From Polytrichum commune (lineage: Eukaryota > Streptophyta > Polytrichopsida > Polytrichales > Polytrichaceae), in assembly GCA_950295325.1 (NCBI GenBank), contig OX485808.1:40385180-40449179 (forward strand): a stretch of DNA of 64,000 nucleotides. Reading direction: 5' to 3'. The notes below the pieces were generated by a model. The model was not told the origin of the DNA and did no database searches. It was given only the letters and a program-made list of their open reading frames with translations. Both the position numbers and the translations under genes were made by a program. Positions 1 through 64,000 of the stretch are shown one piece after another. Numbering within the stretch: the stretch's first letter is position 1; each line of letters opens with the position of its first letter.

Positions 1-1
1 A

Positions 2-87
2 GTTTGGGTCGAACGACCCAAACCATCTTTAGAGTTTGGGTCGAACGATCCAAACCAGCTGGAGAGTTTGGGTCGCCCTACCCAAAC
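2..87. repeat. Three 22-bp palindromes, GTTTGGGTCG arm (copy A, ParB side)
   Basis: Palindromes lie at 2-23 (perfect arms, centre AA), 34-55 (one arm change) and 66-87 (imperfect). Each is a 10-bp arm, two free bases and the inverted arm. The matching site in copy X (60967-61020) sits about 400 bp upstream of the ParB-like ATG, so these are probably in the 5' intron of a ParB-like gene running leftward off the window. Confidence 0.9.
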
Positions 88-180
88 CAGCTGCAGAGTT
101 TAGTGTTTTAGGGTTTCAAACTGAAGTTTGGGTCTTCTCTCGAAACACTTTTGATTCCAGAGACCTTTATAATGTGTTTA

Positions 181-218
181 CGCAGCATATACAATGCTTA
201 TGCATTGTAGATGCTGCG
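181..218. promoter_or_regulatory. Conserved hairpin in the leader of the long gene
   Basis: A 17-bp arm starting CGCAGCATATACAATGC is followed by the loop TTAT and the inverted arm, with one mismatch. Copy X has the same core with a perfect 13-bp stem and the same loop at 61124-61153, while surrounding bases differ more. On the minus strand it would be transcribed in the leader of the ParB-like gene. Its role is unknown: RNA hairpin, protein site or small-RNA source. Confidence 0.6.
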
Positions 219-239
219 AAACTCTAAAGAAATTGACAC

Positions 240-1140
240 ACATAAAGAAGTTGAAGAAATCACCTTGCTTTGCAAACTACACAACAAGCTGCTGTTGGAA
301 GCAGTTCTAACAAGCTAGTCTTGGAAGCTGATTCTAGAAAGGATTGGATATCAGAAAACTAAGAACACCTCACAAACATTCACTCTGAATTGAAGAAGCT
401 TTCACAAACATTCACTCAGAATTAAACAATCCCTCACAAACATTCACTCAGAATTAAACAATACCTCACAAACATTCACTCTGAATGTAACAAGTGTTTA
501 CAAACATGAACAAAGAAGCTATCTGAAGGCCACACATGCATCCTGATTTTCGAACAATCATTCTAATTCCGAAATCACTCTACACTCACACATGAATGTT
601 TCTAAGACCAGGAGGAACTGACACAACCACTTTGAAACAACACTCACACTCCAAAACAACAAAGACGTTCTGAAATGGCTAAAATGTATAGACTTTAATA
701 CAAAAACAAACCCTAAACTCATACTACACTCAGAACTCGGTCAATGCGCACTCAATGAACAACAAAATAGATCAAAAGAAGAGGAGGAGTGAAAGAGAGA
801 ATGAGATAATGATGAAGAGGGAAGGAGAGAGGGAATGCGAGTTCGACAAGGAGAGAGAGAATGCAAGGGAGGAGGCGGCGCTTTCAAGAGCGGCGGCGCC
901 TCCAGAAAGTATGAGGAACGTACAAAGGAGGAGGAGCTTGGAGCGGAGGAGAGAGAAGGAGAAAGTGCGGAGGGGAGAGTGAAAGGGGGAAGGTCACTCA
1001 AGGGCGGGACCCATTCGGGCCGGCGCCTTTCGTGTCCGTTCGGCTCATGGCCGCCACGTGTCACGGGGCGCTCCATGGCCCAAATGAATACACAATCTGA
1101 GCCATTGGAGAGCCCCAGGCCCATCGACGGTCGATAGACC
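240..1140 (-). promoter_or_regulatory. Leader/promoter-proximal region of the long gene in copy A
   Basis: Non-coding. It has loose repeats of the type ACAAACATTCACT (240-520), then a purine-rich GAGA tract (755-990) containing GGCGGCGC blocks. Read on the minus strand this is a CTCTC-rich leader upstream of the ParB-like gene. Matching regions are at 61160-62100 (X), about 26900-27830 (B) and 47480-48100 (Y, opposite orientation). Open frames here are low-complexity. Confidence 0.5.
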
Positions 1141-2027
1141 TCGCAGGTGGGTATCCTTTAGCCACCTATCCCATACCATCCTTGAGGATACTAAAAAACC
1201 TTTATAGCCTAAGGTTTTTAATTTAATGGTCCCCCGATGGATTTGCTAATATCAAATAATGAAACTGTATTGGTTTTGTAATTTTAGTAATCTACACATA
1301 TGCATGAATCGAGAATGATAGATACTAGACTAAGAGGAGTATTTAATAATTATATTGCAATCCTCGTAGGCAATTACATAATGGAATAATATAACTATGG
1401 TAACCATTTACACAATGAATGGTTTCGAGTTATATATTGTAATTATCTATGAAGGTTGTTGGTAAAGGACAATGCTATAGCCTACGATGGATCCGTTAAC
1501 ACATACCATTGAACTAAATCTAATTATACAAGTTTATGTAGTGTCATTCATTATAATATGGAATTATGCAATATTAAGTGTTGACAACTTAATATCATTG
1601 TTGTTTGCGAAAAGCAACAAAGATGTTGTTTGATTTATAGCATGATGGAACATTAACATACTTATTTACAAGTTTACATATTTATGAGATACAAATATAT
1701 TGAAGCGGGTGTTTTTGCTGAAGAACCCAATTAAGAACTCATATGAAGATGGTTTAGGTAGGACGACCCAAACATTAGACAATGTTGTTGTTGTTCATAT
1801 ATTTAGTTGAGACAAGATAAAGTCTACAAATATTGAATATAGTGATAGTAAATGAGAGAAGCACCATGTATACAAATATGAAGCTATCAAATACTAATAT
1901 GTGGAGTTCAACATTATATGAAGCCATTTAAGCAATCACTTTGTTGTTGGATGATCCCTCCACATATATTAAACAACATATCTTATTAGGAAATGAGGCA
2001 CAAATTACAGTAGATGGTGTTCTATAT
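1141..2027. other. Non-coding centre of copy A, with a relic terminus at 1690-1850
   Basis: AT-rich and without credible genes. From about 1200 it aligns with 62250 onward in copy X. At 1690-1850 it contains a stretch like the region inside X's left terminus (36170-36240), including a degenerate palindrome near 1751. That stretch ends in GAATATAGTG after a GAGAC/AGTCT pair, a decayed copy of the family terminus. Confidence 0.5.
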
Positions 2028-2035
2028 GGAAGCCA

Positions 2036-2574
2036 CACGGGTAGGTCACTCTAAGGCATTTTTGTGCACCACGTGCGGCTCAGGGTTTTTTGTTTTGGGG
2101 CTATTTACCTTCAAGGGTTGAATTAAAGCCTCCCTATAATTACTTGAATTTCAAAAATGGCCCATTTGTTTGCACCCTTCCATTACTTATATTGTCCAAG
2201 TCACTGCAATTTTTTGTACTCTATATTCCTTTTAAGTAATAAAAGCTAATCTACTTCCTGTTAAGGGAAACCATGGAAACAAATAAGGGTGCAAACAATA
2301 ATATCATTGCAAACAAAGTTATGAAGAAAACACATAGGAGACCATAGCAAACATTATACTAAACATACCTTCTAGGAACCTTATCTTCAGCCCCTATATT
2401 AATTTTACAAAAAAATAATGGCCCACCATCTAACTTACTTATAATGGGATTGTCTACATTTAATGGCCCCTTCATTATTTGGAATTCCTTTATAATTTTT
2501 ATTTCAAATGATTTCAATCCTCTCTATATTATGCCGCACGTCGTTTTTAAAATGCACTAAGTGACCTACCCGTG
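2036..2574. mobile_element. MITE-like non-autonomous DNA transposon, 539 bp
   Basis: The ends are inverted repeats: CACGGGTAGGTCACT at left and its inverse at right, continuing imperfectly for about 40 bp. Flanks are GGAAGCCA (2028-2035) and GGAAGCAA (2575-2582), an 8-bp target duplication with one change. There is no coding capacity. The 8-bp duplication fits a hAT-type origin. The matching stretch of copy X lacks it. Confidence 0.75.
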
Positions 2575-2582
2575 GGAAGCAA

Positions 2583-3032
2583 CCCTGAACAACTACGAGG
2601 GTGTAGGGTGTAGGGTTTAGGGTATATAAATGTGTCTTCTTGCACTCGAAGCCATAAATGAATGGCGCATAGGTCAAATGAGGGGGCCAAGTCGCTTGTG
2701 GTTCTAAAAACATTTGTTAAAACAAATAAAGTTGATTACATTTTTTTTGGCAAGCCAAATCAATAAAAACTATAGGTACAAAACACAACTACAATAAGTA
2801 TGATATTTAGTGTTTGATACACTAAATACAAGTGAATACACAATATATCAATAACCATATGAAAGTAATAAACATTAAATATAAGCTATAGTAATATGTG
2901 GCATTGACATGTTTGAATTTAGTGTTAGTAAGGATGTGAAAAGAAGAAATATACGTGAGAGTAGAAGGTAGCAACACATTTACTTCTAACACTAACTGTC
3001 ATAGGATTGAAAATTAATGTTGAGCATGTAAG
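2583..3032. other. Non-coding, with a short telomere-like tract
   Basis: GGGTGTAGGG and TTTAGGG units occur at about 2598-2632. The rest aligns with 62790 onward in copy X and contains the shared GATATTTAGTGTTTGATAC segment near 2800, also seen near 28210 and 63918. No gene is supported. Confidence 0.5.
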
Positions 3033-3041
3033 GGTGGTAAC

Positions 3042-3787
3042 CATAGTCCGCCAAGAGCCTAAGGCTAGTGTAAATGCAGCCTACAAAATTTGTGACTTAG
3101 CCTATAAAATTTTGAAAGTGTAGGACAAAGAGCCTATGGACAATTTTAAAACATAGGATATCAACCTATGTGGTAAAAAACATGTAGGAAATTTTGCCTA
3201 CAAAGTTTTTAAAAGAGCGGATTTTAGCCATTCATCCTTCTTCAAATTGGGAAATTAGTTGGCCTAAGTACATATCTTTAGGCTAATACTCGGGGCTCTT
3301 GAGTGGCACATAGGCGGATATCAATAATAGCCCTGACTCCCTCCCCGTCGATCTTTACAAATACCACAGCCCAAGCCCCATCACCGCATAGAGGTTGAAT
3401 CAGAAGATGGTGAGGACTTTCACCCTTAAACTCATTTGAATTTTAGCAACCTTTCATAACTTATAATCAACTCTTTAAAAAGGAGTTGGTTAATCCTTGG
3501 CCTTCAAACGTGGTGAAGGGCTTAGCCAGGTTCAATTCCTGCCAAGGATACCACTTAGTACTCAAATTTTGAATTTAAAGCCTACAACATTAAAAGATAT
3601 GAAGGATTTTAACCTACTAAAAATTAGTTTTAAAGGCAATTGGCAGGTAACTTAAAAACTCAAAAGGTTTTCAACTTACAAAAATTTGATATTGTAGGAT
3701 GCAACCTATGCCATGAGGGAAATAGCCTATGCCCTTTTAAAGAGGTAGGCAATTAACCTCAATAACTTCAAAAACTTTTCGGACACT
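3042..3787. mobile_element. 746-bp insertion with exact 9-bp target duplication
   Basis: Flanked by GGTGGTAAC at 3033-3041 and 3788-3796. The ends, CATAGTCCGCC and TTCGGACACT, are only weakly inverted. The interior is rich in short repeats such as GCCTA and CCTAC and has no long open frame. A 9-bp duplication fits a Mutator-like non-autonomous element. The interior tRNA-like segment could instead point to a composite or SINE-like origin. Confidence 0.65.
3494..3548 (+). ncRNA. tRNA-like fold lacking a D arm
   Basis: Three stems are visible: an outer 7-bp TCCTTGG/CCAAGGA, a 5-bp CCTTC/GAAGG (3501-3505 with 3515-3519) with a 9-base loop, and a T-arm-like CAGG/CCTG enclosing TTCAATT. GGTTCAATTCC resembles a Pol III B box. 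At 55 nt with no D arm it is not a standard tRNA. It may be a tRNA-derived relic or chance. Confidence 0.3.
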
Positions 3788-3796
3788 GGTGGTAAC

Positions 3797-4256
3797 AACA
3801 CTACATATAATCAAATCCACACATCATATTTTGTGTAGTTATTTAATAGCGGAATTAGGAGGTTAGTTGTCCAAGGTCATTTGATGGTTGGCGCCACGAA
3901 GAGGCAAGCTAAATATGGATGCTCTATTACCAACAAGAAGCGGGAAATTCTGTCAGAAGGTTTGAACTTAGGTTTAGGGTTTACGTTCGGGCGGGAAAGG
4001 GATCCAAAGAGGAAGGCCAAGGCGGAGGCGGGTAGTATAAAGTACCAAACCCCCCAAACTTTGCTCTTTTTTTCTCATCTCTCCATTCTGAAATGGTTGC
4101 AAGCTCTCTCAAGTAGTGGTGGAGTGCAAGGTTCGTGTATGCATCCGTTGATGAGTAGCTAATTACAACAGCCATGCACGGCCTGAATTCTTCCAATTAG
4201 TATCCACGTAGCTGAATATGGAAGCTAACCGCAATTTAAGGCGGAATTTGCGGAAT
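3797..4256. other. Non-coding stretch of copy A before the palindrome array
   Basis: Open frames here (3881-4162 on plus, 3981-4196 on minus) show no recognisable domain and are not shared with other copies. I see no gene. Confidence 0.4.
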
Positions 4257-4612
4257 GTTTGGGTCGCTCGACCCAAACCCACCCCTATCACGGGCTGGGC
4301 CTGGATTAGCAGGCCCATCCTGTCACGAGGTTTGGGTCGCTCGACCCAAACCCACCCCCTCTCACGGGTTGGGCCTGGATTAGCAGGCCCATCCTGTAAC
4401 GAGGTTTGGGTCGCTCGACCCAAACACACCTCCATTGTGAGGTTTGGGTCGCTCGACCCAAACACACCTCCATTGTGAGGTTTGGGTCGAGCGACCCAAA
4501 CCCACCCCTGTCACGGGTTGGGCCTGGATTAGCAGGCCCATCCTGTCACGAGGTTTGGGTCGCACGACCCAAACACACCTCCATTGTGAGGTTTGGGGCG
4601 AGCGACCCAAAC
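4257..4612. repeat. Palindrome array upstream of the DUF7869-like gene, copy A (part 1)
   Basis: Seven GTTTGGGTCG-arm palindromes start at 4257, 4330, 4404, 4442, 4480, 4553 and 4591. Most are perfect; 4591 has a changed arm. Spacing is 38 or 73 bp. The longer spacer repeats a unit with GGGTTGGGCCTGGATTAG. Centres vary (CT, AG, CA) while arms are kept. The retrotransposon interrupts the array at 4653; it resumes at 11897. Confidence 0.92.
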
Positions 4613-4652
4613 CCACCCCTGTCAGGGGTTGGGCCTGGATTAGCAGGCCCAT

Positions 4653-5628
4653 TGTCGCGCACCTCTCCATGAGGAGTGCCCGAAACACCATGGGCACAAG
4701 GGGGACCCCGGAGTGACACCCGGGACTTGTGGCGCCGTTGGTGAGAGGGCCCAAGTGGTCCTAGTGTGGGTGAGGGCCCCGGGCGTTGGGAACGCCTCCC
4801 ACCCACGGAGACTAGGAGGCATGAGGGTAAGGCCATGAGCTATGCGTAGCTCATGGCGTGGTGATTCTAGAATGCTCAAGATCACCTCAATCGGAGGTGT
4901 GAGCTAGGAGTTATGGCCATTTGAGTGGGGCGCTGTCCCGGGACAGCGCCCTGGTGCAGCAGTGCCTGGGAGTGACTCCCGGGACTGCCAAGGTTCAAAC
5001 AGGCATAACTTCCTCAAGACTTGCTCAAATGGTGCAAGTGAGGAGTCCATCGGCATCTACGTGAAGCGTAGATGAAGATGGAGTGGTCGCGTGTAAGCAT
5101 CAGACATCGTACAAGGAAGTTATGATGGTCTGAAGCTGCTGGGGGGTTCTAGGCCCAGCGGCTAAGGGAAAGTGTCCACTTGGCCCCAACTCTTGGTAGA
5201 GAGACAAGAGGTTGGTTGACGGTGGGGTAGGGGCCCCGCGTGAAGTCCTAGAGGCTTATATGGGTGAGGTGGTGTGGCCTCACCCACCCGAGGCCGAACG
5301 GCATGGCCTCCATTGGCATTGGCCTAATGTGAGGCCATAGTTGCCTAGTATGGTTCGGGTTGTTGTAGTGTTGCTCCGGCAACGCGATGATCAACATAAG
5401 ATTGGACTTCCATGGATGGAAGTCCACATCTAAGGATTGGTTACCGATTGAAGGGGTGAGTCCCGAAAGCAAAGTAGGAGGGTTGGTTCCCCTCCTATGA
5501 ACTATAAGGTCCGGGGTGAGAGGAGCTAACCATTAGCATGGCGGTATGCGAAGAGTTAGCACTCGTAACCTTTGCTAGGAAATGAAAATTGCCAAGATGG
5601 TCAAGGGGGACTAGCAAGGGTTGCGACA
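4653..5628 (+). repeat. 5' LTR
   Basis: 976 bp, starting TGTCGC and ending GCGACA. It contains a strong hairpin GGCGCTGTCCC/GGGACAGCGCC near 4930. I saw no difference from the 3' LTR. Related LTRs occur at 30724-31697 and 58375-58999. Confidence 0.95.
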
Positions 5629-5630
5629 CG

Positions 5631-5642
5631 TGGTATCAGAGC
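5631..5642 (+). promoter_or_regulatory. Primer-binding site complementary to initiator tRNA-Met
   Basis: TGGTATCAGAGC starts 2 bp after the LTR, the usual plant tRNA-iMet primer site. Confidence 0.85.
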
Positions 5643-6920
5643 AGGGTTCCAAGTTTTGAGCTCGCACTTTGAGGGAGACATGGCTATCAAATAAGCGGGT
5701 TATGATGGTGAGCCCGGGGTTTCCAAAAGGTTGTGAGGCTCAAATTGGAACAAGGATCATGTGCAAGTGAATTGTGACCATACCATTGATTCTAATGACA
5801 ATGGTGGGCATGAGGGTGGATTCGGTGAGGAAAATGGAGGAGTGCTTTGAAAGGGCTCCCGCAAACCTCGCAAAGTATTCGGGGGCTAGAATACCGAATG
5901 CATCCGAAAGCTTGGACGGTGGTAATATTGGATTGAAATTCCAATCCAAATTGCTTAGAATGTGGTGAAGTTGGAATGGGTGCAAATGCGGCACTCAAGG
6001 TTTTTAGGCCTATGTGTGCGATTTAACCACCATAATGAATGGCACAACTAAGATTGACTAGTTGGCTAAGAAACACATCGTTTTAGATGGGGTTTCAAAA
6101 GCGGGTGGTGAATACCATGTTCAACTCCCCAAAGCTTCTTGAGGACGTATCGGGAATCTTTAAGATTTGAAGAACATTGAAGCCGATGGTCCCGAAAAGA
6201 ACTTGGGCGGCGCATCACCACAAAGTGGGTTTTAGCCGGTATTGGTCCCAAAGAAATGGGCGAAAGTAGTTTGGCCCATTATACCAAGGCTAAACATAGT
6301 CGTGCCGCGGACGGAATGTTGGGAGGTGGGTTGATCCTACCAAGGCAATTCATGTTCGTGCCGCGGACAAAGTGTGAAAGGTGGCTTTGTGCTACCAAGG
6401 CAAATCATGTTTGTTCCGCGTACAAACTATTAGAAATTAGTTTTGTGGCACCAAACCAATTTGTCCCGCGGACGGAATGTTTAAAGTTGGGTTTGCGGAC
6501 CAAGCCAAGCCAAGTTGCCGAGGACGGAATGTTGGACGATGGCTTTGTGGCCAAGGCTAGTAGCCTTAAGCCGAGGCTAAGTCTCATGTGTTGACAAAGA
6601 GGCAAGCCATTCTTTCATGAGCCCAAAACTCACAAGGGAGTTGGGGCTTGCCGATTGATAGAGCGGGCAAGCCCACCAAGGTGCGGTTTGGAAAGGGCGA
6701 ACCGCATGAAACAAAGGAGGCCGCGATGCATGTAACTTTTCAATGTGGGACATTGGATTTTTGTCAAAATTTCACACCATGTGAAATAGATGAAATGCAT
6801 GTCATTGTGAAGGCTGCCTTCTTTGGAACTCACATGATAGATGTGAGGTGCAAGCCGGTGAGCTTGCGGTGCATTTGTGATGTCTTGATCGCAAAGAATT
6901 GCACTACAAATTGACAAGGA
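5643..6920 (+). pseudogene. Degenerate gag/protease region of the retrotransposon
   Basis: Only short open frames survive. Around 6270-6590 an imperfect repeat of about 80 bp recurs around GTGCCGCGGAC. At 6648-6914 a frame resembles the Ty3 protease region (MHVTFQCGTLDF, then FFGTHMIDVRCKPV), but I see no clear D-S/T-G active site. Not functional. Confidence 0.6.
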
Positions 6921-8560
6921 CTCCTATGGTAGGAGGAACCAACTCGAATTTGGTCTTAATGGACCAAATGAACAAACGGAAAAACATAATAATAATGGTC
7001 GTGGTTCAATTGGAGCAACTCCAAGGAACTCATGGGGAGGCTAGGAAAGATGGGCCTCCCCAAAACCGCATTGGTGGGATGTTGGTGAAGTACAAGGATG
7101 TATTCACCAATGTGTTGTCCAAAATGTTACCGCCAACGAGTGAAAAAAATAAAAAAATAAAAAATAAAAATAAAATTGCTCAACAAGAGATTGAGTTCTT
7201 GAGGTATGTGGTGACAAAGGAAGTTGGTGGATGAACATGACAAATGTCAAGGCAATCCAAGAGGAGAATTGGCCCTTGACTCAAGAGAAGGGCTAAGGTG
7301 ATTTGTTGGCCTAGCCAACTACTACCACCACTTCATTCGAGGTGTTTCAAAGGTTGCTAGGACCTTAGTCAACTTGTTGGAAAAATGGCTATCCCAAGAG
7401 TGGGATGAGCCTTGTCACCAAGCCTTTGGGGAGCTCAAGAGCAAGTTTCCTTCACAAGATGTGGTTAAGTTCCCGAGCTTTCACAAGCATTTTGAGATGC
7501 ACATGGAGGCGAAGGACTTTACCATCGGCGGATGTTGGTCCAAGATGGATGACCATTGCTTATGGGAGCATTAAGCTCCATGGTTGTCGAACCTTGTACG
7601 GCTTGTGCAAGAAATGGTTATCCCAAGAGTGGGATGAGCCTTGCCACCAAGCCTTTTGGGGAGCTTAAGACCAAGTTCTCTTCGCCACCCGTGCTCAAGT
7701 TTGTGGAGTTTGACAAACCTTTGAGGTGCATACGGGGGCAAGTGACTTTAGCATTGGCGGATGTTGAGCCAAAATGGATGCCCTTTGCATATAAGAGCAT
7801 GAAGCTCGATGGTTGTCCGACCTTGTCCAACTTGTGCAAGAAATGGCTATCTTAAGAGTGGGATGAGCCTTGCCCCCAAAGTCTTTGGGGAGCTTAATAC
7901 AAAGTTGTCTTTGCCACCCGTGTTCAAGTTCGCGGAGCTTGACAAACCTTTTGAGGTGAATACGGGGTGGCGAGTGACTTTGCCATTGGCGGATGGTTAA
8001 TGTAAGATGGATGGCCATTGCATATGAGAGCGTTAAGCTTGATGGTTATCCGACCTTATCCGACTTGTGAAAGAAATGGCTATCCCAAGAGTGGGATGAG
8101 CCTTGCCACCAAGTCTTGAGGGAGCTTGAGAGCAAGTGTTCTTAGACGCCCGTGCTCAAGTTCGCGGAGCTTGACAAACCTTTTGTGGTGCATACGGGGG
8201 TGATTAACTTTGCCAATGGCAGATTGTTGATGTAAGATGGATGGCCATTGCATATGGGAGCATGAAGCTCGATGGTTGTCAAAGAAGACAACCAACTCAT
8301 GACAAATAACTTCTTTGTCGTAGTGCATTGCTTGAAGATGTGGCGACACTATTTGGGGTCGCACAAAGCAAAGGTCTACATGGACAATGTGTCCCAAAAG
8401 AATTATGACATTCAAGCGCAAGTAAGCGCCAAGTCATTGCGGTGGCATGATAGTTTGGCGCTTATGAAGGTGGATTTGATCCACAAACCGGACCGTGGAA
8501 ATGTGGTGCCGGATGCGCGAAGTAGACCGGATGAGTTCCAAGTAATGAGAACCATCCAAA
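6921..8560 (+). pseudogene. RT/RNase H remnant with tandem duplicated module
   Basis: The RT core, including the YxDD box, is not found; an A-rich stretch (about 7141-7180) sits where it should be. Afterwards an RNase H-start module with EWDEPCHQAFGELK recurs about four times at roughly 230-bp steps (7374-8290) in shifting frames. A C-terminal RNase H stretch follows (8290-8550; VVHCLKMWRHYLG, RWHDSLALMKVDLIHKP). Repeats plus stops make it non-functional. Confidence 0.8.
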
Positions 8561-8575
8561 CCTTGTGGCTAATGT

Positions 8576-10090
8576 GTGCCGGCGAAGGAAACTTGTGATG
8601 CAAGATACGGGAGGGGTAAATTAACTACCCCAAAAGCACAAAAGCTTTTAGGTGAACTTCGCAAGAGCAAGGTGCTCAAAGAGGTTAAGTTGGTGGACGG
8701 ATTGTTCAAGTGCAAACAAAGTTGGGTGTATGTGCCACAAGGCAAGTTGAGGCTATCGGTTTTGAAGGAGGAATTTGATAGTCCTATTGCCGGCCTTACA
8801 GGAGAAAGAAAAAACCGCCATAGAATGGTGTCATGGAGGTACCATTGGCGGTGCATAAAGGAAGATATAGCCCACTTTGTGAAGGCTTGAATCAAAGTGC
8901 CAAGTGAACCGAGCCTCTTACCAAAAGCAAGGCGGTTTCTTGCAACCTTTGCCTATCCCGTCGGCGCCATGGCATAGTATGTGCATGGACTTGATCACAA
9001 GTTTGCCGGAGTCACATGGGTATGATGCCATCTTGTTGATGGTAGAGGGGTTTGCCAAGTTGGCACACATGGTGCCGATTGTGGGAACCGCCACCGCGTT
9101 GAAGACCGCATAGCCTTTTCTCAAAGGATGGTTGAGGCACCACGGGTTGCCAAGAGTGATTGTGTGGGATCAAGATCCAAAGTTCACAAGTGCATTTTCA
9201 ATGCATTTCTCTAAGGAGGTTGTATTGAAACTAAGGTTTAGCACGGCCGTGTATTCCCAAATGGATGGGAAAACAAAGCGTGTGAATGGAGTCTTGAAGC
9301 AATACTTGAGGAACTTGGTGGGGGCGGACCAAGGAGATTGGGCGGACTATGTGGGTCGAGCGGAGTGTAATTGCAATGTAGCCACGCACTTGGCTACCAA
9401 GGGGTGGTCTTTGGTGGTGGCTTATGGAGTGGATGCGCTCCAACCTATTAACCTAGCTCTCGAGGGGGCACATTCAACACTAGAGTTTAACCAAGATGGT
9501 GAGGACTTCGCCAAGGATGGTAAACAAGTCTTGGAGATGACCAAGTTGTTGGTGGAGAAAGCCCGAAGGTGCTACGGAGTGCTAGTAAATGCCGGAAGAC
9601 GCGAAGTGGAGAATGAGGTGGGCCAAAAGGTGTTGTTGAATGTGAACAACTTCACTTAGCCGGAAGGCCTCGCTCCAAAAGTTCATGTCCAAAATTGGAG
9701 CTTCGTTTTCCATGGTGGAACAAGTGTTCAAGGACATGTATAAGTTGGAATTACCGCCGGAGATCAAAGTGCATCCAACATTTCATGTCTCATTACGAAA
9801 GTCATTTTAGGACGACACCTTGTGGCCCGATCACAAGCAAGTGATTAGGCCATGTCCCGACCTTGTGGAGGTCATTTGGAACATGAGGTAGGAGGGCATC
9901 CTCAAGTGTAGGAAGTCCAAGTGAAAATGAAAGAAAATGTACAAAGGAGTCATTGGTGAAATGGTGAGGATACCATGAGAAAGAAACCGCTTGGGTGGCG
10001 GCAAGAGACATGGTGAACACCAATGAATTGGTGAAGCACTTTGAAGAAACTAAGGCTAAGGATTCCAATAAAATGAAGCGTAGGCATTGA
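8576..10090 (+). pseudogene. Integrase and C-terminal chromodomain-like remnant
   Basis: Frames at 8576-8890, 8904-9113 and 9132-9659 carry the integrase zinc region and catalytic core (MDLITSLPESHGYDAIL; RVIVWDQDPKFTSAF; QMDGKTKRVNGVL). These are split by stops and show atypical residues at usually conserved core positions. From 9660 to 10090 a degenerate tail resembles the post-core and chromodomain part (PPEIKVHPTFHVSL). Inactive. Confidence 0.8.
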
Positions 10091-10904
10091 TGAGGACATC
10101 AATCTCCTTTAGTGGGGGAGAGATGCTAGTAGCACACTTAGCTTCGAGGTTAATTACTCCACAACATGAACTTGTTCTTTGGCTTGAGAGAATAAAGTCC
10201 AAACTTTAGTGGTGCAAAGAGAAAAGTATGAGATGAGGTCCTAGTCTTATACTTGTGCTTGGTTAATGGAAGAGGGGGAATAGATATGCCAAACTCAGTT
10301 GGGTAAGCCGAGTAATTGGGGGCCATGGCTTGGAGGGGCCTTGGATAAAACCAAGAAACTTCTTAGCCATGGGCTTGTCCGGGCGGGGACAAGGTGATGG
10401 CGCGTGCTCATAAAAGTGCTACCCGCGAGCTAACGAGAGTTGGCGCATGGGAGTCATGAACCCATGTCTCGAAAGAGCAAAGTGGGAACCGAGTCGGGCG
10501 GGACTTGGCATCACCCCCGTGCGATCGAGGCGTGGCTTAACAATGGAAAGCCATCTCGGAGTTGCAACCGAGACAACTTAGTGGAAGCGTTGAGGTCTCG
10601 CCTAGATGTGTCACGTTAGGCTAGTGGAGCCTAACGGGGGAGGCCCCAAAGGAGGGGCAACCCAAGTGAGTCCCAAAGTAGGTGGGTCTAGTATAGGTTA
10701 GGTCCTTGGATGAGAGATCCAAGGTCGCTAATGGACCACCTAGGAACGACACCTTTGGGACTATGCCAAATTTGAAGATGCATTGTGGGGGTCGCGCCCT
10801 AAGGTAAACACAATGCGGCACCATAGAGGATGGCAACTTGAGAATTGGTGTGCCGACTACGAGTATAGTCGATGAGGGCATCGACTCCGTTTGGTGGGGG
10901 TGAG
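10091..10904 (+). other. 3' untranslated internal part of the retrotransposon
   Basis: No protein homology is seen. It ends in a purine tract, TTTGGTGGGGGTGAG, directly before the second LTR, a plausible polypurine tract. Confidence 0.6.
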
Positions 10905-11880
10905 TGTCGCGCACCTCTCCATGAGGAGTGCCCGAAACACCATGGGCACAAGGGGGACCCCGGAGTGACACCCGGGACTTGTGGCGCCGTTGGTGAGAGG
11001 GCCCAAGTGGTCCTAGTGTGGGTGAGGGCCCCGGGCGTTGGGAACGCCTCCCACCCACGGAGACTAGGAGGCATGAGGGTAAGGCCATGAGCTATGCGTA
11101 GCTCATGGCGTGGTGATTCTAGAATGCTCAAGATCACCTCAATCGGAGGTGTGAGCTAGGAGTTATGGCCATTTGAGTGGGGCGCTGTCCCGGGACAGCG
11201 CCCTGGTGCAGCAGTGCCTGGGAGTGACTCCCGGGACTGCCAAGGTTCAAACAGGCATAACTTCCTCAAGACTTGCTCAAATGGTGCAAGTGAGGAGTCC
11301 ATCGGCATCTACGTGAAGCGTAGATGAAGATGGAGTGGTCGCGTGTAAGCATCAGACATCGTACAAGGAAGTTATGATGGTCTGAAGCTGCTGGGGGGTT
11401 CTAGGCCCAGCGGCTAAGGGAAAGTGTCCACTTGGCCCCAACTCTTGGTAGAGAGACAAGAGGTTGGTTGACGGTGGGGTAGGGGCCCCGCGTGAAGTCC
11501 TAGAGGCTTATATGGGTGAGGTGGTGTGGCCTCACCCACCCGAGGCCGAACGGCATGGCCTCCATTGGCATTGGCCTAATGTGAGGCCATAGTTGCCTAG
11601 TATGGTTCGGGTTGTTGTAGTGTTGCTCCGGCAACGCGATGATCAACATAAGATTGGACTTCCATGGATGGAAGTCCACATCTAAGGATTGGTTACCGAT
11701 TGAAGGGGTGAGTCCCGAAAGCAAAGTAGGAGGGTTGGTTCCCCTCCTATGAACTATAAGGTCCGGGGTGAGAGGAGCTAACCATTAGCATGGCGGTATG
11801 CGAAGAGTTAGCACTCGTAACCTTTGCTAGGAAATGAAAATTGCCAAGATGGTCAAGGGGGACTAGCAAGGGTTGCGACA
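10905..11880 (+). repeat. 3' LTR
   Basis: 976 bp, same as the 5' LTR by eye, ending at 11880 and followed by the target duplication CCCAT. Confidence 0.95.
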
Positions 11881-11896
11881 CCCATCCTGTCACGAG

Positions 11897-12213
11897 GTTT
11901 GGGTCGAGCGACCCAAACCCACCCCTATCAAGGGCTGGGTCTGGATTACCAGGCCCATCCTGTCACGAGGTTTGGGTCGAGCGACCCAAACCCACCCCTA
12001 TCAAGGGCTGGGTCTGGATTACCAGGCCCATCCTGTCACGAGGTTTGGGTCGCTCGACCCAAACACACCTCCATTGTGAGGTTTGGGTCGAGCGACCCAA
12101 ACCCACCTCCATTGTGAGGTTTGGGTCGAGTGACCCAAACCCACCCCTGTCACGGGTTGGGCCTGGATTAGCAGGCCCATCCTATCACGAGGTTTGGGTT
12201 GCTCGACCCAAAC
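11897..12213. repeat. Palindrome array upstream of the DUF7869-like gene, copy A (part 2)
   Basis: GTTTGGGTCG-arm palindromes start at 11897, 11970, 12043, 12081, 12119 and 12192, mostly perfect, with the same 38/73-bp spacing and spacer unit as part 1. The last lies about 235 bp before the proposed start codon. Together the parts hold about 13 sites. Confidence 0.92.
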
Positions 12214-12447
12214 CCACCCTCATGCACACAATGGGGATGTGCATAGACGGATCCTGAATAAACTGTTGTGCGCTCCATCTTTTTGGAACCCATCGATATA
12301 ATATTCATACAACATGTGTTATGATAAGGTTTCTGTGTTTTTCTATTGGACCCTATAGCTTTTGTCAATTCTTTACAAGGTTCCATGTTCATGTGTGTAG
12401 GCAAAATAGATGGGTATACTGGAAGAGGGTATTCGTCTGGAGAAGAC

Positions 12448-15400
12448 ATGGCCACTTGGCCATCTGCATCTGAGGAAGAGCTAGACATTGTCGGGGAGGC
12501 TACTATGGATGAGAGTTCAGATGAAGAGCATTTCGATATACCTTCGCGTTCCATACCGGACTGTCCCATTCCAGAGTGTGCCGTGCTTTCAAGAGCTTCA
12601 TGGGTGAATTTGGATGTGTTACTTCTTAATGACAATGGGGTTGTTGTGGCGGAGGGTATCTGTCGTAACACCCATCCACAAGATTGCATTGATCAAAATC
12701 CGTTTGGCACCGAGGACGTTGGGATTGTCATATTGGAGTCACTCGTTCCTTCTGAGGTGGATCCCACTCATAGGTTCTCCCTCCGCAGGTGGCCATTGAG
12801 GAATGTCACGACTGATGGAGTTAGCTTGCGTGAACATGAGCAACGACACATGCAACTCGAAAAGGAAATGCAATCAAACATGCGGCCACGCAAGGGTCAA
12901 AGAAAGTACGATACTGTGGCACGTCCTTCTCCATCTGCAACTGATTGTAAACGTCAAAGGCTGCTTGGGGAGGAGTCCATAAGAGAAGTTGCCACAAAGG
13001 ATTGTTGTGTGCATTGTTGTTGCCAATTGTTTCCAAGGGATAAATTGAAGGCCATCCGTGAAGAAATGTGGCTTGGAGATTTTCGTCTAAGATCCACAAA
13101 AAAACTTGATGTCCATAGGGCAATACATGTGAATGGGACGGGTCGCAAGGTAATCACCATTGAAAGCATAGACGTGTGTTGTAAGGCATGGTACACCATT
13201 TACGGTGTGTTGAAGGCGGACTTCTATAGACAAGCTGCTTATGCCAAGGAAGGCCGCCGGTCCCGTCACCATGGGAACGTGGGTTTAAAGAAACCTAGGG
13301 AAGCAACAAGGCAAGCAACGGCAACTCTAGCAACCATCATTATCCCCCTTGCTGATGCAATGCCGCACAAAACACGCACACTCACAACCGGTGAAAAGGT
13401 TGTGGAGAAAGTTCTTCCCACAGGCACAAAATGGAAAGACATATTGTTGGACGTTAATGCAGTTGGCGAGAAGATTGGGTTGGAGCCAATTTCATTGTCA
13501 AAATTAAGTGCAATCAAGAAACAAAACTTTAGCGAATACATTACAAAAAGACGAGGGGACAAATTTGCCAGGTGCTCTAATTGCGAGAAGTTGAAGCGCC
13601 TCCGGGATGCACACATGATGGGTACCGAGTCATATGCAGCGCATCAATTGAACTATTTCAAGCACGTAAACATGCAAGAGGCACACCGTAATGATTACTA
13701 CACAAATAGAGCTTTGTCCATCTCCAGGCCCTTGGAGGTTCTTACGGTCATCCATGACAAAATGGACCATGCCAAAACAGCCTCCCCATGTTTTGCAAAT
13801 CGAATCAAGGCCACGGATGGGTTTTTTAAGTTGCCTGTATCGGTTACAGGTGAACTTCGAAACAATGTCATGACATACCCTAAATGTTGTGGTTTTTTAT
13901 TCCGTGATGTACTGGAGAACATGGATTCCTTCATAATGGTTTATTCATACATAGATGCTAATCACGTTGGGTTGGCATTGCAGGAATGATTGCACATGGA
14001 CACGGTGATGTCAAGTTTGCTCATTATGCTCTTGATTTGTATCCAGCGGATTCAAACCACACGATAGGATCATTTGCAAGGCTTTTACGTGATTTAGAGA
14101 AACCACCAGCCTATTCTTCAGGATTGTTATTTGAGAACACGGGTTCAACACCTTTATATGAAGCGGTGTTGGATGGAAAAGATGTATGCTTGCATTCGTT
14201 GCCCGAGCCACCCAATGAACCCGTGATTGCCAAGAAGTTGCCTCCAACTTTGCGTGTCCAATTGGACAATTGTGCCAAGGACAATAAAAGTAGATATGTA
14301 TTTGCATATTGGTCGTTGTTGGTTGCGAAAGGCATTTTCAAGGAGGTTTTTGTGTCCTTCCTATTGGTAGGCCACACGCACGATGATATTGATGCATCTT
14401 TTGGGCGGTGGAGCATGAAGTTGCGGGAGGAGGATTTTCCTACAATCCCATTATTGATGAAGTCGTACATGGATTTGGAGAACGTTCCCGTCATCCCCCA
14501 TATGATTGAGGAGGTGCCAGACTTCAAGGCATTTATAGAACCTTATATTCGAAGTGGAGCTCACCGATTGATCGGGCATACGAAGGCACAACAATTCCGG
14601 TTCTACATGCGTGACGATGGTGTCCCGGCCATGCAATACAAGTTCTTGTGCACGACACAAGACTGGAGCCCGCCGGAGGGTCTTCTTGTGTGGCGCGTGG
14701 ATGCGGATGGGAAGACCATGTTACCGGATGGGGAGCCTAGCCCTTGTAAGCCAATAGCCATGAAGAATTTGGAGGATATTTTGAAAGGTATATCAGGCTT
14801 CATACAATATTGGGAGAATTTGAAGATAGCGGATGTTGGCGGATCATGTTGGCATCGTTATGGGAGTTGGATACATTATTGGACACGTGTTCGTGCGGCC
14901 TTGGCAGACCTCCACCAAGATAGCCCTCATACTTTGAGGCATGGATTTTGGCCACAAACACGAGTCGATGTACAAGCTTCAGAGGCTAGTCTTTTGGGAA
15001 ATGGAGAGGTTCGAGAGGAGTTTGATGTGGACGACCATTACGTGGGGCCTGCTAGTAGTCGTCCGCCACCATCTTTCCGCATTGCAATGGATTGTCATGA
15101 AGGATATATGCTCATTTTGCGTCCTGGAGACGAGACATATGTGAAGCCAGTGTGGGTGGCAAGAGCTTTGTCCAAACCCAATTTTGTAACTTCCAGCCCT
15201 CATTTTCGACAAATACAAGTGGAGTACTACCGACCGACGGTAAGGAATGAAGATGTGATTTGGCATTATACAGGCTGGGATACAAACCCTAACTTTCGGT
15301 GGAAGGTGGATTCTGAGCACGGTCCATCTTGGGTAGATACAGATTCCATATTCATAGCATGGAAACCACGGAAAAATCATAGTGGATCAGTGTCCATCCC

Positions 15401-15470
15401 TCAAAAGTACATAACTTTTGCAAAAGACAACCTTGCTCGGATCGGAGAAGAAGCAACCCACGTTGAATGA
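12448..15470 (+). CDS. DUF7869-like protein, probable transposase of copy A
   Basis: Two exons, 12448-13849 and 13984-15470, with a 134-bp GT-AG intron; the codon for Gly 468 is split. Predicted length is 962 aa with no stop. The same intron lies at the same place in copies B and Y. The N-terminus is acidic. A Cys-rich segment (KDCCVHCCC near residue 185, IDVCCKAWY further on) may bind zinc. Three acidic blocks, DKMDHAKT (about 437), LDNCAKDNK (about 561) and GHTHDDID (about 597), fit a DDE/RNase H catalytic triad; I infer transposase. I recognise the C-terminal half as DUF7869-like from memory. The start ATG is the first in frame after a possible acceptor (GTGTAG at 12395-12400). Confidence 0.8.
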
Positions 15471-16003
15471 GAAGTTGGTAGGATTGTGTTAGCATGATTA
15501 TAGTGTAAATAGTAATTCTACGAACATATATTACTCATATGTGTGCTCTTCAAAATTGGGGCAGAGTTTGGGTAGAACTTACGAATACTATATTGTTTTG
15601 GAGTTGGATGAATATCCATTTACTATATTTCAATACAAATGTGAAGTTCATTTTTTTATTAAGTTTGGGACTAAATTGTCCATTGAAAAAATATGCATTT
15701 ATTACATGCACTTTGTATGTTGCAATGTCTATATTCTATGGAGCATGCTAATAATAGAAATCATTATATATATATTTTTGGGTGAAACTTGTTTGGAGTG
15801 CTCTACCCAATGTGTTTTTGTTGATGAAATTGGTGTTGAGTGCTCTACCATATGTGCTTATGTCCGCACATCATAGGTGTGGGATATTAGAACATTTAAT
15901 ATATTTGAGATTGTTGACAATATAGTTTCAGGCATCTTCATGTTGTTTGATCCATATATTAATTTGAGACTAGAGAAAGTCTCAATTTAACGAATATAGT
16001 GTT
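15471..16003 (+). repeat. 3' flank and right terminus of copy A
   Basis: 533 bp from the stop codon to the terminus. The last 40 bp hold a GAGAC...AGTCTC hairpin (15966-15983) and then AACGAATATAGTGTT ending at 16003. The same hairpin-plus-terminus follows the DUF7869-like gene in copies B (36058) and Y (39170). Confidence 0.85.
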
Positions 16004-16132
16004 ATTGCACTAAGATCCATAAACCTCATACAATATATAAGTTTTGTATGAAAAAATGATGGCTTTATTTACATCTCCAACGGTTACAAAATTGGTATGA
16101 TTCAAAATTGTTGCAAAAAAAACAAAAAATAT

Positions 16133-18049
16133 CTATTTTGCAGTGTCACGGAAGCACATTGTCGGGTTAACCATGTTGTATGGAGGGGACTTCAAAATGT
16201 TCACTACGTGTGTGATGGTTGACCTTTCCGCTGGATTGGTCTTCGTCAATGAATCCAATGCTAACTCAAACCGCATATTCAAGCCATTTGGATCACTGTT
16301 TAGCTGAAACAAGGGGGAAGTCGCATCCCTGGCATAAATCTTCTTTGCCAAAGCACCCACTAAGAAGGACTCCGATAGAAACGTGTGCCTATGTTTCCGA
16401 GCCATCCTCACCGGAGAGGTGGATGTTCCACGCTGCCCTCGTACATGGAATAATTCTGGACCAGTACAGTTGTATTTTGCTTTGTGCTTGTTCATCTCAT
16501 CCACTGAATCTTTTCCATAGTTGGAGGGTGCGTCTTCACCTCCCCAGGATGCCATGCCCCAATCACACACACCAATGTAAACCGTGTTCTCACGGTCTTG
16601 TGGGAAATGCAACATGATATTGTTGGGATTAAGGTCATTGTGCAACACGTCATGCTTGTGCACTACATCCACAATGCACATTAGAGCCCATGCCAAATAA
16701 GCTCGATGCCTTCGATATACAACCAACCGTTTCCGTGCTTCAAAGTCTGCCCCAGGCATGTGAAGGATTGTGCGCTCGTGGGTTTCCGGAACGCTAAAGT
16801 CATAGATCCTCATGTTTTTCAAGGAGCCTCCATTCCATCACATCGAATAGGATTCGTATGTTTTCATATTGAGGTATTGTAGCTTGATTACCCCAGGATG
16901 ATCTACTGGACACGCCAATGCTTCAACTGAACGTTCCTTTCGATTCTCCAAACTATTCGTGGCCTTCATGGTCTTCCCAGCCCACTCTATCCAGCTAGGG
17001 ATGAATGATGCTCCATGAATTGCGACTCTCCGCACCACTCCGAAGGTCCCTTGGAAGATTTCCTTATCCAAGGCTTTGATCTCCGCATTCCTAGGCAACC
17101 ATATGACACCCTGCCGGCCCTGAGTGGCAATGTTGTCTGCCATCTGCCTGTCAATAAAAATGGGAAGGTTGCGGGCGGATGATCCTTTTGCTGCTATTAC
17201 GCCTCTTTTCCAATTCTCTAGCTTCATGTACAGCTCGGACTTCCTGCCACTACTACTTCCCTCGCTAGGATGCACAGCATCATATGCCATTGTTGGATTG
17301 TAGATTGCTTCCACGGCTTGTTGTTCAATCCAGGTGCCCCAATCGCTCATGCCCCTAGCATCTTCAAACTCCGCTCCAGCCGTGGCTTCCGTGAGAATAA
17401 GAATCAAATCGTTCCTCACCAAATCCAACCCCTTTGTACCATCATTGAGGTATTTTTTTTCCAAATAAACCATGCTGTTATTTCTAAACCACTCCAACAG
17501 CACGACCCTACAATGGTTTCGAGCCTCATCGATCCGCGGGTCGCGTTTGCCTCTATTTTTCCTTTTCCTCGATTGCGAACCTGAAACCCCGGACCCCTCC
17601 TCCGTCCCTTCCGAAATTGCTGGGCGTTTTTGTCCCCGTCTTTCACCATGCTCCGAACCCTGAGGTACATCACGTGCAGGGCTCTCCGGTCTTGATGTCC
17701 GCCGTGTCGGAGATCGTGGTGGCACGGACTCTCCATGAGTGGCTGCATTTATATCGGTGGAACTGCCTGAGCTTGGTCCCCTTCCTGTTCTCCCTCTATG
17801 TCCACTGTTTCCCCGACTCCCACGTGTTCCACGGCTTCCACGTGTTTGGTTGCCTCCTGAATGGCCAACTGCAAAGAACTCTTCGTCAAACCAAAAAGGA
17901 TCTGGACGTGGGGGACGTGCTGCAGTGCTTCCACTTCCGGCCTCGCTTCCCGTACCCTCTCCAGTATGCGCAAGTGGAGTGCTTTGGAGCCAAGCACGGC
18001 GCAGCCTCGTATCCTCGTCTTGGTAAGGAGCAATGTCCTCCCCCTCCAT
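16133..18049 (-). pseudogene. Protein-kinase-like gene with one in-frame TGA
   Basis: A single frame runs from ATG at 18049 to the stop at 16133, broken only by TGA at 16838-16840; about 638 codons. Residues 1-250 are low-complexity, basic and Ser/Gly/Arg-rich, with KRKNRGKR like a nuclear signal. Kinase motifs follow: a glycine loop (FQGTFGVVRR), WAGKTMKA with a candidate lysine, the hinge-side WNGGSL directly after the stop, the catalytic loop LHNDLNPNNIML and CDWGMAS in place of DFG. Asp and Asn of the catalytic loop are kept; Arg of HRD is Asn. It has its own TATA box and no family palindromes, so it is probably cargo of element H1. Target unknown. Confidence 0.8.
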
Positions 18050-18274
18050 CGTGAAAAAACCCGCGTGAGTGAGTGAATGTAAAAAGGAGTGAGTGAATGT
18101 AGAAATGAGTGCGTGAATCTGGAAAAAAAATTGCGAGGGTTCCCCCACAATTTGCCCTGCCCTCCCAAACCCCCTGAGACCCGCGCGGTGCCGCTGTCCT
18201 TGGGACGGCAACAAGGTCTCGGGTCCCTTTGTGGTGGGAGGAGAGGAAAGTGAGGGGAACTAAAACCCCACGGC

Positions 18275-18284
18275 TTTATATAGG
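18275..18284 (-). promoter_or_regulatory. TATA box of the kinase gene
   Basis: CCTATATAAAG on the minus strand, about 230 bp upstream of the ATG at 18049. The leader between them includes repeated GTGAGTGAATG-type units (18060-18120). Confidence 0.6.
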
Positions 18285-18339
18285 CAAAGGGGAGCACAAT
18301 CATTATGGGATCCCGGTCGGATTTGACATGGGGCACGAA

Positions 18340-19100
18340 AAGGACGTATGGGGAACGTGGGAACGCGGGAACGCGGGGGCAGACGGAGGGAACGAGGGGG
18401 CGGACGTAGGGGAACTCGGGCGGACGGAAGGGAACGGAGCGCGGACGGGAGGGAACGTACGGGAACATGGGGCGGACGGGAGGGGAATGTGGGGCGGACT
18501 GGAGGGGAACGCGGGCGGACGGGAGGGGAACATAGCGCGGATGGGAGGGAACATGGGGCGGACGGGAGGGAACGTGGGGCGGACGGGAGGGAACGTGGGC
18601 GGACGGGAGGGAACGTGGGCGGACGGGAGGGGAACGTGGCGCGGACGGGAGGGAACATGGGGCGGACGGGAGGGAACGTGGGGCGGACGGGAGGGAACGT
18701 GGGCGGACGGGAAGGGACGGGAAGGGAACGAGTGCGGACTGGGGGGGAACGGGCGCAGACGGGAGGGAACGGGTGCGGACTGGGGGGAACGCGGTAGGGA
18801 ACGGGTGCGGACGTTAGGAAACGTGTGGGAACGTGAACGCACGGCGGGGGAACGTGAAGCGGACGTGAGGGAACTTGGGGCGGACGGAGCCCTCCGCGTT
18901 CCCCCGTCCGCTCCAGCGTTCTCCCCCCCGTTCCCAACCCCCTTCCGCCCCACCCCCGTCCGCTCCACCCCCCTCCGTCCGCACCACCCCCCTCCCCCGT
19001 CCGCTCCACCCCCCGTCCATCCGCTCCACCCCCCTCCGCCGTCCGCACCACCCCCCTCCGCCGTCTGCACCACCCCCCTCTCCCGTTCGCCCCACACCCT
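18340..19100. repeat. G-rich then C-rich minisatellite with quadruplex potential
   Basis: From 18360 to about 18890 the plus strand repeats a unit near GGGCGGACGGGAGGGAACGT. From 18895 to 19100 it switches to C-rich units (CCCCCCTCCGTCCGCTCCA), so the block is roughly an inverted pair. Long open frames on both strands are repeat artefacts. Similar C-rich blocks lie in H2. Confidence 0.85.
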
Positions 19101-19372
19101 CCTTAGTCATATTTTTCTACTTTGATTTTAACAGAACCCTAAACACAATGGCAAAATGGTTTACTTGGCAAGGGAAATATGCACATCCACGTCGGCGTTT
19201 TCTGCCACATAGGACGCCACCTTGGCAAGAAGGTAAGTATTTTACCCACCCTAGTCCATTCCCCCTATGTTGACCCTACGTGGACCCTATTGTGTCGTGA
19301 CGGAGGGGTCCGTCACGACACGACCTGACATGACGGCACGACACCGTCATGACGTCGCGATAGACAACCCTG
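19101..19372. mobile_element. Right end of hAT-like element H1
   Basis: This 272-bp stretch closely matches the right end of H2 (24590-24859), including the GTCGTGACGG/CCGTCACGAC inverted motif and the final GATAGACAACCCTG. The next 8 bp, AGCCAAAC (19373-19380), should be the target duplication. The left end is not in the window, probably because copy A inserted into H1. H1 interrupts copy B's second exon at a His-Val-Trp-Leu stretch. Confidence 0.75.
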
Positions 19373-20291
19373 AGCCAAACGTGTGGCTCCCTCATGGCCG
19401 GCGATTTGAACTCCATGAACTTGGCCATGAAAGGGTTGTAGAAGGGAATGTCCTTCCCCCCCTGCCTTGACGCACCCGGGATCCCCCTGAAATCGATCAG
19501 GGCAAAAGGGCAACCCCGTCGATCCTCCCTCACCTCGGCCCTACTGATGGTGCCGTCCCACTTGGAAAATGTGACCCTCTCCACGCCGGAGGTGATCACG
19601 CAAAACCTTGCCACTCCTTCGAATGTGGCGTTCTTCTTCCTCTCCAAAAATTTTAAGTACAGCATTACCTCATGGGGATCCGTGTCGGTTTTCTTAGTCA
19701 TTTTGTTCCCCTTCAACTTCAAAACCGAGGCGTGCTCCTTGACCAGACTGCGCATGGAGGCTCCGTTGATGTTGTAGTCAACCTTTAACATTTGCCATTG
19801 CGGCCAGTTGATGTCGCTATCGACTTCAAAGATTTTGTACTCTGGTACGAGTACGCTCAACTCTCTCATGGCTGCAGTCTTCAGCTTCCGGTGGTCACAC
19901 CACTCCTTGATAGAGTACGTGCCGGGCTTGTGCTTTGGCCTCTTCAAAAAGATCTTGGGATAGGGAAGGGTTCTTCCCACAGTGTTCCCAAGAATATGAA
20001 TCGCACACCTCTTCAGCTCTGACTCCGTCAATCCTTGGAGGTGTCTAAAGAACTCCCTCAGTAGTGGGGGCGCTTCACCGGTTTTTTCCGTGCTGTACTT
20101 CTCCTCCGTGTCGGGGTTGACCAAATCGTCCGAGCTGTGTGCATCAAAAAACTGGGTCCACAAGTCCCATGTGTCCCTGTTGCAGCAGATGAGTCTGAGC
20201 TCACCCTTCAGCTCAAGCACAGACTTTGTGGTGGTGGACTTCATATCGATGGAAGAGAACTTGTCTACCATCGCGTCGCAAAATGCTTGCA
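19373..20291 (-). pseudogene. Copy B long gene, exon 2 (conserved unknown region), truncated
   Basis: Open frame homologous to exon 2 of copy Y, sharing KFSSID, LVNPDTE, LREFFR, LPYPKIFLKRPKHKP, the RRGCPFALIDFR block and EPHVWL. It is cut after EPHVWL by H1, so the last quarter is missing. I recognise no known family. The acceptor region (CAAG|CA on the minus strand) gives a one-base phase problem compared with Y and X, suggesting further damage. Exons 3-4 of copy B are not in the window. Confidence 0.75.
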
Positions 20292-20318
20292 CAAAACAAG
20301 ATGTCAGTGTTGTACATA

Positions 20319-20397
20319 ATACGAACGCACGTTCGTAAATTGAGTTAGTAATTGATGTTTTCGTGAGTCCAACACTTTACGAACGTTCGTTCGTAAA
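20319..20397. repeat. Two palindromes in copy B intron 1, TTTACGAACG arm
   Basis: A perfect palindrome at 20376-20397 (centre TT) starts five bases after the exon-1 donor, and a variant lies at 20319-20340. Copies Y (51005-51026) and X (59221-59242) also have a palindrome in the same intron, each with its own arm sequence. Confidence 0.88.
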
Positions 20398-20647
20398 CTC
20401 ACCTTCCATTGAGGAGACCAGGGTTGTCTATTGTGTCGTGACGGAGGGTAATCCCGGCATAATGTCGTGCCGTCACGACACGTATCCGTCACGACATTAT
20501 GCCGAATGCTGTCTTTATCCTGACGGACTTGAATTTTACCGATTTTTTTGTGTAATTACATTAACCCAATTCGGACACGTAGGATTTACAATGTCCACGT
20601 GTGATGACATGTCAGCAAAATAAATGTAAAGTGAGGAAAATTTTACT

Positions 20648-20991
20648 AGAGCCCGTCCGCCCCCCCGTCCGCCCCTGTTCCCGACCCCGTCCGCTCCGTT
20701 CCCAATCCCGTACGCCCCGTTCCCCCCCGTCTGCGCCCCGTTCCCCCCCCGTCTGCGCCCCGTTCCCCCCCCCGTCTGCGCCCCGTTCCCCCCCCGTCTG
20801 CGCCCCGTTCCCCCCCCCGTCTGCGCCCCGTTCCCCCCCCGTCTGCGCCCCGTTCCCCCCCGTCCGCCCCAGTTTTTTTTTTAAATTTTTTTTAAATTTT
20901 TTTTTCCCGTCCCCGTCCGCCCCATTTTTTTTAAAAAAAATTCCCCCCCTCCATCCGCCCCCGTTCCCCCCCGTCCGCCCCCGTTCCCGAC
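20648..20991. repeat. C-rich minisatellite in H2, left block
   Basis: Units around CCCCCCCGTCTGCGCCCCGTT repeat with runs of seven or more C, interrupted by T-rich tracts (20870-20900). Quadruplex-prone on the minus strand. Open frames through it are artefacts. Confidence 0.85.
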
Positions 20992-23830
20992 TGTGAACCC
21001 TTTGAGTGGTCCACCACTCTGCGGGATCACTTTTAGTTAGAATGTTAGGATTAAAAGTTAGAATTGATAGGGAATTTAGGGAAAATTAGTTCATTTAGCA
21101 TTTAGCCTAGAAGAAGGAAGGTCAAAATGAAACTAAGTAGTGCTAGAAGATAGCAAAGTAGAAAAAATGTGCTAGCTAGTAAAAACAACTAGCTAAGCAA
21201 ATATTAGTAGATGATAGTTATTAAGCAAATGTTAGTAGATGCTAGCTAAGCAAGTGTTAGTTTATTAGTTAGTGTGAGGCACACAAGACTATTGGAGGTG
21301 TTTTACGTAAGAAGATAAAATCGGCGTGAAGAATTTTGAAGACAAAAAAGAAAGAGAGCAAGGGGAATACTTGCCCACTTGCCCCCTTGCCAACTCGATG
21401 GCGGAAAAATTAGAAAGATTTCTAAAGGTTTTTTGTCGGAGCCACCTTGGCGAGAGGGTGGCAACCTCAACCGGGAAAACCCCCGAGCCAAAATTTCGGG
21501 AAAGGGTTTGAAAAATGGATCCGGTGGAGGAGGGGTCCAACCCTTTTGTGAGAGGGTTTAAAAACCCCTCCTTCCACCTTGTAGCTCTCTCTCTTTCTCT
21601 AGTTTTTGGGCGAAGCCCTGCTTCAATGTAGTTAGGAAAAAATCCTTTAGCATGTATTCTCAATGGTCTAAAAGAAAGGCTTGAGAACCTCCTCTACTCT
21701 CTCTCTCCTAGTTAGGTTGTGTGTTTATTAACACACCAACAAAATTATTCCTTCTTTTGTAGAGGTAGGTTGGATGGTAGAGTTTTGAGTAGAGGCATTA
21801 TAGACCTCATCTGCCAATGCCCTGAAGGCTTAGTTCAAAAGCTAGAACAAGATACTTATCATTTTTCCCTTAGAGAGATTTCATATAGCTATCCATAGCC
21901 GTTTCCCATTTGTGATTTGGTTGAGATGACAATTAGTTATGGATTTTCAAAGATGGAGTAGAAAAACTGGGTGGTCTTGTGGGTAGCGGCTGCTGGATCA
22001 GACCTGCGAGCCCAATAGGAATTTTAATTCCAAGAAATTATATTTTTCCCAAGTAGAACTTTTGTGTAGCTTTCCAAAATGGCTTAGAACATTTGATTTG
22101 AGCATGATTTGAATTAGTTATGAATTGTGCAAGATGGGACACATAGTTTGAGAACTTTTGGTTGACTGCTGCATTACAGAGGACCTGCTGGGTTCACTTC
22201 GGCTTACCTTTCTAATCACATATTTTTATCAAATACATCTTTTTAATATCTCTCCAGGGTCATATAGAACGTTTGATTTGACTAAGATTTGAATTAGATA
22301 TGAATTGTTGAAGGCGAGATACATAGTTTAAGCCTTCTTGATTGACTGCTGTGTTACAAGGAGTCCGCTGAATTTCTATTAGCTTAACCTGCTGATGTCA
22401 TAATTTTTCTAGTTAGAGCTTATTCATAGCTTTCCAATGGTATAAGGAAAGCCTAGATCCAAGTAGTAAGGAATGTGCTATGAATTTTTGAAGTTAGAAG
22501 GTAGATAGGTGGGTTGGAAGGGTCGGTTGAATCGACCTCACACTTCCAACCCTCATAACTTTTGCATTTCTTATCCGATTAGAGTGATTTTTAGATCATT
22601 GGAAAGATAATTTGGTGCACTAAGTATAAATATTATGCTTAGGATTAAATTACAGGGCAGAATAACACTTTATATTTTAATTGTTAACTAAGGTACGCTT
22701 ACTACCAAACTAGTTACAAAGAAGGAGGCAAGGTCGACGCTCGGAAAGTGGAGCAAGGAAGGAGGTAGCGGCTCGGCCTACATCAAGCCCAAATCAACCG
22801 AGGAAAATTGAGGTAAATTAACTAACCTTAAGCCTTCCATTTAGGATTGGAGGGAGCACGGCTAAGGTACACATCTCTAAACCCACTCACCTATCTCGTA
22901 AGGTCAAGTGGCTTGACCACTTGACCGCCAAGGGAGTACCTAATTCCATTGTTTTCGGGGCCCTTGGTATGTTTTGTGGTAGTAGCTTCATTTATTAGCA
23001 AGTTTCATGTGTGGTAAGTCGGATTAATCACCGACACGACCACTCTGAATGTTGTTGGTGGAAAGGTGGGGTTAATGACCCGTGAATCCACTATTATGTT
23101 GTTGGCCCCATAGATTGGGAGTAATGGCCCCAATTTATGAAGATTGCGCAACAGGTTGAACCTACAGGTCGCCCGTCACCCTGGTCCCATTGAGTTGCAT
23201 TTCGTGGTCTATCCAGTGTAAACACATTTAACAATCAAAACATACAAAATAAATCGTAAACCCTTGTTGGCAAGAGACCCGAGGTAAGGGGTGATGCCTA
23301 ATATATTAATGTAGTAAGTTAGGACGTGCAAACAAAAGTAAGTAATTAAGAAGGAATTTGTGTGAAGGGTGGGACTTAGGCCAAGTTCCCCCGCTTAGAA
23401 AACTAAATAGAACTAAATAAAGAAATAGGAAGAATTGAATGGTCCATCAAATTGTCGTTATTCCGTTCGTTGAGTTAGGGTGGTATGAGTCACACCCGGT
23501 TGGGTGTATCAGAACCATCCCAATTCACAAATTAGGATTGCCTTGGTTTCAAGGCTGGTGCGTCTGCGCGTAGAATAGGTTGTAGGTTAAGGTTAGAACT
23601 AGATATGAAATTGGTTAGTGGAGTTTAAAGCCACACTAGTAAAAAACTAAGGCCTAACCTCCGGAGGTACTATGACGCATATTTAATCTCCCTTAAAAAT
23701 CTAACTACTCACGTTATACACCTATCATCCGGGTTCGGCTTGGGCGCCTGCAAATGCAGGCCACCTTCACCGAAGGGCTTGTGTGATACTTTTAGGCTCC
23801 CTCGAAAGGGGGTGGCCCAAAAGTACCACA
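20992..23830. mobile_element. LTR-like insertion with TG...CA ends and 5-bp target duplication
   Basis: Begins TGTGAACCC and ends TACCACA, flanked by CCGAC on both sides (20987-20991, 23831-23835). No second LTR copy and no protein frame is seen, so it may be a long solo LTR or a short retrotransposon derivative. At 21880-22500 a unit of about 180 bp recurs imperfectly (TTTGAATTAG, TATGAATTG, GACTGCTG). It splits H2's minisatellite and is therefore younger. Confidence 0.65.
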
Positions 23831-24590
23831 CCGACCCCGTCCGCCCCCGTTCCCGACCCCGTCCGCTCCGTTCCCAACCCCGTACACTCCGTTCCCCCCC
23901 GTCCGCTCCCCCATCCGCCCCAGTTTTTTTTTTTTTTTTTTTCCCCCCTTCCCCGTCTGCCCCATATTTTTTTAAAAAAAATTCCCCCCCCCTCCGTCCG
24001 CCCCCGTTCCCGACCCCGTCCGCTCCATTCCCAACCGCGTACGCCCCGTTCCCCCCCGTCCGCCCCAGGTTTTTTTTTTTTTTTTTTTTTTTCTTCCCTT
24101 CCCCGTCCGCCCCATTTTTTTAAAAAAATTCCCCCCCCCGTCCGCTCCGTTCCCGACCCCGTCCGCTCCGTTCCCAACCCCGTACACCCCGTTCCCCCCC
24201 GTCCGCGCCCCGTTCACCCCCGTCCGCCCCTCCGTCCGCTCCCCCGTCCGCCCCAGTTTTTTTTTTTTTTTTTTTTTTCCCTTCCCCGTCCGCCCCATTT
24301 AAAAATTAAAAAAATTTCCCCCCCGTCCGCCCCCGTTCCCGACCCCGTCCACTCCGTTTCCCCCCCGTCCGCTCCCGTTCCCCCCGTCCGCCCCCATTCC
24401 CGACCCCGTCCGTTCCGTTCCCCCCCCCCCCCCCCCGTCCGCTCCCGTTCCCCCCCGTCCGCCCCCGTTCCCAACCCCGTCCGCTCCGTTCCTCCCCCCG
24501 TTCCCGCCCCCGTTCCCAACCCCGTCCGCTCCGTTCCCCCCCCACCCCCATCCGCCCCACCCTCGTCCCCCGTCCGCCCCACACCCTCCT
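23831..24590. repeat. C-rich minisatellite in H2, right block
   Basis: Repeats of CCCCGTCCGCTCCGTTCCC type alternate with long T runs (23925, 24070, 24257). This continues the left block before the LTR-like insertion. No gene. Confidence 0.85.
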
Positions 24591-24859
24591 TAGTCGTTTT
24601 TTACTACTTTGATTTTAACAAAATGGTAAACAAAATGGCAAAATGATTTACCTGGCGCTAGGCATATCCACGACCACGTCGGCGTTTTCTGCCACATAGG
24701 ACGCCACCTTGGCAAGAAGGTAAGTATTTTACCCACCCTAGTCCGTTCCCCCTATGTTGACCGTACGTGGACCCTATTGTGTCGTGACGGAGGGGTCCGT
24801 CACGACACGACACGACATGACGGCACGACACCGTCATGACGTCGCGATAGACAACCTTG

Positions 24860-26144
24860 GAGGAGACTGGTTCTTGGCGTTCTCCCTCTCCTTTGGTGGG
24901 CATCCGTGTGCCACCCAGACGTCTCTCGCAGCCACTATGTTAGCCGCCCACGAAGCCTCGAACGCCTTGATTTTGTTCCCCGAGTTCAGGAAGGTTGAAA
25001 TCTTGCGCAGCTTGTCCCAATCGTCTGACCAGACCAAGAACGCCTTCCAGTACCGCAGGTCAGCCTTCAGCTCGTGCTGGAAGTTGTCGTCCTTGAGGAT
25101 CTGTTGCGATGCCTCCAAGCTATGCTGACCATCTATAATCCAGAATTCTCCATTCTGGATTCGCGGCCAATCCATCTCTGTCGGTCGGGATGTCAGCCCC
25201 TTGGGCATGACGCAGACGGTCTGCCTATCCCACTTGACGTTGTTCATGAGGTTGTTGATCTGCCACTTCACCCCACCGCTCTCGCGAGACCTTACCACCC
25301 ACTTGTTGGGGGACTTTTCGCACTTGAAGCAGTCCACGTTGAACGTGAAGTGGCGCCCCATGGGCCAGCAATCCTTTGAGTAATTATTGAAATCTCGTAG
25401 GATCTTTGTTGCCTTCACTGCATCTGGATTCTCACCCTTCTTTAAAGGGGTTGGCATCAGGGGAGGAGAGCTCACCTCAGCGCCCTCTGTTACCCCAGAC
25501 CTCTCCATTTCATCCCGGGACCTCTTCGATGGCGTGGAATGTCGGCTGGGACCCTCCGTCACCCTGCTCGCGGAAGGCACCGGCCTAGGTGCACTTCTCG
25601 ATCCTCCTGCCCCGGATGCGGATGGTTTTCGTGGGCTCTTCTTCTTCTTGTTGGCTTCGGCGACCGCGCTATTGTATTTGGAGATATTCAAGGAAAGCGC
25701 GGCCAACTTCCTTGCTGTCCAGTACGAGCTCAGGGCGTACTTCGTGAACAAGTCCTTGAGGAAGTGTTTGGCATCAGCGACTACGTTATTTTCTGCGTAT
25801 GTGTAGGAGAAACTATGTCTCCTGTACTCTAACAGGAGGTTAATGTGATCCTTCTTATTTTTCATGTCTAAAATCACATAATCTCCTTGTGCCTCAATTG
25901 ATTCTACTTCCCAAGTCTTCATCTGCACCCATTGCTCTGGCTGGTCCGGCGTCGTTTCCAGCTCGTAGGTGAAGCGAGGACAGAAAAGACCGTCTAATGT
26001 CTTCTCTGGCAGTGCCGTCCATTCCCCAATGAAGTCCTCCTTCGGGACATAATTATCGTTTCCGTTGGGGTCGGACACTGACTCTGGTAGCTGATCTATC
26101 TGCACTGCGAACATCTCAATGGCGCTCCTGCTCGGTCTAGCCAT
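24860..26144 (-). pseudogene. Copy B long gene, exon 1: ParB/DGQHR-like domain
   Basis: Starts at ATG 26144 directly after an acceptor (CTGCAG), as in Y and X. The N-terminal 170 residues share IDQLPES...PNGNDNYVPKEDFIGEW-type features with the other copies. A basic, Ser/Arg-rich linker follows, and then the domain: FDRQTV equivalents (DRQTVCVMP), GEFWIIDGQHSLEAS and AFLVWSDDWDKLRKIS. IIDGQHS matches the core turn of ParB/sulfiredoxin and DGQHR folds, so DNA binding or nucleotide/nuclease activity is possible but inferred. H2 inserted near the exon's end; without it the frame reaches a GTGAGT donor. This exon is otherwise open. Confidence 0.75.
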
Positions 26145-26174
26145 CTGCAGAGCACATAAACATTTAGTATTGTG

Positions 26175-26699
26175 CTTACGAACGAGCGTTCGTAGTTGAC
26201 AAGCAAATCATATACACCAATCAATGAACTCTGGCTATGGATACCCGTGAGGAGTTGTAATGATGTCTTCGCTGATTTCATTTACGAATGATCGTTCGTA
26301 AAGAATGTGGTTGCTAAGGTGTATTTGACACAAGTTTATGAACGTGCGTTCATATTGTTTCTAAACAAGTCCACGAGTTGCCCAGTGTTATCTAATTTCC
26401 ACGAGGGTTGTTCGAATTTCCATGAGCATCTTCTAAATAGGTGAATTAATACTTTAGTTCTTATTTACGAACGTGCGTTCGTAAATTATGCTACTTGGGA
26501 ATACAGACAATTACCATGAAGGGTTTGGGATATTATTATAGTTTGTGATTACGAACGTTCGTTCGTATTTTTGTATGTTTCATTTGGATTTGCGTTCGTA
26601 AAAATGGAGGGTGAGGTGCGTATTTACGAACGCACGTTCGTATATGTTTGTGGGGTAAGGCATGTATTCACGCCACATTTACGAACGAACGTTCGTAAA
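26175..26699. repeat. Palindrome array upstream of the ParB-like exon, copy B
   Basis: TTTACGAACG-arm sites lie at about 26175, 26281, 26336, 26464, 26550, 26623 and 26678. 26464-26485 and 26678-26699 are perfect; others have one to three changes. They lie 30-560 bp before the ATG, in the presumed 5' intron. Centres vary (AG, AT, TG, TT, CA, AA). Confidence 0.9.
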
Positions 26700-27860
26700 T
26701 GTGGTCATCTGGGATTAGGAAATGGTATATTTATTTATATACATATATCCGTATGTATACGTATACATATATGTACATATACATATATATGTTGGTATGA
26801 ATGTTGCGATCTAGCATTGTTCATGATCCTGCAACTCGTGATCAGATTGATGAAACACAAGTGAAAAATGGAATCAGAACAAAATTGCGAGTCGGTGATT
26901 GATAGTTCAGAATGAAGAGGAAAGTGTTATTTCATACAAAACATGCCATACCTCATAATGCAGAAAACAAATCACAAGGAATTCATCAAACAGCAATTTT
27001 AGATTGTGAAGGACTGATTTGTAAAGGAAACCTGTACTCACATTAAATTGCTGCACAGAAAACCTCCTGCCTCCTACTGAGAAATCCAGAAATCCTCACA
27101 AATGCACACCAAATTGTCTTTCAAAAGCGTTGAATTCGCTTTCAATTGCAATTTCACTTTGTCACACTCTCAAGCCTTTACAACTTATATGCAAATCCTA
27201 CACAAACCCTGATGTACACAACTCACAACCTTCAGAAATCTCAAGCTTTCTGAAACTCTCAAGATCTCAAGCTTTCCTACTCTCAAGCTTTCCTACTCTC
27301 AAGCTCTCAACCTTTCCAAAACTCTCAAGCTCTCAACCTTTCTAAAACTCTCAAGCTCTCAACCTTTCTAAAACTCTCCACTTCTCAATCTTTCTAAAAC
27401 TCAAGCTCTCAAGCTTTCTAAAACTCTCAAGCTCTTAAGCTTTCTATAACTCTCAACCTCTCAACCTTTCCTACTCTCAAGCTTTCCTATTCTCAAGGTT
27501 CTAACAACACAACAAAACAACATTCACAATGAGGCTCTAAAATTGGCAAGGGCTTCGCCGCACCTAAGAGCTCCTCTCCCCCTCTGCTCCAAATGACAAA
27601 TGAGGAGGAGAGAGAGGGGCGCGGGGAGGTAGTCGGCGCCGCTAGGGTTTCCAAGCGGCAGCCACGTGGCTAGTGGCCACTGGCTAGGGTTGGGATGGGG
27701 GAGGGGGATGGGGATGGGGATGGGGATGGGGATGGGGGGGATGGGGGGGATGGGGGGGATGGGATGAGGATGGGATGGGAGAGGGGGAGGGGGAGGGGAT
27801 ACCATGGGGACATGGAGGGATGAGGGTTCAGGAAAAATGAAATAGGAGATGGGAGGAGCT
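26700..27860 (-). promoter_or_regulatory. Leader region of copy B long gene
   Basis: A TATACATA tract (26730-26790), then dense CTCAAGCTTTC-type repeats (27230-27500), then a block with GGCGCCGCTAGGG (27635) and GGGGAT repeats (27695-27770). The GGCGCCGCTAGG block recurs near 61660 in X and matches the position of the GC block near 880 in A. No gene. Confidence 0.45.
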
Positions 27861-30087
27861 TAGTTTAGGGACATAAATTTAACTTTCCGTATCCCCTTAG
27901 TACCTCGACATATGGATTCCTTGTAAACATATTTTAGAAAAGTATGTTCAAATAATTTGTATTTAACAATTCATGTCATTTAGTAGGTTTTCGATGAAGA
28001 ATCCACCCCCAAGATGCAAATGTCGTTTTCATGAACGAGACATCTTTAAAGTTCTTCAATGGTTCCTCAAATACATATTACATATATAAATGACTCAATT
28101 TGAATCGTGGAGAGGGGCTATCTGATTCTCCACAAGAGGTGGATGAAAATTCAATTTTCAATACGATGTCATTAATTTAATGAGGTGTTAGCTTGAACCA
28201 CCCTTAATATGATATTTAGTGCTAGATACTCTAAATACAAACGCATAGTACACTAAATATCAGTAACCCTATGAAAGTAACTACTATTCATTGTGAACTC
28301 AAACACTTAATTTCAACTATAATGGTAATATGTGGATGTCGCATGCACAAATTTTGTGTAAGGAAATTAATATGAAAAAAACAATTAACAATGATAAAAG
28401 CATAAAGGACATGGTAGTAGGAAATGTGGTGGCCCATTTAATATGTCCAACACTAATTATCAAACAATTGAAATTTAGTGTTGACCATGATAGTGTAACA
28501 ACACTATATTATACAATCAAACACTAAATATCATATTTAGTGTAGTGTATTTTAGCCATGTGGTCGCATGTTTTGCTAGTAGTATCAATAATTGATAGTA
28601 TGAGCTTCCCATAAATTAAGTTAGTGCGATATGGATTATTTAGGAGTCGATATTGTTTGTGTATATAATGCATTGAAGTAACGATCTAAACCCTAAGCCC
28701 GCAAACCACATAGACAACTTTCACAAACTCTATACCCTAGCCCCAAACCCTAAACCCTAAACCCTACATCTTTTTATCTTACCAACCTTTCTTATATATG
28801 GCCATGTTGTGGTCTATGCGCATCATGTCAAAATGGTCTACGAATGTTGGTTCGATTGGAACTTGCCTTATTTGGGTCATAGCAACTATAATAATCTAGA
28901 CTCATGCCAATAATTGTCATTTTGATATAAAACATTGGTTTAGGGGGTGAAGAGTGAATTTTGAAATGCTAGCACTTTCACCTTAATAGTTTTGAGTGCA
29001 ATTTGATCACAAAATACACACTTAGTCTTATTATAACATGAATGGTTTAAGACTTCAACTTAAATCAACAGTTTAAGCTATGGTCATGCACATACTTCTT
29101 GTTGCAAATAATACAAATATATAATTGTAAGTGCATACTATTGTATGCACCATTCCAAATTAGTTATCATTTCCACACCATGGTGGACCTAAAGTGAATT
29201 TCCAATAGGACGTCAAGTCATTTAATTAGGTGTCAACTTGAACTAACGATCGAATACTAGTGCATTAAACTTTAATTTTCACCAATGATGAATTGCAACA
29301 ATGAGTCATATTAATATGGGGCGATGTTTGGTGAGCCTCCAGTTCCAAATGTCCTCAATCTACCTAGCACAAGCCACTATGGATTAAGCGACTTTTTATT
29401 GGTATTCATGCACTTGGTGACCATATTACAAGCATTTTTTTTATGTGAATCATATGATACCTACAATTTTAGGGGATTCCACAATATGTTCTTAGCCACT
29501 CTTACCTCATTGTGTGTGTGAATATATATATCACTTAGACCTTCATCAATTCACTTGGACTTCACACCTTAGTCGCAAATAATTTAATACTCAATGTTAA
29601 CCCATCAACCTATATATATATAATATAATAACTCATATATAAAATAGTAAAATAGTAAAATATACCTATATATATATAAATATATAAATATAGACATATA
29701 AATATAGACATATTTTCGTACGACCTTGGTAACAACTAAGGTGTGCGACGGATTTATAGATTTACAATATGTTGCGTGCACGCAACACATGTTCCATACA
29801 TAATGCTATTTATATATTGCGCATGGATGGAATGGCATATTGTTAGGTCAAAGTAGGCGGCGGGAATCCGCTTTTTAAATAGCATCCAAGGGATTTTGAA
29901 CCATCGGGGGAAAGGTACTTAAAGCTCTTCCCCCCACAGAAGAGCTCTTTTCTGCGGCACATCCAAGTGTGCGCTCCACAGACCTGACTGGAACGCGCTC
30001 AAACCATTTTCTTGTGCGCCAACCCCACACCTCCCAGGTCCACTATAGACTGCACATACCCGTATATACCGCCGCAAATACCGGACG
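27861..30087. other. Non-coding centre of copy B
   Basis: AT-rich. It contains the family segment GATATTTAGTGCTAGATAC (28209), an interstitial CCCTAAA tract (28741-28766) and a TATATA tract (29610-29720). Short open frames have no homologue in other copies. No gene is supported. Confidence 0.5.
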
Positions 30088-32052
30088 TTTACGAACGCAC
30101 GTTCGTAAACGTGAGTTGGTAACACATGCACAAAAGGTACATAGAGATGATATGAATTGTTTACGAACGTGCGTTCGTAAGTTGATCACAACCGTACTCG
30201 ACATTGACTTACTTATAGACAGAACTAGGCACGAAAATTGTGTCGATTATATACGAACGTACGTTCGTATATCTGCCTTCAAGACCCAGACGCGCATGAG
30301 TTCCCGTGTAACCGTTTTCTCCAACGGAACATCTAATGATGGGATATTTACGAACGTGCGTTCATAAATATCACCTGGGATTATTTTTCAAGAATCCATA
30401 AACATTCCTTAATTTATACACTTCCGTGCATTGGCCACGTTTACAATATGGAAGTTAAATACGAACGCTCGTTCGTATTTCTCACTACCATTTATGTCCA
30501 CGGAGAATTATGTTTTCCAATTTTACGAACGCACGTTCGTAAATACCACCTGTCCACTGTCCACGCATCCACCAACATACCTGTTAACGCAAGCATGTGT
30601 GGAGGACTACACCATGTTTAGGATAGATACGAACGCTCGTTCGTATTTCGCACTACCATTTATGTCCACGGAGAATTATGTTTTCCAATTTTACGAACGC
30701 ACGTTCGTAAATACCACCTGTCTTGTCGCAACCCTTGCTAAGCCCCCTTGACAATCTTGCCAATTTTCAATTTTAGCAAAGGTTACGAGCGCTAACCATT
30801 CGCATTCCGCCATGCTAATGGTTAGCTCCTCCTACCCCGGACCTTATAGTTCATAGGAGGGAACCAACCCTCCTACTTTGCTTTTGGGACTCACCCCTTA
30901 ATCGGTAACCATTCCTTAGATGTGGACTTCCATCCATGGAAGTCCAATCCTATGTTGATCATGGCATTGCCGGAGCAACACTACAACAACCCGAACCATA
31001 CTAGGCAACTATGGCCTCACAATGGGCCAATGCCCATGGACGCCTTGCCGTTTGGCCTCGGGTGGGTGAGGCCACACCACCTCACCCATATAAGCCTCTA
31101 GGACTTCACGCGGGGCCCCTACCCCACCGTCAACCAACCTCTTGTCTCTCTACCAAGAGTTGGGGCCAAGTGGACATTTCCCTTTAGCTGCTGGGCCTAG
31201 AACCCCCCCAGCAGCTTCAGACCATCATAACTTCCTTGTATGATGTCCGATCAGAACAACCAACCACTTCATCTTCATCTACGCTTCACGTAGATGCCGA
31301 TGGACTCCTCACTTGCCCCATTCGGGCAAGTCTTGGGGAAGTTATGCCTGTTTGAACCTTGGCAGTCCCGGGAATCACTCCCAGGCACTGCTGTACCAGG
31401 GCGCTGTCCCGGGACAGCGCCCCACTCAAATGGCCATAACTCCTAGCTCACACCTCCGATTGAGGTGTTCTTGAGCTTTCTAGAATCACCACGCCATGAG
31501 CTACGCATAACTCATGGCCTTACCCTTGTGCCTCCTAATCTTCGTGGGTGGGAGGCGTTCCCAACGCCCGGGGCCCTCACCCACACTAGGATCACTTGGG
31601 CCCTCTCACCAACGGCGCCACAAGTCCCGGGTGTCACTCCGGGGTCCCCCTTGTGCCCATGGTGTTTCGGGCACTCCTCATGGAGAGGTGCGCGACATGT
31701 CCACCGTCCACGCATCAACCAACAGACCTGTTGACGCAAGCATGTGTAGAGGACTACACCGTGTTAATGATAGATACGAACGCTCGTTCGTATCTGATCA
31801 ATCACAATTTTAGTGATAGATGTCGATTGTCATTTTCCACTGGATATTGAATTTCATGTATCCCTGTAACGTGGCTATAGATATCTCTATTCGGACGTGT
31901 CCAATCATTTTTGTCTAACACTGTCACGGCTGTAACATACATATGATCGGTCGTATGCATCCGCCCCTATGTTTCGGCTGAAACTTACGAACGATCGTTC
32001 GTGTACATAAGCCCTCCATTTCGGCTGTAGCTAACGAACGATCGTTCGTAAA
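30088..32052. repeat. Palindrome array upstream of the DUF7869-like gene, copy B
   Basis: About eleven TTTACGAACG-arm sites, near 30088, 30160, 30250, 30346, 30458, 30522, 30627, 30691, 31774, 31986 and 32033. Some extend to AAATACGAACG arms. From 30450 to 30720, and again from 31698, a unit of about 170 bp is repeated (ACCACCTGTCCAC, GCAAGCATGTGT, GGACTACACC). A solo LTR interrupts the array. Confidence 0.88.
30724..31697 (-). mobile_element. Solo LTR of the Ty3 family seen at 4653
   Basis: 974 bp, reverse orientation, starting TGTCGCAACCC and ending GCGCGACA, similar to the 976-bp LTRs but with scattered substitutions. Flanks TGTCT (30719-30723) and TGTCC (31698-31702) form a 5-bp duplication with one change. 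No internal region remains, as expected after LTR-LTR recombination. Confidence 0.9.
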
Positions 32053-32617
32053 CACTCGCCCATCAAATACACGCCCCTCAAATATGATGCTTACTGCATG
32101 TGAATAAAGTGGCAAGTATATTTTTGGTGCTCTTATAATATGTCCCATTTAGATTTTATTGTATATTGGGTTGATGTTTTCGTCCTCACGTTCGTGAATA
32201 TATGTGCTTGTGTTGTCCCTTGGTGGTGGAAAACCCTTCCAATGTTTTATTTGCGACTCCACCCAAAGCCCTTCATGGGTAATATATATCGGAATGGGGT
32301 TCCGTTGTGCAGAGACGTATGAGTCCCGTGTAGGATTTGTATGTCATGGGGATGTTGTCGAACGCACGTTCATCTTCATATGTGAGGTCCCTCAACGGTG
32401 TGTCGAGTGTTGGTTGTGATTTTTCAGCCATATATGTAGGCATATCTCGTATCCGCTTTTGTATGCATTGCGGTTGTCGGTGTGTTGGTCATTTATTGGT
32501 GGTTTGTTTAGGTTGGATGGCGATGCACGTTGGATATAGCTCATTGGAGTTGTCCACAAAGCTTCCTCTTCCGATGGTGACTGTGAACTATCTTCGGCAT
32601 CGGCGGGTAGTCATGGC

Positions 32618-35600
32618 ATGGCAAATGCCATGGGTGGGTTTGTGGATGCATCCTCCCACGAATCATTTGAAGCGCACGAACAATCTATACGTTCCGGGGA
32701 TGACAATGATGACATTCCGTTATGTGCCGGTTTCAGTAGGGAGCAATGGGTGGGCCTTGATGTTGTTCTTTTCAACGATATTGGTGTCCCGGTGGCAGAT
32801 GGCATATGTAGAAACTCCGATCCCCGTGATTGTATGGATGCCAATCTTCTTGGTCCTGATGATGTGGGTGTGTGCATCTTGAATTCTTTGCTTCCGCTTG
32901 ATGTCCCGGTGACATGGAGATTTTTCTTGCGTCGATGGCCTCTTTGTCGGGTTCTCCATGACGGAGTAAGCTTGTTGGACCATGAGCGGCGCCATAAGCA
33001 AACGCAATTAGCTTTGTTGGCCAAAATACGTCCTCGCAAAGTCCTACGCAGATATGATTCTAACCGTGTGCCTCGTGGAGATAAAGAACGTCGACGGGAT
33101 CGCATATTGGGAGACGAATCTATCCGTCTTGTGTCCGCCAAGGACTGTTGCGAGAGGAAATGTTGGCAATTTTTTCCGCGGGAGAAAATTAAGTCCCTAC
33201 GTCAAGAGATGTGGCTTGCGGATTTCCGTATGAGATCGGCAAAGAAACTCGAGGTCCACAGAAATGTCCACATTGACACCCATGGGCATAAGGTGGTCAC
33301 ACTTGAGAATGTGGAAGTGTGTTGTACTGCGTGGTATACTATCCACGCCGTGTCAAAGTCTGACTTTTATAGGTTTCAAAAGTATTCATCGTTGGGTCGC
33401 CGCTCTCGATTTCATGGCAATTCGGGCACAAAGAAACCTAGGGAGGCTACACTCCAAGCCTCCGCGACACTCTCCACCATCATAGTCTCATTGGCCGATG
33501 CAATGCCCCACAAGACGAGGACATTGTCGTCAAGGAAGAAAATTGTACAAATGGTGTTGCCCACGGGTACAAAATAGAAGACAATATTAACGGATATCAA
33601 TGAAGTGGGTTGCATAGCGGGATGTGGGCCCATTTCTTTGTCCAAGTTGAGTGTGATTAAAAACCAACAGTTTGCCGAATACATTTTGAAGAAACCTGGG
33701 AACAAGTTCGCTAGGTGTACGACGTGTGAAAAATACAAAGGTCTTCGAGACGCCCACCCCGTAGGCACCGAATCCCACACTAGATACCAAGCAAAATATA
33801 TTGAACATGTCAACAACCAAGAGGCTCACCGTCAAGATTACTACAAGAACCGTGCTTTATCCATAATGAGGCCTACAGAGGTTCTAACAATCATCCATGA
33901 TAAAATGGACCACGCCAAGACCGCATGCCCTTGTTATGCACGCAAAATAAAGGCCACGGATGGTCTCTTCAAGTTGAACGTATCTGTCACAGGTTTGTAT
34001 TGAATCACAAATAATCTGTATTCAAATTCTCTCAAATTTTACTGGGTGTTTTTGCCAAATGTCCAATTTCATACCTCCGTTTGGAGTTGTCGTTGTTATT
34101 GTTGTTGTTCAAGCATCGTTTGTTTTTTTCCGCAGGGATGATTGCCCACGGACATGGAGACGTAAAGTATGCCCATTATGGGTTGGATTTTTACCCTGGC
34201 GATGCTAACCACACAGTGGGTTCATTTGCAAAATTCTTGCGCGATCTGGAGAAGCCGCCGTTACATTCATCACGTGCATTTTTTGATGGTTGTGGAACGA
34301 CACCCCTTTACGAAGCAGTGCTTGCGGGGAAGGAGGTTTGTATGTCGTCATTGCCAGAACCACCGGGAGAACCTATTTGTGCAAAACCATTGCCTCCAAC
34401 TCTTCACGTTCAACTTGATAATTGCGCGAAAGACAACAAATGTCGATATGTATTTTGTTATTGGTCATTGCTCGTGGCGAAAGGAATCTTCAAGGAGGTG
34501 TTTGTGTCATTTTTGATGGTGGGACATACACACGACGACATTGATGCATCATTCGGACGGTGGAGCATGAAGTTGCATGAAGAAGATTTTCCAACCATAC
34601 CTCTTCTTATGAAATCGTATATGGATTTGGACCATATGCCAGTAATTCCGCACATGATTGAGGAAGTACCAGATTTCAAGGCCTTCATCAAGTCATACAT
34701 GTTGAAGGGAGGGGACCGTTTGGTGGGGCATACCAAAGCACAACAATTCTGATTCTATATAAGGGATGATAGTCTCCCAGCCATGCAATTCAAGCTTTTG
34801 TGCACATCTCCTAATTGGGGCCCGGATGATGGTATACTTGTATGGCGTCAAGACAATGATAGCAAATGTTTGCTCCCGGATGGGGATCCAAAGCCTTGCA
34901 AACCCGACCCCATGAGGAATGGGCCGGAAATCATCAAAGGCATATCCGGATTCATTGAATATTGGAAAGAGTTGTGTGAGGAGGACATCACTAGACGTGT
35001 TAGAGATACTCATGAACCTTTGATTGCGTATTGGGATCGCATTTGTTCCGCCCTAATGACACTTGGTGGTGACACCCGTACAACTTTAACACAAGGATTT
35101 TGGCCACAAAGTCGTTTGACGTTTGTCGAGTCCGACACCATGGTTTTTAGCAATGGAGACGTTCGTGAAGAGTTCGCAATGGACGAGCATTACGTTGGCC
35201 CTGCCCGCAATCGACCGGCACCGTCGTTTCGTGTAGGTGTTGATTGCCATGAAGGTTATTTGGTCCTTGTACGAGCAGGGGATGAGGAACATCCCAAGCC
35301 AATTTGGTTGATGAAAGCATTGTCTTCACCCAATTTTGTTCGAACTAGCCCCAACTTTCGTCAGATTGAGGTGGAATATTGTCGTCCAAGTACTAAAGAC
35401 CAGAACGTTCTACGCACTTATTTAGGTTGGGACACCAAAAAGAATTTTAAGTGGACAGTGGACTCAACGTACACACCGTTTTGGATAAACACGGATACTA
35501 TACTTTGTGCTTGGAAGCCGCGCAAAGGGTCCAAAACAGAAACAATGACCATCCCCCAAAAACATATAGATTTTGCCAAAGACAACTTGGCACGTATTGC

Positions 35601-35655
35601 AGCGGCAGAAAATGACGCCGAGAATGGATATGAAGCGGAAGATGGAGATGTGTAA
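32618..35655 (+). pseudogene. DUF7869-like gene of copy B, two nonsense codons
   Basis: Same structure as copies A and Y: exon 1 to 33992, intron 33993-34135, exon 2 from 34136 to 35655. Exon 1 has TAG at 33575-33577 where the others have Trp; exon 2 has TGA at 34750-34752 where Y has Arg (CGA). Both fit C-to-T or G-to-A transitions. The three acidic blocks survive (DKMDHAKT, LDNCAKDNK, GHTHDDID). The frame is open upstream of 32618 and resembles Y's N-terminus, so the true start may be earlier. Confidence 0.85.
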
Positions 35656-36058
35656 ACATAACATAGGTGGGAGTTAATGGCGAAAAACATGGGCGATTAG
35701 TAGATTTGGTTTTTAATAGACTTAGTGGACTTGTCACACTCCATTGTGGTATACGTTTGGGATGTGCCATCCAAATTCATAAGAGCCTTACTTATGGGAT
35801 GCGTACCCCAAACTCTATAATGGCATAAACCATTTGTTTTTTTTGGAGTGGATTGTTATTTTCCACAAAGAGCTCACTTTTCATTTTAATTGAAATTCTC
35901 TATTTTTAGTAATAAGAATATCCTTTACGTACGAATTTTTAAATCGTCATGTTCTTGATATTTCCAATATTCCGTATGCCCACAATATTGGCATCCCAAA
36001 CTATGGGCATATTTTATTTTGAGACTTTCAAAAGTCTCCAATTAACGAATATAGTGTT
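35656..36058 (+). repeat. 3' flank and right terminus of copy B
   Basis: Non-coding, ending in a GAGACTTT/AAAGTCTC hairpin (36021-36038) and AACGAATATAGTGTT at 36044-36058. One T separates it from the terminus of copy X. Confidence 0.85.
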
Positions 36059-36179
36059 TAACACTATATTCGTTAAATTGAGACTTTTTGGGCATTTTGA
36101 GACATTCATAGAAATAAGAACAAGGATAAATGGAACACATATTGGTGAAAGTTGTAAGATGCGAACACTTTGAAGTGGG

Positions 36180-36645
36180 TGTTTAGACCAAGAACCCCAT
36201 TAATAACTCATATTTGTGATGGTTTAGGGTGGGCAATCGAAACCTTAGACCAAATTGAAGGGGACATCTTAAAACATTCATATTAATGCACACAAAATAT
36301 GAGAGCTTGTATGAATATGGTTTAGGTAGGGCAATCCAAACCATAGATCTTATTGAAGGGAAAATCTTAAAACATTCATACTAATGCACACAAAATATGA
36401 GAGCTTGTATGAATATGGTTTAGGGAGGGCAATCCAAACCATAGATCTTATTGAAGCGAAAATCTTAAAACATTCATATTAATGCACACAAAATATGAGA
36501 GCTTGTAATGTATGGTTTAGGTAGGGCACTCCAAACCATAGATCTTATTGAAGGGGAAATCTTAAAACATTCATATTAATGCACACAATAAGGGACTCCA
36601 AACCTTAGACCATATTGAAGGCAAAATCATGTGACACTTATATTA
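36180..36645. repeat. Tandem repeat near the left terminus of copy X
   Basis: Three to four copies of a unit of about 120 bp with GGTTTAGGTAGGGCAATCC, CATAGATCTTATTGAAG and TTAATGCACAC. Each holds a degraded palindrome (GGTTTAGG...CCAAACC), apparently a decayed form of the family site. No gene. Confidence 0.75.
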
Positions 36646-36773
36646 TTGCAAAAAAAAAAAAACATACAAAGTATGGCACGTAAAATGCATAGCATGCTAA
36701 CACCACACATCCATTGGATAGTGCGACCCAAAATCATATTGCCTATGGTCCAAAACCCTACGCCTACTATGGC

Positions 36774-37581
36774 CTATCTAGCCTCGGAGACTGCCTCTAT
36801 CTCTTTTGCTTTTTTTTTTTCTTTTGCCTCTCTTGCTTTTGCCTCTTTTTCTTTTGCTGCGGCTTCTTTTGCTCGCATTGCTTCAACATTCCTGACAATC
36901 TCCGCCCCGCGACTATAGCCATTCTTGGGGTGACCGCCAACAATAACACATTTTGGATTCCGTCGGCCGCCCGAATTATACGACGAAGAATTCGAATACG
37001 ATGAAGTGGATTGTCTTGCATTTCTGGTCATGGAGTAGAAACGCTCCAACTCGACGGACATACTAGACCGCATAGGTTTACGGGTGGGAGCAACCTGCAA
37101 CGCGTCAATGCAAGACCACATGTGTTAGTTTAGGGAGGAAGACCCAAACGTGTCACATGTTCATTTTTTAAGTGCGGGATGATTGTAATGCGCGGTTAAC
37201 CATGTTTGTGGGGGGGGGGGGGTTCACCTTGTCACCGGGGGCGTTCCCGTCGGAGTCGGCGAGGAGGGGCAATGTGTCCCGCAAAGGAATAGGAAGGGTT
37301 CCACTCTTCGTAGGCCGAGCGTCCATCCGCAGCCGCCGTTGAGGTGTACTACTGCCGCCGGGCCGAGAGGGGGATGTCCGGACGCATTTGCGATTTATGC
37401 CTTTGAGCGGTGACGGGGACGCAGATCGCCGGAAGATTTGCTTGGGTGGGGGGCTATCGACGACGCCGGCGTCAAGAGGCTCCTTGGAGTAGTCAATGGT
37501 TGACGCGGCGTCGTAAACGGTCTCGTAGAAGAAGCTCCCCAAGTCTGACTCGCTGACGATGTCAATCGAGGGCTCCAAACG
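36774..37581 (-). CDS. Small basic protein gene, copy X
   Basis: Two exons, 37581-37228 and 37094-36774, with the frame kept across a GT-AG intron that has a G run. Exon a shares YDAASTIDYSKEPLDAGVVDSPP, SPSPL and RRLRMD-like stretches with Y's 55291-55689. Exon b shares the motif NGYSRGAEIVRNVEAMRAKE, followed by a long Lys/Glu/Ala helix. Exon a starts at an acceptor, so an upstream exon is missing from my model; possibly it is spliced from the long gene. Function unknown. Confidence 0.65.
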
Positions 37582-37677
37582 CTGGCGCAAAAAAGGAAAC
37601 GAAACAAAACCCAAAGGAAGAGGGTTTGCTAGAGCGCGTGAAAATCAAGATACATATGAAGCATATATTACACAAAA

Positions 37678-37745
37678 TGAACGGGCGCGCGCACACACAC
37701 ACACACACACACATACATACATATATACACATACAAACACACGTA
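37678..37745. repeat. CA/TA microsatellite
   Basis: ACACAC run followed by ATACATATATACACAT units, between the phosphatase exon and the small gene of copy X. Confidence 0.9.
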
Positions 37746-37750
37746 GTGTC

Positions 37751-38563
37751 TCAAATGAGCTTGTTAAATTTCGCGTGAGATAACAACTCTCTGTACAAAT
37801 GGTCTCGTGGATCCAAGTATCTCTCGCCTATCGGATTGTTCCTAACAAAATTGTTTACGGGCAGTCCGCTTCCGCAGAGCGCCTGGAGGTATTTACTAAG
37901 GTCTAACAAAAATCGGTCCCGGACCTTCTCGACCGTCCACGTAGGGCAAACTATGAGGTTGGCCGTCGGGTTCAACATGTTCTTTGCGGCGCTGTCGTCC
38001 ACTATGAGCGTGTTCTCGCGGGTGGGGCGGACGTCGTAGGGGACGCCTATCAAGGACGGTCGCTGGTCCCAAAAAATGGGCTTCAAGACCTTGAGATATT
38101 AGGGGGAAGCGGGGTTGTTTGGTTTTTTGACGACTTTGCCGTCCGGTGTGTACAATATTCTACAGGCTTCATGTGCTAGGACCATGCAGGGGGGCTCGAT
38201 GCCCTTGAAGATGAACTCCATGACGGCATTGGTGTTCTCGGCCTTCATGGAGCTCCACACGACCACCCACCATCGTTGTTGGGTGATCTGGAGGAAGGTC
38301 CGAAGCCACGGGCGGAGGTGAACTAGCTTGCTCTTTATGAACGTGGGCGGCCCGTCGTAATTCGCGTCCTCGGGCTTGCAAAAGGGCACCGTGGGGGTCC
38401 TCGGGCAATGAACGCATTGGACGAGGACCCCGTTCAGGTCTAACACCAGGAATCGTTTCTTCGGCCGCGGGGGCGGGGCGGGTAAAATCGGGGGTACCGC
38501 CGCGCTGCCCTCTCTGCTCCTTGGAGAAGAGCGTCGGGGAGCCGCTACGCTATGCTCCGAGCC
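37751..38563 (-). pseudogene. FCP1/HAD-like phosphatase exon of copy X
   Basis: Begins after acceptor CCGCAG. Motifs: LDLNGVL (HAD motif I, second Asp replaced by Asn as in plant FCP1-like proteins), RPWLRTFL, VVVWSSM (motif II) and LIVDDSAAKNMLNP (motif III). One TAA at 38099-38101 breaks the frame where Y has Gln, a likely CAA-to-TAA change. The end FNKLI-stop is shared with Y. A Pro-rich linker precedes the domain. Confidence 0.85.
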
Positions 38564-39075
38564 CTGCGGATACGATCGAGAGAAAACGGTGGGCGACTTA
38601 TGTCATGCTATGTCCAAACGAAGCATTAAAGAAACGAGTGTTCTCGGTGCAAACACAAAACCATTTTATTCATTTTGGAGGGGGTGCAACAAGGGACACG
38701 AGAGAGGCAAGAGCATACAACATACATTCAAACACAGGATACAAGTATATAGGAGTAAAAAATGGCGATTATATTGTATACAATGCTCTATGTACATCTT
38801 GATTGGGGGGAGCCGCGTTGAACGATGCGTTCAAACTAGCCTACTTCTACATCTAGAAAAAACTGAAGAGACGGGCCGCCGTGATGAAGACTTCGTCGCA
38901 AGCCGGGGGGTATGTGGACGAACGAATGGTCGGGGGGATGTGGCGAAGGGCGCGAGTGCGGGGGGGTGACGTGTGCGTGAGTTTAGGATAGCTAGGGGAC
39001 ACGACCAAGGCAAGAAGACAAAGACCCAGGGAGTTTGGGTCGACCGACCCAAACTGAGTGGGGTCAGTGCATTAC
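38564..39075 (-). other. Intron of copy X long gene with one palindrome
   Basis: Lies between exon 3 (donor GCGAG|GTAATG) and the phosphatase exon. A perfect GTTTGGGTCG palindrome (centre AC) is at 39033-39054. Open frames are short and unsupported. Confidence 0.6.
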
Positions 39076-39165
39076 CTCGCCTTGGTCGCGCCTTGACGAC
39101 GTGAATGCCGTCACTGTGTGCGCTGCCACACCTCTGTCACCGCCGCCTCCAACGATGACTTCAGC
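39076..39165 (-). pseudogene. Last 30 codons of copy X exon 3, cut off by Y
   Basis: Joined through a single CTCA to 56502 onward, the minus-strand frame is continuous: a Gln-Val-Glu end on the Y-right side leads into AEVIVGGGGDRG and on to a GTAATG donor. This frame continuity is the best evidence for Y's exact boundaries. Confidence 0.85.
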
Positions 39166-39169
39166 CTCA

Positions 39170-39209
39170 AACACTATATTCGTTAATTGGAGACTTTGGA
39201 AAGTCTCAA
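39170..39209. repeat. Left terminal inverted repeat of Y with subterminal hairpin
   Basis: AACACTATATTCGTTAATTG is followed by GAGACTTTGGAAAGTCTC, a perfect hairpin at 39190-39207. The right end (56450-56497) has the same outer bases but two direct AGTCTC copies instead of a hairpin, so the two ends are distinguishable. Confidence 0.9.
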
Positions 39210-39826
39210 AATAAATTGGACCCGTAGTTTCGGATGCGAATATTGTGAACGTAGGGAACATGGGGAACAATGGCAACATAATGTTCGAAAGATCCATATG
39301 TGATGAATATATATGTTTCTAAATATAGTAATTATTTGGGGGATAATCAAAACTACGCCAACACAATATTCCAATGTCACAAATTCACAATTATTTTGTA
39401 TTTTTGATTTTGTATTGAATAAAATTAATGAATCTATAAATAGCCATCTGATTTTATATCTAGGGACTCTTGGATGCGTATCCCAAACATAACATCTTAG
39501 CCAATTGTGGGTGAATTGAACGGCACATCCCAAACGCAACAATATTAAAATAATTTGACAGTGTGTATAAGAAATTGCAAATTAGCATCTGCAATATAAT
39601 TATATAGTTTGGACTCCACATCCGTAAACACAAACATATAAAAAACATTTGATAGCGCATGTGAAGTTGGATTCCACATCCGTAAATCAATACAATCATG
39701 ATATATAATTGTAATCTATAAAATTGCTATAAAATGTGTCTAATATAGTATTCGACCCCAATGTCATATATTTCATGAAAAACCAAGACACATTTCAAAT
39801 AATTGTGGTCCAACCCTACGTCAATA

Positions 39827-42800
39827 TCATTCTCCATCTTCATCTTCAGCTTCATTTCCATTCTCGACATCGTTTTCTGCAGCAGCAATACGTGCCAAGT
39901 TGTCTTTGGCAAAATCTATATGTTTTTGGGGGATGGTCATTGTCTCTGATTTGGAACCTTTGCGTGGTTTCCAAGCACAAAGTATGGTATCTGTGTTTAT
40001 CCATATTGGTTCGTATGCTGAGTCCATTGTCCATTTGAAACCTTTTTTGGTGTCCCACCCTAAATATGTGCGGAGCACATTTTGATCTTTGGTGCTGGGA
40101 CGGCAATATTCCACCTCAATTTGATGAAAATTTGGGCTAGTTGGAACAAAATTTGGTGATGACAATGCTTTTACCAACCAAATCGGTTTAGGGTGCTCCT
40201 CATCTCCAGGACGTACGAGGATCATATACCCTTCGTAGCAATCAACAGCCACACGAAATGATGGAGCCGGACGATTACGAGCTGGGCCAACATAATGGTC
40301 GTCCGCTGCGAACTCTTCACGGATGTCCCCATTGTCGAAGAACATGGCCTCAGATTCCACGATTGTCACTCGGCTTTGTGGCCAAAAACCTTGTGTCAAA
40401 CATGAATGTGTTTCGACATCGGGTGCTAGCAATGCTGAGCGAATGCGATCCCAGTACGTAATCAATGGTTCGTGGGTATCCCGAACACGCCTTGTGATGT
40501 CTTCCTCGCACAATTCTTTCCAATATTGGATGAATCCGGATATACCTTTGATGATTTCTGGTCCATTCCTCATGGGGTTGGGTTTGCAAGGCTTCGGCTC
40601 CCCATCAGGTAGCATACATTTGCCTTCTTCGTTTTGGCGCCATACGAGTATCCCTTCCTCTGGACCCCAATCCGGGGAAGTGCACAAAACTTTGAATTGC
40701 ATGGCCGGCAAACCATCATCACGCATATAGAATCGGAATTGTTGAGCCTTGGTATGGCCCACTAAACGGTCACCTCCCTTAAGAATGAATGGTTCGATAA
40801 ACGCTTTGAAATCGGGCACTTCTTCAATAAAATGCGGGATGACTGGCACATTATCCAAATCCATGTATGATTTCATGAGAAGAGGAATCGTCGGAAAATC
40901 CTCCTCGTGCAACTTCATACTCCAACGTCCAAATGAAGCGTCAATGTCATCATGCGTGTGGCCAACCATAAAAAAAGACACAAACACTTCTTTGAAAATG
41001 CCCTTGGCTACGAGCAATGACCAAAAACAAAACACGTATCGACATTTGTTGTCTTTGGCACAATTGTCCAGTTGCACATGTAGAGTTGGAGGCAAAGGTT
41101 TAGCAAGAACGGTTTGTTCAGGCGGTTCTTGCAGTGACGATAGACATACTTCTTTCCCCTCTAGCACAGCCTCATAAATCGGTGTTGTTCCACATCCAAC
41201 AAAAAGAGCGCGAGAGGATGATGTTGGCGGACTCTCAAGATCTCGTAGAAGTTTTGCAAAAGACCCTACGGTATGATTGGCGTCGCCTGGATAGAAATCC
41301 AAGCCATAATGTGCATACTTGACGTCCACATGGCCATGTGCGATCATACCTGAATTAAGACATACAAATGAGAAGTACATTCCAATATCATTTATAATAA
41401 GGAAATTCAATTTTTCCGCAAGCAGGCCAAGAAAATGAACAAACACTTACGGATGTACATCCGTAACTCTTAACGATGAGTATGTGGGTTCGCAAAAAAA
41501 ATGTGAAAACCAACGAACCTGTGACAGATATTGGGAGCTTGAAATATCCATCTGTAGCCTTTATTTTCCGTGTATAACAAGGGCACGCAGTCTTCGCATG
41601 GTCCATTTTGTCATGAATGATTGTCAAAACCTCATTCGGCCTCATTATCGATAATGCGCGATTCTTGTAGTAGTCTTGACGGTGTGCCTCTTGGTTGTTG
41701 ACATGCTCAATGTATTTCCGTTGATGTCTATTGTGCGACTCAGTCCCTATGGGATGTGCATCTCGAAGGCCCTTGTATTTTTCACAAGCAGAACACCTGG
41801 CAAACTTATCCCCAGGCCTCTTCGTAATGTACTCTGCAAATTGTTGATTCTTGATCACACTCAATTTTGACAACGAAATCGGCCCACATCCAGCCTTTTC
41901 GCCAACCTCATTAACATCCATAAGTATGTTCTTCCATTTTGTCCCTGTAGGCAAAACCATCTGGACAACCTTTTCCCCCGACGGCAGAGTCCGTGTTTTG
42001 TGTGGCATCGCATCTGCTAATGGCATAATGATGGTTGATAGTGTTGCAGCTGCTTGGAGTGTTGCCTCCCTGGGCTTCTTTGTACCAGAGTTGCCATGGA
42101 ACCGAGAACGCCGTCCTTGCAGCGAGTAGTTCCGGAACCTATAAAAATCTGCCTTTGAAACTGCATGTATAATGTACCATGCCGTGCAGCATACCTCTAT
42201 ATTTTCCAAGGTCACAACCTTACGACCTTCGGCATCAAAGTGCATGTTGCGATGGACTTCAAGTTTCTTTGCAGATCGCGTCCGAAAGTCCGCAAGCCAC
42301 ATCTCTTGTCTCAAAGATTTGATTTTGTCACGGGGAAATAGTTGGCAACACATTTTTGCACAACAATCCTTTGTTGCTACGGACCTAATAGATGTGTCTC
42401 CCAATGTTAGATCTCGACGACGTTGCGTGGGTTCACGGGGCACGCGAACGGAATCATATTTACGCCGACCTTGTCTAGGACGCATTGTGGCGAACAAAGT
42501 CTTTTGTATTTCCTCAAAACGACGTGCATGATTCCACAAGCTGACACCATCGTGAAGAACACTTCGCAACGGCCATCGACGAAGAGAGAATCTCCAACCA
42601 GGAGGTACTTCCAATGGATGTAAGGAGTTCAAAATGCACACCCCAACATCTTCCTCCCCAAGGGGATTTGCATCAATACAGTCCATAGGATTTGAGTTCC
42701 TACAAACACCATTGGCCACGGGGACGCCGTATCCATTGACTATGACAACATCAAGATCAATCCATTGTTCCCGCGAATAACCCTCACATGTTGGTATGAA

Positions 42801-42923
42801 ATCATCCTCTGCATTGGCGACACCAATTGTAGTTTCATGTTCCATAACACCTTCAAATTCGCTAGCATAGCTTGACGCTTCCGAAGATAACTCGAATGCA
42901 CTATCTCGGACGTTGGAATCCAT
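39827..42923 (-). CDS. DUF7869-like protein, probable transposase of copy Y
   Basis: Exon 1 is 42923-41519 and exon 2 is 41349-39827, with a 169-bp GT-AG intron splitting a Gly codon as in A and B. About 975 aa, no stop. Start ATG follows a likely acceptor (CTTGTAG). Order: acidic N-terminus, Cys-rich KDCCAKMCC and IEVCCTAWY, a GRRSRFHGN basic patch, DKMDHAKT, LDNCAKDNKCRYVF and GHTHDDIDASFGRWS. The last three fit a D-D-D/E RNase H catalytic set. An acidic C-terminal tail follows. With intact termini nearby, this is the best candidate for an active transposase here, though activity is inference. Confidence 0.85.
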
Positions 42924-43061
42924 GGCCACTACAAGTGACCCACATGAAGAGTATGTCAAAATATCCCATTCAATAAATGTCATGGATAGTCCTAACGCTT
43001 ATTGTCAATGAAACACAATGTCAACAATAGTGGATTTCATGGCCTGGAAACAAAGACACAT

Positions 43062-44108
43062 TGGTATACGAACGCGCGTACGTATATCTCCATGTAACAA
43101 CATTATCAGTGCAAGCACGCGCATACATATGTCTTTATTTGTTCATAGTCGGCGGAAAGGTCCAGACAACAAAAACATGACAGTTTTATGGGCGCGCACC
43201 CGTAAATCTCTTCGTGGTCAAAGAGGTCAATATCATGCGCAAATGTTTTCGCAAACTATACAACATAGGTATACGGACGTGCGTCCGCAAACATCCGAAT
43301 GTCAAAAGTCAGTGTTGTGCAAGACACACAGAGGTTTAGGAAACCAAGATGTCCAGGTGCCAGGTTCCTACTGTGTATTATGAATGTCAAAATATTATAC
43401 TATGACACATAGGGTGATGTAAGCTTAGGGTTTAGGGATCTTATACCTCCATTGACCGTACAGTCTCAATGTAATATTCTACATGGCACATAGTGAAAAG
43501 TATGGAACCAAAGGTTTGCAGGTTTACGGATGCGCGTCCGTAAACCTCTCTGTACCTCATTACTAGCACAAATAGGTTTAGGTTACTGGACGTGAGTCAG
43601 AAAATTTTCATGACAATACAGTCTCGTTGGTATACTATACATGGCAAGTGGTCATGATGTCAGCTCAGGTGCAATACCGAACAATGGAACAAAAAGGTGC
43701 AAAAGTTTACGGACGCGCGTCCGTAAACCTCAATGTAGATGAAATAGGTCAAGTATAATTCTCACTGCAATAGATATCCAATCAAGCAAGAGGTTAAAGG
43801 TTTACGGACGCGCGTCCGTAAACCTTAATGTACATGAAATAGCTGAAGTATAATTCTCACAACAATAGATATCCAATCAAGCAAGAGGTTTAAGGTTTAC
43901 GGACGCGCGTCCGTAAACCTCAATGTAAATGAAATAACTCAAGTATAATTCTCACAAAAATACATATCCAATCAAGCAAGAGGTTTAAGGTTTACGGACG
44001 CGCGTCCGTAAACCTCAATGTACATGAAATAGCTCAAGTGCAATTCTCACAGAAATAGATATCCAACCAAGCAAGAGGTTTAAGGTTTACGGACGCACGT
44101 CCGTAAAC
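43062..44108. repeat. Palindrome array upstream of the DUF7869-like gene, copy Y
   Basis: TTTACGGACG-arm palindromes near 43062 and 43270 (variants), 43523, 43708, 43801, 43895, 43990 and 44083. From 43690 to 44110 they sit in a tandem repeat of about 93 bp (AACCTCAATGTA, AATAGATATCCAATCAAGC, AAGAGGTTTAAG). The central pair is mostly CG. The array is 140-1190 bp from the start codon. Confidence 0.92.
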
Positions 44109-44109
44109 C

Positions 44110-47100
44110 TCCGTGATTTGCGGCGCCATAATAGGACCATTTCACCAGGAACGATACTTGCCATAAACAAAAAATCAATCACTATAAGGATCCAGACAGT
44201 GCAATCCACATAAAATTGGCTCCACTAATGGGTTTATGGCTTGGAATTTAGTGTTTAGGGTATAAAAGGTCCATTGCAATAGGATCTGTACCTGCACGAA
44301 ATAAACATCCAAAACACTACAAGGGTCCAAGCAGCGCAACCCACATCTGAGATGCAAAAAGAGTCCCTTGGTGGAGGGGTGTCCCCTTAAGTACTGATCG
44401 TTTCCCTTGGATCCGTTTTCCAACATAGGATACTAGCCACCATCTACGTCCTATAAATAAAAACCTAACATTACTACATTCCGTGTGCCAGCCTTACAAT
44501 GGAATGTGTATTCATAGTGGACAACATGCATAGACGATGAGTCCACATAATGACAAAGCAAAAGGCATCTACGTATTTATGGTGGACAACAAAGAAAATA
44601 GGCTAATAATATATGAGCATTGAACATTGTTGAGGGGTGGTTTATAATATCGAAGTACCTAATATTGAGAGGTCATTGTAGAACTAGGAGACAGAAAATT
44701 ATAGTGTCGTGTGAAACATCAACCACAACAACAACAATAGTACATGGAGTATAAAAATACGTGTCATTCAAAATTAAACTAGCATCTATTTTATTGTTTT
44801 GCATACGATGTAATGATATTCACTCCAATATCATGTTATCTCCTCTCATCTAGCATTTAAACTAGTAATTACATTTGCCACCACCCTACCATCCAACCCG
44901 TTTAATTTACCCACTTTTACACACCTATACATAATTATACTAATACGTACACAAACTTTGAGCGCCTAGATGCCATGAAAATAGCACATCTATTGTCATA
45001 GGCACTATGGGTTGCTTTAAAATCAATATTCTCAATTTCCTCTCTTAACTTTAGGGCCCCCTTCAATACATCAACATTTATTTCAAAAAAAATAATACTA
45101 GCATTCTTAATGTACTATACGTGAGACAAAAAACAATTTTTAGTACCCCATGTACATTATCTACAATATTGACTCAAACAATAGCAGTTGTTGTTCTAAG
45201 TAACATTATGAGCCCAACAAACCATAATGGAGAGAAGGGGAGGGTAGGGTATCCAAATATTATAAAGGCAAGCAATTTTAAGTTGGTGACAGAAGGGGGA
45301 TACTCTCATTAGTTCATACGTGGTACCCTAAATCCTAAACCCTAAACCCTAAACACTATACCCTATACCCTATAACCGCCCACCCCTGAACAAACACAAC
45401 GACATACGGTACGCATGGTTAACTGAATAACTCCCAATACATGTGTAGCCTTAAGTGGAAGTAATTCAAAACTATATGACTACCTTTAAATTTTGTAAAA
45501 TAAAACCATAAACATTTCAAATGTGAAGCAAATTTAGGGGTAACCTTACCTTTCATTTTTTAAAATCTTTCTTTGGCTTTAAACCATTTGCTTTAAACAT
45601 ATACTTTTGATGAAAGGTTTTGAAGATCGTATATTGGTATTCTATAATCGAGTCCTAAACACAACTCACCACCGAAAGAAAACTCCAAATATAAACAAGT
45701 TTGCTACTACTTATAAGCGATAATACAAGCTGAGGCCTATGTGTGGAAGGATTGGATGGATCCGAAAGGTTGTTTAATGTACAAGAGGGATGTACATTCA
45801 ACACATACCCATGCATTTTGTTTTAATACAAGCTTAGACCTATGTGTGGAGGGATTGAATTAATCCGTAATGTTGTTTAAGGTATTACAAGCATATGAAT
45901 TCTCCCCATATCTCGATGTTTCGGTTTTGTTAATTGCGTTTCACAACTTATTGCGATAATTGAGGGATTCACAAGTATTTCTTGGCAAAGTTTCATGAGA
46001 ATTTGTGGCCAATTGGTATATTGCCCCAATTGCATTTGAATCCCACCTTTGAGAAGAAAAAGAATTCTTATACTGAAGTTAATCAACAAGACATCCTTTT
46101 ATTGAATATTATTACTATTATCGAAATATAGAGTCCCCTCCATAGCTCGGGGGGTGCACTGTACTAAACATGTACGAGTTATACGTGAGTGCACAGGAGG
46201 GGTATTGATTTGGACCTTGCCGTATTGCATATACATATGGTATACATGTTATAATTTATAGTTACGTACATATATGGAAGGCCTTTAAAAAGTATAGAAT
46301 AATTGTACTTGTATGGTATTGTTACTATACTATATATCATAAGTGTTCATATTGGATAAGTTTTCATAAGGTTTGGTTTGTTGGGAGAGTTTATAGGATG
46401 CGGAGGAAGTTTGGTAATCGTTGGGTGGAGTATAGGGATCCATTTGACTTGATGGACCGTCCATCAAACGTGGAGATTGGTTTATGTTGGTATCAAAAGG
46501 GGCTAACAACAAGTGGACATATGATCTTATTGATCATTCCATGGTAGACTTCGAGACAATAATTGCATTTGTATACTTATGTTAATGACTCTCGGGGGGG
46601 GGGGGGGGGGCAGTCATTGGTTGGAGTAGCAATATACGTGCAAACAAATGATAGGGTATTTTAAAAACATGGGGGCAAAAAATTATAAATGGACTTAAGA
46701 GTAATATAGGGTATCAAAAATGGCACTGGACATCTTTAAAGTAGTATAGGGTATGGAATAATTGGTAATTTGGAATTATAAGTAATGCAAGCCATTTTTC
46801 TATTAACCCAAAGTAGAAATTTATATAATGATAGCATGTGAAAAAAAATAAGAGAATTGAAAGTAATACCCCCCTATATCCTTATTTTTTTAACACACTG
46901 CCCCCCCGAGTAATGACTAATATATATGAATGGATGTTTTTTTGTGTATACATATTGTTGCTTGTATATTTATTGTTGCAATTGTATGTGTATTACTTCA
47001 TTTCACAAAAAATCACTTGTATATATTAGGGGGTTTTTAGAGTATGCAGTGAACGCACGTGATTCTAGGTTTTAATGAAAGGTGCTCCCCCACTCTCCAT

Positions 47101-47480
47101 AGAGGCCACACTAGAAATTGTAGTTAGTTTCTCTCATTGTTTGGAGTTCCAAAATGATATTATTATTATTATTGATGTCATTTAATTGTTGACAATGACA
47201 TAATAATTTACTCAACCTCACACCCTAATATAATTTCCTAAAATAATGAATACTTTCTAGAGCTCGTATGAATATTTCACTCATTATCAAAAGTGAAGAG
47301 AAGAGGCAACGAGATGGCTCATTTTATATTTAGAGTGACATTTAGTGTGACTTTTAACTTGCCTTAGCATAAACATAAGATGTTATTATGACATAATATG
47401 ATAATAAAATCACCAAACTAAGTATAAATTAAACCCCTATTTCAATACCAAATATAGACCAGTAGGGTGATGCCACGTAA
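44110..47480. other. Non-coding centre of copy Y
   Basis: AT-rich, without a supported gene. Contains an interstitial CCCTAAA tract (45329-45370), a G run of about 17 (46593-46610), ATT repeats (47160-47175) and a roughly 100-bp repeated segment (near 45735 and 45835, AAGCTGAGGCCTATGTGTGG type). Copies A, B and X have comparable centres with telomere-like tracts. Confidence 0.5.
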
Positions 47481-48905
47481 GGGTATAGGCCGGCGATTGG
47501 GCGCGACGTTTGGGGTAGGGACACGTGGAGGCACGCCATTGTTTTAGGGTTCCAAGTACTCCAGCACCCTTTCGCCCTCGCTCTTCGTGCTTTTCCTTCC
47601 TTCTCTATCATCTCTTCCTTCCGTTCCTTCTACTGTTGCTCTTGCTTCTCTTGCTTTAGGGTTATAGGGTTTCAAAGTACACCAGCTCCCTTTTGCCCTC
47701 CTCTTCGTGCTTTTGCTTCCTTCTCTTGCAACTCTTGTTTATCTTGTTTCTCTTGTTTCTCTTGTTTCTCTTGTTTCTCTTGCTCATCTGCTCTTGCTTC
47801 TCTTGCTCATTTGCTCATCTTCTCTTGCTCATCTGCTCTTGCTCATCTTCTCTTGCTCATCTACTCTTCTTCTCTTGCTCATCTTCTCTTGCTCAACTTC
47901 TCATCTTCTCTTGCTCATCTGCTCATCTTCTTTTGCTTCTTTTGCTTCTCTTCACTTTCTTCTCTTGTTTCTCTTGCTTCTTACCCTTATCTTCACTTTC
48001 TTCTCTCTCTTCTCTTGCTTCCCTTGCTGGTCTTGCTTCTCTTTCCTCACAATGCAAAACTCATTCTTATTGGTCAATTGCTGACGCGCGTCAGAGCTAG
48101 AGTAAGTTCTCCTTGTTTGCTGCTCATTTGCTTATTAGCTCATTAGCTCATTAGTAAGTTTTGCTTGCTGCTTGCTTGCTTGCTGCTCATTAGATCATTA
48201 GGATGCTCATTGTTGCTTGCTACTGCTCATTAGGTTGTTTTCAGTTGTTGATCTCAGTTGTTGCAAGGGTAATTAGTGTTTCAGATGTTGCTCATTAGGG
48301 TTTCAGTTGTAGCTTCACCATGTAGTTCATTATATTTTTTGCATACAAATCAATAGTTTCCTTTCACTTGTGTTGCATGAATCTGATTTATGAGCAACTT
48401 TTTTGAGTAGTTCTCAATGTTGAATCATGCATGTGCACATTGAATTACTAGAGGTTTCTGACCTCAATTTTATTGTTCATTTGCAGTTGGTATTAGCTGC
48501 AGCAGGAGCAGCTAGTTGTGGTTTAGGAGCAAACACTCTAGAAAGGTAAGTTTTTTAGAACATTGCAATTGCATTTTGTATGATTGCAATTTTGGGTTGT
48601 TGTGGTTTAGGGCTTAAGGTTAGCATGACAGAATGTGAGATTCCAGTTTCAAGGAATTCTGAATTTGTTTAGTACTTTGTCTATGGCTACATTCTAAGAA
48701 TCATTTAGTTATGGACATGTCAGTGTTCTGAAAGTGCCTTATGTTGTCAATCTGCAGTGCAGTGTTTGCTATTGCAGTGAAGTAAAATTGCATTCTTATT
48801 TGGAGGGCAAAACCATATTGGACGACAAGGTAAAGTCCCGAAAAACACGGAGCATTAATGAAAACATTGGAATACGCAAACATTACAATAGCCTTTATAA
48901 TCCTC
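47481..48905 (+). promoter_or_regulatory. Leader region of copy Y long gene, with pyrimidine-rich tract
   Basis: A GC-rich piece (47485-47545), then TTCTCTTGCTCATC-type repeats to 48060, then GCTCATTAG repeats (48110-48240). GT-AG pairs around 48550 and 48840 suggest non-coding leader exons. Long open frames here are repeat artefacts. Position and composition match the leader blocks of A, B and X. Confidence 0.5.
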
Positions 48906-48908
48906 AAA

Positions 48909-49640
48909 GTTTACGGACGCGCGTCCGTAAACTTTGTGGATCTTTGTGTAGGTGAGAGACAAGCCTCTCAAACAACATATTACGCAAACGAAGCCAAATA
49001 TTGTAATATTAGGCATATTAAAATAGCCTTTATAATACTCAAAGTTTACGGACGCGCGTCCGTAAACTTTGTGGATCTTTGTGTAGGTGAGAAACAAGAC
49101 TCTCAAACCGCATATTACGCAAACGAAGCCAAATATTGTAATATTAGGCATATTAAAATAACCTTTATAATACTCAAAGTTTACGGACGCGCGTCCGTAA
49201 ACTTTGTGGATCTTTGGGTAGGTGAGAGACAAGCCTCTCAAACAATATATTACGCAAACGAAGCCAAATATTGTAATATTAGGCATATTAAAATAGCCTT
49301 TATAATACTCAAAGTTTACGGACGCGCGTCCGTAAACTTTGTGGATCTTTGTGTAGGTGAGAAACAAGACTCTCAAAAATATATGTAGGTGAGAAACAAG
49401 ACTCTCAAAAATGTAGGTGTGAAACAAGACTCTCAAAAAAATATTAACCGTAACTTGAATACATTGATATTTACCACCATACTATCTTTGCGAAGTTTAC
49501 GGACGCGCGTCCGTAACTTATAGAGATATTTGAGTATATAATATACGCGTTATGCGTATTTGGAAGAAATGTATCTTTTCATTTGGATCCAAAAATATAA
49601 TTGAGACAATTTGGAAAACTTTACGAACGCGCGTTCGTAA
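48909..49640. repeat. Palindrome array upstream of the ParB-like exon, copy Y
   Basis: TTTACGGACG palindromes near 48909, 49046, 49181 and 49317, in a tandem repeat of about 136 bp (ACTTTGTGGATC, GTGTAGGTGAGA, GCCAAATATTG), plus 49496 and a TTTACGAACG form at 49620. The array lies 60-790 bp before the ATG. The frame crossing four units (48855-49436) is a repeat artefact. Confidence 0.92.
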
Positions 49641-49696
49641 AGTATGATCTATATCTTTTGCCAAGAATTCTAACTTATCTATCTTATCATTTGCAG

Positions 49697-52600
49697 ATGG
49701 CATCTAAAAAGAGACATGCAATTGAGATGTTCGCAGAAGCTCTCATTCCTCCGCTACTAGAAGCCATCAAAGACATAAGTCCCAACGACCATTACAAGCC
49801 ACAAGATGAAATTGTGGATAATTGGACAGTATTGGTAGAAAAGGACGAGAAAGAAATATTTGTGCTTAGATTTGCATATCAAATGAAGACGGACATAGAT
49901 GAAGCTGAGAAGTGGATAAAGCTTAAATCGTGGACAGTAGAGTGTGCAGTGGCACAAGGGGATTATGTAGTAATAGACCTTGAGAAGAAAGAAGATCGGG
50001 TCACTTTCATTTTGCACGAATCCTACCACCCCTTCAACAAAAATGAGTGTGAGAATGCTAGTACAGATGCGGCTTGCTTCAATCTCCAGACGGAGTTCCA
50101 AGACTATGCATGCAATGCACCTTGGACGGGTAAGCGGCTTGGACGACTCTTGAACAATGTAACAAGAGTAAATGGAGCCTTGCTAGAGGCCAGAAAGGGG
50201 AAAGATAAGAAAAAACAAGTCGTTCCTGAACGACCTAAGCGTGTGCCTAAACCAGTGCCGGAATCCTCAAGGCCCTCGCAGAGTGGTGCATCAAGAGGGA
50301 GCAGACAGGCGAGTAAACGCTCTCACTCGCAGATGGACTCTGGACTAACAGAGGGTCCGGATGTCAGCTCTACACTGACTGTCGCTCCACTCCTCAAAAA
50401 GGGTCAACGCCCTGACGCCGAACTCTCAACAAAAATATTCCAAGAGTTCGATGAGAAGACGAAGGGATGTTGGCCCCTTGGCAGGTATTTTACTTTCGAA
50501 GTAGATGTCTACAAATGCCACAAGGGCACCGAAAGTATGAATACCAGAGCAAAAGAAGAAAGCGGTGTATGGTGGCAAATGAACAACATCATGAACAACC
50601 CCAAGTTTGACAGGCAAACCATTTGTGTGACACCAAAGGATCCTATCGTTGAAGTCAACGAAAAAAATTGGCCGATTCTCAAGAATGGAGAGTTCTACAT
50701 TGTCGACGGCCAACATAGTGTAATGGCTGCAAAAGCTCTCCTTGAAGACGACGAGTGGAAAAGCCCATTAAAGGAGACAATCCGATATTGGAAGGCATTC
50801 GTCGTGCATTCCAAGGACTCGAACCAACTCATAGCAATATCTGCCTTCATGAACCAGGGGAATAAAGTGAGGCAGTTCGAGGCTTCATGGGCAGCCAACA
50901 TCGTGGCTGGGAGGACCTTGTGGGTGGAGCACGAATGTCCCCCAAAAGAAAGAGATAATGCTGTCGTGAAGAACCCAAAATGACAGGTATGTTACTCAAA
51001 TAGATTTACGGACGTGCGTCCGTAAATGTGGCCCTTCTCCTCCCACTGCTTCAAATATTTGAATTTAATTTGTACTGAATTCAATGTTCTGATTTCTTGC
51101 AATTCGCGCCTCTTGCAGACATTCAGCAATGCCATATTGACAAAGTTCTCGAGTATAGACATGAAGACAAGCGGCATGAAAACAGTGCATGAATTAAAAG
51201 GCGAACTCAAGCTCATCACTGCAACAGAAGAGACGTGGTCAATATGGTTGCGACTTTTCGATGCCCACAACAACGGCGACCTTGTCAATCCAGATACGGA
51301 GAACACCTACAAGAGCGACTCAAAAGTTAAGGTACCACCAATCCTGCGAGAGTTCTTTCGTCCCCTCCAAGGATTGATGGACTCGGAGCTGTACAGGGCA
51401 GCAGAACACATTCTTCTAGAAACTCCTAGAAGAACTTTGCCCTATCCCAAAATCTTTCTGAAGCGGCCGAAGCACATGAAGCCATCCACGTACCACATTA
51501 AGGAATGGTGCGATTACAGAAAGAAGAAGACCATGGCTGTAAGGGAGATTAGCAAATTGCTGCCCACCCACAACCTCATTAATAGTGATGGTGAGATCGT
51601 GTGGGAGAATTGGAGGAAGCTGAAGGGTGAATACCACATCAATGGCGTCTCAATGCGAGCTTTGATAAGAGGGGCATCATCCTTCCTTGCCCAACGATCC
51701 AGAAGGAACGAAAAGAAGGGATCCATCGACGAGAGGGAGGCAGGGTTGTATGTTCACTTTCTCGATAGGAAAAAGAACGCGAAATTTGGAGGGTTTGCAA
51801 GATTCTGCACGGTCGCAAAGGGCATGAAGTTCGGCGCATGGGACACCCATGCTTCAAGAGCCTCTGTGAGAGATGACCCCAGGGGTTGCCCTTTCGCCAT
51901 TTTTTATTTTCGTGCAATTCCCGGAGCATGGAAGCAAGACGTTGCGGGAGCACCCTTCTACGAGCCCTTCTTAAAAGCCTTCAAGAGCTATCGCTCGCCT
52001 GCCCTCTTCGAGCCTCATGTGTGGTTATGGATTGTAGAGCAAGAGAGGTCCACATCCATTGTCCATCTGTACACATCAACGATGGACCTCGAATACGATA
52101 TGTACCACAGCACCTACATCCCAGCGAAGACAGAAGGGATCACTTTCATTCAAGAGGCAAGGGGGGTGAAGCAAGTGGGAGCTGTGCAGCTTTATTTCTT
52201 AACACGCAAGTCTTCCCCAACTGGGCGATTGCCCATTAAATCACACGAGGTGTTCAGGAAAGTCTATTCGTTGCCGCCACCACATCCCAAGGAGCTTGTT
52301 GAGGAGACAATGCATGCAATCTATCCGGCGTTCGAGCTCCGGATGGACTTTTATATAGGGGTCTTGAAGGCTTTAACTGTCATGAGTGAGACAGTTTACA
52401 ACGTCTTCGGAGGCACGAAGTTTATGTATGCAGCACTGGTGAGTATTTGTTTGTCTTTCAACCCACCTATCTTTTGCATAGTTATTTTACGGACGCGCGT
52501 CCGTAAAAACCCAGTATCAGGTGCATGTGAATTTTATGACCGTGCGTCCGTAAAATTGTCCAACTTTTGAGTGGTGGTTTTACGGACGCGCGTCCGTATA

Positions 52601-55198
52601 ACGTGTTGACATCTAGCCTCATTTATATGCAATCACCACTATTGTTCTTATCTAATTTTCTTGTTATGGTCCAGATGCTTGGCTTGCAGGTGAATTCTTT
52701 TGTGCAGGATTCCGACTACGATGACGCCCATACTCACAAGGTAATGGCCTCCAAAATGGATATCCAGGACATCATGGACGTCCTTACACCCCATCCTGTT
52801 GTGCCTCTTTCTTCTAGAGAAGAGGCAATGCCCGGAATGGAGACAGACCCTGAAGAGGACCAAGATCCCAGTTCCCCAAGAGCGCAACCCTCCACACAGG
52901 AGCCTTTACACGGCCTTGTTCGCGACCCAATTAATCCAAGTGCTTTCCTGCTGGGAACAGACGACACGGATGCGCAGGAGGCACGCGTGAACTTCACTCC
53001 GATAAGGGTCCCTCATACCCCTGTTCTCTCACCTTTTGGGACTTCCACCTCTCGAGTTGGATTTCCCTCAACTGCGGGTCCATCTCGTGCTCCAGGAGTT
53101 ATGGCCGAGAAGGATGTGGACCTTGCGGCAGAAGGCGGATGCACCGCTTCATCTGGAGGGGGATCTCAACATTCAGATCTACCCCCTATGGAGGGGAGGG
53201 ATGTGCTGGAGTTGATATTGAGGCCTGATATCTCTCTATATCGTGAGAGTCGACGAAAGAGGAACAAGACGCCATACAACGAATACCCTGAAGGCGCGGT
53301 CTTGGAGCTCTCCGATGAAGACGAGGATGAGATTAGGATTCACAATGCCATCTCTGCCTTGCCTACGGAACCTGGCAAGGTGAAGAAAGAGCCGATGTCA
53401 GTGTCCGAATTGGACGAGAAGATGGAGAGGCGAATGAAGGAAGAGCTTGACCAACGGCTTCGAGAAGCTAACGAGGAGCACGCCAAAAAGATGGCCGCCA
53501 TCCAAGCTGAGATGGAGCAAGCTAGGTTGGAGTCTGCTCGAAGGCACGCCGATCTCATGGCCCAAAATCAACAGTTCTTGGCCCAAAGTCAACAATTTAT
53601 GAGCCTGATGCAGAGCTTGCAGGCAAGACCCCCTGTAGTCTATACAGCTCCCGATGCCGTCATGTCTATGCCCCCCACTCTCATGCGGCCTCCGTCTAGT
53701 AGCCATGCGGTGTATATACCCGAGCATGCTTATCCAGCCCCCGCGTTGATTGTCCCGCCCTCTCCCCTTGTTGTCGCCACTCCAGAGGAGCCCTCCTCTC
53801 ATCCTACAGGAGTGGAGGAGATACCGGCACGTGACATGGCGGGTGCCGCCGAGACAGATGTCAATGAAGGCAATGCCCCCATCGGCGATGAAGATGTACA
53901 TATGCGGGGCAGCCAAGACTCCACAGATGAGGATCAGCCTTACGTGGATACTCAAGGGTCGCAAGCGGCTGGAGACACCTTGTTGGTGGTCGAAGATCTG
54001 GACAATTTTGCGGACGCGCGTCCGGATCCTGTGCCCATGACGGGGCCAGGTGAGGGAGGCACTGCTGGCGCGGACCTCGCCCTTGAAGAGGTAATCAACC
54101 TTTGAGCATGCCTCCCACGTTACGGACGCGCGTCCAAAACTTCCTTGTCTGCCTCCTTCGTGGCGTGTGTATATTATCGAGTTCAATCCTCGACTTCGCC
54201 CGGCGGGTGGATACAATTTTGTTAGCATAGATTCCATTAACTTCAACAGATATTTTTTGCGACAATGTATATTATTCACCAAATGTATATCACCAATTAC
54301 ATTAATACCAATTTTTCAACTGGATGGTTCGGATTATTTTTGGCCTTATAATTTGTGTTGAGTTTATCCATGCTTGTCAATTGGTTTTCTTGAGTAGTAC
54401 CATTTACCTAGATAGAATGTTCCATCACAGGGTCCGTCGGAGATATGTCGCAACCCCGCGGGAAAACCAAGCGCGCCCATGATGAAACCGTTCATAATAT
54501 TTGACCTCAATGGGGTGCTTTGTCAATCCAAACATATCTCGAATAGTGCGTCCAAGGGGCCCTTCCGTAGTCCACAAGACATGGATTACGGCGGACATTT
54601 CGATACTCTCATAAATAAGAAGGTTGTACGTGCCCGCCCCGGTTTGAGGAGCTTCCTTCGTGAGGTCCTTGGCTTCGCCCATGTCATCATCTGGAGCTCT
54701 ATGCTCATGGACAACACGAAGGCCATCGTCGGTTTCCTTTTCCGAGAACTCGCAATGCCATGCTTGCTTCTCGGTCAAGAACACTGCGATGACCTCTATG
54801 ACCGTAGTGGCAATATTGTACCCAAGGTCGGAGGGGGTCGTGGGCCTCAATTCTTAAAGGTCCTGAGGAAGAACCTCTGGGTGGGCGTCCCTATGTTGGA
54901 GGGGGTTCCCCACGGTTGTTGGCCCACCCCGGATAACACACTCCTCATTGACGACAGCCCGGCAAAGAGTATTCTCAATCCCCCGGGCAATTGCATATTC
55001 CCGGATCCTTGGGAAAGCGATAGAAATGACAACTTTCTAGAGAGTGAACTAGGACCCTACATTAGGAGGCTTGCCTATCACCCCGGAAGTGTCCCGGATT
55101 TTGTGCTCTCCAACCCAATTGGCAATAGGCCTCTAGGCCCACAAGATGAGGAATTTAGGAGATTGTACGGCTACGCTAGACTCAATAAATTAATATGA
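49697..55198 (+). CDS. Long four-exon gene: ParB/DGQHR-like, unknown, coiled-coil and FCP1-like phosphatase
   Basis: Exons 49697-50986, 51119-52438, 52675-54090 and 54431-55198 all join in phase 0, about 1,597 codons. Start ATG follows acceptor TTGCAG. Exon 1: ParB/DGQHR-like domain with DRQTICVTP (305) and IVDGQHS (337). Exon 2: unrecognised conserved region. Exon 3: acidic SIM-like LELSDEDEDE, VKKE, then a coiled coil (about 53410-53620). Exon 4: HAD motifs DLNGVL, IIWSSM and LLIDDSPAKSILNP. TGA at 50981-50983 replaces Trp found in X and B, three codons before the donor; it would truncate the protein unless exon 1 ends there naturally. Role is inferred: binding the palindromes. Confidence 0.72.
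51005..51026. repeat. Palindrome in intron 1 of copy Y long gene
   Basis: TTTACGGACG arm, centre TG, 18 bp after the donor. It matches the intronic sites in B and X. Confidence 0.92.
52487..52600. repeat. Three palindromes in intron 2 of copy Y long gene
   Basis: Near 52487 and 52578 (good TTTACGGACG sites) and 52535 (degraded). Copy X has seven sites in the same intron (57953-58189). Confidence 0.85.
54008..54140. repeat. Palindromes at the 3' end of exon 3 and in intron 3, copy Y
   Basis: One palindrome (GCGGACGCGCGTCCG core) lies inside the coding sequence at about 54010-54025 and encodes ADARPD. A second, partial one is at about 54120 in the intron. Copy X also has sites inside exon 3 and intron 3. 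Confidence 0.8.
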
Positions 55199-55290
55199 AA
55201 ACTTTGATGATTTTGGGTTTGTACTTGGACTCTCCATGTAAATATCTAACATTTCTCCCCTTATCTTTGTAATGTATTTTTGTGTCTTAG

Positions 55291-56187
55291 TTGCCTCACC
55301 AAGCACCCAAAAGTGTCGTCAATGGCATGTCTGCATCTCAGGCAGACACCGGCTCCCTTTCCCTTGGTATGAGCGACGTTGCAATGCCTTCACTATTCCA
55401 ATATTCGGCCGTCGATGCTGCCTCTGCTGTTGATTACTCCAAAGACTCCGGGTTTGAAGACGGAGTCGTGGATAGCCCTCCTGCAAAGGTTGCAAAACTC
55501 AATTACTCTCCAAGTCCATCTCCATCTCCCCTCCGCAGTGAGAAGCACGTCCGTAACCCACGGTCGACCAGACGCCTTTGCATGGATGAACCCCAAATTG
55601 ATGTCCCGGCGTTTGCGAACGTCCCTCTCGGGCTTGTATCTACACCCGTCGATGTCCCAAAAGCTCTAACCAGCGCCCCAAAGGCGAAGGTGCCCAACTA
55701 TTGGCATTCTCAAGTTTTTCCTTGATGATTTCCGTGTATTAGTGCATTTCAACTTCTTGGGTTTTTCGGACTTCCATCCGTAACTTGTAACCACTTATAC
55801 TAACCCACTTCATTATATATATTTATGGTCATTGTTCAGACCCCAATGTACACGAATGTGGGCCGGGCATCATCGACTTCGTCATTGGATAGGCGAACAC
55901 TGAAGACAACTTCTTGCGAGTCTGATCGTTGTTTGGCCCTACGGAAGAGTGCAAGACGTTCGGTTTCCCAAACGCATTCGTATTCCACTTATTCGGAAGG
56001 GGGTCGGCAAATATGGGCAAATGGCGCATATTCGGGGTCAACAAATAAACAAGGTTACAGCCGCGGACCCGAGATCTTTAGAGCCATGGAGGCCATGAAA
56101 GCAAAGGAACGTGAAACGGCCATAAATGCTAATAATAGTATTGCAAAAGCAAAAGTAGTGAGTCGTAATCATGATCCGAACGTATAG
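55291..56187 (+). CDS. Small basic protein gene, copy Y
   Basis: Exon a 55291-55689 and exon b 55840-56187 join in phase 0 (donor GCGAAG|GTGCCC, acceptor GTTCAG). Shared with copy X: DAASAVDYSKD, GVVDSPPAK, SPSPSPSPL, RRLCMD, and in exon b QGYSRGPEIFRAMEAMKAKE. Exon a begins at an acceptor 92 bp after the phosphatase stop. Either a leader exon lies upstream or the long transcript is alternatively spliced onto it. Ser/Pro-rich then basic; function unknown. Confidence 0.65.
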
Positions 56188-56449
56188 GCTATATTAACAT
56201 ACATGTAGTTGTGGAATTATGTTTCTAGGACTTTCGCCTAATATTGGATATTCCACTTGCATTTTATACTTCAACCCCTATTCAATAAATATGATATTGA
56301 TTTTCCATATGCAAATGTTTTCATATATCCCATTTTCTTATTGTTAATGTGTAGTTCCATGCATTTGAGTCTCTTATTTGTTTCCAAAATTGGGAACATA
56401 GCATATTTTTAGTGTTTTCATTCCTATAAATGTGAAAGCCACGTCCTTA

Positions 56450-56497
56450 AATAGTCTCAAAATTAACAAAAAGTCTCCAAATAACGAATATAGTGTT
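56450..56497. repeat. Right terminal inverted repeat of Y
   Basis: Ends TAACGAATATAGTGTT at 56497, followed by the target duplication CTCA (56498-56501). Two AGTCTC copies lie just inside. Confidence 0.92.
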
Positions 56498-56501
56498 CTC
56501 A

Positions 56502-57870
56502 ACCTGCTCATGCAAAGGCTGACTGTCAGGCCTTTGTCCCAACCCAACCTCCGCATGCGCATCATGCATTGGTTCATCGACTGGGTTAGGAGTAGAGGTA
56601 TCACCAGGCCCTTGCGGGCCTTCAACATCTAACATGGGCTCGTCCACCGGGGTCTGGTCGGGGACGGGGTTTGGGTGGGCCGACCCAAACCCTGCTGCTT
56701 GGCGAGCGTCGCTCTGGGACGCTGCAACGTCGGCACTGTTTGGGTCGGACGACCCAAACATGTGGGGGTCGTCCCGCTGGTGGTGTGGGGGCGAGAGGAT
56801 GGGAGGCCGGAGCGGCGGGGGCGCCAACGAGCTGGACGCTCCGGGGACGCGCCAAAGGTTGGGGTCGTTCACCTGCTGGACGGGCGCGTAAGGGCGGGCG
56901 TGAGGCTGCAGCAAGTGCGCGAAGCTGAAGGACTGCTGCGGCGTGGGCCGCGTGCCGATATCCTGTGGAGGAAAGCCTGCGGGCAAGTGAAGGAATGAAC
57001 TCGGGGGAGCCATCACCAATCCCTACGCCAGCATGCCCTGGATCACTTGCGTGATCAGGTCCGCTTGGGACGGAGGTGGGGCCATCGCCCTTTGCCGCTC
57101 CTGCTCCAACAAGAGAGCCCTCAACTCCGCGACTTCGTTGCGGACCGAGGGCTCCTCGGCGGCGGCCTTTTCCAATCGGACGCGTTGCTCCTCGTCCCGG
57201 AGCATCTTCGCGTTGGCCTCCTCCACGGTGAGGACCTCGGGTTTCACCTTCACCATCCCGGCGAACGCTGTGGGAGAGGCAGGATCCGACCTCAGCCTCT
57301 TCGCGAGCTCCATGTCGTCCTCGTCCTCGGAGCTTATGGCGATCGTCTCCTCCACCGCATAGTCGCTGTATAATTTCTTCCCCTTCAGCATTCGCCGCTC
57401 CCTGAAGGTGGCCGTCGCGTCCCTCGAATACATGTCCTTCGCGTCGGCCACCGTTAGGACGGGTACTAACTTGCTCTGCGGCGTGGCAGCCCGCATGGCC
57501 TTCTTCCGCTGAGGGGCCTCGGATTCTTGAATGAATCCTGTTGCCCCTTCCTCCACCTCTCCTTCCACTTTCTCCTCCTCCTCCTCTTCCTCTTCCTCCT
57601 CCGCAACCTCGCACCTGCCTCCACGGACGGATTGCCCGGATGCAATCCGATGAGGGGTTCTGGCAATTGAACGGGGGCCTACATGACGAATTCGCCTGGG
57701 TTGATTCGCCTGGCCATATCCAACGGGTTCTCGCCCCCGTCGACGATCTCTTCAACGTAGGATCCGGGTATCCAGTCGAGGATGTCCATTCTCTTCGCCA
57801 GCGCCTTCTGGGTCCTGTAGAATTGAACATCGGCATCCTCCACATAGGAGTAGATGTTCAACCCAGACAT
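56502..57870 (-). pseudogene. Copy X long gene, exon 3: coiled-coil/SIM region, broken
   Basis: Starts after acceptor TGTACAG with MSGLNIYSYVEDADV, homologous to MLGLQVNSFVQDSDY in Y. TAG codons at 57679-57681 and 57023-57025 and a frame change near 57600-57650 break it. Preserved: an acidic Glu run, SIM-like TIAISSEDEDD, VKPE, a coiled coil (VRLEKAAAEEP to LLLEQERQR) and a Pro/Gln-rich tail. Two family palindromes (56669, 56738) fall inside the coding sequence. Copy Y splits the 3' end. Confidence 0.78.
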
Positions 57871-58224
57871 CTGTACAATCCAAATCAATAGTATTAGTAT
57901 CACAAATGAAGAATAAGCAAAAATAACACCCAAAACAAAACAAGAATACTTAGTTTGGGTCGAGCGACCCAAACTGTGCATGCCCATAGTTTGGGTCGTT
58001 CGACCCAAACTGTGCATGCCCCTAGTTTGGGTCGCTCGACCCAAACTGTGCATGCCCCTAGTTTGGATCGAACGACCCAAACTGTGCATGCCCATAGTTT
58101 GGGTCGAGCGACCCAAACCAAGCATGCCCATAGTTTGGATCGCTCGACCCAAACCAAGCATGCCCTAGTTTGGGTCGCTCGACCCAAACCAGGCATATAG
58201 ATCCACGAGGTTAGTTTCTCACCA
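57871..58224. repeat. Intron 2 of copy X long gene with seven palindromes
   Basis: GTTTGGGTCG-arm palindromes start at 57953, 57989, 58025, 58061, 58097, 58133 and 58168 with 36-bp period and spacer TGTGCATGCCC or CAAGCATGCCC. Five are perfect; two have GGATCG arms. Centres alternate AG, TT, CT, AA. This is the most regular array in the window. Confidence 0.93.
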
Positions 58225-58374
58225 TTGCTGCAAAAACCGGTTTGGAGCCCCCGAAGACGTTGAAGATGAAGTCCCCCCTCTTCGTGAGGGTCCTCATCAT
58301 CCGCAGGTAAAAATCCATCCGCGGGGTAGTTGGCGTACTTCGCCTCGTCGTACAAGCTCCTGCTGGTGCCCAAC
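58225..58374 (-). pseudogene. Copy X long gene, 3' fragment of exon 2
   Basis: Encodes RMDFYLRMMRTLTKRGDF and FNVFGGSKPVFAAM before a GTGAGA donor, homologous to RMDFYIGVLKALTV and YNVFGGTKFMYAAL in Y. The upstream part is lost at an LTR fragment. Confidence 0.8.
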
Positions 58375-58999
58375 TGTCGCAACCCTTGCTAGTTTTCCTT
58401 CACCCAGCTTGACCGCCTTTCCAACCTAGCAAGTGCCACGAGCGCTAACCTGCACATCCCACACACATGCATGGTTAGCTCCCAAAACCGCGGACCTTCA
58501 AGCTCATGGCTAGGTCACCAAACCCTCCTACACATGCATTCGGGACTCTCCCCTTTGTAGGTAGCCAATGGCTAAGGTGGACTTCCATCCATGGAAGTCC
58601 ACTCTTAAGTTGATCATCGTGTTGCCAAAACAACACTACAACTACCCGGAGCACATTGCCAAGTATGCTCCGGGGGGGTCGGTCGGCTAAGCCGCCTCAC
58701 CCATATAAGCCTCTAGGACTTTGGGCGGGGCCCCTACCCCACCATCAAGTATCCTTTTGTCTCTCTACAAGGGTTGGGGCCAAGTGGACATTTTCCCTTA
58801 GCCGCTGGGGCTAGAACCTCCCAGCAGCTTCAGACCACCATAACTTCTACATATGATGTCTGATGCTCTCAAGCGACCACTCTATCGTCATCTACTCTTT
58901 GCGTAGATGCCGATGGAATCCTCACCTGCCCCATTCGAGCAAGTATTGAGGAAGTTATGGCTCCTCAAACCTTGGCAGTCCCGGGCACCACTCCCAGGT
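58375..58999 (-). mobile_element. Truncated, diverged LTR of the 4653-type retrotransposon
   Basis: Reverse orientation, starting TGTCGCAACCC at 58375 and stopping mid-LTR at the CCTGGGAGTGG segment. About 625 bp of the 976 remain with many substitutions. Exon 2 resumes directly at the break, so a deletion removed the rest of the LTR and most of exon 2. Confidence 0.85.
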
Positions 59000-59104
59000 C
59001 GCTGTGATCAAGTAGATTTCTCCTCTTAGCTCGTTATATTTTTTTTGCTTGTGGCTAGCGTTGTCAATAGAGGAGAATTTATTGATCATCTGGTATTTGA
59101 AGTC
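59000..59104 (-). pseudogene. Copy X long gene, 5' fragment of exon 2
   Basis: Starts after acceptor TGTACAG and encodes MINKFSSIDNASHKQKK and ELRGEIYLITAT, homologous to the start of Y exon 2 (ILTKFSSIDM, ELKGELKLITAT). It ends at the LTR fragment. Confidence 0.8.
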
Positions 59105-59163
59105 CTGTACATGAAGTCAAGAACATATGTTAGAGAACACATCATGAAAAAAATGGAACAGCA

Positions 59164-59242
59164 GTTTGGGTCGATCGACCTAAACTTTAAATCTAATGAA
59201 GACTATAAGACAATCCAAGAGTTTGGGTCGATCGACCCAAAC
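59164..59242. repeat. Two palindromes in intron 1 of copy X long gene
   Basis: 59221-59242 is perfect (GTTTGGGTCG arm, centre AT) and 59164-59185 has one change. The perfect one overlaps the first bases after the GTGAGT donor region. Confidence 0.92.
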
Positions 59243-59250
59243 TTACTCAC

Positions 59251-60576
59251 CTCCCATTTTGGGTTCTTGTCTTTTGCATTCTCTTTTTCCTTGGGAGGCC
59301 TGCCATAGAACTCCCACACATCCCTCGAGGCTATTATATTCCTAATCCAGGATGCCTGATACGCCCTCTTTTTATTCCCCATGTTGAAAAACCTGGAGAT
59401 GTCACTGAGGACGGTCTCGTTGTCCGACCAAACCACCAGTGTCTTCCATACCTTCAGCTTCTCCTTCTGGTTGTTGGGGTCGTCCCATTCAGTCATCAGC
59501 TGGATTTTTTTGGAGGCCTCGACACTATGCTGGCCGTCAATCAGCCAGAAATCTCCTTTAGAAATCGCCAGCCACATATCAGCCGTAGGCATTCTTTTTA
59601 GCCCCTGGGGCATCACGACAATTGTCTGCCTGTCGTCCTTGAACTGCCCGCCCAAGATTTGAGCGACCATCCAATCGACATAGGCATCCTCCTTGGCTCG
59701 AACACACTTTTCAGGTGGCGCAAGGTGGCATTGTGCAATGTTCACCTCGAACTTGAAGTCCCTGCCCATGAAGAAGCAATGGAGGCATTTCGTCTCAAAA
59801 TTGTCGTTGATTTTTTTAATTTCCCCAGCATCAACCTCTTGGCCAGGCTTGGGCATCCGCAACTCTGGCGAAACTGGCTCGGTGGTCATGACTGATGACT
59901 CTCTTGCCCTTTTCGACGGGGTCGTCTGCCGGCTTCCTGAGGGCGTTGGCGTCTCGCTGTCAGCCGGAGTCGAGGTAGTGCTCGTTCTCCTAGAATATGC
60001 CAGAACCGCCCGCGGAATCCTCACAGATTGGGGTCTGGAGGAACCTGCTCCTTCTTCTGTCTTGGCCTTCCGCTTGACAGGTTGTTGCGTTTTTGGTTTG
60101 CTTTGCAACGCCTTATTCAAAACCGTGATCGCTTGTTTCAGTTTTGTGAACCTGCTAGCGACCTTGGTGTTCGATACAGTGCCATCTATGAAGATGGTCT
60201 CCGGTTTTATGGTGTCCGGGTCAACGCACATCTCCTTGGCGTATAGGGGGTCGAAAGCCTCGGAGAATTGGTGCATGAACATATGCACGTTCTGCACGGC
60301 GGAGTTCTCTAGAATAACGTCCACGTGCTCCCAGAGAGGTTGGACGGAAGCAACCTCCCATCCCGTCAGCGTTGCCCAGGTGTGTTGCTCGTGGGTCCCC
60401 ACTTTCACCACGAACAAGAGCTTGTACTGGGAGGCTTTCACAACCTGAACGGACCACGCAAGAATGATTCCATCCTTTGGGACGTATGAGTCGTCCTGTG
60501 GAGTTTCGTACTCCTCCCAAAGGTGGTCTGGGGCGAGCATGAACCACCTCTCTCCAGGTCTCTTTTTAGTGGCCAT
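59251..60576 (-). CDS. Copy X long gene, exon 1: ParB/DGQHR-like domain
   Basis: 442 codons from ATG 60576 (after acceptor CTTACAG) to donor GGGAG|GTGAGT; fully open. Layout: N-terminal region with a YVPKDGIILAW stretch, a basic linker (KRKAKTEEG, PSKRARE) suited to nuclear import, then the domain with DDRQTIVVMP, GDFWLIDGQHSVEAS and FFNMGNKKRAYQASW. It ends KNPKWE, showing Trp where Y has TGA. The exon is intact but the gene as a whole is broken downstream. DNA binding of the adjacent palindromes is inferred from fold resemblance and context. Confidence 0.78.
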
Positions 60577-60601
60577 CTGTAAGTCCAGAACAAAATTGTT
60601 A

Positions 60602-61020
60602 GTTTAGGTCGATCGACCCAAAGTTTTTCAACTTGGATTGAACATCAGTGCGAATTGAAGGGTGCTCTACTGGCCATCATGAATAGGTTTGGGTCGACCG
60701 ACCCAAACCCAAGCCTCGAATAGCCTAATCGTATAAGAATTATTGGTAGAATTAGGGTCTTAAGAATATGAATATATTGAATATTGTGTAGTGGTCAAAT
60801 TATCCAACAGGAGAGCAATTTTTGGTGACCTTCTAGAGCCGTGCTGGACGTATGTGGACATGCCAACAAATATCAGACGATTTCAAATTATAGCCATTTG
60901 AATATAATTTCTTGTTGATGGTGGGAAGGATGTTTATTTTGGGATATTGGATTTGTAGGTTGCAGAGTTTGGGTCGAGCGACCCAAACCAGCTGCAGAGT
61001 TTGGGTCGGTCGACCCAAAC
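60602..61020. repeat. Palindrome array upstream of the ParB-like exon, copy X
   Basis: GTTTGGGTCG sites at 60602 (imperfect), 60687, 60967 and 60999. The last two align with the sites at 34 and 66 in copy A, including the linking CAGCTGCAGA. Confidence 0.92.
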
Positions 61021-61123
61021 TAGCTGCCCAGTTAATTCTTTATGGGTTTGGGGTTTTATATAGAGGTTTCGGGCGTCTACCGAAACCGTAGTGTTTCAAT
61101 ATTCACCCATCATGTTTTACGCT

Positions 61124-61153
61124 GCATATACAATGCTTATGCATTGTATATGC
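61124..61153. promoter_or_regulatory. Conserved leader hairpin, copy X
   Basis: Perfect 13-bp stem GCATATACAATGC with loop TTAT. Same core as 181-218 in copy A. Confidence 0.6.
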
Positions 61154-61159
61154 ATGAAG

Positions 61160-62110
61160 ACCCTAAAGGCTAAGAAGCAGGTTATGTTGAGTGAGATAAG
61201 TTACCTTGATGCAAGCTCTGCCAATCTGATGCTGTTTTGCGAATAGGTTTTGCGAATCTGATTCTTAGAATCAGATTACACCTGAACACTCAGATATCAC
61301 TAACACTCACTAAAATTCCACTCACTGGATTTTACAAACAACTCACACACACTTCAAAACAACAAAAGCACTCTGAAATCACTACAAGGGCGCACTTTAA
61401 AACAAAAACACACTCCTAACCAACAAACACACACTGAAATCACTCAATGCTCGTATTTTTAAACAAAACAACACTCCTAAACAACAAACACACTATGAAA
61501 TCACTCAATGCGGATACTTTTACACAAAAACACTACCCTACTACAATCACTCCTAAACCCTTACAAGAAGAAGAGAGAATGAGAGACGGCGAGAAGAATG
61601 AGAGAAGAGAGAAGGAGAGTATGAGAGAATGAGAGAATGAGAGAATGAGTGTAAATCGAAAGGCGCCGCTAGGCGGATGCGCCGCTTCCAGTCCTAACCA
61701 ATAAACACACTCTGAAATCACTCAATGCTTGTATTTTTAAACAAAACAACACTCCTAAACAACATACACACCCTGAAATCACTCAATGCGCATATTTTTA
61801 CACAAAAACACTACCCCAACCCCTAAACACACTCTACAATCACTCCTAAACCCTTACAAGAAGAAGAGAGAATGAGAGAAGAGGGTTACAAGAATCAGAG
61901 AGGTGGAAAGGAATGAGAGAGAGAATGTGGGAAGCGGCGTTAGGCGGAGGCGCCGCTTCACGACAAGGTGAGAAATGAAGGAGAGAAAGGAGGGAGCTTG
62001 GCGCGGAGGGAGTTAAATAGACAAAGCGAAGGGTCGCCATGGGACCCAATCTGGGCCATGGGAGCGCCCCAAGCCCATCTACGGCTCACAAGCCTCGCGG
62101 GCAGCCACCC
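61160..62110 (-). promoter_or_regulatory. Leader region of copy X long gene
   Basis: Imperfect tandem repeats with AACAACACTCCTAAACAAC and CTGAAATCACTCAATGC (61330-61810), GAGA tracts (61565-61640, 61860-61930) and GGCGCC-rich blocks (61660, 61940). It aligns with 240-1140 in copy A. No gene. Confidence 0.5.
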
Positions 62111-64000
62111 TGCCATGTGTCAACACCTTATTGGTGATGGTGGCTACCCGAGGCTTCTGGGGTGCACACCTGGCGCCTAGCGGCCACCCAGCCTCCTGCC
62201 CGGCCCCGGCCTTCTAAGCCGCTATCTATAGCGGCTTAGCCCAAAAATCGAAAAGCAACATAGCCTAAGGTATTGCACAAAATTAACACCATCACCAACT
62301 CTGATTTTAATGGTGTTCAATTCAATGGTCCCGCGTTGGAATTGCTTACATCATAGAATGAATCCATTATTTGTTTTAGTATTTGAATATTGTAGTCATA
62401 TGGAGTAAGATGAGAGCGATACAAAGTCTAAGAGGAGTATTTCATAAGTATATTGCAATCCTCAAATGCAATTGCACGGTGCAACAATTAAAATATGGTG
62501 ACAATTTACATGGTCAAGGGTTTAGTGCTCTCTATTGTAATTTCTATAACCCAAGTTCATAGAAGATAAGGCTCTAGCCTACAATGGATATTACCCACCC
62601 AAGTAGCATTAAATTCAACATTTATATCAGTACATAGAAGTTGACATTTGAAGTACATGGGAGATACACAAAGATTACAAATTTATCTACTGCAACCCCA
62701 TGGAGTTCAACATCATATGAAGCCATTTAAGCATTAAGCTTGATGTTCGATGATCCCTCCAACCTAAACCCTAAACCCTAAACACCGCAAGCCTTAAATG
62801 AATGGCACATAAGGTTAAATGACAGGGCCTTAGTGCTTGTAGTTTCCAATACAAATGTATATTGTCTTGACAACATCCTAATCATATGTGCTCACGATCA
62901 TGTCAACCAATATTAAGTTATAACAATGTCTATCTAAAAAGAAGAGTATAATAACTTGATTATAGTATATATGATCTTCATACTAGATTTCAAATGGACT
63001 TCATGATAGTTTCAAACATCCTTGAAAGAGTGAACTAAAAAGTCCTATTCGTGATGGAATTCCCATTAATGCCTTTCACATAGGTTATCCATTGCCACAC
63101 TTGTATGTTGGACAATGGATCAACGTTGTGTGCACACATTACAAACGTCACATGTTCTTTTAAAGCTTTTCTCATTTTATTGTTGCAAATTGAAAGTTGG
63201 CCAATTTATTCAAATTTGTCATGAGATCAATATTATTCCTTGTTTTCAATGTATAAGTCCTCATGTGAAAGTCTTCATAACGACATAAACTGTAATTGTA
63301 TTTGGTCGCTTTGGCTATATGAAGTTTCATAATGTTGCCACATATATTGTCAAGATATTATTTGAAATAAACCATAATATTTGAGTCCAAGTAGAGTAAT
63401 ATCCTGGAAGTACATAATTTAATTTGTATGCAATGCATCAATGTGAAGTTGTGGAGGATGGGTTCTCAAAATCAGTTATCAAATATCATTTTCTTCCCAA
63501 TGGTGCATGTCATAGGCACATAAAATGAGACAGTCTACCCCCATCAACAATAATTTTAATTTTTTTGACAAATATTGTTATAGGATATTGGAAGATATAT
63601 TGGAGATCTTTCTTTATCATTTTTTTTCCATATCCTTACTAACACTATATTCAAACATGTAACTTCAACATATTACCATAGATAATATTGAGTGTTTGAG
63701 TTTACATTTGATGTTACTTACTTTCATAGTGGTATTAGTATTGAGTAGATGCGTTCGTATTTAGTGTATCAAACTCTAAATATGTTATTTATTGTAGGGA
63801 CACTACAACACTACATTTTTCGTCAAACATTTTTTAAAACAAATAAAGTTAACTACATTTTTTTGACAGGTCAAATCACAAATAACTTAAGTTACAAAAC
63901 CCAACTACACAAAATATGATATCTAGTGTTTGATACCCTATATACAAGCGCATGCACTAAATATCAATAACCATATGAAAGTCAGTGACATAAAATGTAA
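62111..64000. other. Non-coding centre of copy X
   Basis: AT-rich; aligns from about 62250 with 1200 onward of copy A, without A's MITE. Contains CCCTAAACCCTAAACCCTAA at 62764-62784 and the family segment GATATCTAGTGTTTGATAC at 63918. No gene is supported up to the window end. Confidence 0.5.

Follow-up and report, generated by a model that had tools for sequence, protein, structure and literature searches.

A recently active giant transposon of the moss Polytrichum commune, most likely of the Sola superfamily, with a ParB-fold gene and family-specific palindromes

The 64,000-nucleotide stretch of Polytrichum commune DNA analyzed here (the window, located on the contig labelled C6) raises the question of which kind of mobile element occupies positions 39170–56497, and what a ParB-fold protein and arrays of palindromes might do for it. 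The first-pass annotation had described this segment, termed Y, as a complete DNA transposon with exact ends, and this description was confirmed by its termini, target-site duplications (TSDs), same-length genome copies and empty sites. Y comprises 17,328 bp. Its terminal inverted repeats (TIRs, 28 bp; left, 39170–39197, + strand; right, 56470–56497, − strand) are complementary at 27 of 28 bases, as annotated, and the ends read AACACTATA with the termini AAC...GTT. The annotated CTCA duplication was likewise read directly on the left (39166–39169) and on the right (56498–56501), and its length agrees with the 4-bp TSDs found genome-wide.

The 408-Mb assembly was searched twice for left ends of Y, and 40 of about 830 first-look candidates were scored each time. 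Near-identical left ends were present in 40 of 40 scored candidates in both searches, corresponding to at least 47 distinct places. The left flanks that were read were mutually different, except for L037 and L038, which have a common flank. When 40 left ends were paired, 26 had a right end at a distance of 17,106–17,350 bp, six had one at other lengths, and eight remained unpaired. Right-end stretches were taken for 20 copies, and 17 of them, with both flanks readable, were testable for a TSD; in L039 the right end was absent from the stretch taken, and the left flanks of L057 and L058 were unread. An exact 4-bp TSD was found in all 17 further copies and in Y itself. The duplicated 4-mers were mildly A/T-rich and diverse: the 18 sites comprised 17 different sequences, none of which was TTAA. 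Four of the 29 distinct left flanks in the L001–L038 set end in CACTA (window background about 0.0009 per position), which suggests that the target preference may resemble the element's own TIR.

Empty sites were searched with a 180-nt query consisting of both Y flanks fused with one CTCA. In all 40 places scored among 227 first-look candidates, the query matched over its full length, uninterrupted, with 93–97% identity. Therefore, the insertion site of Y lies within a member of an older, numerous family, termed X, and the added DNA is exactly Y plus one CTCA. Over the last 1,700 bp, 19 copies showed a median pairwise difference of 0.18% (maximum 0.71%). For the first 1,500 bp, 28 sequences were compared, a set that counts Y twice (window and L002), and the median was 0.40% (maximum 3.0%). 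Y is thus a cut-and-paste DNA transposon with exact ends, 4-bp TSDs, empty sites and dozens of near-identical copies, and given median differences of 0.2–0.4% its burst is recent.

The host element X is split by Y into a right part (36060–39165, − strand; right TIR at 36060, NIF exons) and another part (56502–61019, − strand) with a ParB exon in the ORF 59203–60603 and its own palindromes, TTTGGGTCGNNCGACCCAAA. According to the first-pass annotation, removal of Y restores the frame of exon 3 of X. A 208-aa open frame indeed spans the rejoined site, but another in-frame stop lies upstream in that exon. Similarly, the claim of four copies with a common architecture was partly right: Z shows the DUF7869 side only, W is interrupted, and X leaves the window. 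In the window at 36031–36103, a single base separates the left end of W (36058) from the right end of X (36060), which indicates that one of the two landed right at the terminus of its neighbour. Direct repeats of 82% identity (18892–19372 and 24372–24859) interrupt gene B of W. Beside the left end of Z, at 16133–18259 (− strand), lie a protein-kinase-like ORF (16133–16837, Pfam Pkinase at 1.8e-6, below the cut-off) and a neighbour, both unrelated to the gene B exons with which they were compared. Furthermore, a 977-bp repeat occurs at 4653–5629, 10905–11881, 30724–31697 and 58375–58998; two copies are 100% identical, the third is inverted with 94%, and the fourth shows 76%.

Y carries two divergent genes, A and B, which are under protein-level constraint. 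Gene A (− strand) was modelled with two exons (41519–42923 and 39827–41349) encoding a protein of 975 aa. Exon 1 contains the conserved motif HDKMDHAKT, and exon 2 matches DUF7869 (PF25273, 3.2e-39), in agreement with the DUF7869-like protein noted before. Named moss relatives of this protein come from Ceratodon and Physcomitrium (41–48% identity). Of 91 relatives identified, 32 were aligned; the alignment revealed three conserved Asp positions, located in the motifs HDKMDHAKT, QxDNxxxDNKN and GHTHDDID. In these relatives, the Pfam family Transposase_21 was absent, and Transposase_23 (TNP1/EN/SPM) reached an E-value of 0.13 in one of 32 only. In a structural model (pLDDT 67), the order of strands and helices is compatible with that of an RNase H core, but the putative core matched no solved structure in a PDB search; the label transposase therefore rests on motifs, position and mobility, from which gene A is the probable transposase of Y, with a DDD-like motif.

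The traits of Y were compared with those of several superfamilies. CACTA (En/Spm) elements require a 3-bp TSD and CACTA/CACTG termini, and Ginger elements require 5'-TG...CA-3' ends with TIRs of 40–270 bp; neither agrees with the ends, TIR length or 4-bp TSD of Y. Kolobok and piggyBac target TTAA, which none of the 18 sites contains. Zisupton (KDZ) elements produce TSDs of 8 bp, and Mutator-like elements, to which the VANDALs belong, TSDs of 7–12 bp, so that the 4-bp TSD of Y disagrees with both.

A different picture emerged for Sola, for which passages of PMC10741241 describe DDD transposases, 4-bp TSDs, sizes of mostly 2–9 kb with some elements over 15 kb, and presence in Physcomitrella. Y shares with Sola (PMC10741241; for Sola2, PMC3627910, as far as the passages available describe it) a 4-bp TSD, TIRs, a length above 15 kb and a moss host. 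Its 28-bp TIR falls inside the reported range of 11–1124 bp, and the three conserved Asp of gene A, together with the strand-helix order of the model, may reflect the DDD/RNase H trait, although this part gave no match in the PDB search. Among the closest known systems is Sola1-1_Ec32 from the brown alga Ectocarpus, a 21.5-kb element published in 2025, in which a ParB-like gene lies opposite the transposase and is joined to a DNA methyltransferase; its authors propose that proteins of this kind bind the transposon that encodes them and modify it epigenetically (PMC12477816, passages). Like this element, Y is giant, Sola-type and equipped with a ParB-like gene divergent from the transposase, whereas in Y the ParB-fold exon shares one gene model with an FCP1/NIF-like domain and an unnamed domain in exon 2. 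Words beginning with palindrom- or phosphatase- did not occur in a search of the main text of PMC12477816.

On the basis of these published traits and the giant Sola1 with its ParB-like gene, we file Y as a probable Sola1-type element. The statement of the first-pass annotation that Y matches no superfamily is thus not supported, since TSD, TIRs, the three-Asp DUF7869 protein, size and moss occurrence fit Sola. Most likely, Y belongs to the Sola (Sola1) superfamily and to its ParB-bearing kind, a placement made by comparison with published descriptions of Sola. That the 4-bp TSD agrees by coincidence and that Y represents an undescribed superfamily is rather doubtful. Named Sola transposases entered the comparison by description only, DUF7869 was not met in the literature searched, and other superfamilies make 4-bp TSDs as well; against this stand the DDD-like motif combined with the 4-bp TSD, moss occurrence and size, and the published Sola1 with a divergent ParB-like gene.

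Gene B (+ strand) comprises four exons. Exon 1 (49697–50986) encodes an N-terminal beta domain and a ParB/Srx-fold domain (residues about 262–391) and carries an in-frame stop at its last-but-one codon. Exon 2 (51119–52438) encodes a conserved domain of no named kind (52% to W), exon 3 (52675–54090) a poorly conserved linker, and exon 4 (54431–55198) a NIF/FCP1-like phosphatase domain (PF03031, 4.4e-13) with the motif DLNG. Two more ORFs (55291–55725 and 55804–56187, + strand), conserved in X, are alternative exons or a small gene. Structural re-alignment to bacterial structures assigned exon 1 to the ParB/Srx alpha/beta fold, and the GQH and N..NK columns of this domain are invariant across 14 sequences; what we take to be the position of the bacterial GERR-type loop reads DGQH. 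The ParB-to-phosphatase protein of the first-pass annotation was recovered within one gene model. The NIF domain suggests a contact with RNA polymerase II. As DLNG departs from the usual DxD motif of NIF/FCP1-type phosphatases, this domain may bind rather than dephosphorylate.

The stop in exon 1 was surveyed with an exact 24-mer pattern at the donor junction, which detects copies that are otherwise unaltered there. It matched 38 genome places, 34 without and four with the stop. Y itself and two neighbouring copies account for three of these four; they lie on C6 within about 0.2 Mb and have different TSDs (CTCA, ATTG and AAAG). Most simply, a stop-bearing copy jumped locally at least twice, which would mean that gene B acts in trans, that the stop is tolerated, or that gene B is unneeded for jumping itself.

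The palindrome arrays that had been noted were mapped upstream of both genes. Y contains 21 sites like TTACGGACGNNCGTCCGTAA (20 bp, parS-like, up to three mismatches), compared to a chance expectation of 0.01–0.04 per palindrome type in the window. The array upstream of gene A (43524–44106) consists of six sites, five of them at 95-bp steps, and the one upstream of gene B (48911–49640) of four sites at 135-bp steps plus two, the last of which, at 49621, is the single site of W half-site type in Y. Further palindromes are located in the intron of gene A (41447–41466), in intron 1 (51006–51025), intron 2 (three, 52487–52599) and intron 3 (54120–54139) of gene B, and between the last two ORFs. 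Twenty of the 21 are noncoding (P = 1.5e-5; by the exon model, 51% of Y is noncoding), or 13 of 14 with the arrays collapsed (P = 0.001). Even with three mismatches allowed, the outermost 2,277 bp on the left and 733 bp on the right are free of palindromes, which argues against transposase sites at the ends.

Families differ in their half-sites, which read TTACGAACG in W and TTTGGGTCG in X, and X-type arrays also occur upstream of gene A of Z. Genome-wide counts were 878 for the exact Y 22-mer and 9,731 for the X-type 20-mer, whereas the reversed controls gave 0. Among the first 50 Y-type sites listed, 30 were assigned to Y-family elements (two of the four element extents being assumed from their ends), and only one was more than 10 kb from another. 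A satellite-like array of 17 X-type palindromes at about 78-bp steps was observed at G000:C1:616089-617357. The palindromes of Y are the probable, predicted binding sites of the gene B protein.

Whether palindrome type and gene B change together was analyzed with 77 publicly available relatives of exons 1 and 2 of gene B, many of which run on into an intron. Half-site types in these intron tails were scored by peptide signatures, which were defined after inspecting the tails. Of the 47 proteins in the Y clade, 14 showed the Y-type and none the W-type; in the W clade, the W-type was found in 14 of 28 and the Y-type in none. One of the two outgroup proteins showed the X-type, and the other 48 of the 77 relatives were without any type. 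Inside the exons (29,040 residues), no protein carried a Y- or W-type signature. The intron tails of P0114 and P0121 read LRPRGRK, which suggests a further palindrome type, perhaps with ACGTCCG half-sites. As both are carried by a single element, these counts demonstrate linked evolution of site and gene; a function of the palindromes is suggested by the joint change of the two arms at many sites and by the recurring intron position.

Bacterial ParB proteins bind palindromic parS sites, similar in length to the 20-bp palindromes of Y, and spread from them. Gene B shares with ParB-parS/Noc the ParB/Srx fold, by structural re-alignment, and palindromic sites of similar length; unlike the bacterial genes it is eukaryotic and intron-containing. 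A second likeness is found in Arabidopsis, where the motifs of VANC21 and VANC6 lie upstream, in introns and in tandem, are family-specific and mainly noncoding (PMC5735166, passages). Like VANDAL21 with its VANC protein, Y encodes a protein together with short, noncoding-enriched, family-specific motifs in upstream, intronic and tandem positions, but VANC motifs are arrayed in one orientation and those of Y are palindromic (PMC5735166, passages). Neither palindrom- nor ParB occurs in the text of PMC5735166.

The VANC-like placement of the motifs and the ParB-fold protein, taken with general knowledge of ParB, suggest self-recognition with anti-silencing or transcriptional support. With moderate confidence, we favour the reading that Y is a recently active giant Sola (Sola1) transposon with gene A as transposase and gene B as a ParB-fold protein for self-recognition and VANC-like anti-silencing via its own palindromes. 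DNA binding, CTP use and anti-silencing are what we infer for gene B. As a self-recognition accessory protein, it would load, through its ParB-fold part, on the palindromes that Y carries ahead of both genes and inside introns, coat or bridge the DNA in the manner of bacterial ParB at parS, and deliver the FCP1/NIF-like domain to chromatin or to RNA polymerase II, so that the element would stay transcribed and unsilenced, as VANC achieves for VANDAL. Since gene B and its palindrome differ in concert from family to family, the protection would mostly be confined to a family's own members. More tentatively, a eukaryotic transposon may have domesticated a ParB-parS module that nucleates on thousands of family-specific palindromes and spreads, with the phosphatase-like domain marking active chromatin and the specificities co-evolving.

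Other roles of the palindromes seem less probable. With two arrays directly upstream of two divergent genes, gene B could be a conventional autoregulator, an operator-bound activator or repressor of both genes that marks no chromatin; this is unlikely, as four introns and the space separating the last two ORFs also hold sites, far from promoters, and the genome has X-type arrays of as many as 17 sites at other places. CACTA subterminal repeats bring element ends together and ParB proteins bridge DNA, and a 17-kb element might need such help if gene B or the transposase bound the palindromes in transposition. We consider this improbable in view of the site-free stretches at both ends and of the apparent local jumps of copies with the gene B stop. 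Selfish tandem repeats or structure-forming DNA with no protein partner are very improbable, since, despite the tandem arrays, the intron tails of relatives contain such sites again, the two arms vary jointly from one family to another, and palindromes avoid exons in Y.

In the literature searched (titles, beginnings of abstracts and passages), neither a phosphatase-type partner, nor visible palindromic sites, nor their covariation was found. A ParB-like protein of an algal transposon has already been reported, with no palindromic target named in the main text searched (PMC12477816). Y adds a probable target that is readable from the sequence, namely family-specific palindromes beside and inside the genes, so that binding specificity, co-evolution and anti-silencing can be tested directly. 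In a single genome of 408 Mb, just two palindrome types contribute over 10,000 sites, and with the system of Y, the problem that VANC solves in Arabidopsis would have been solved a second time, in an apparently unrelated way.
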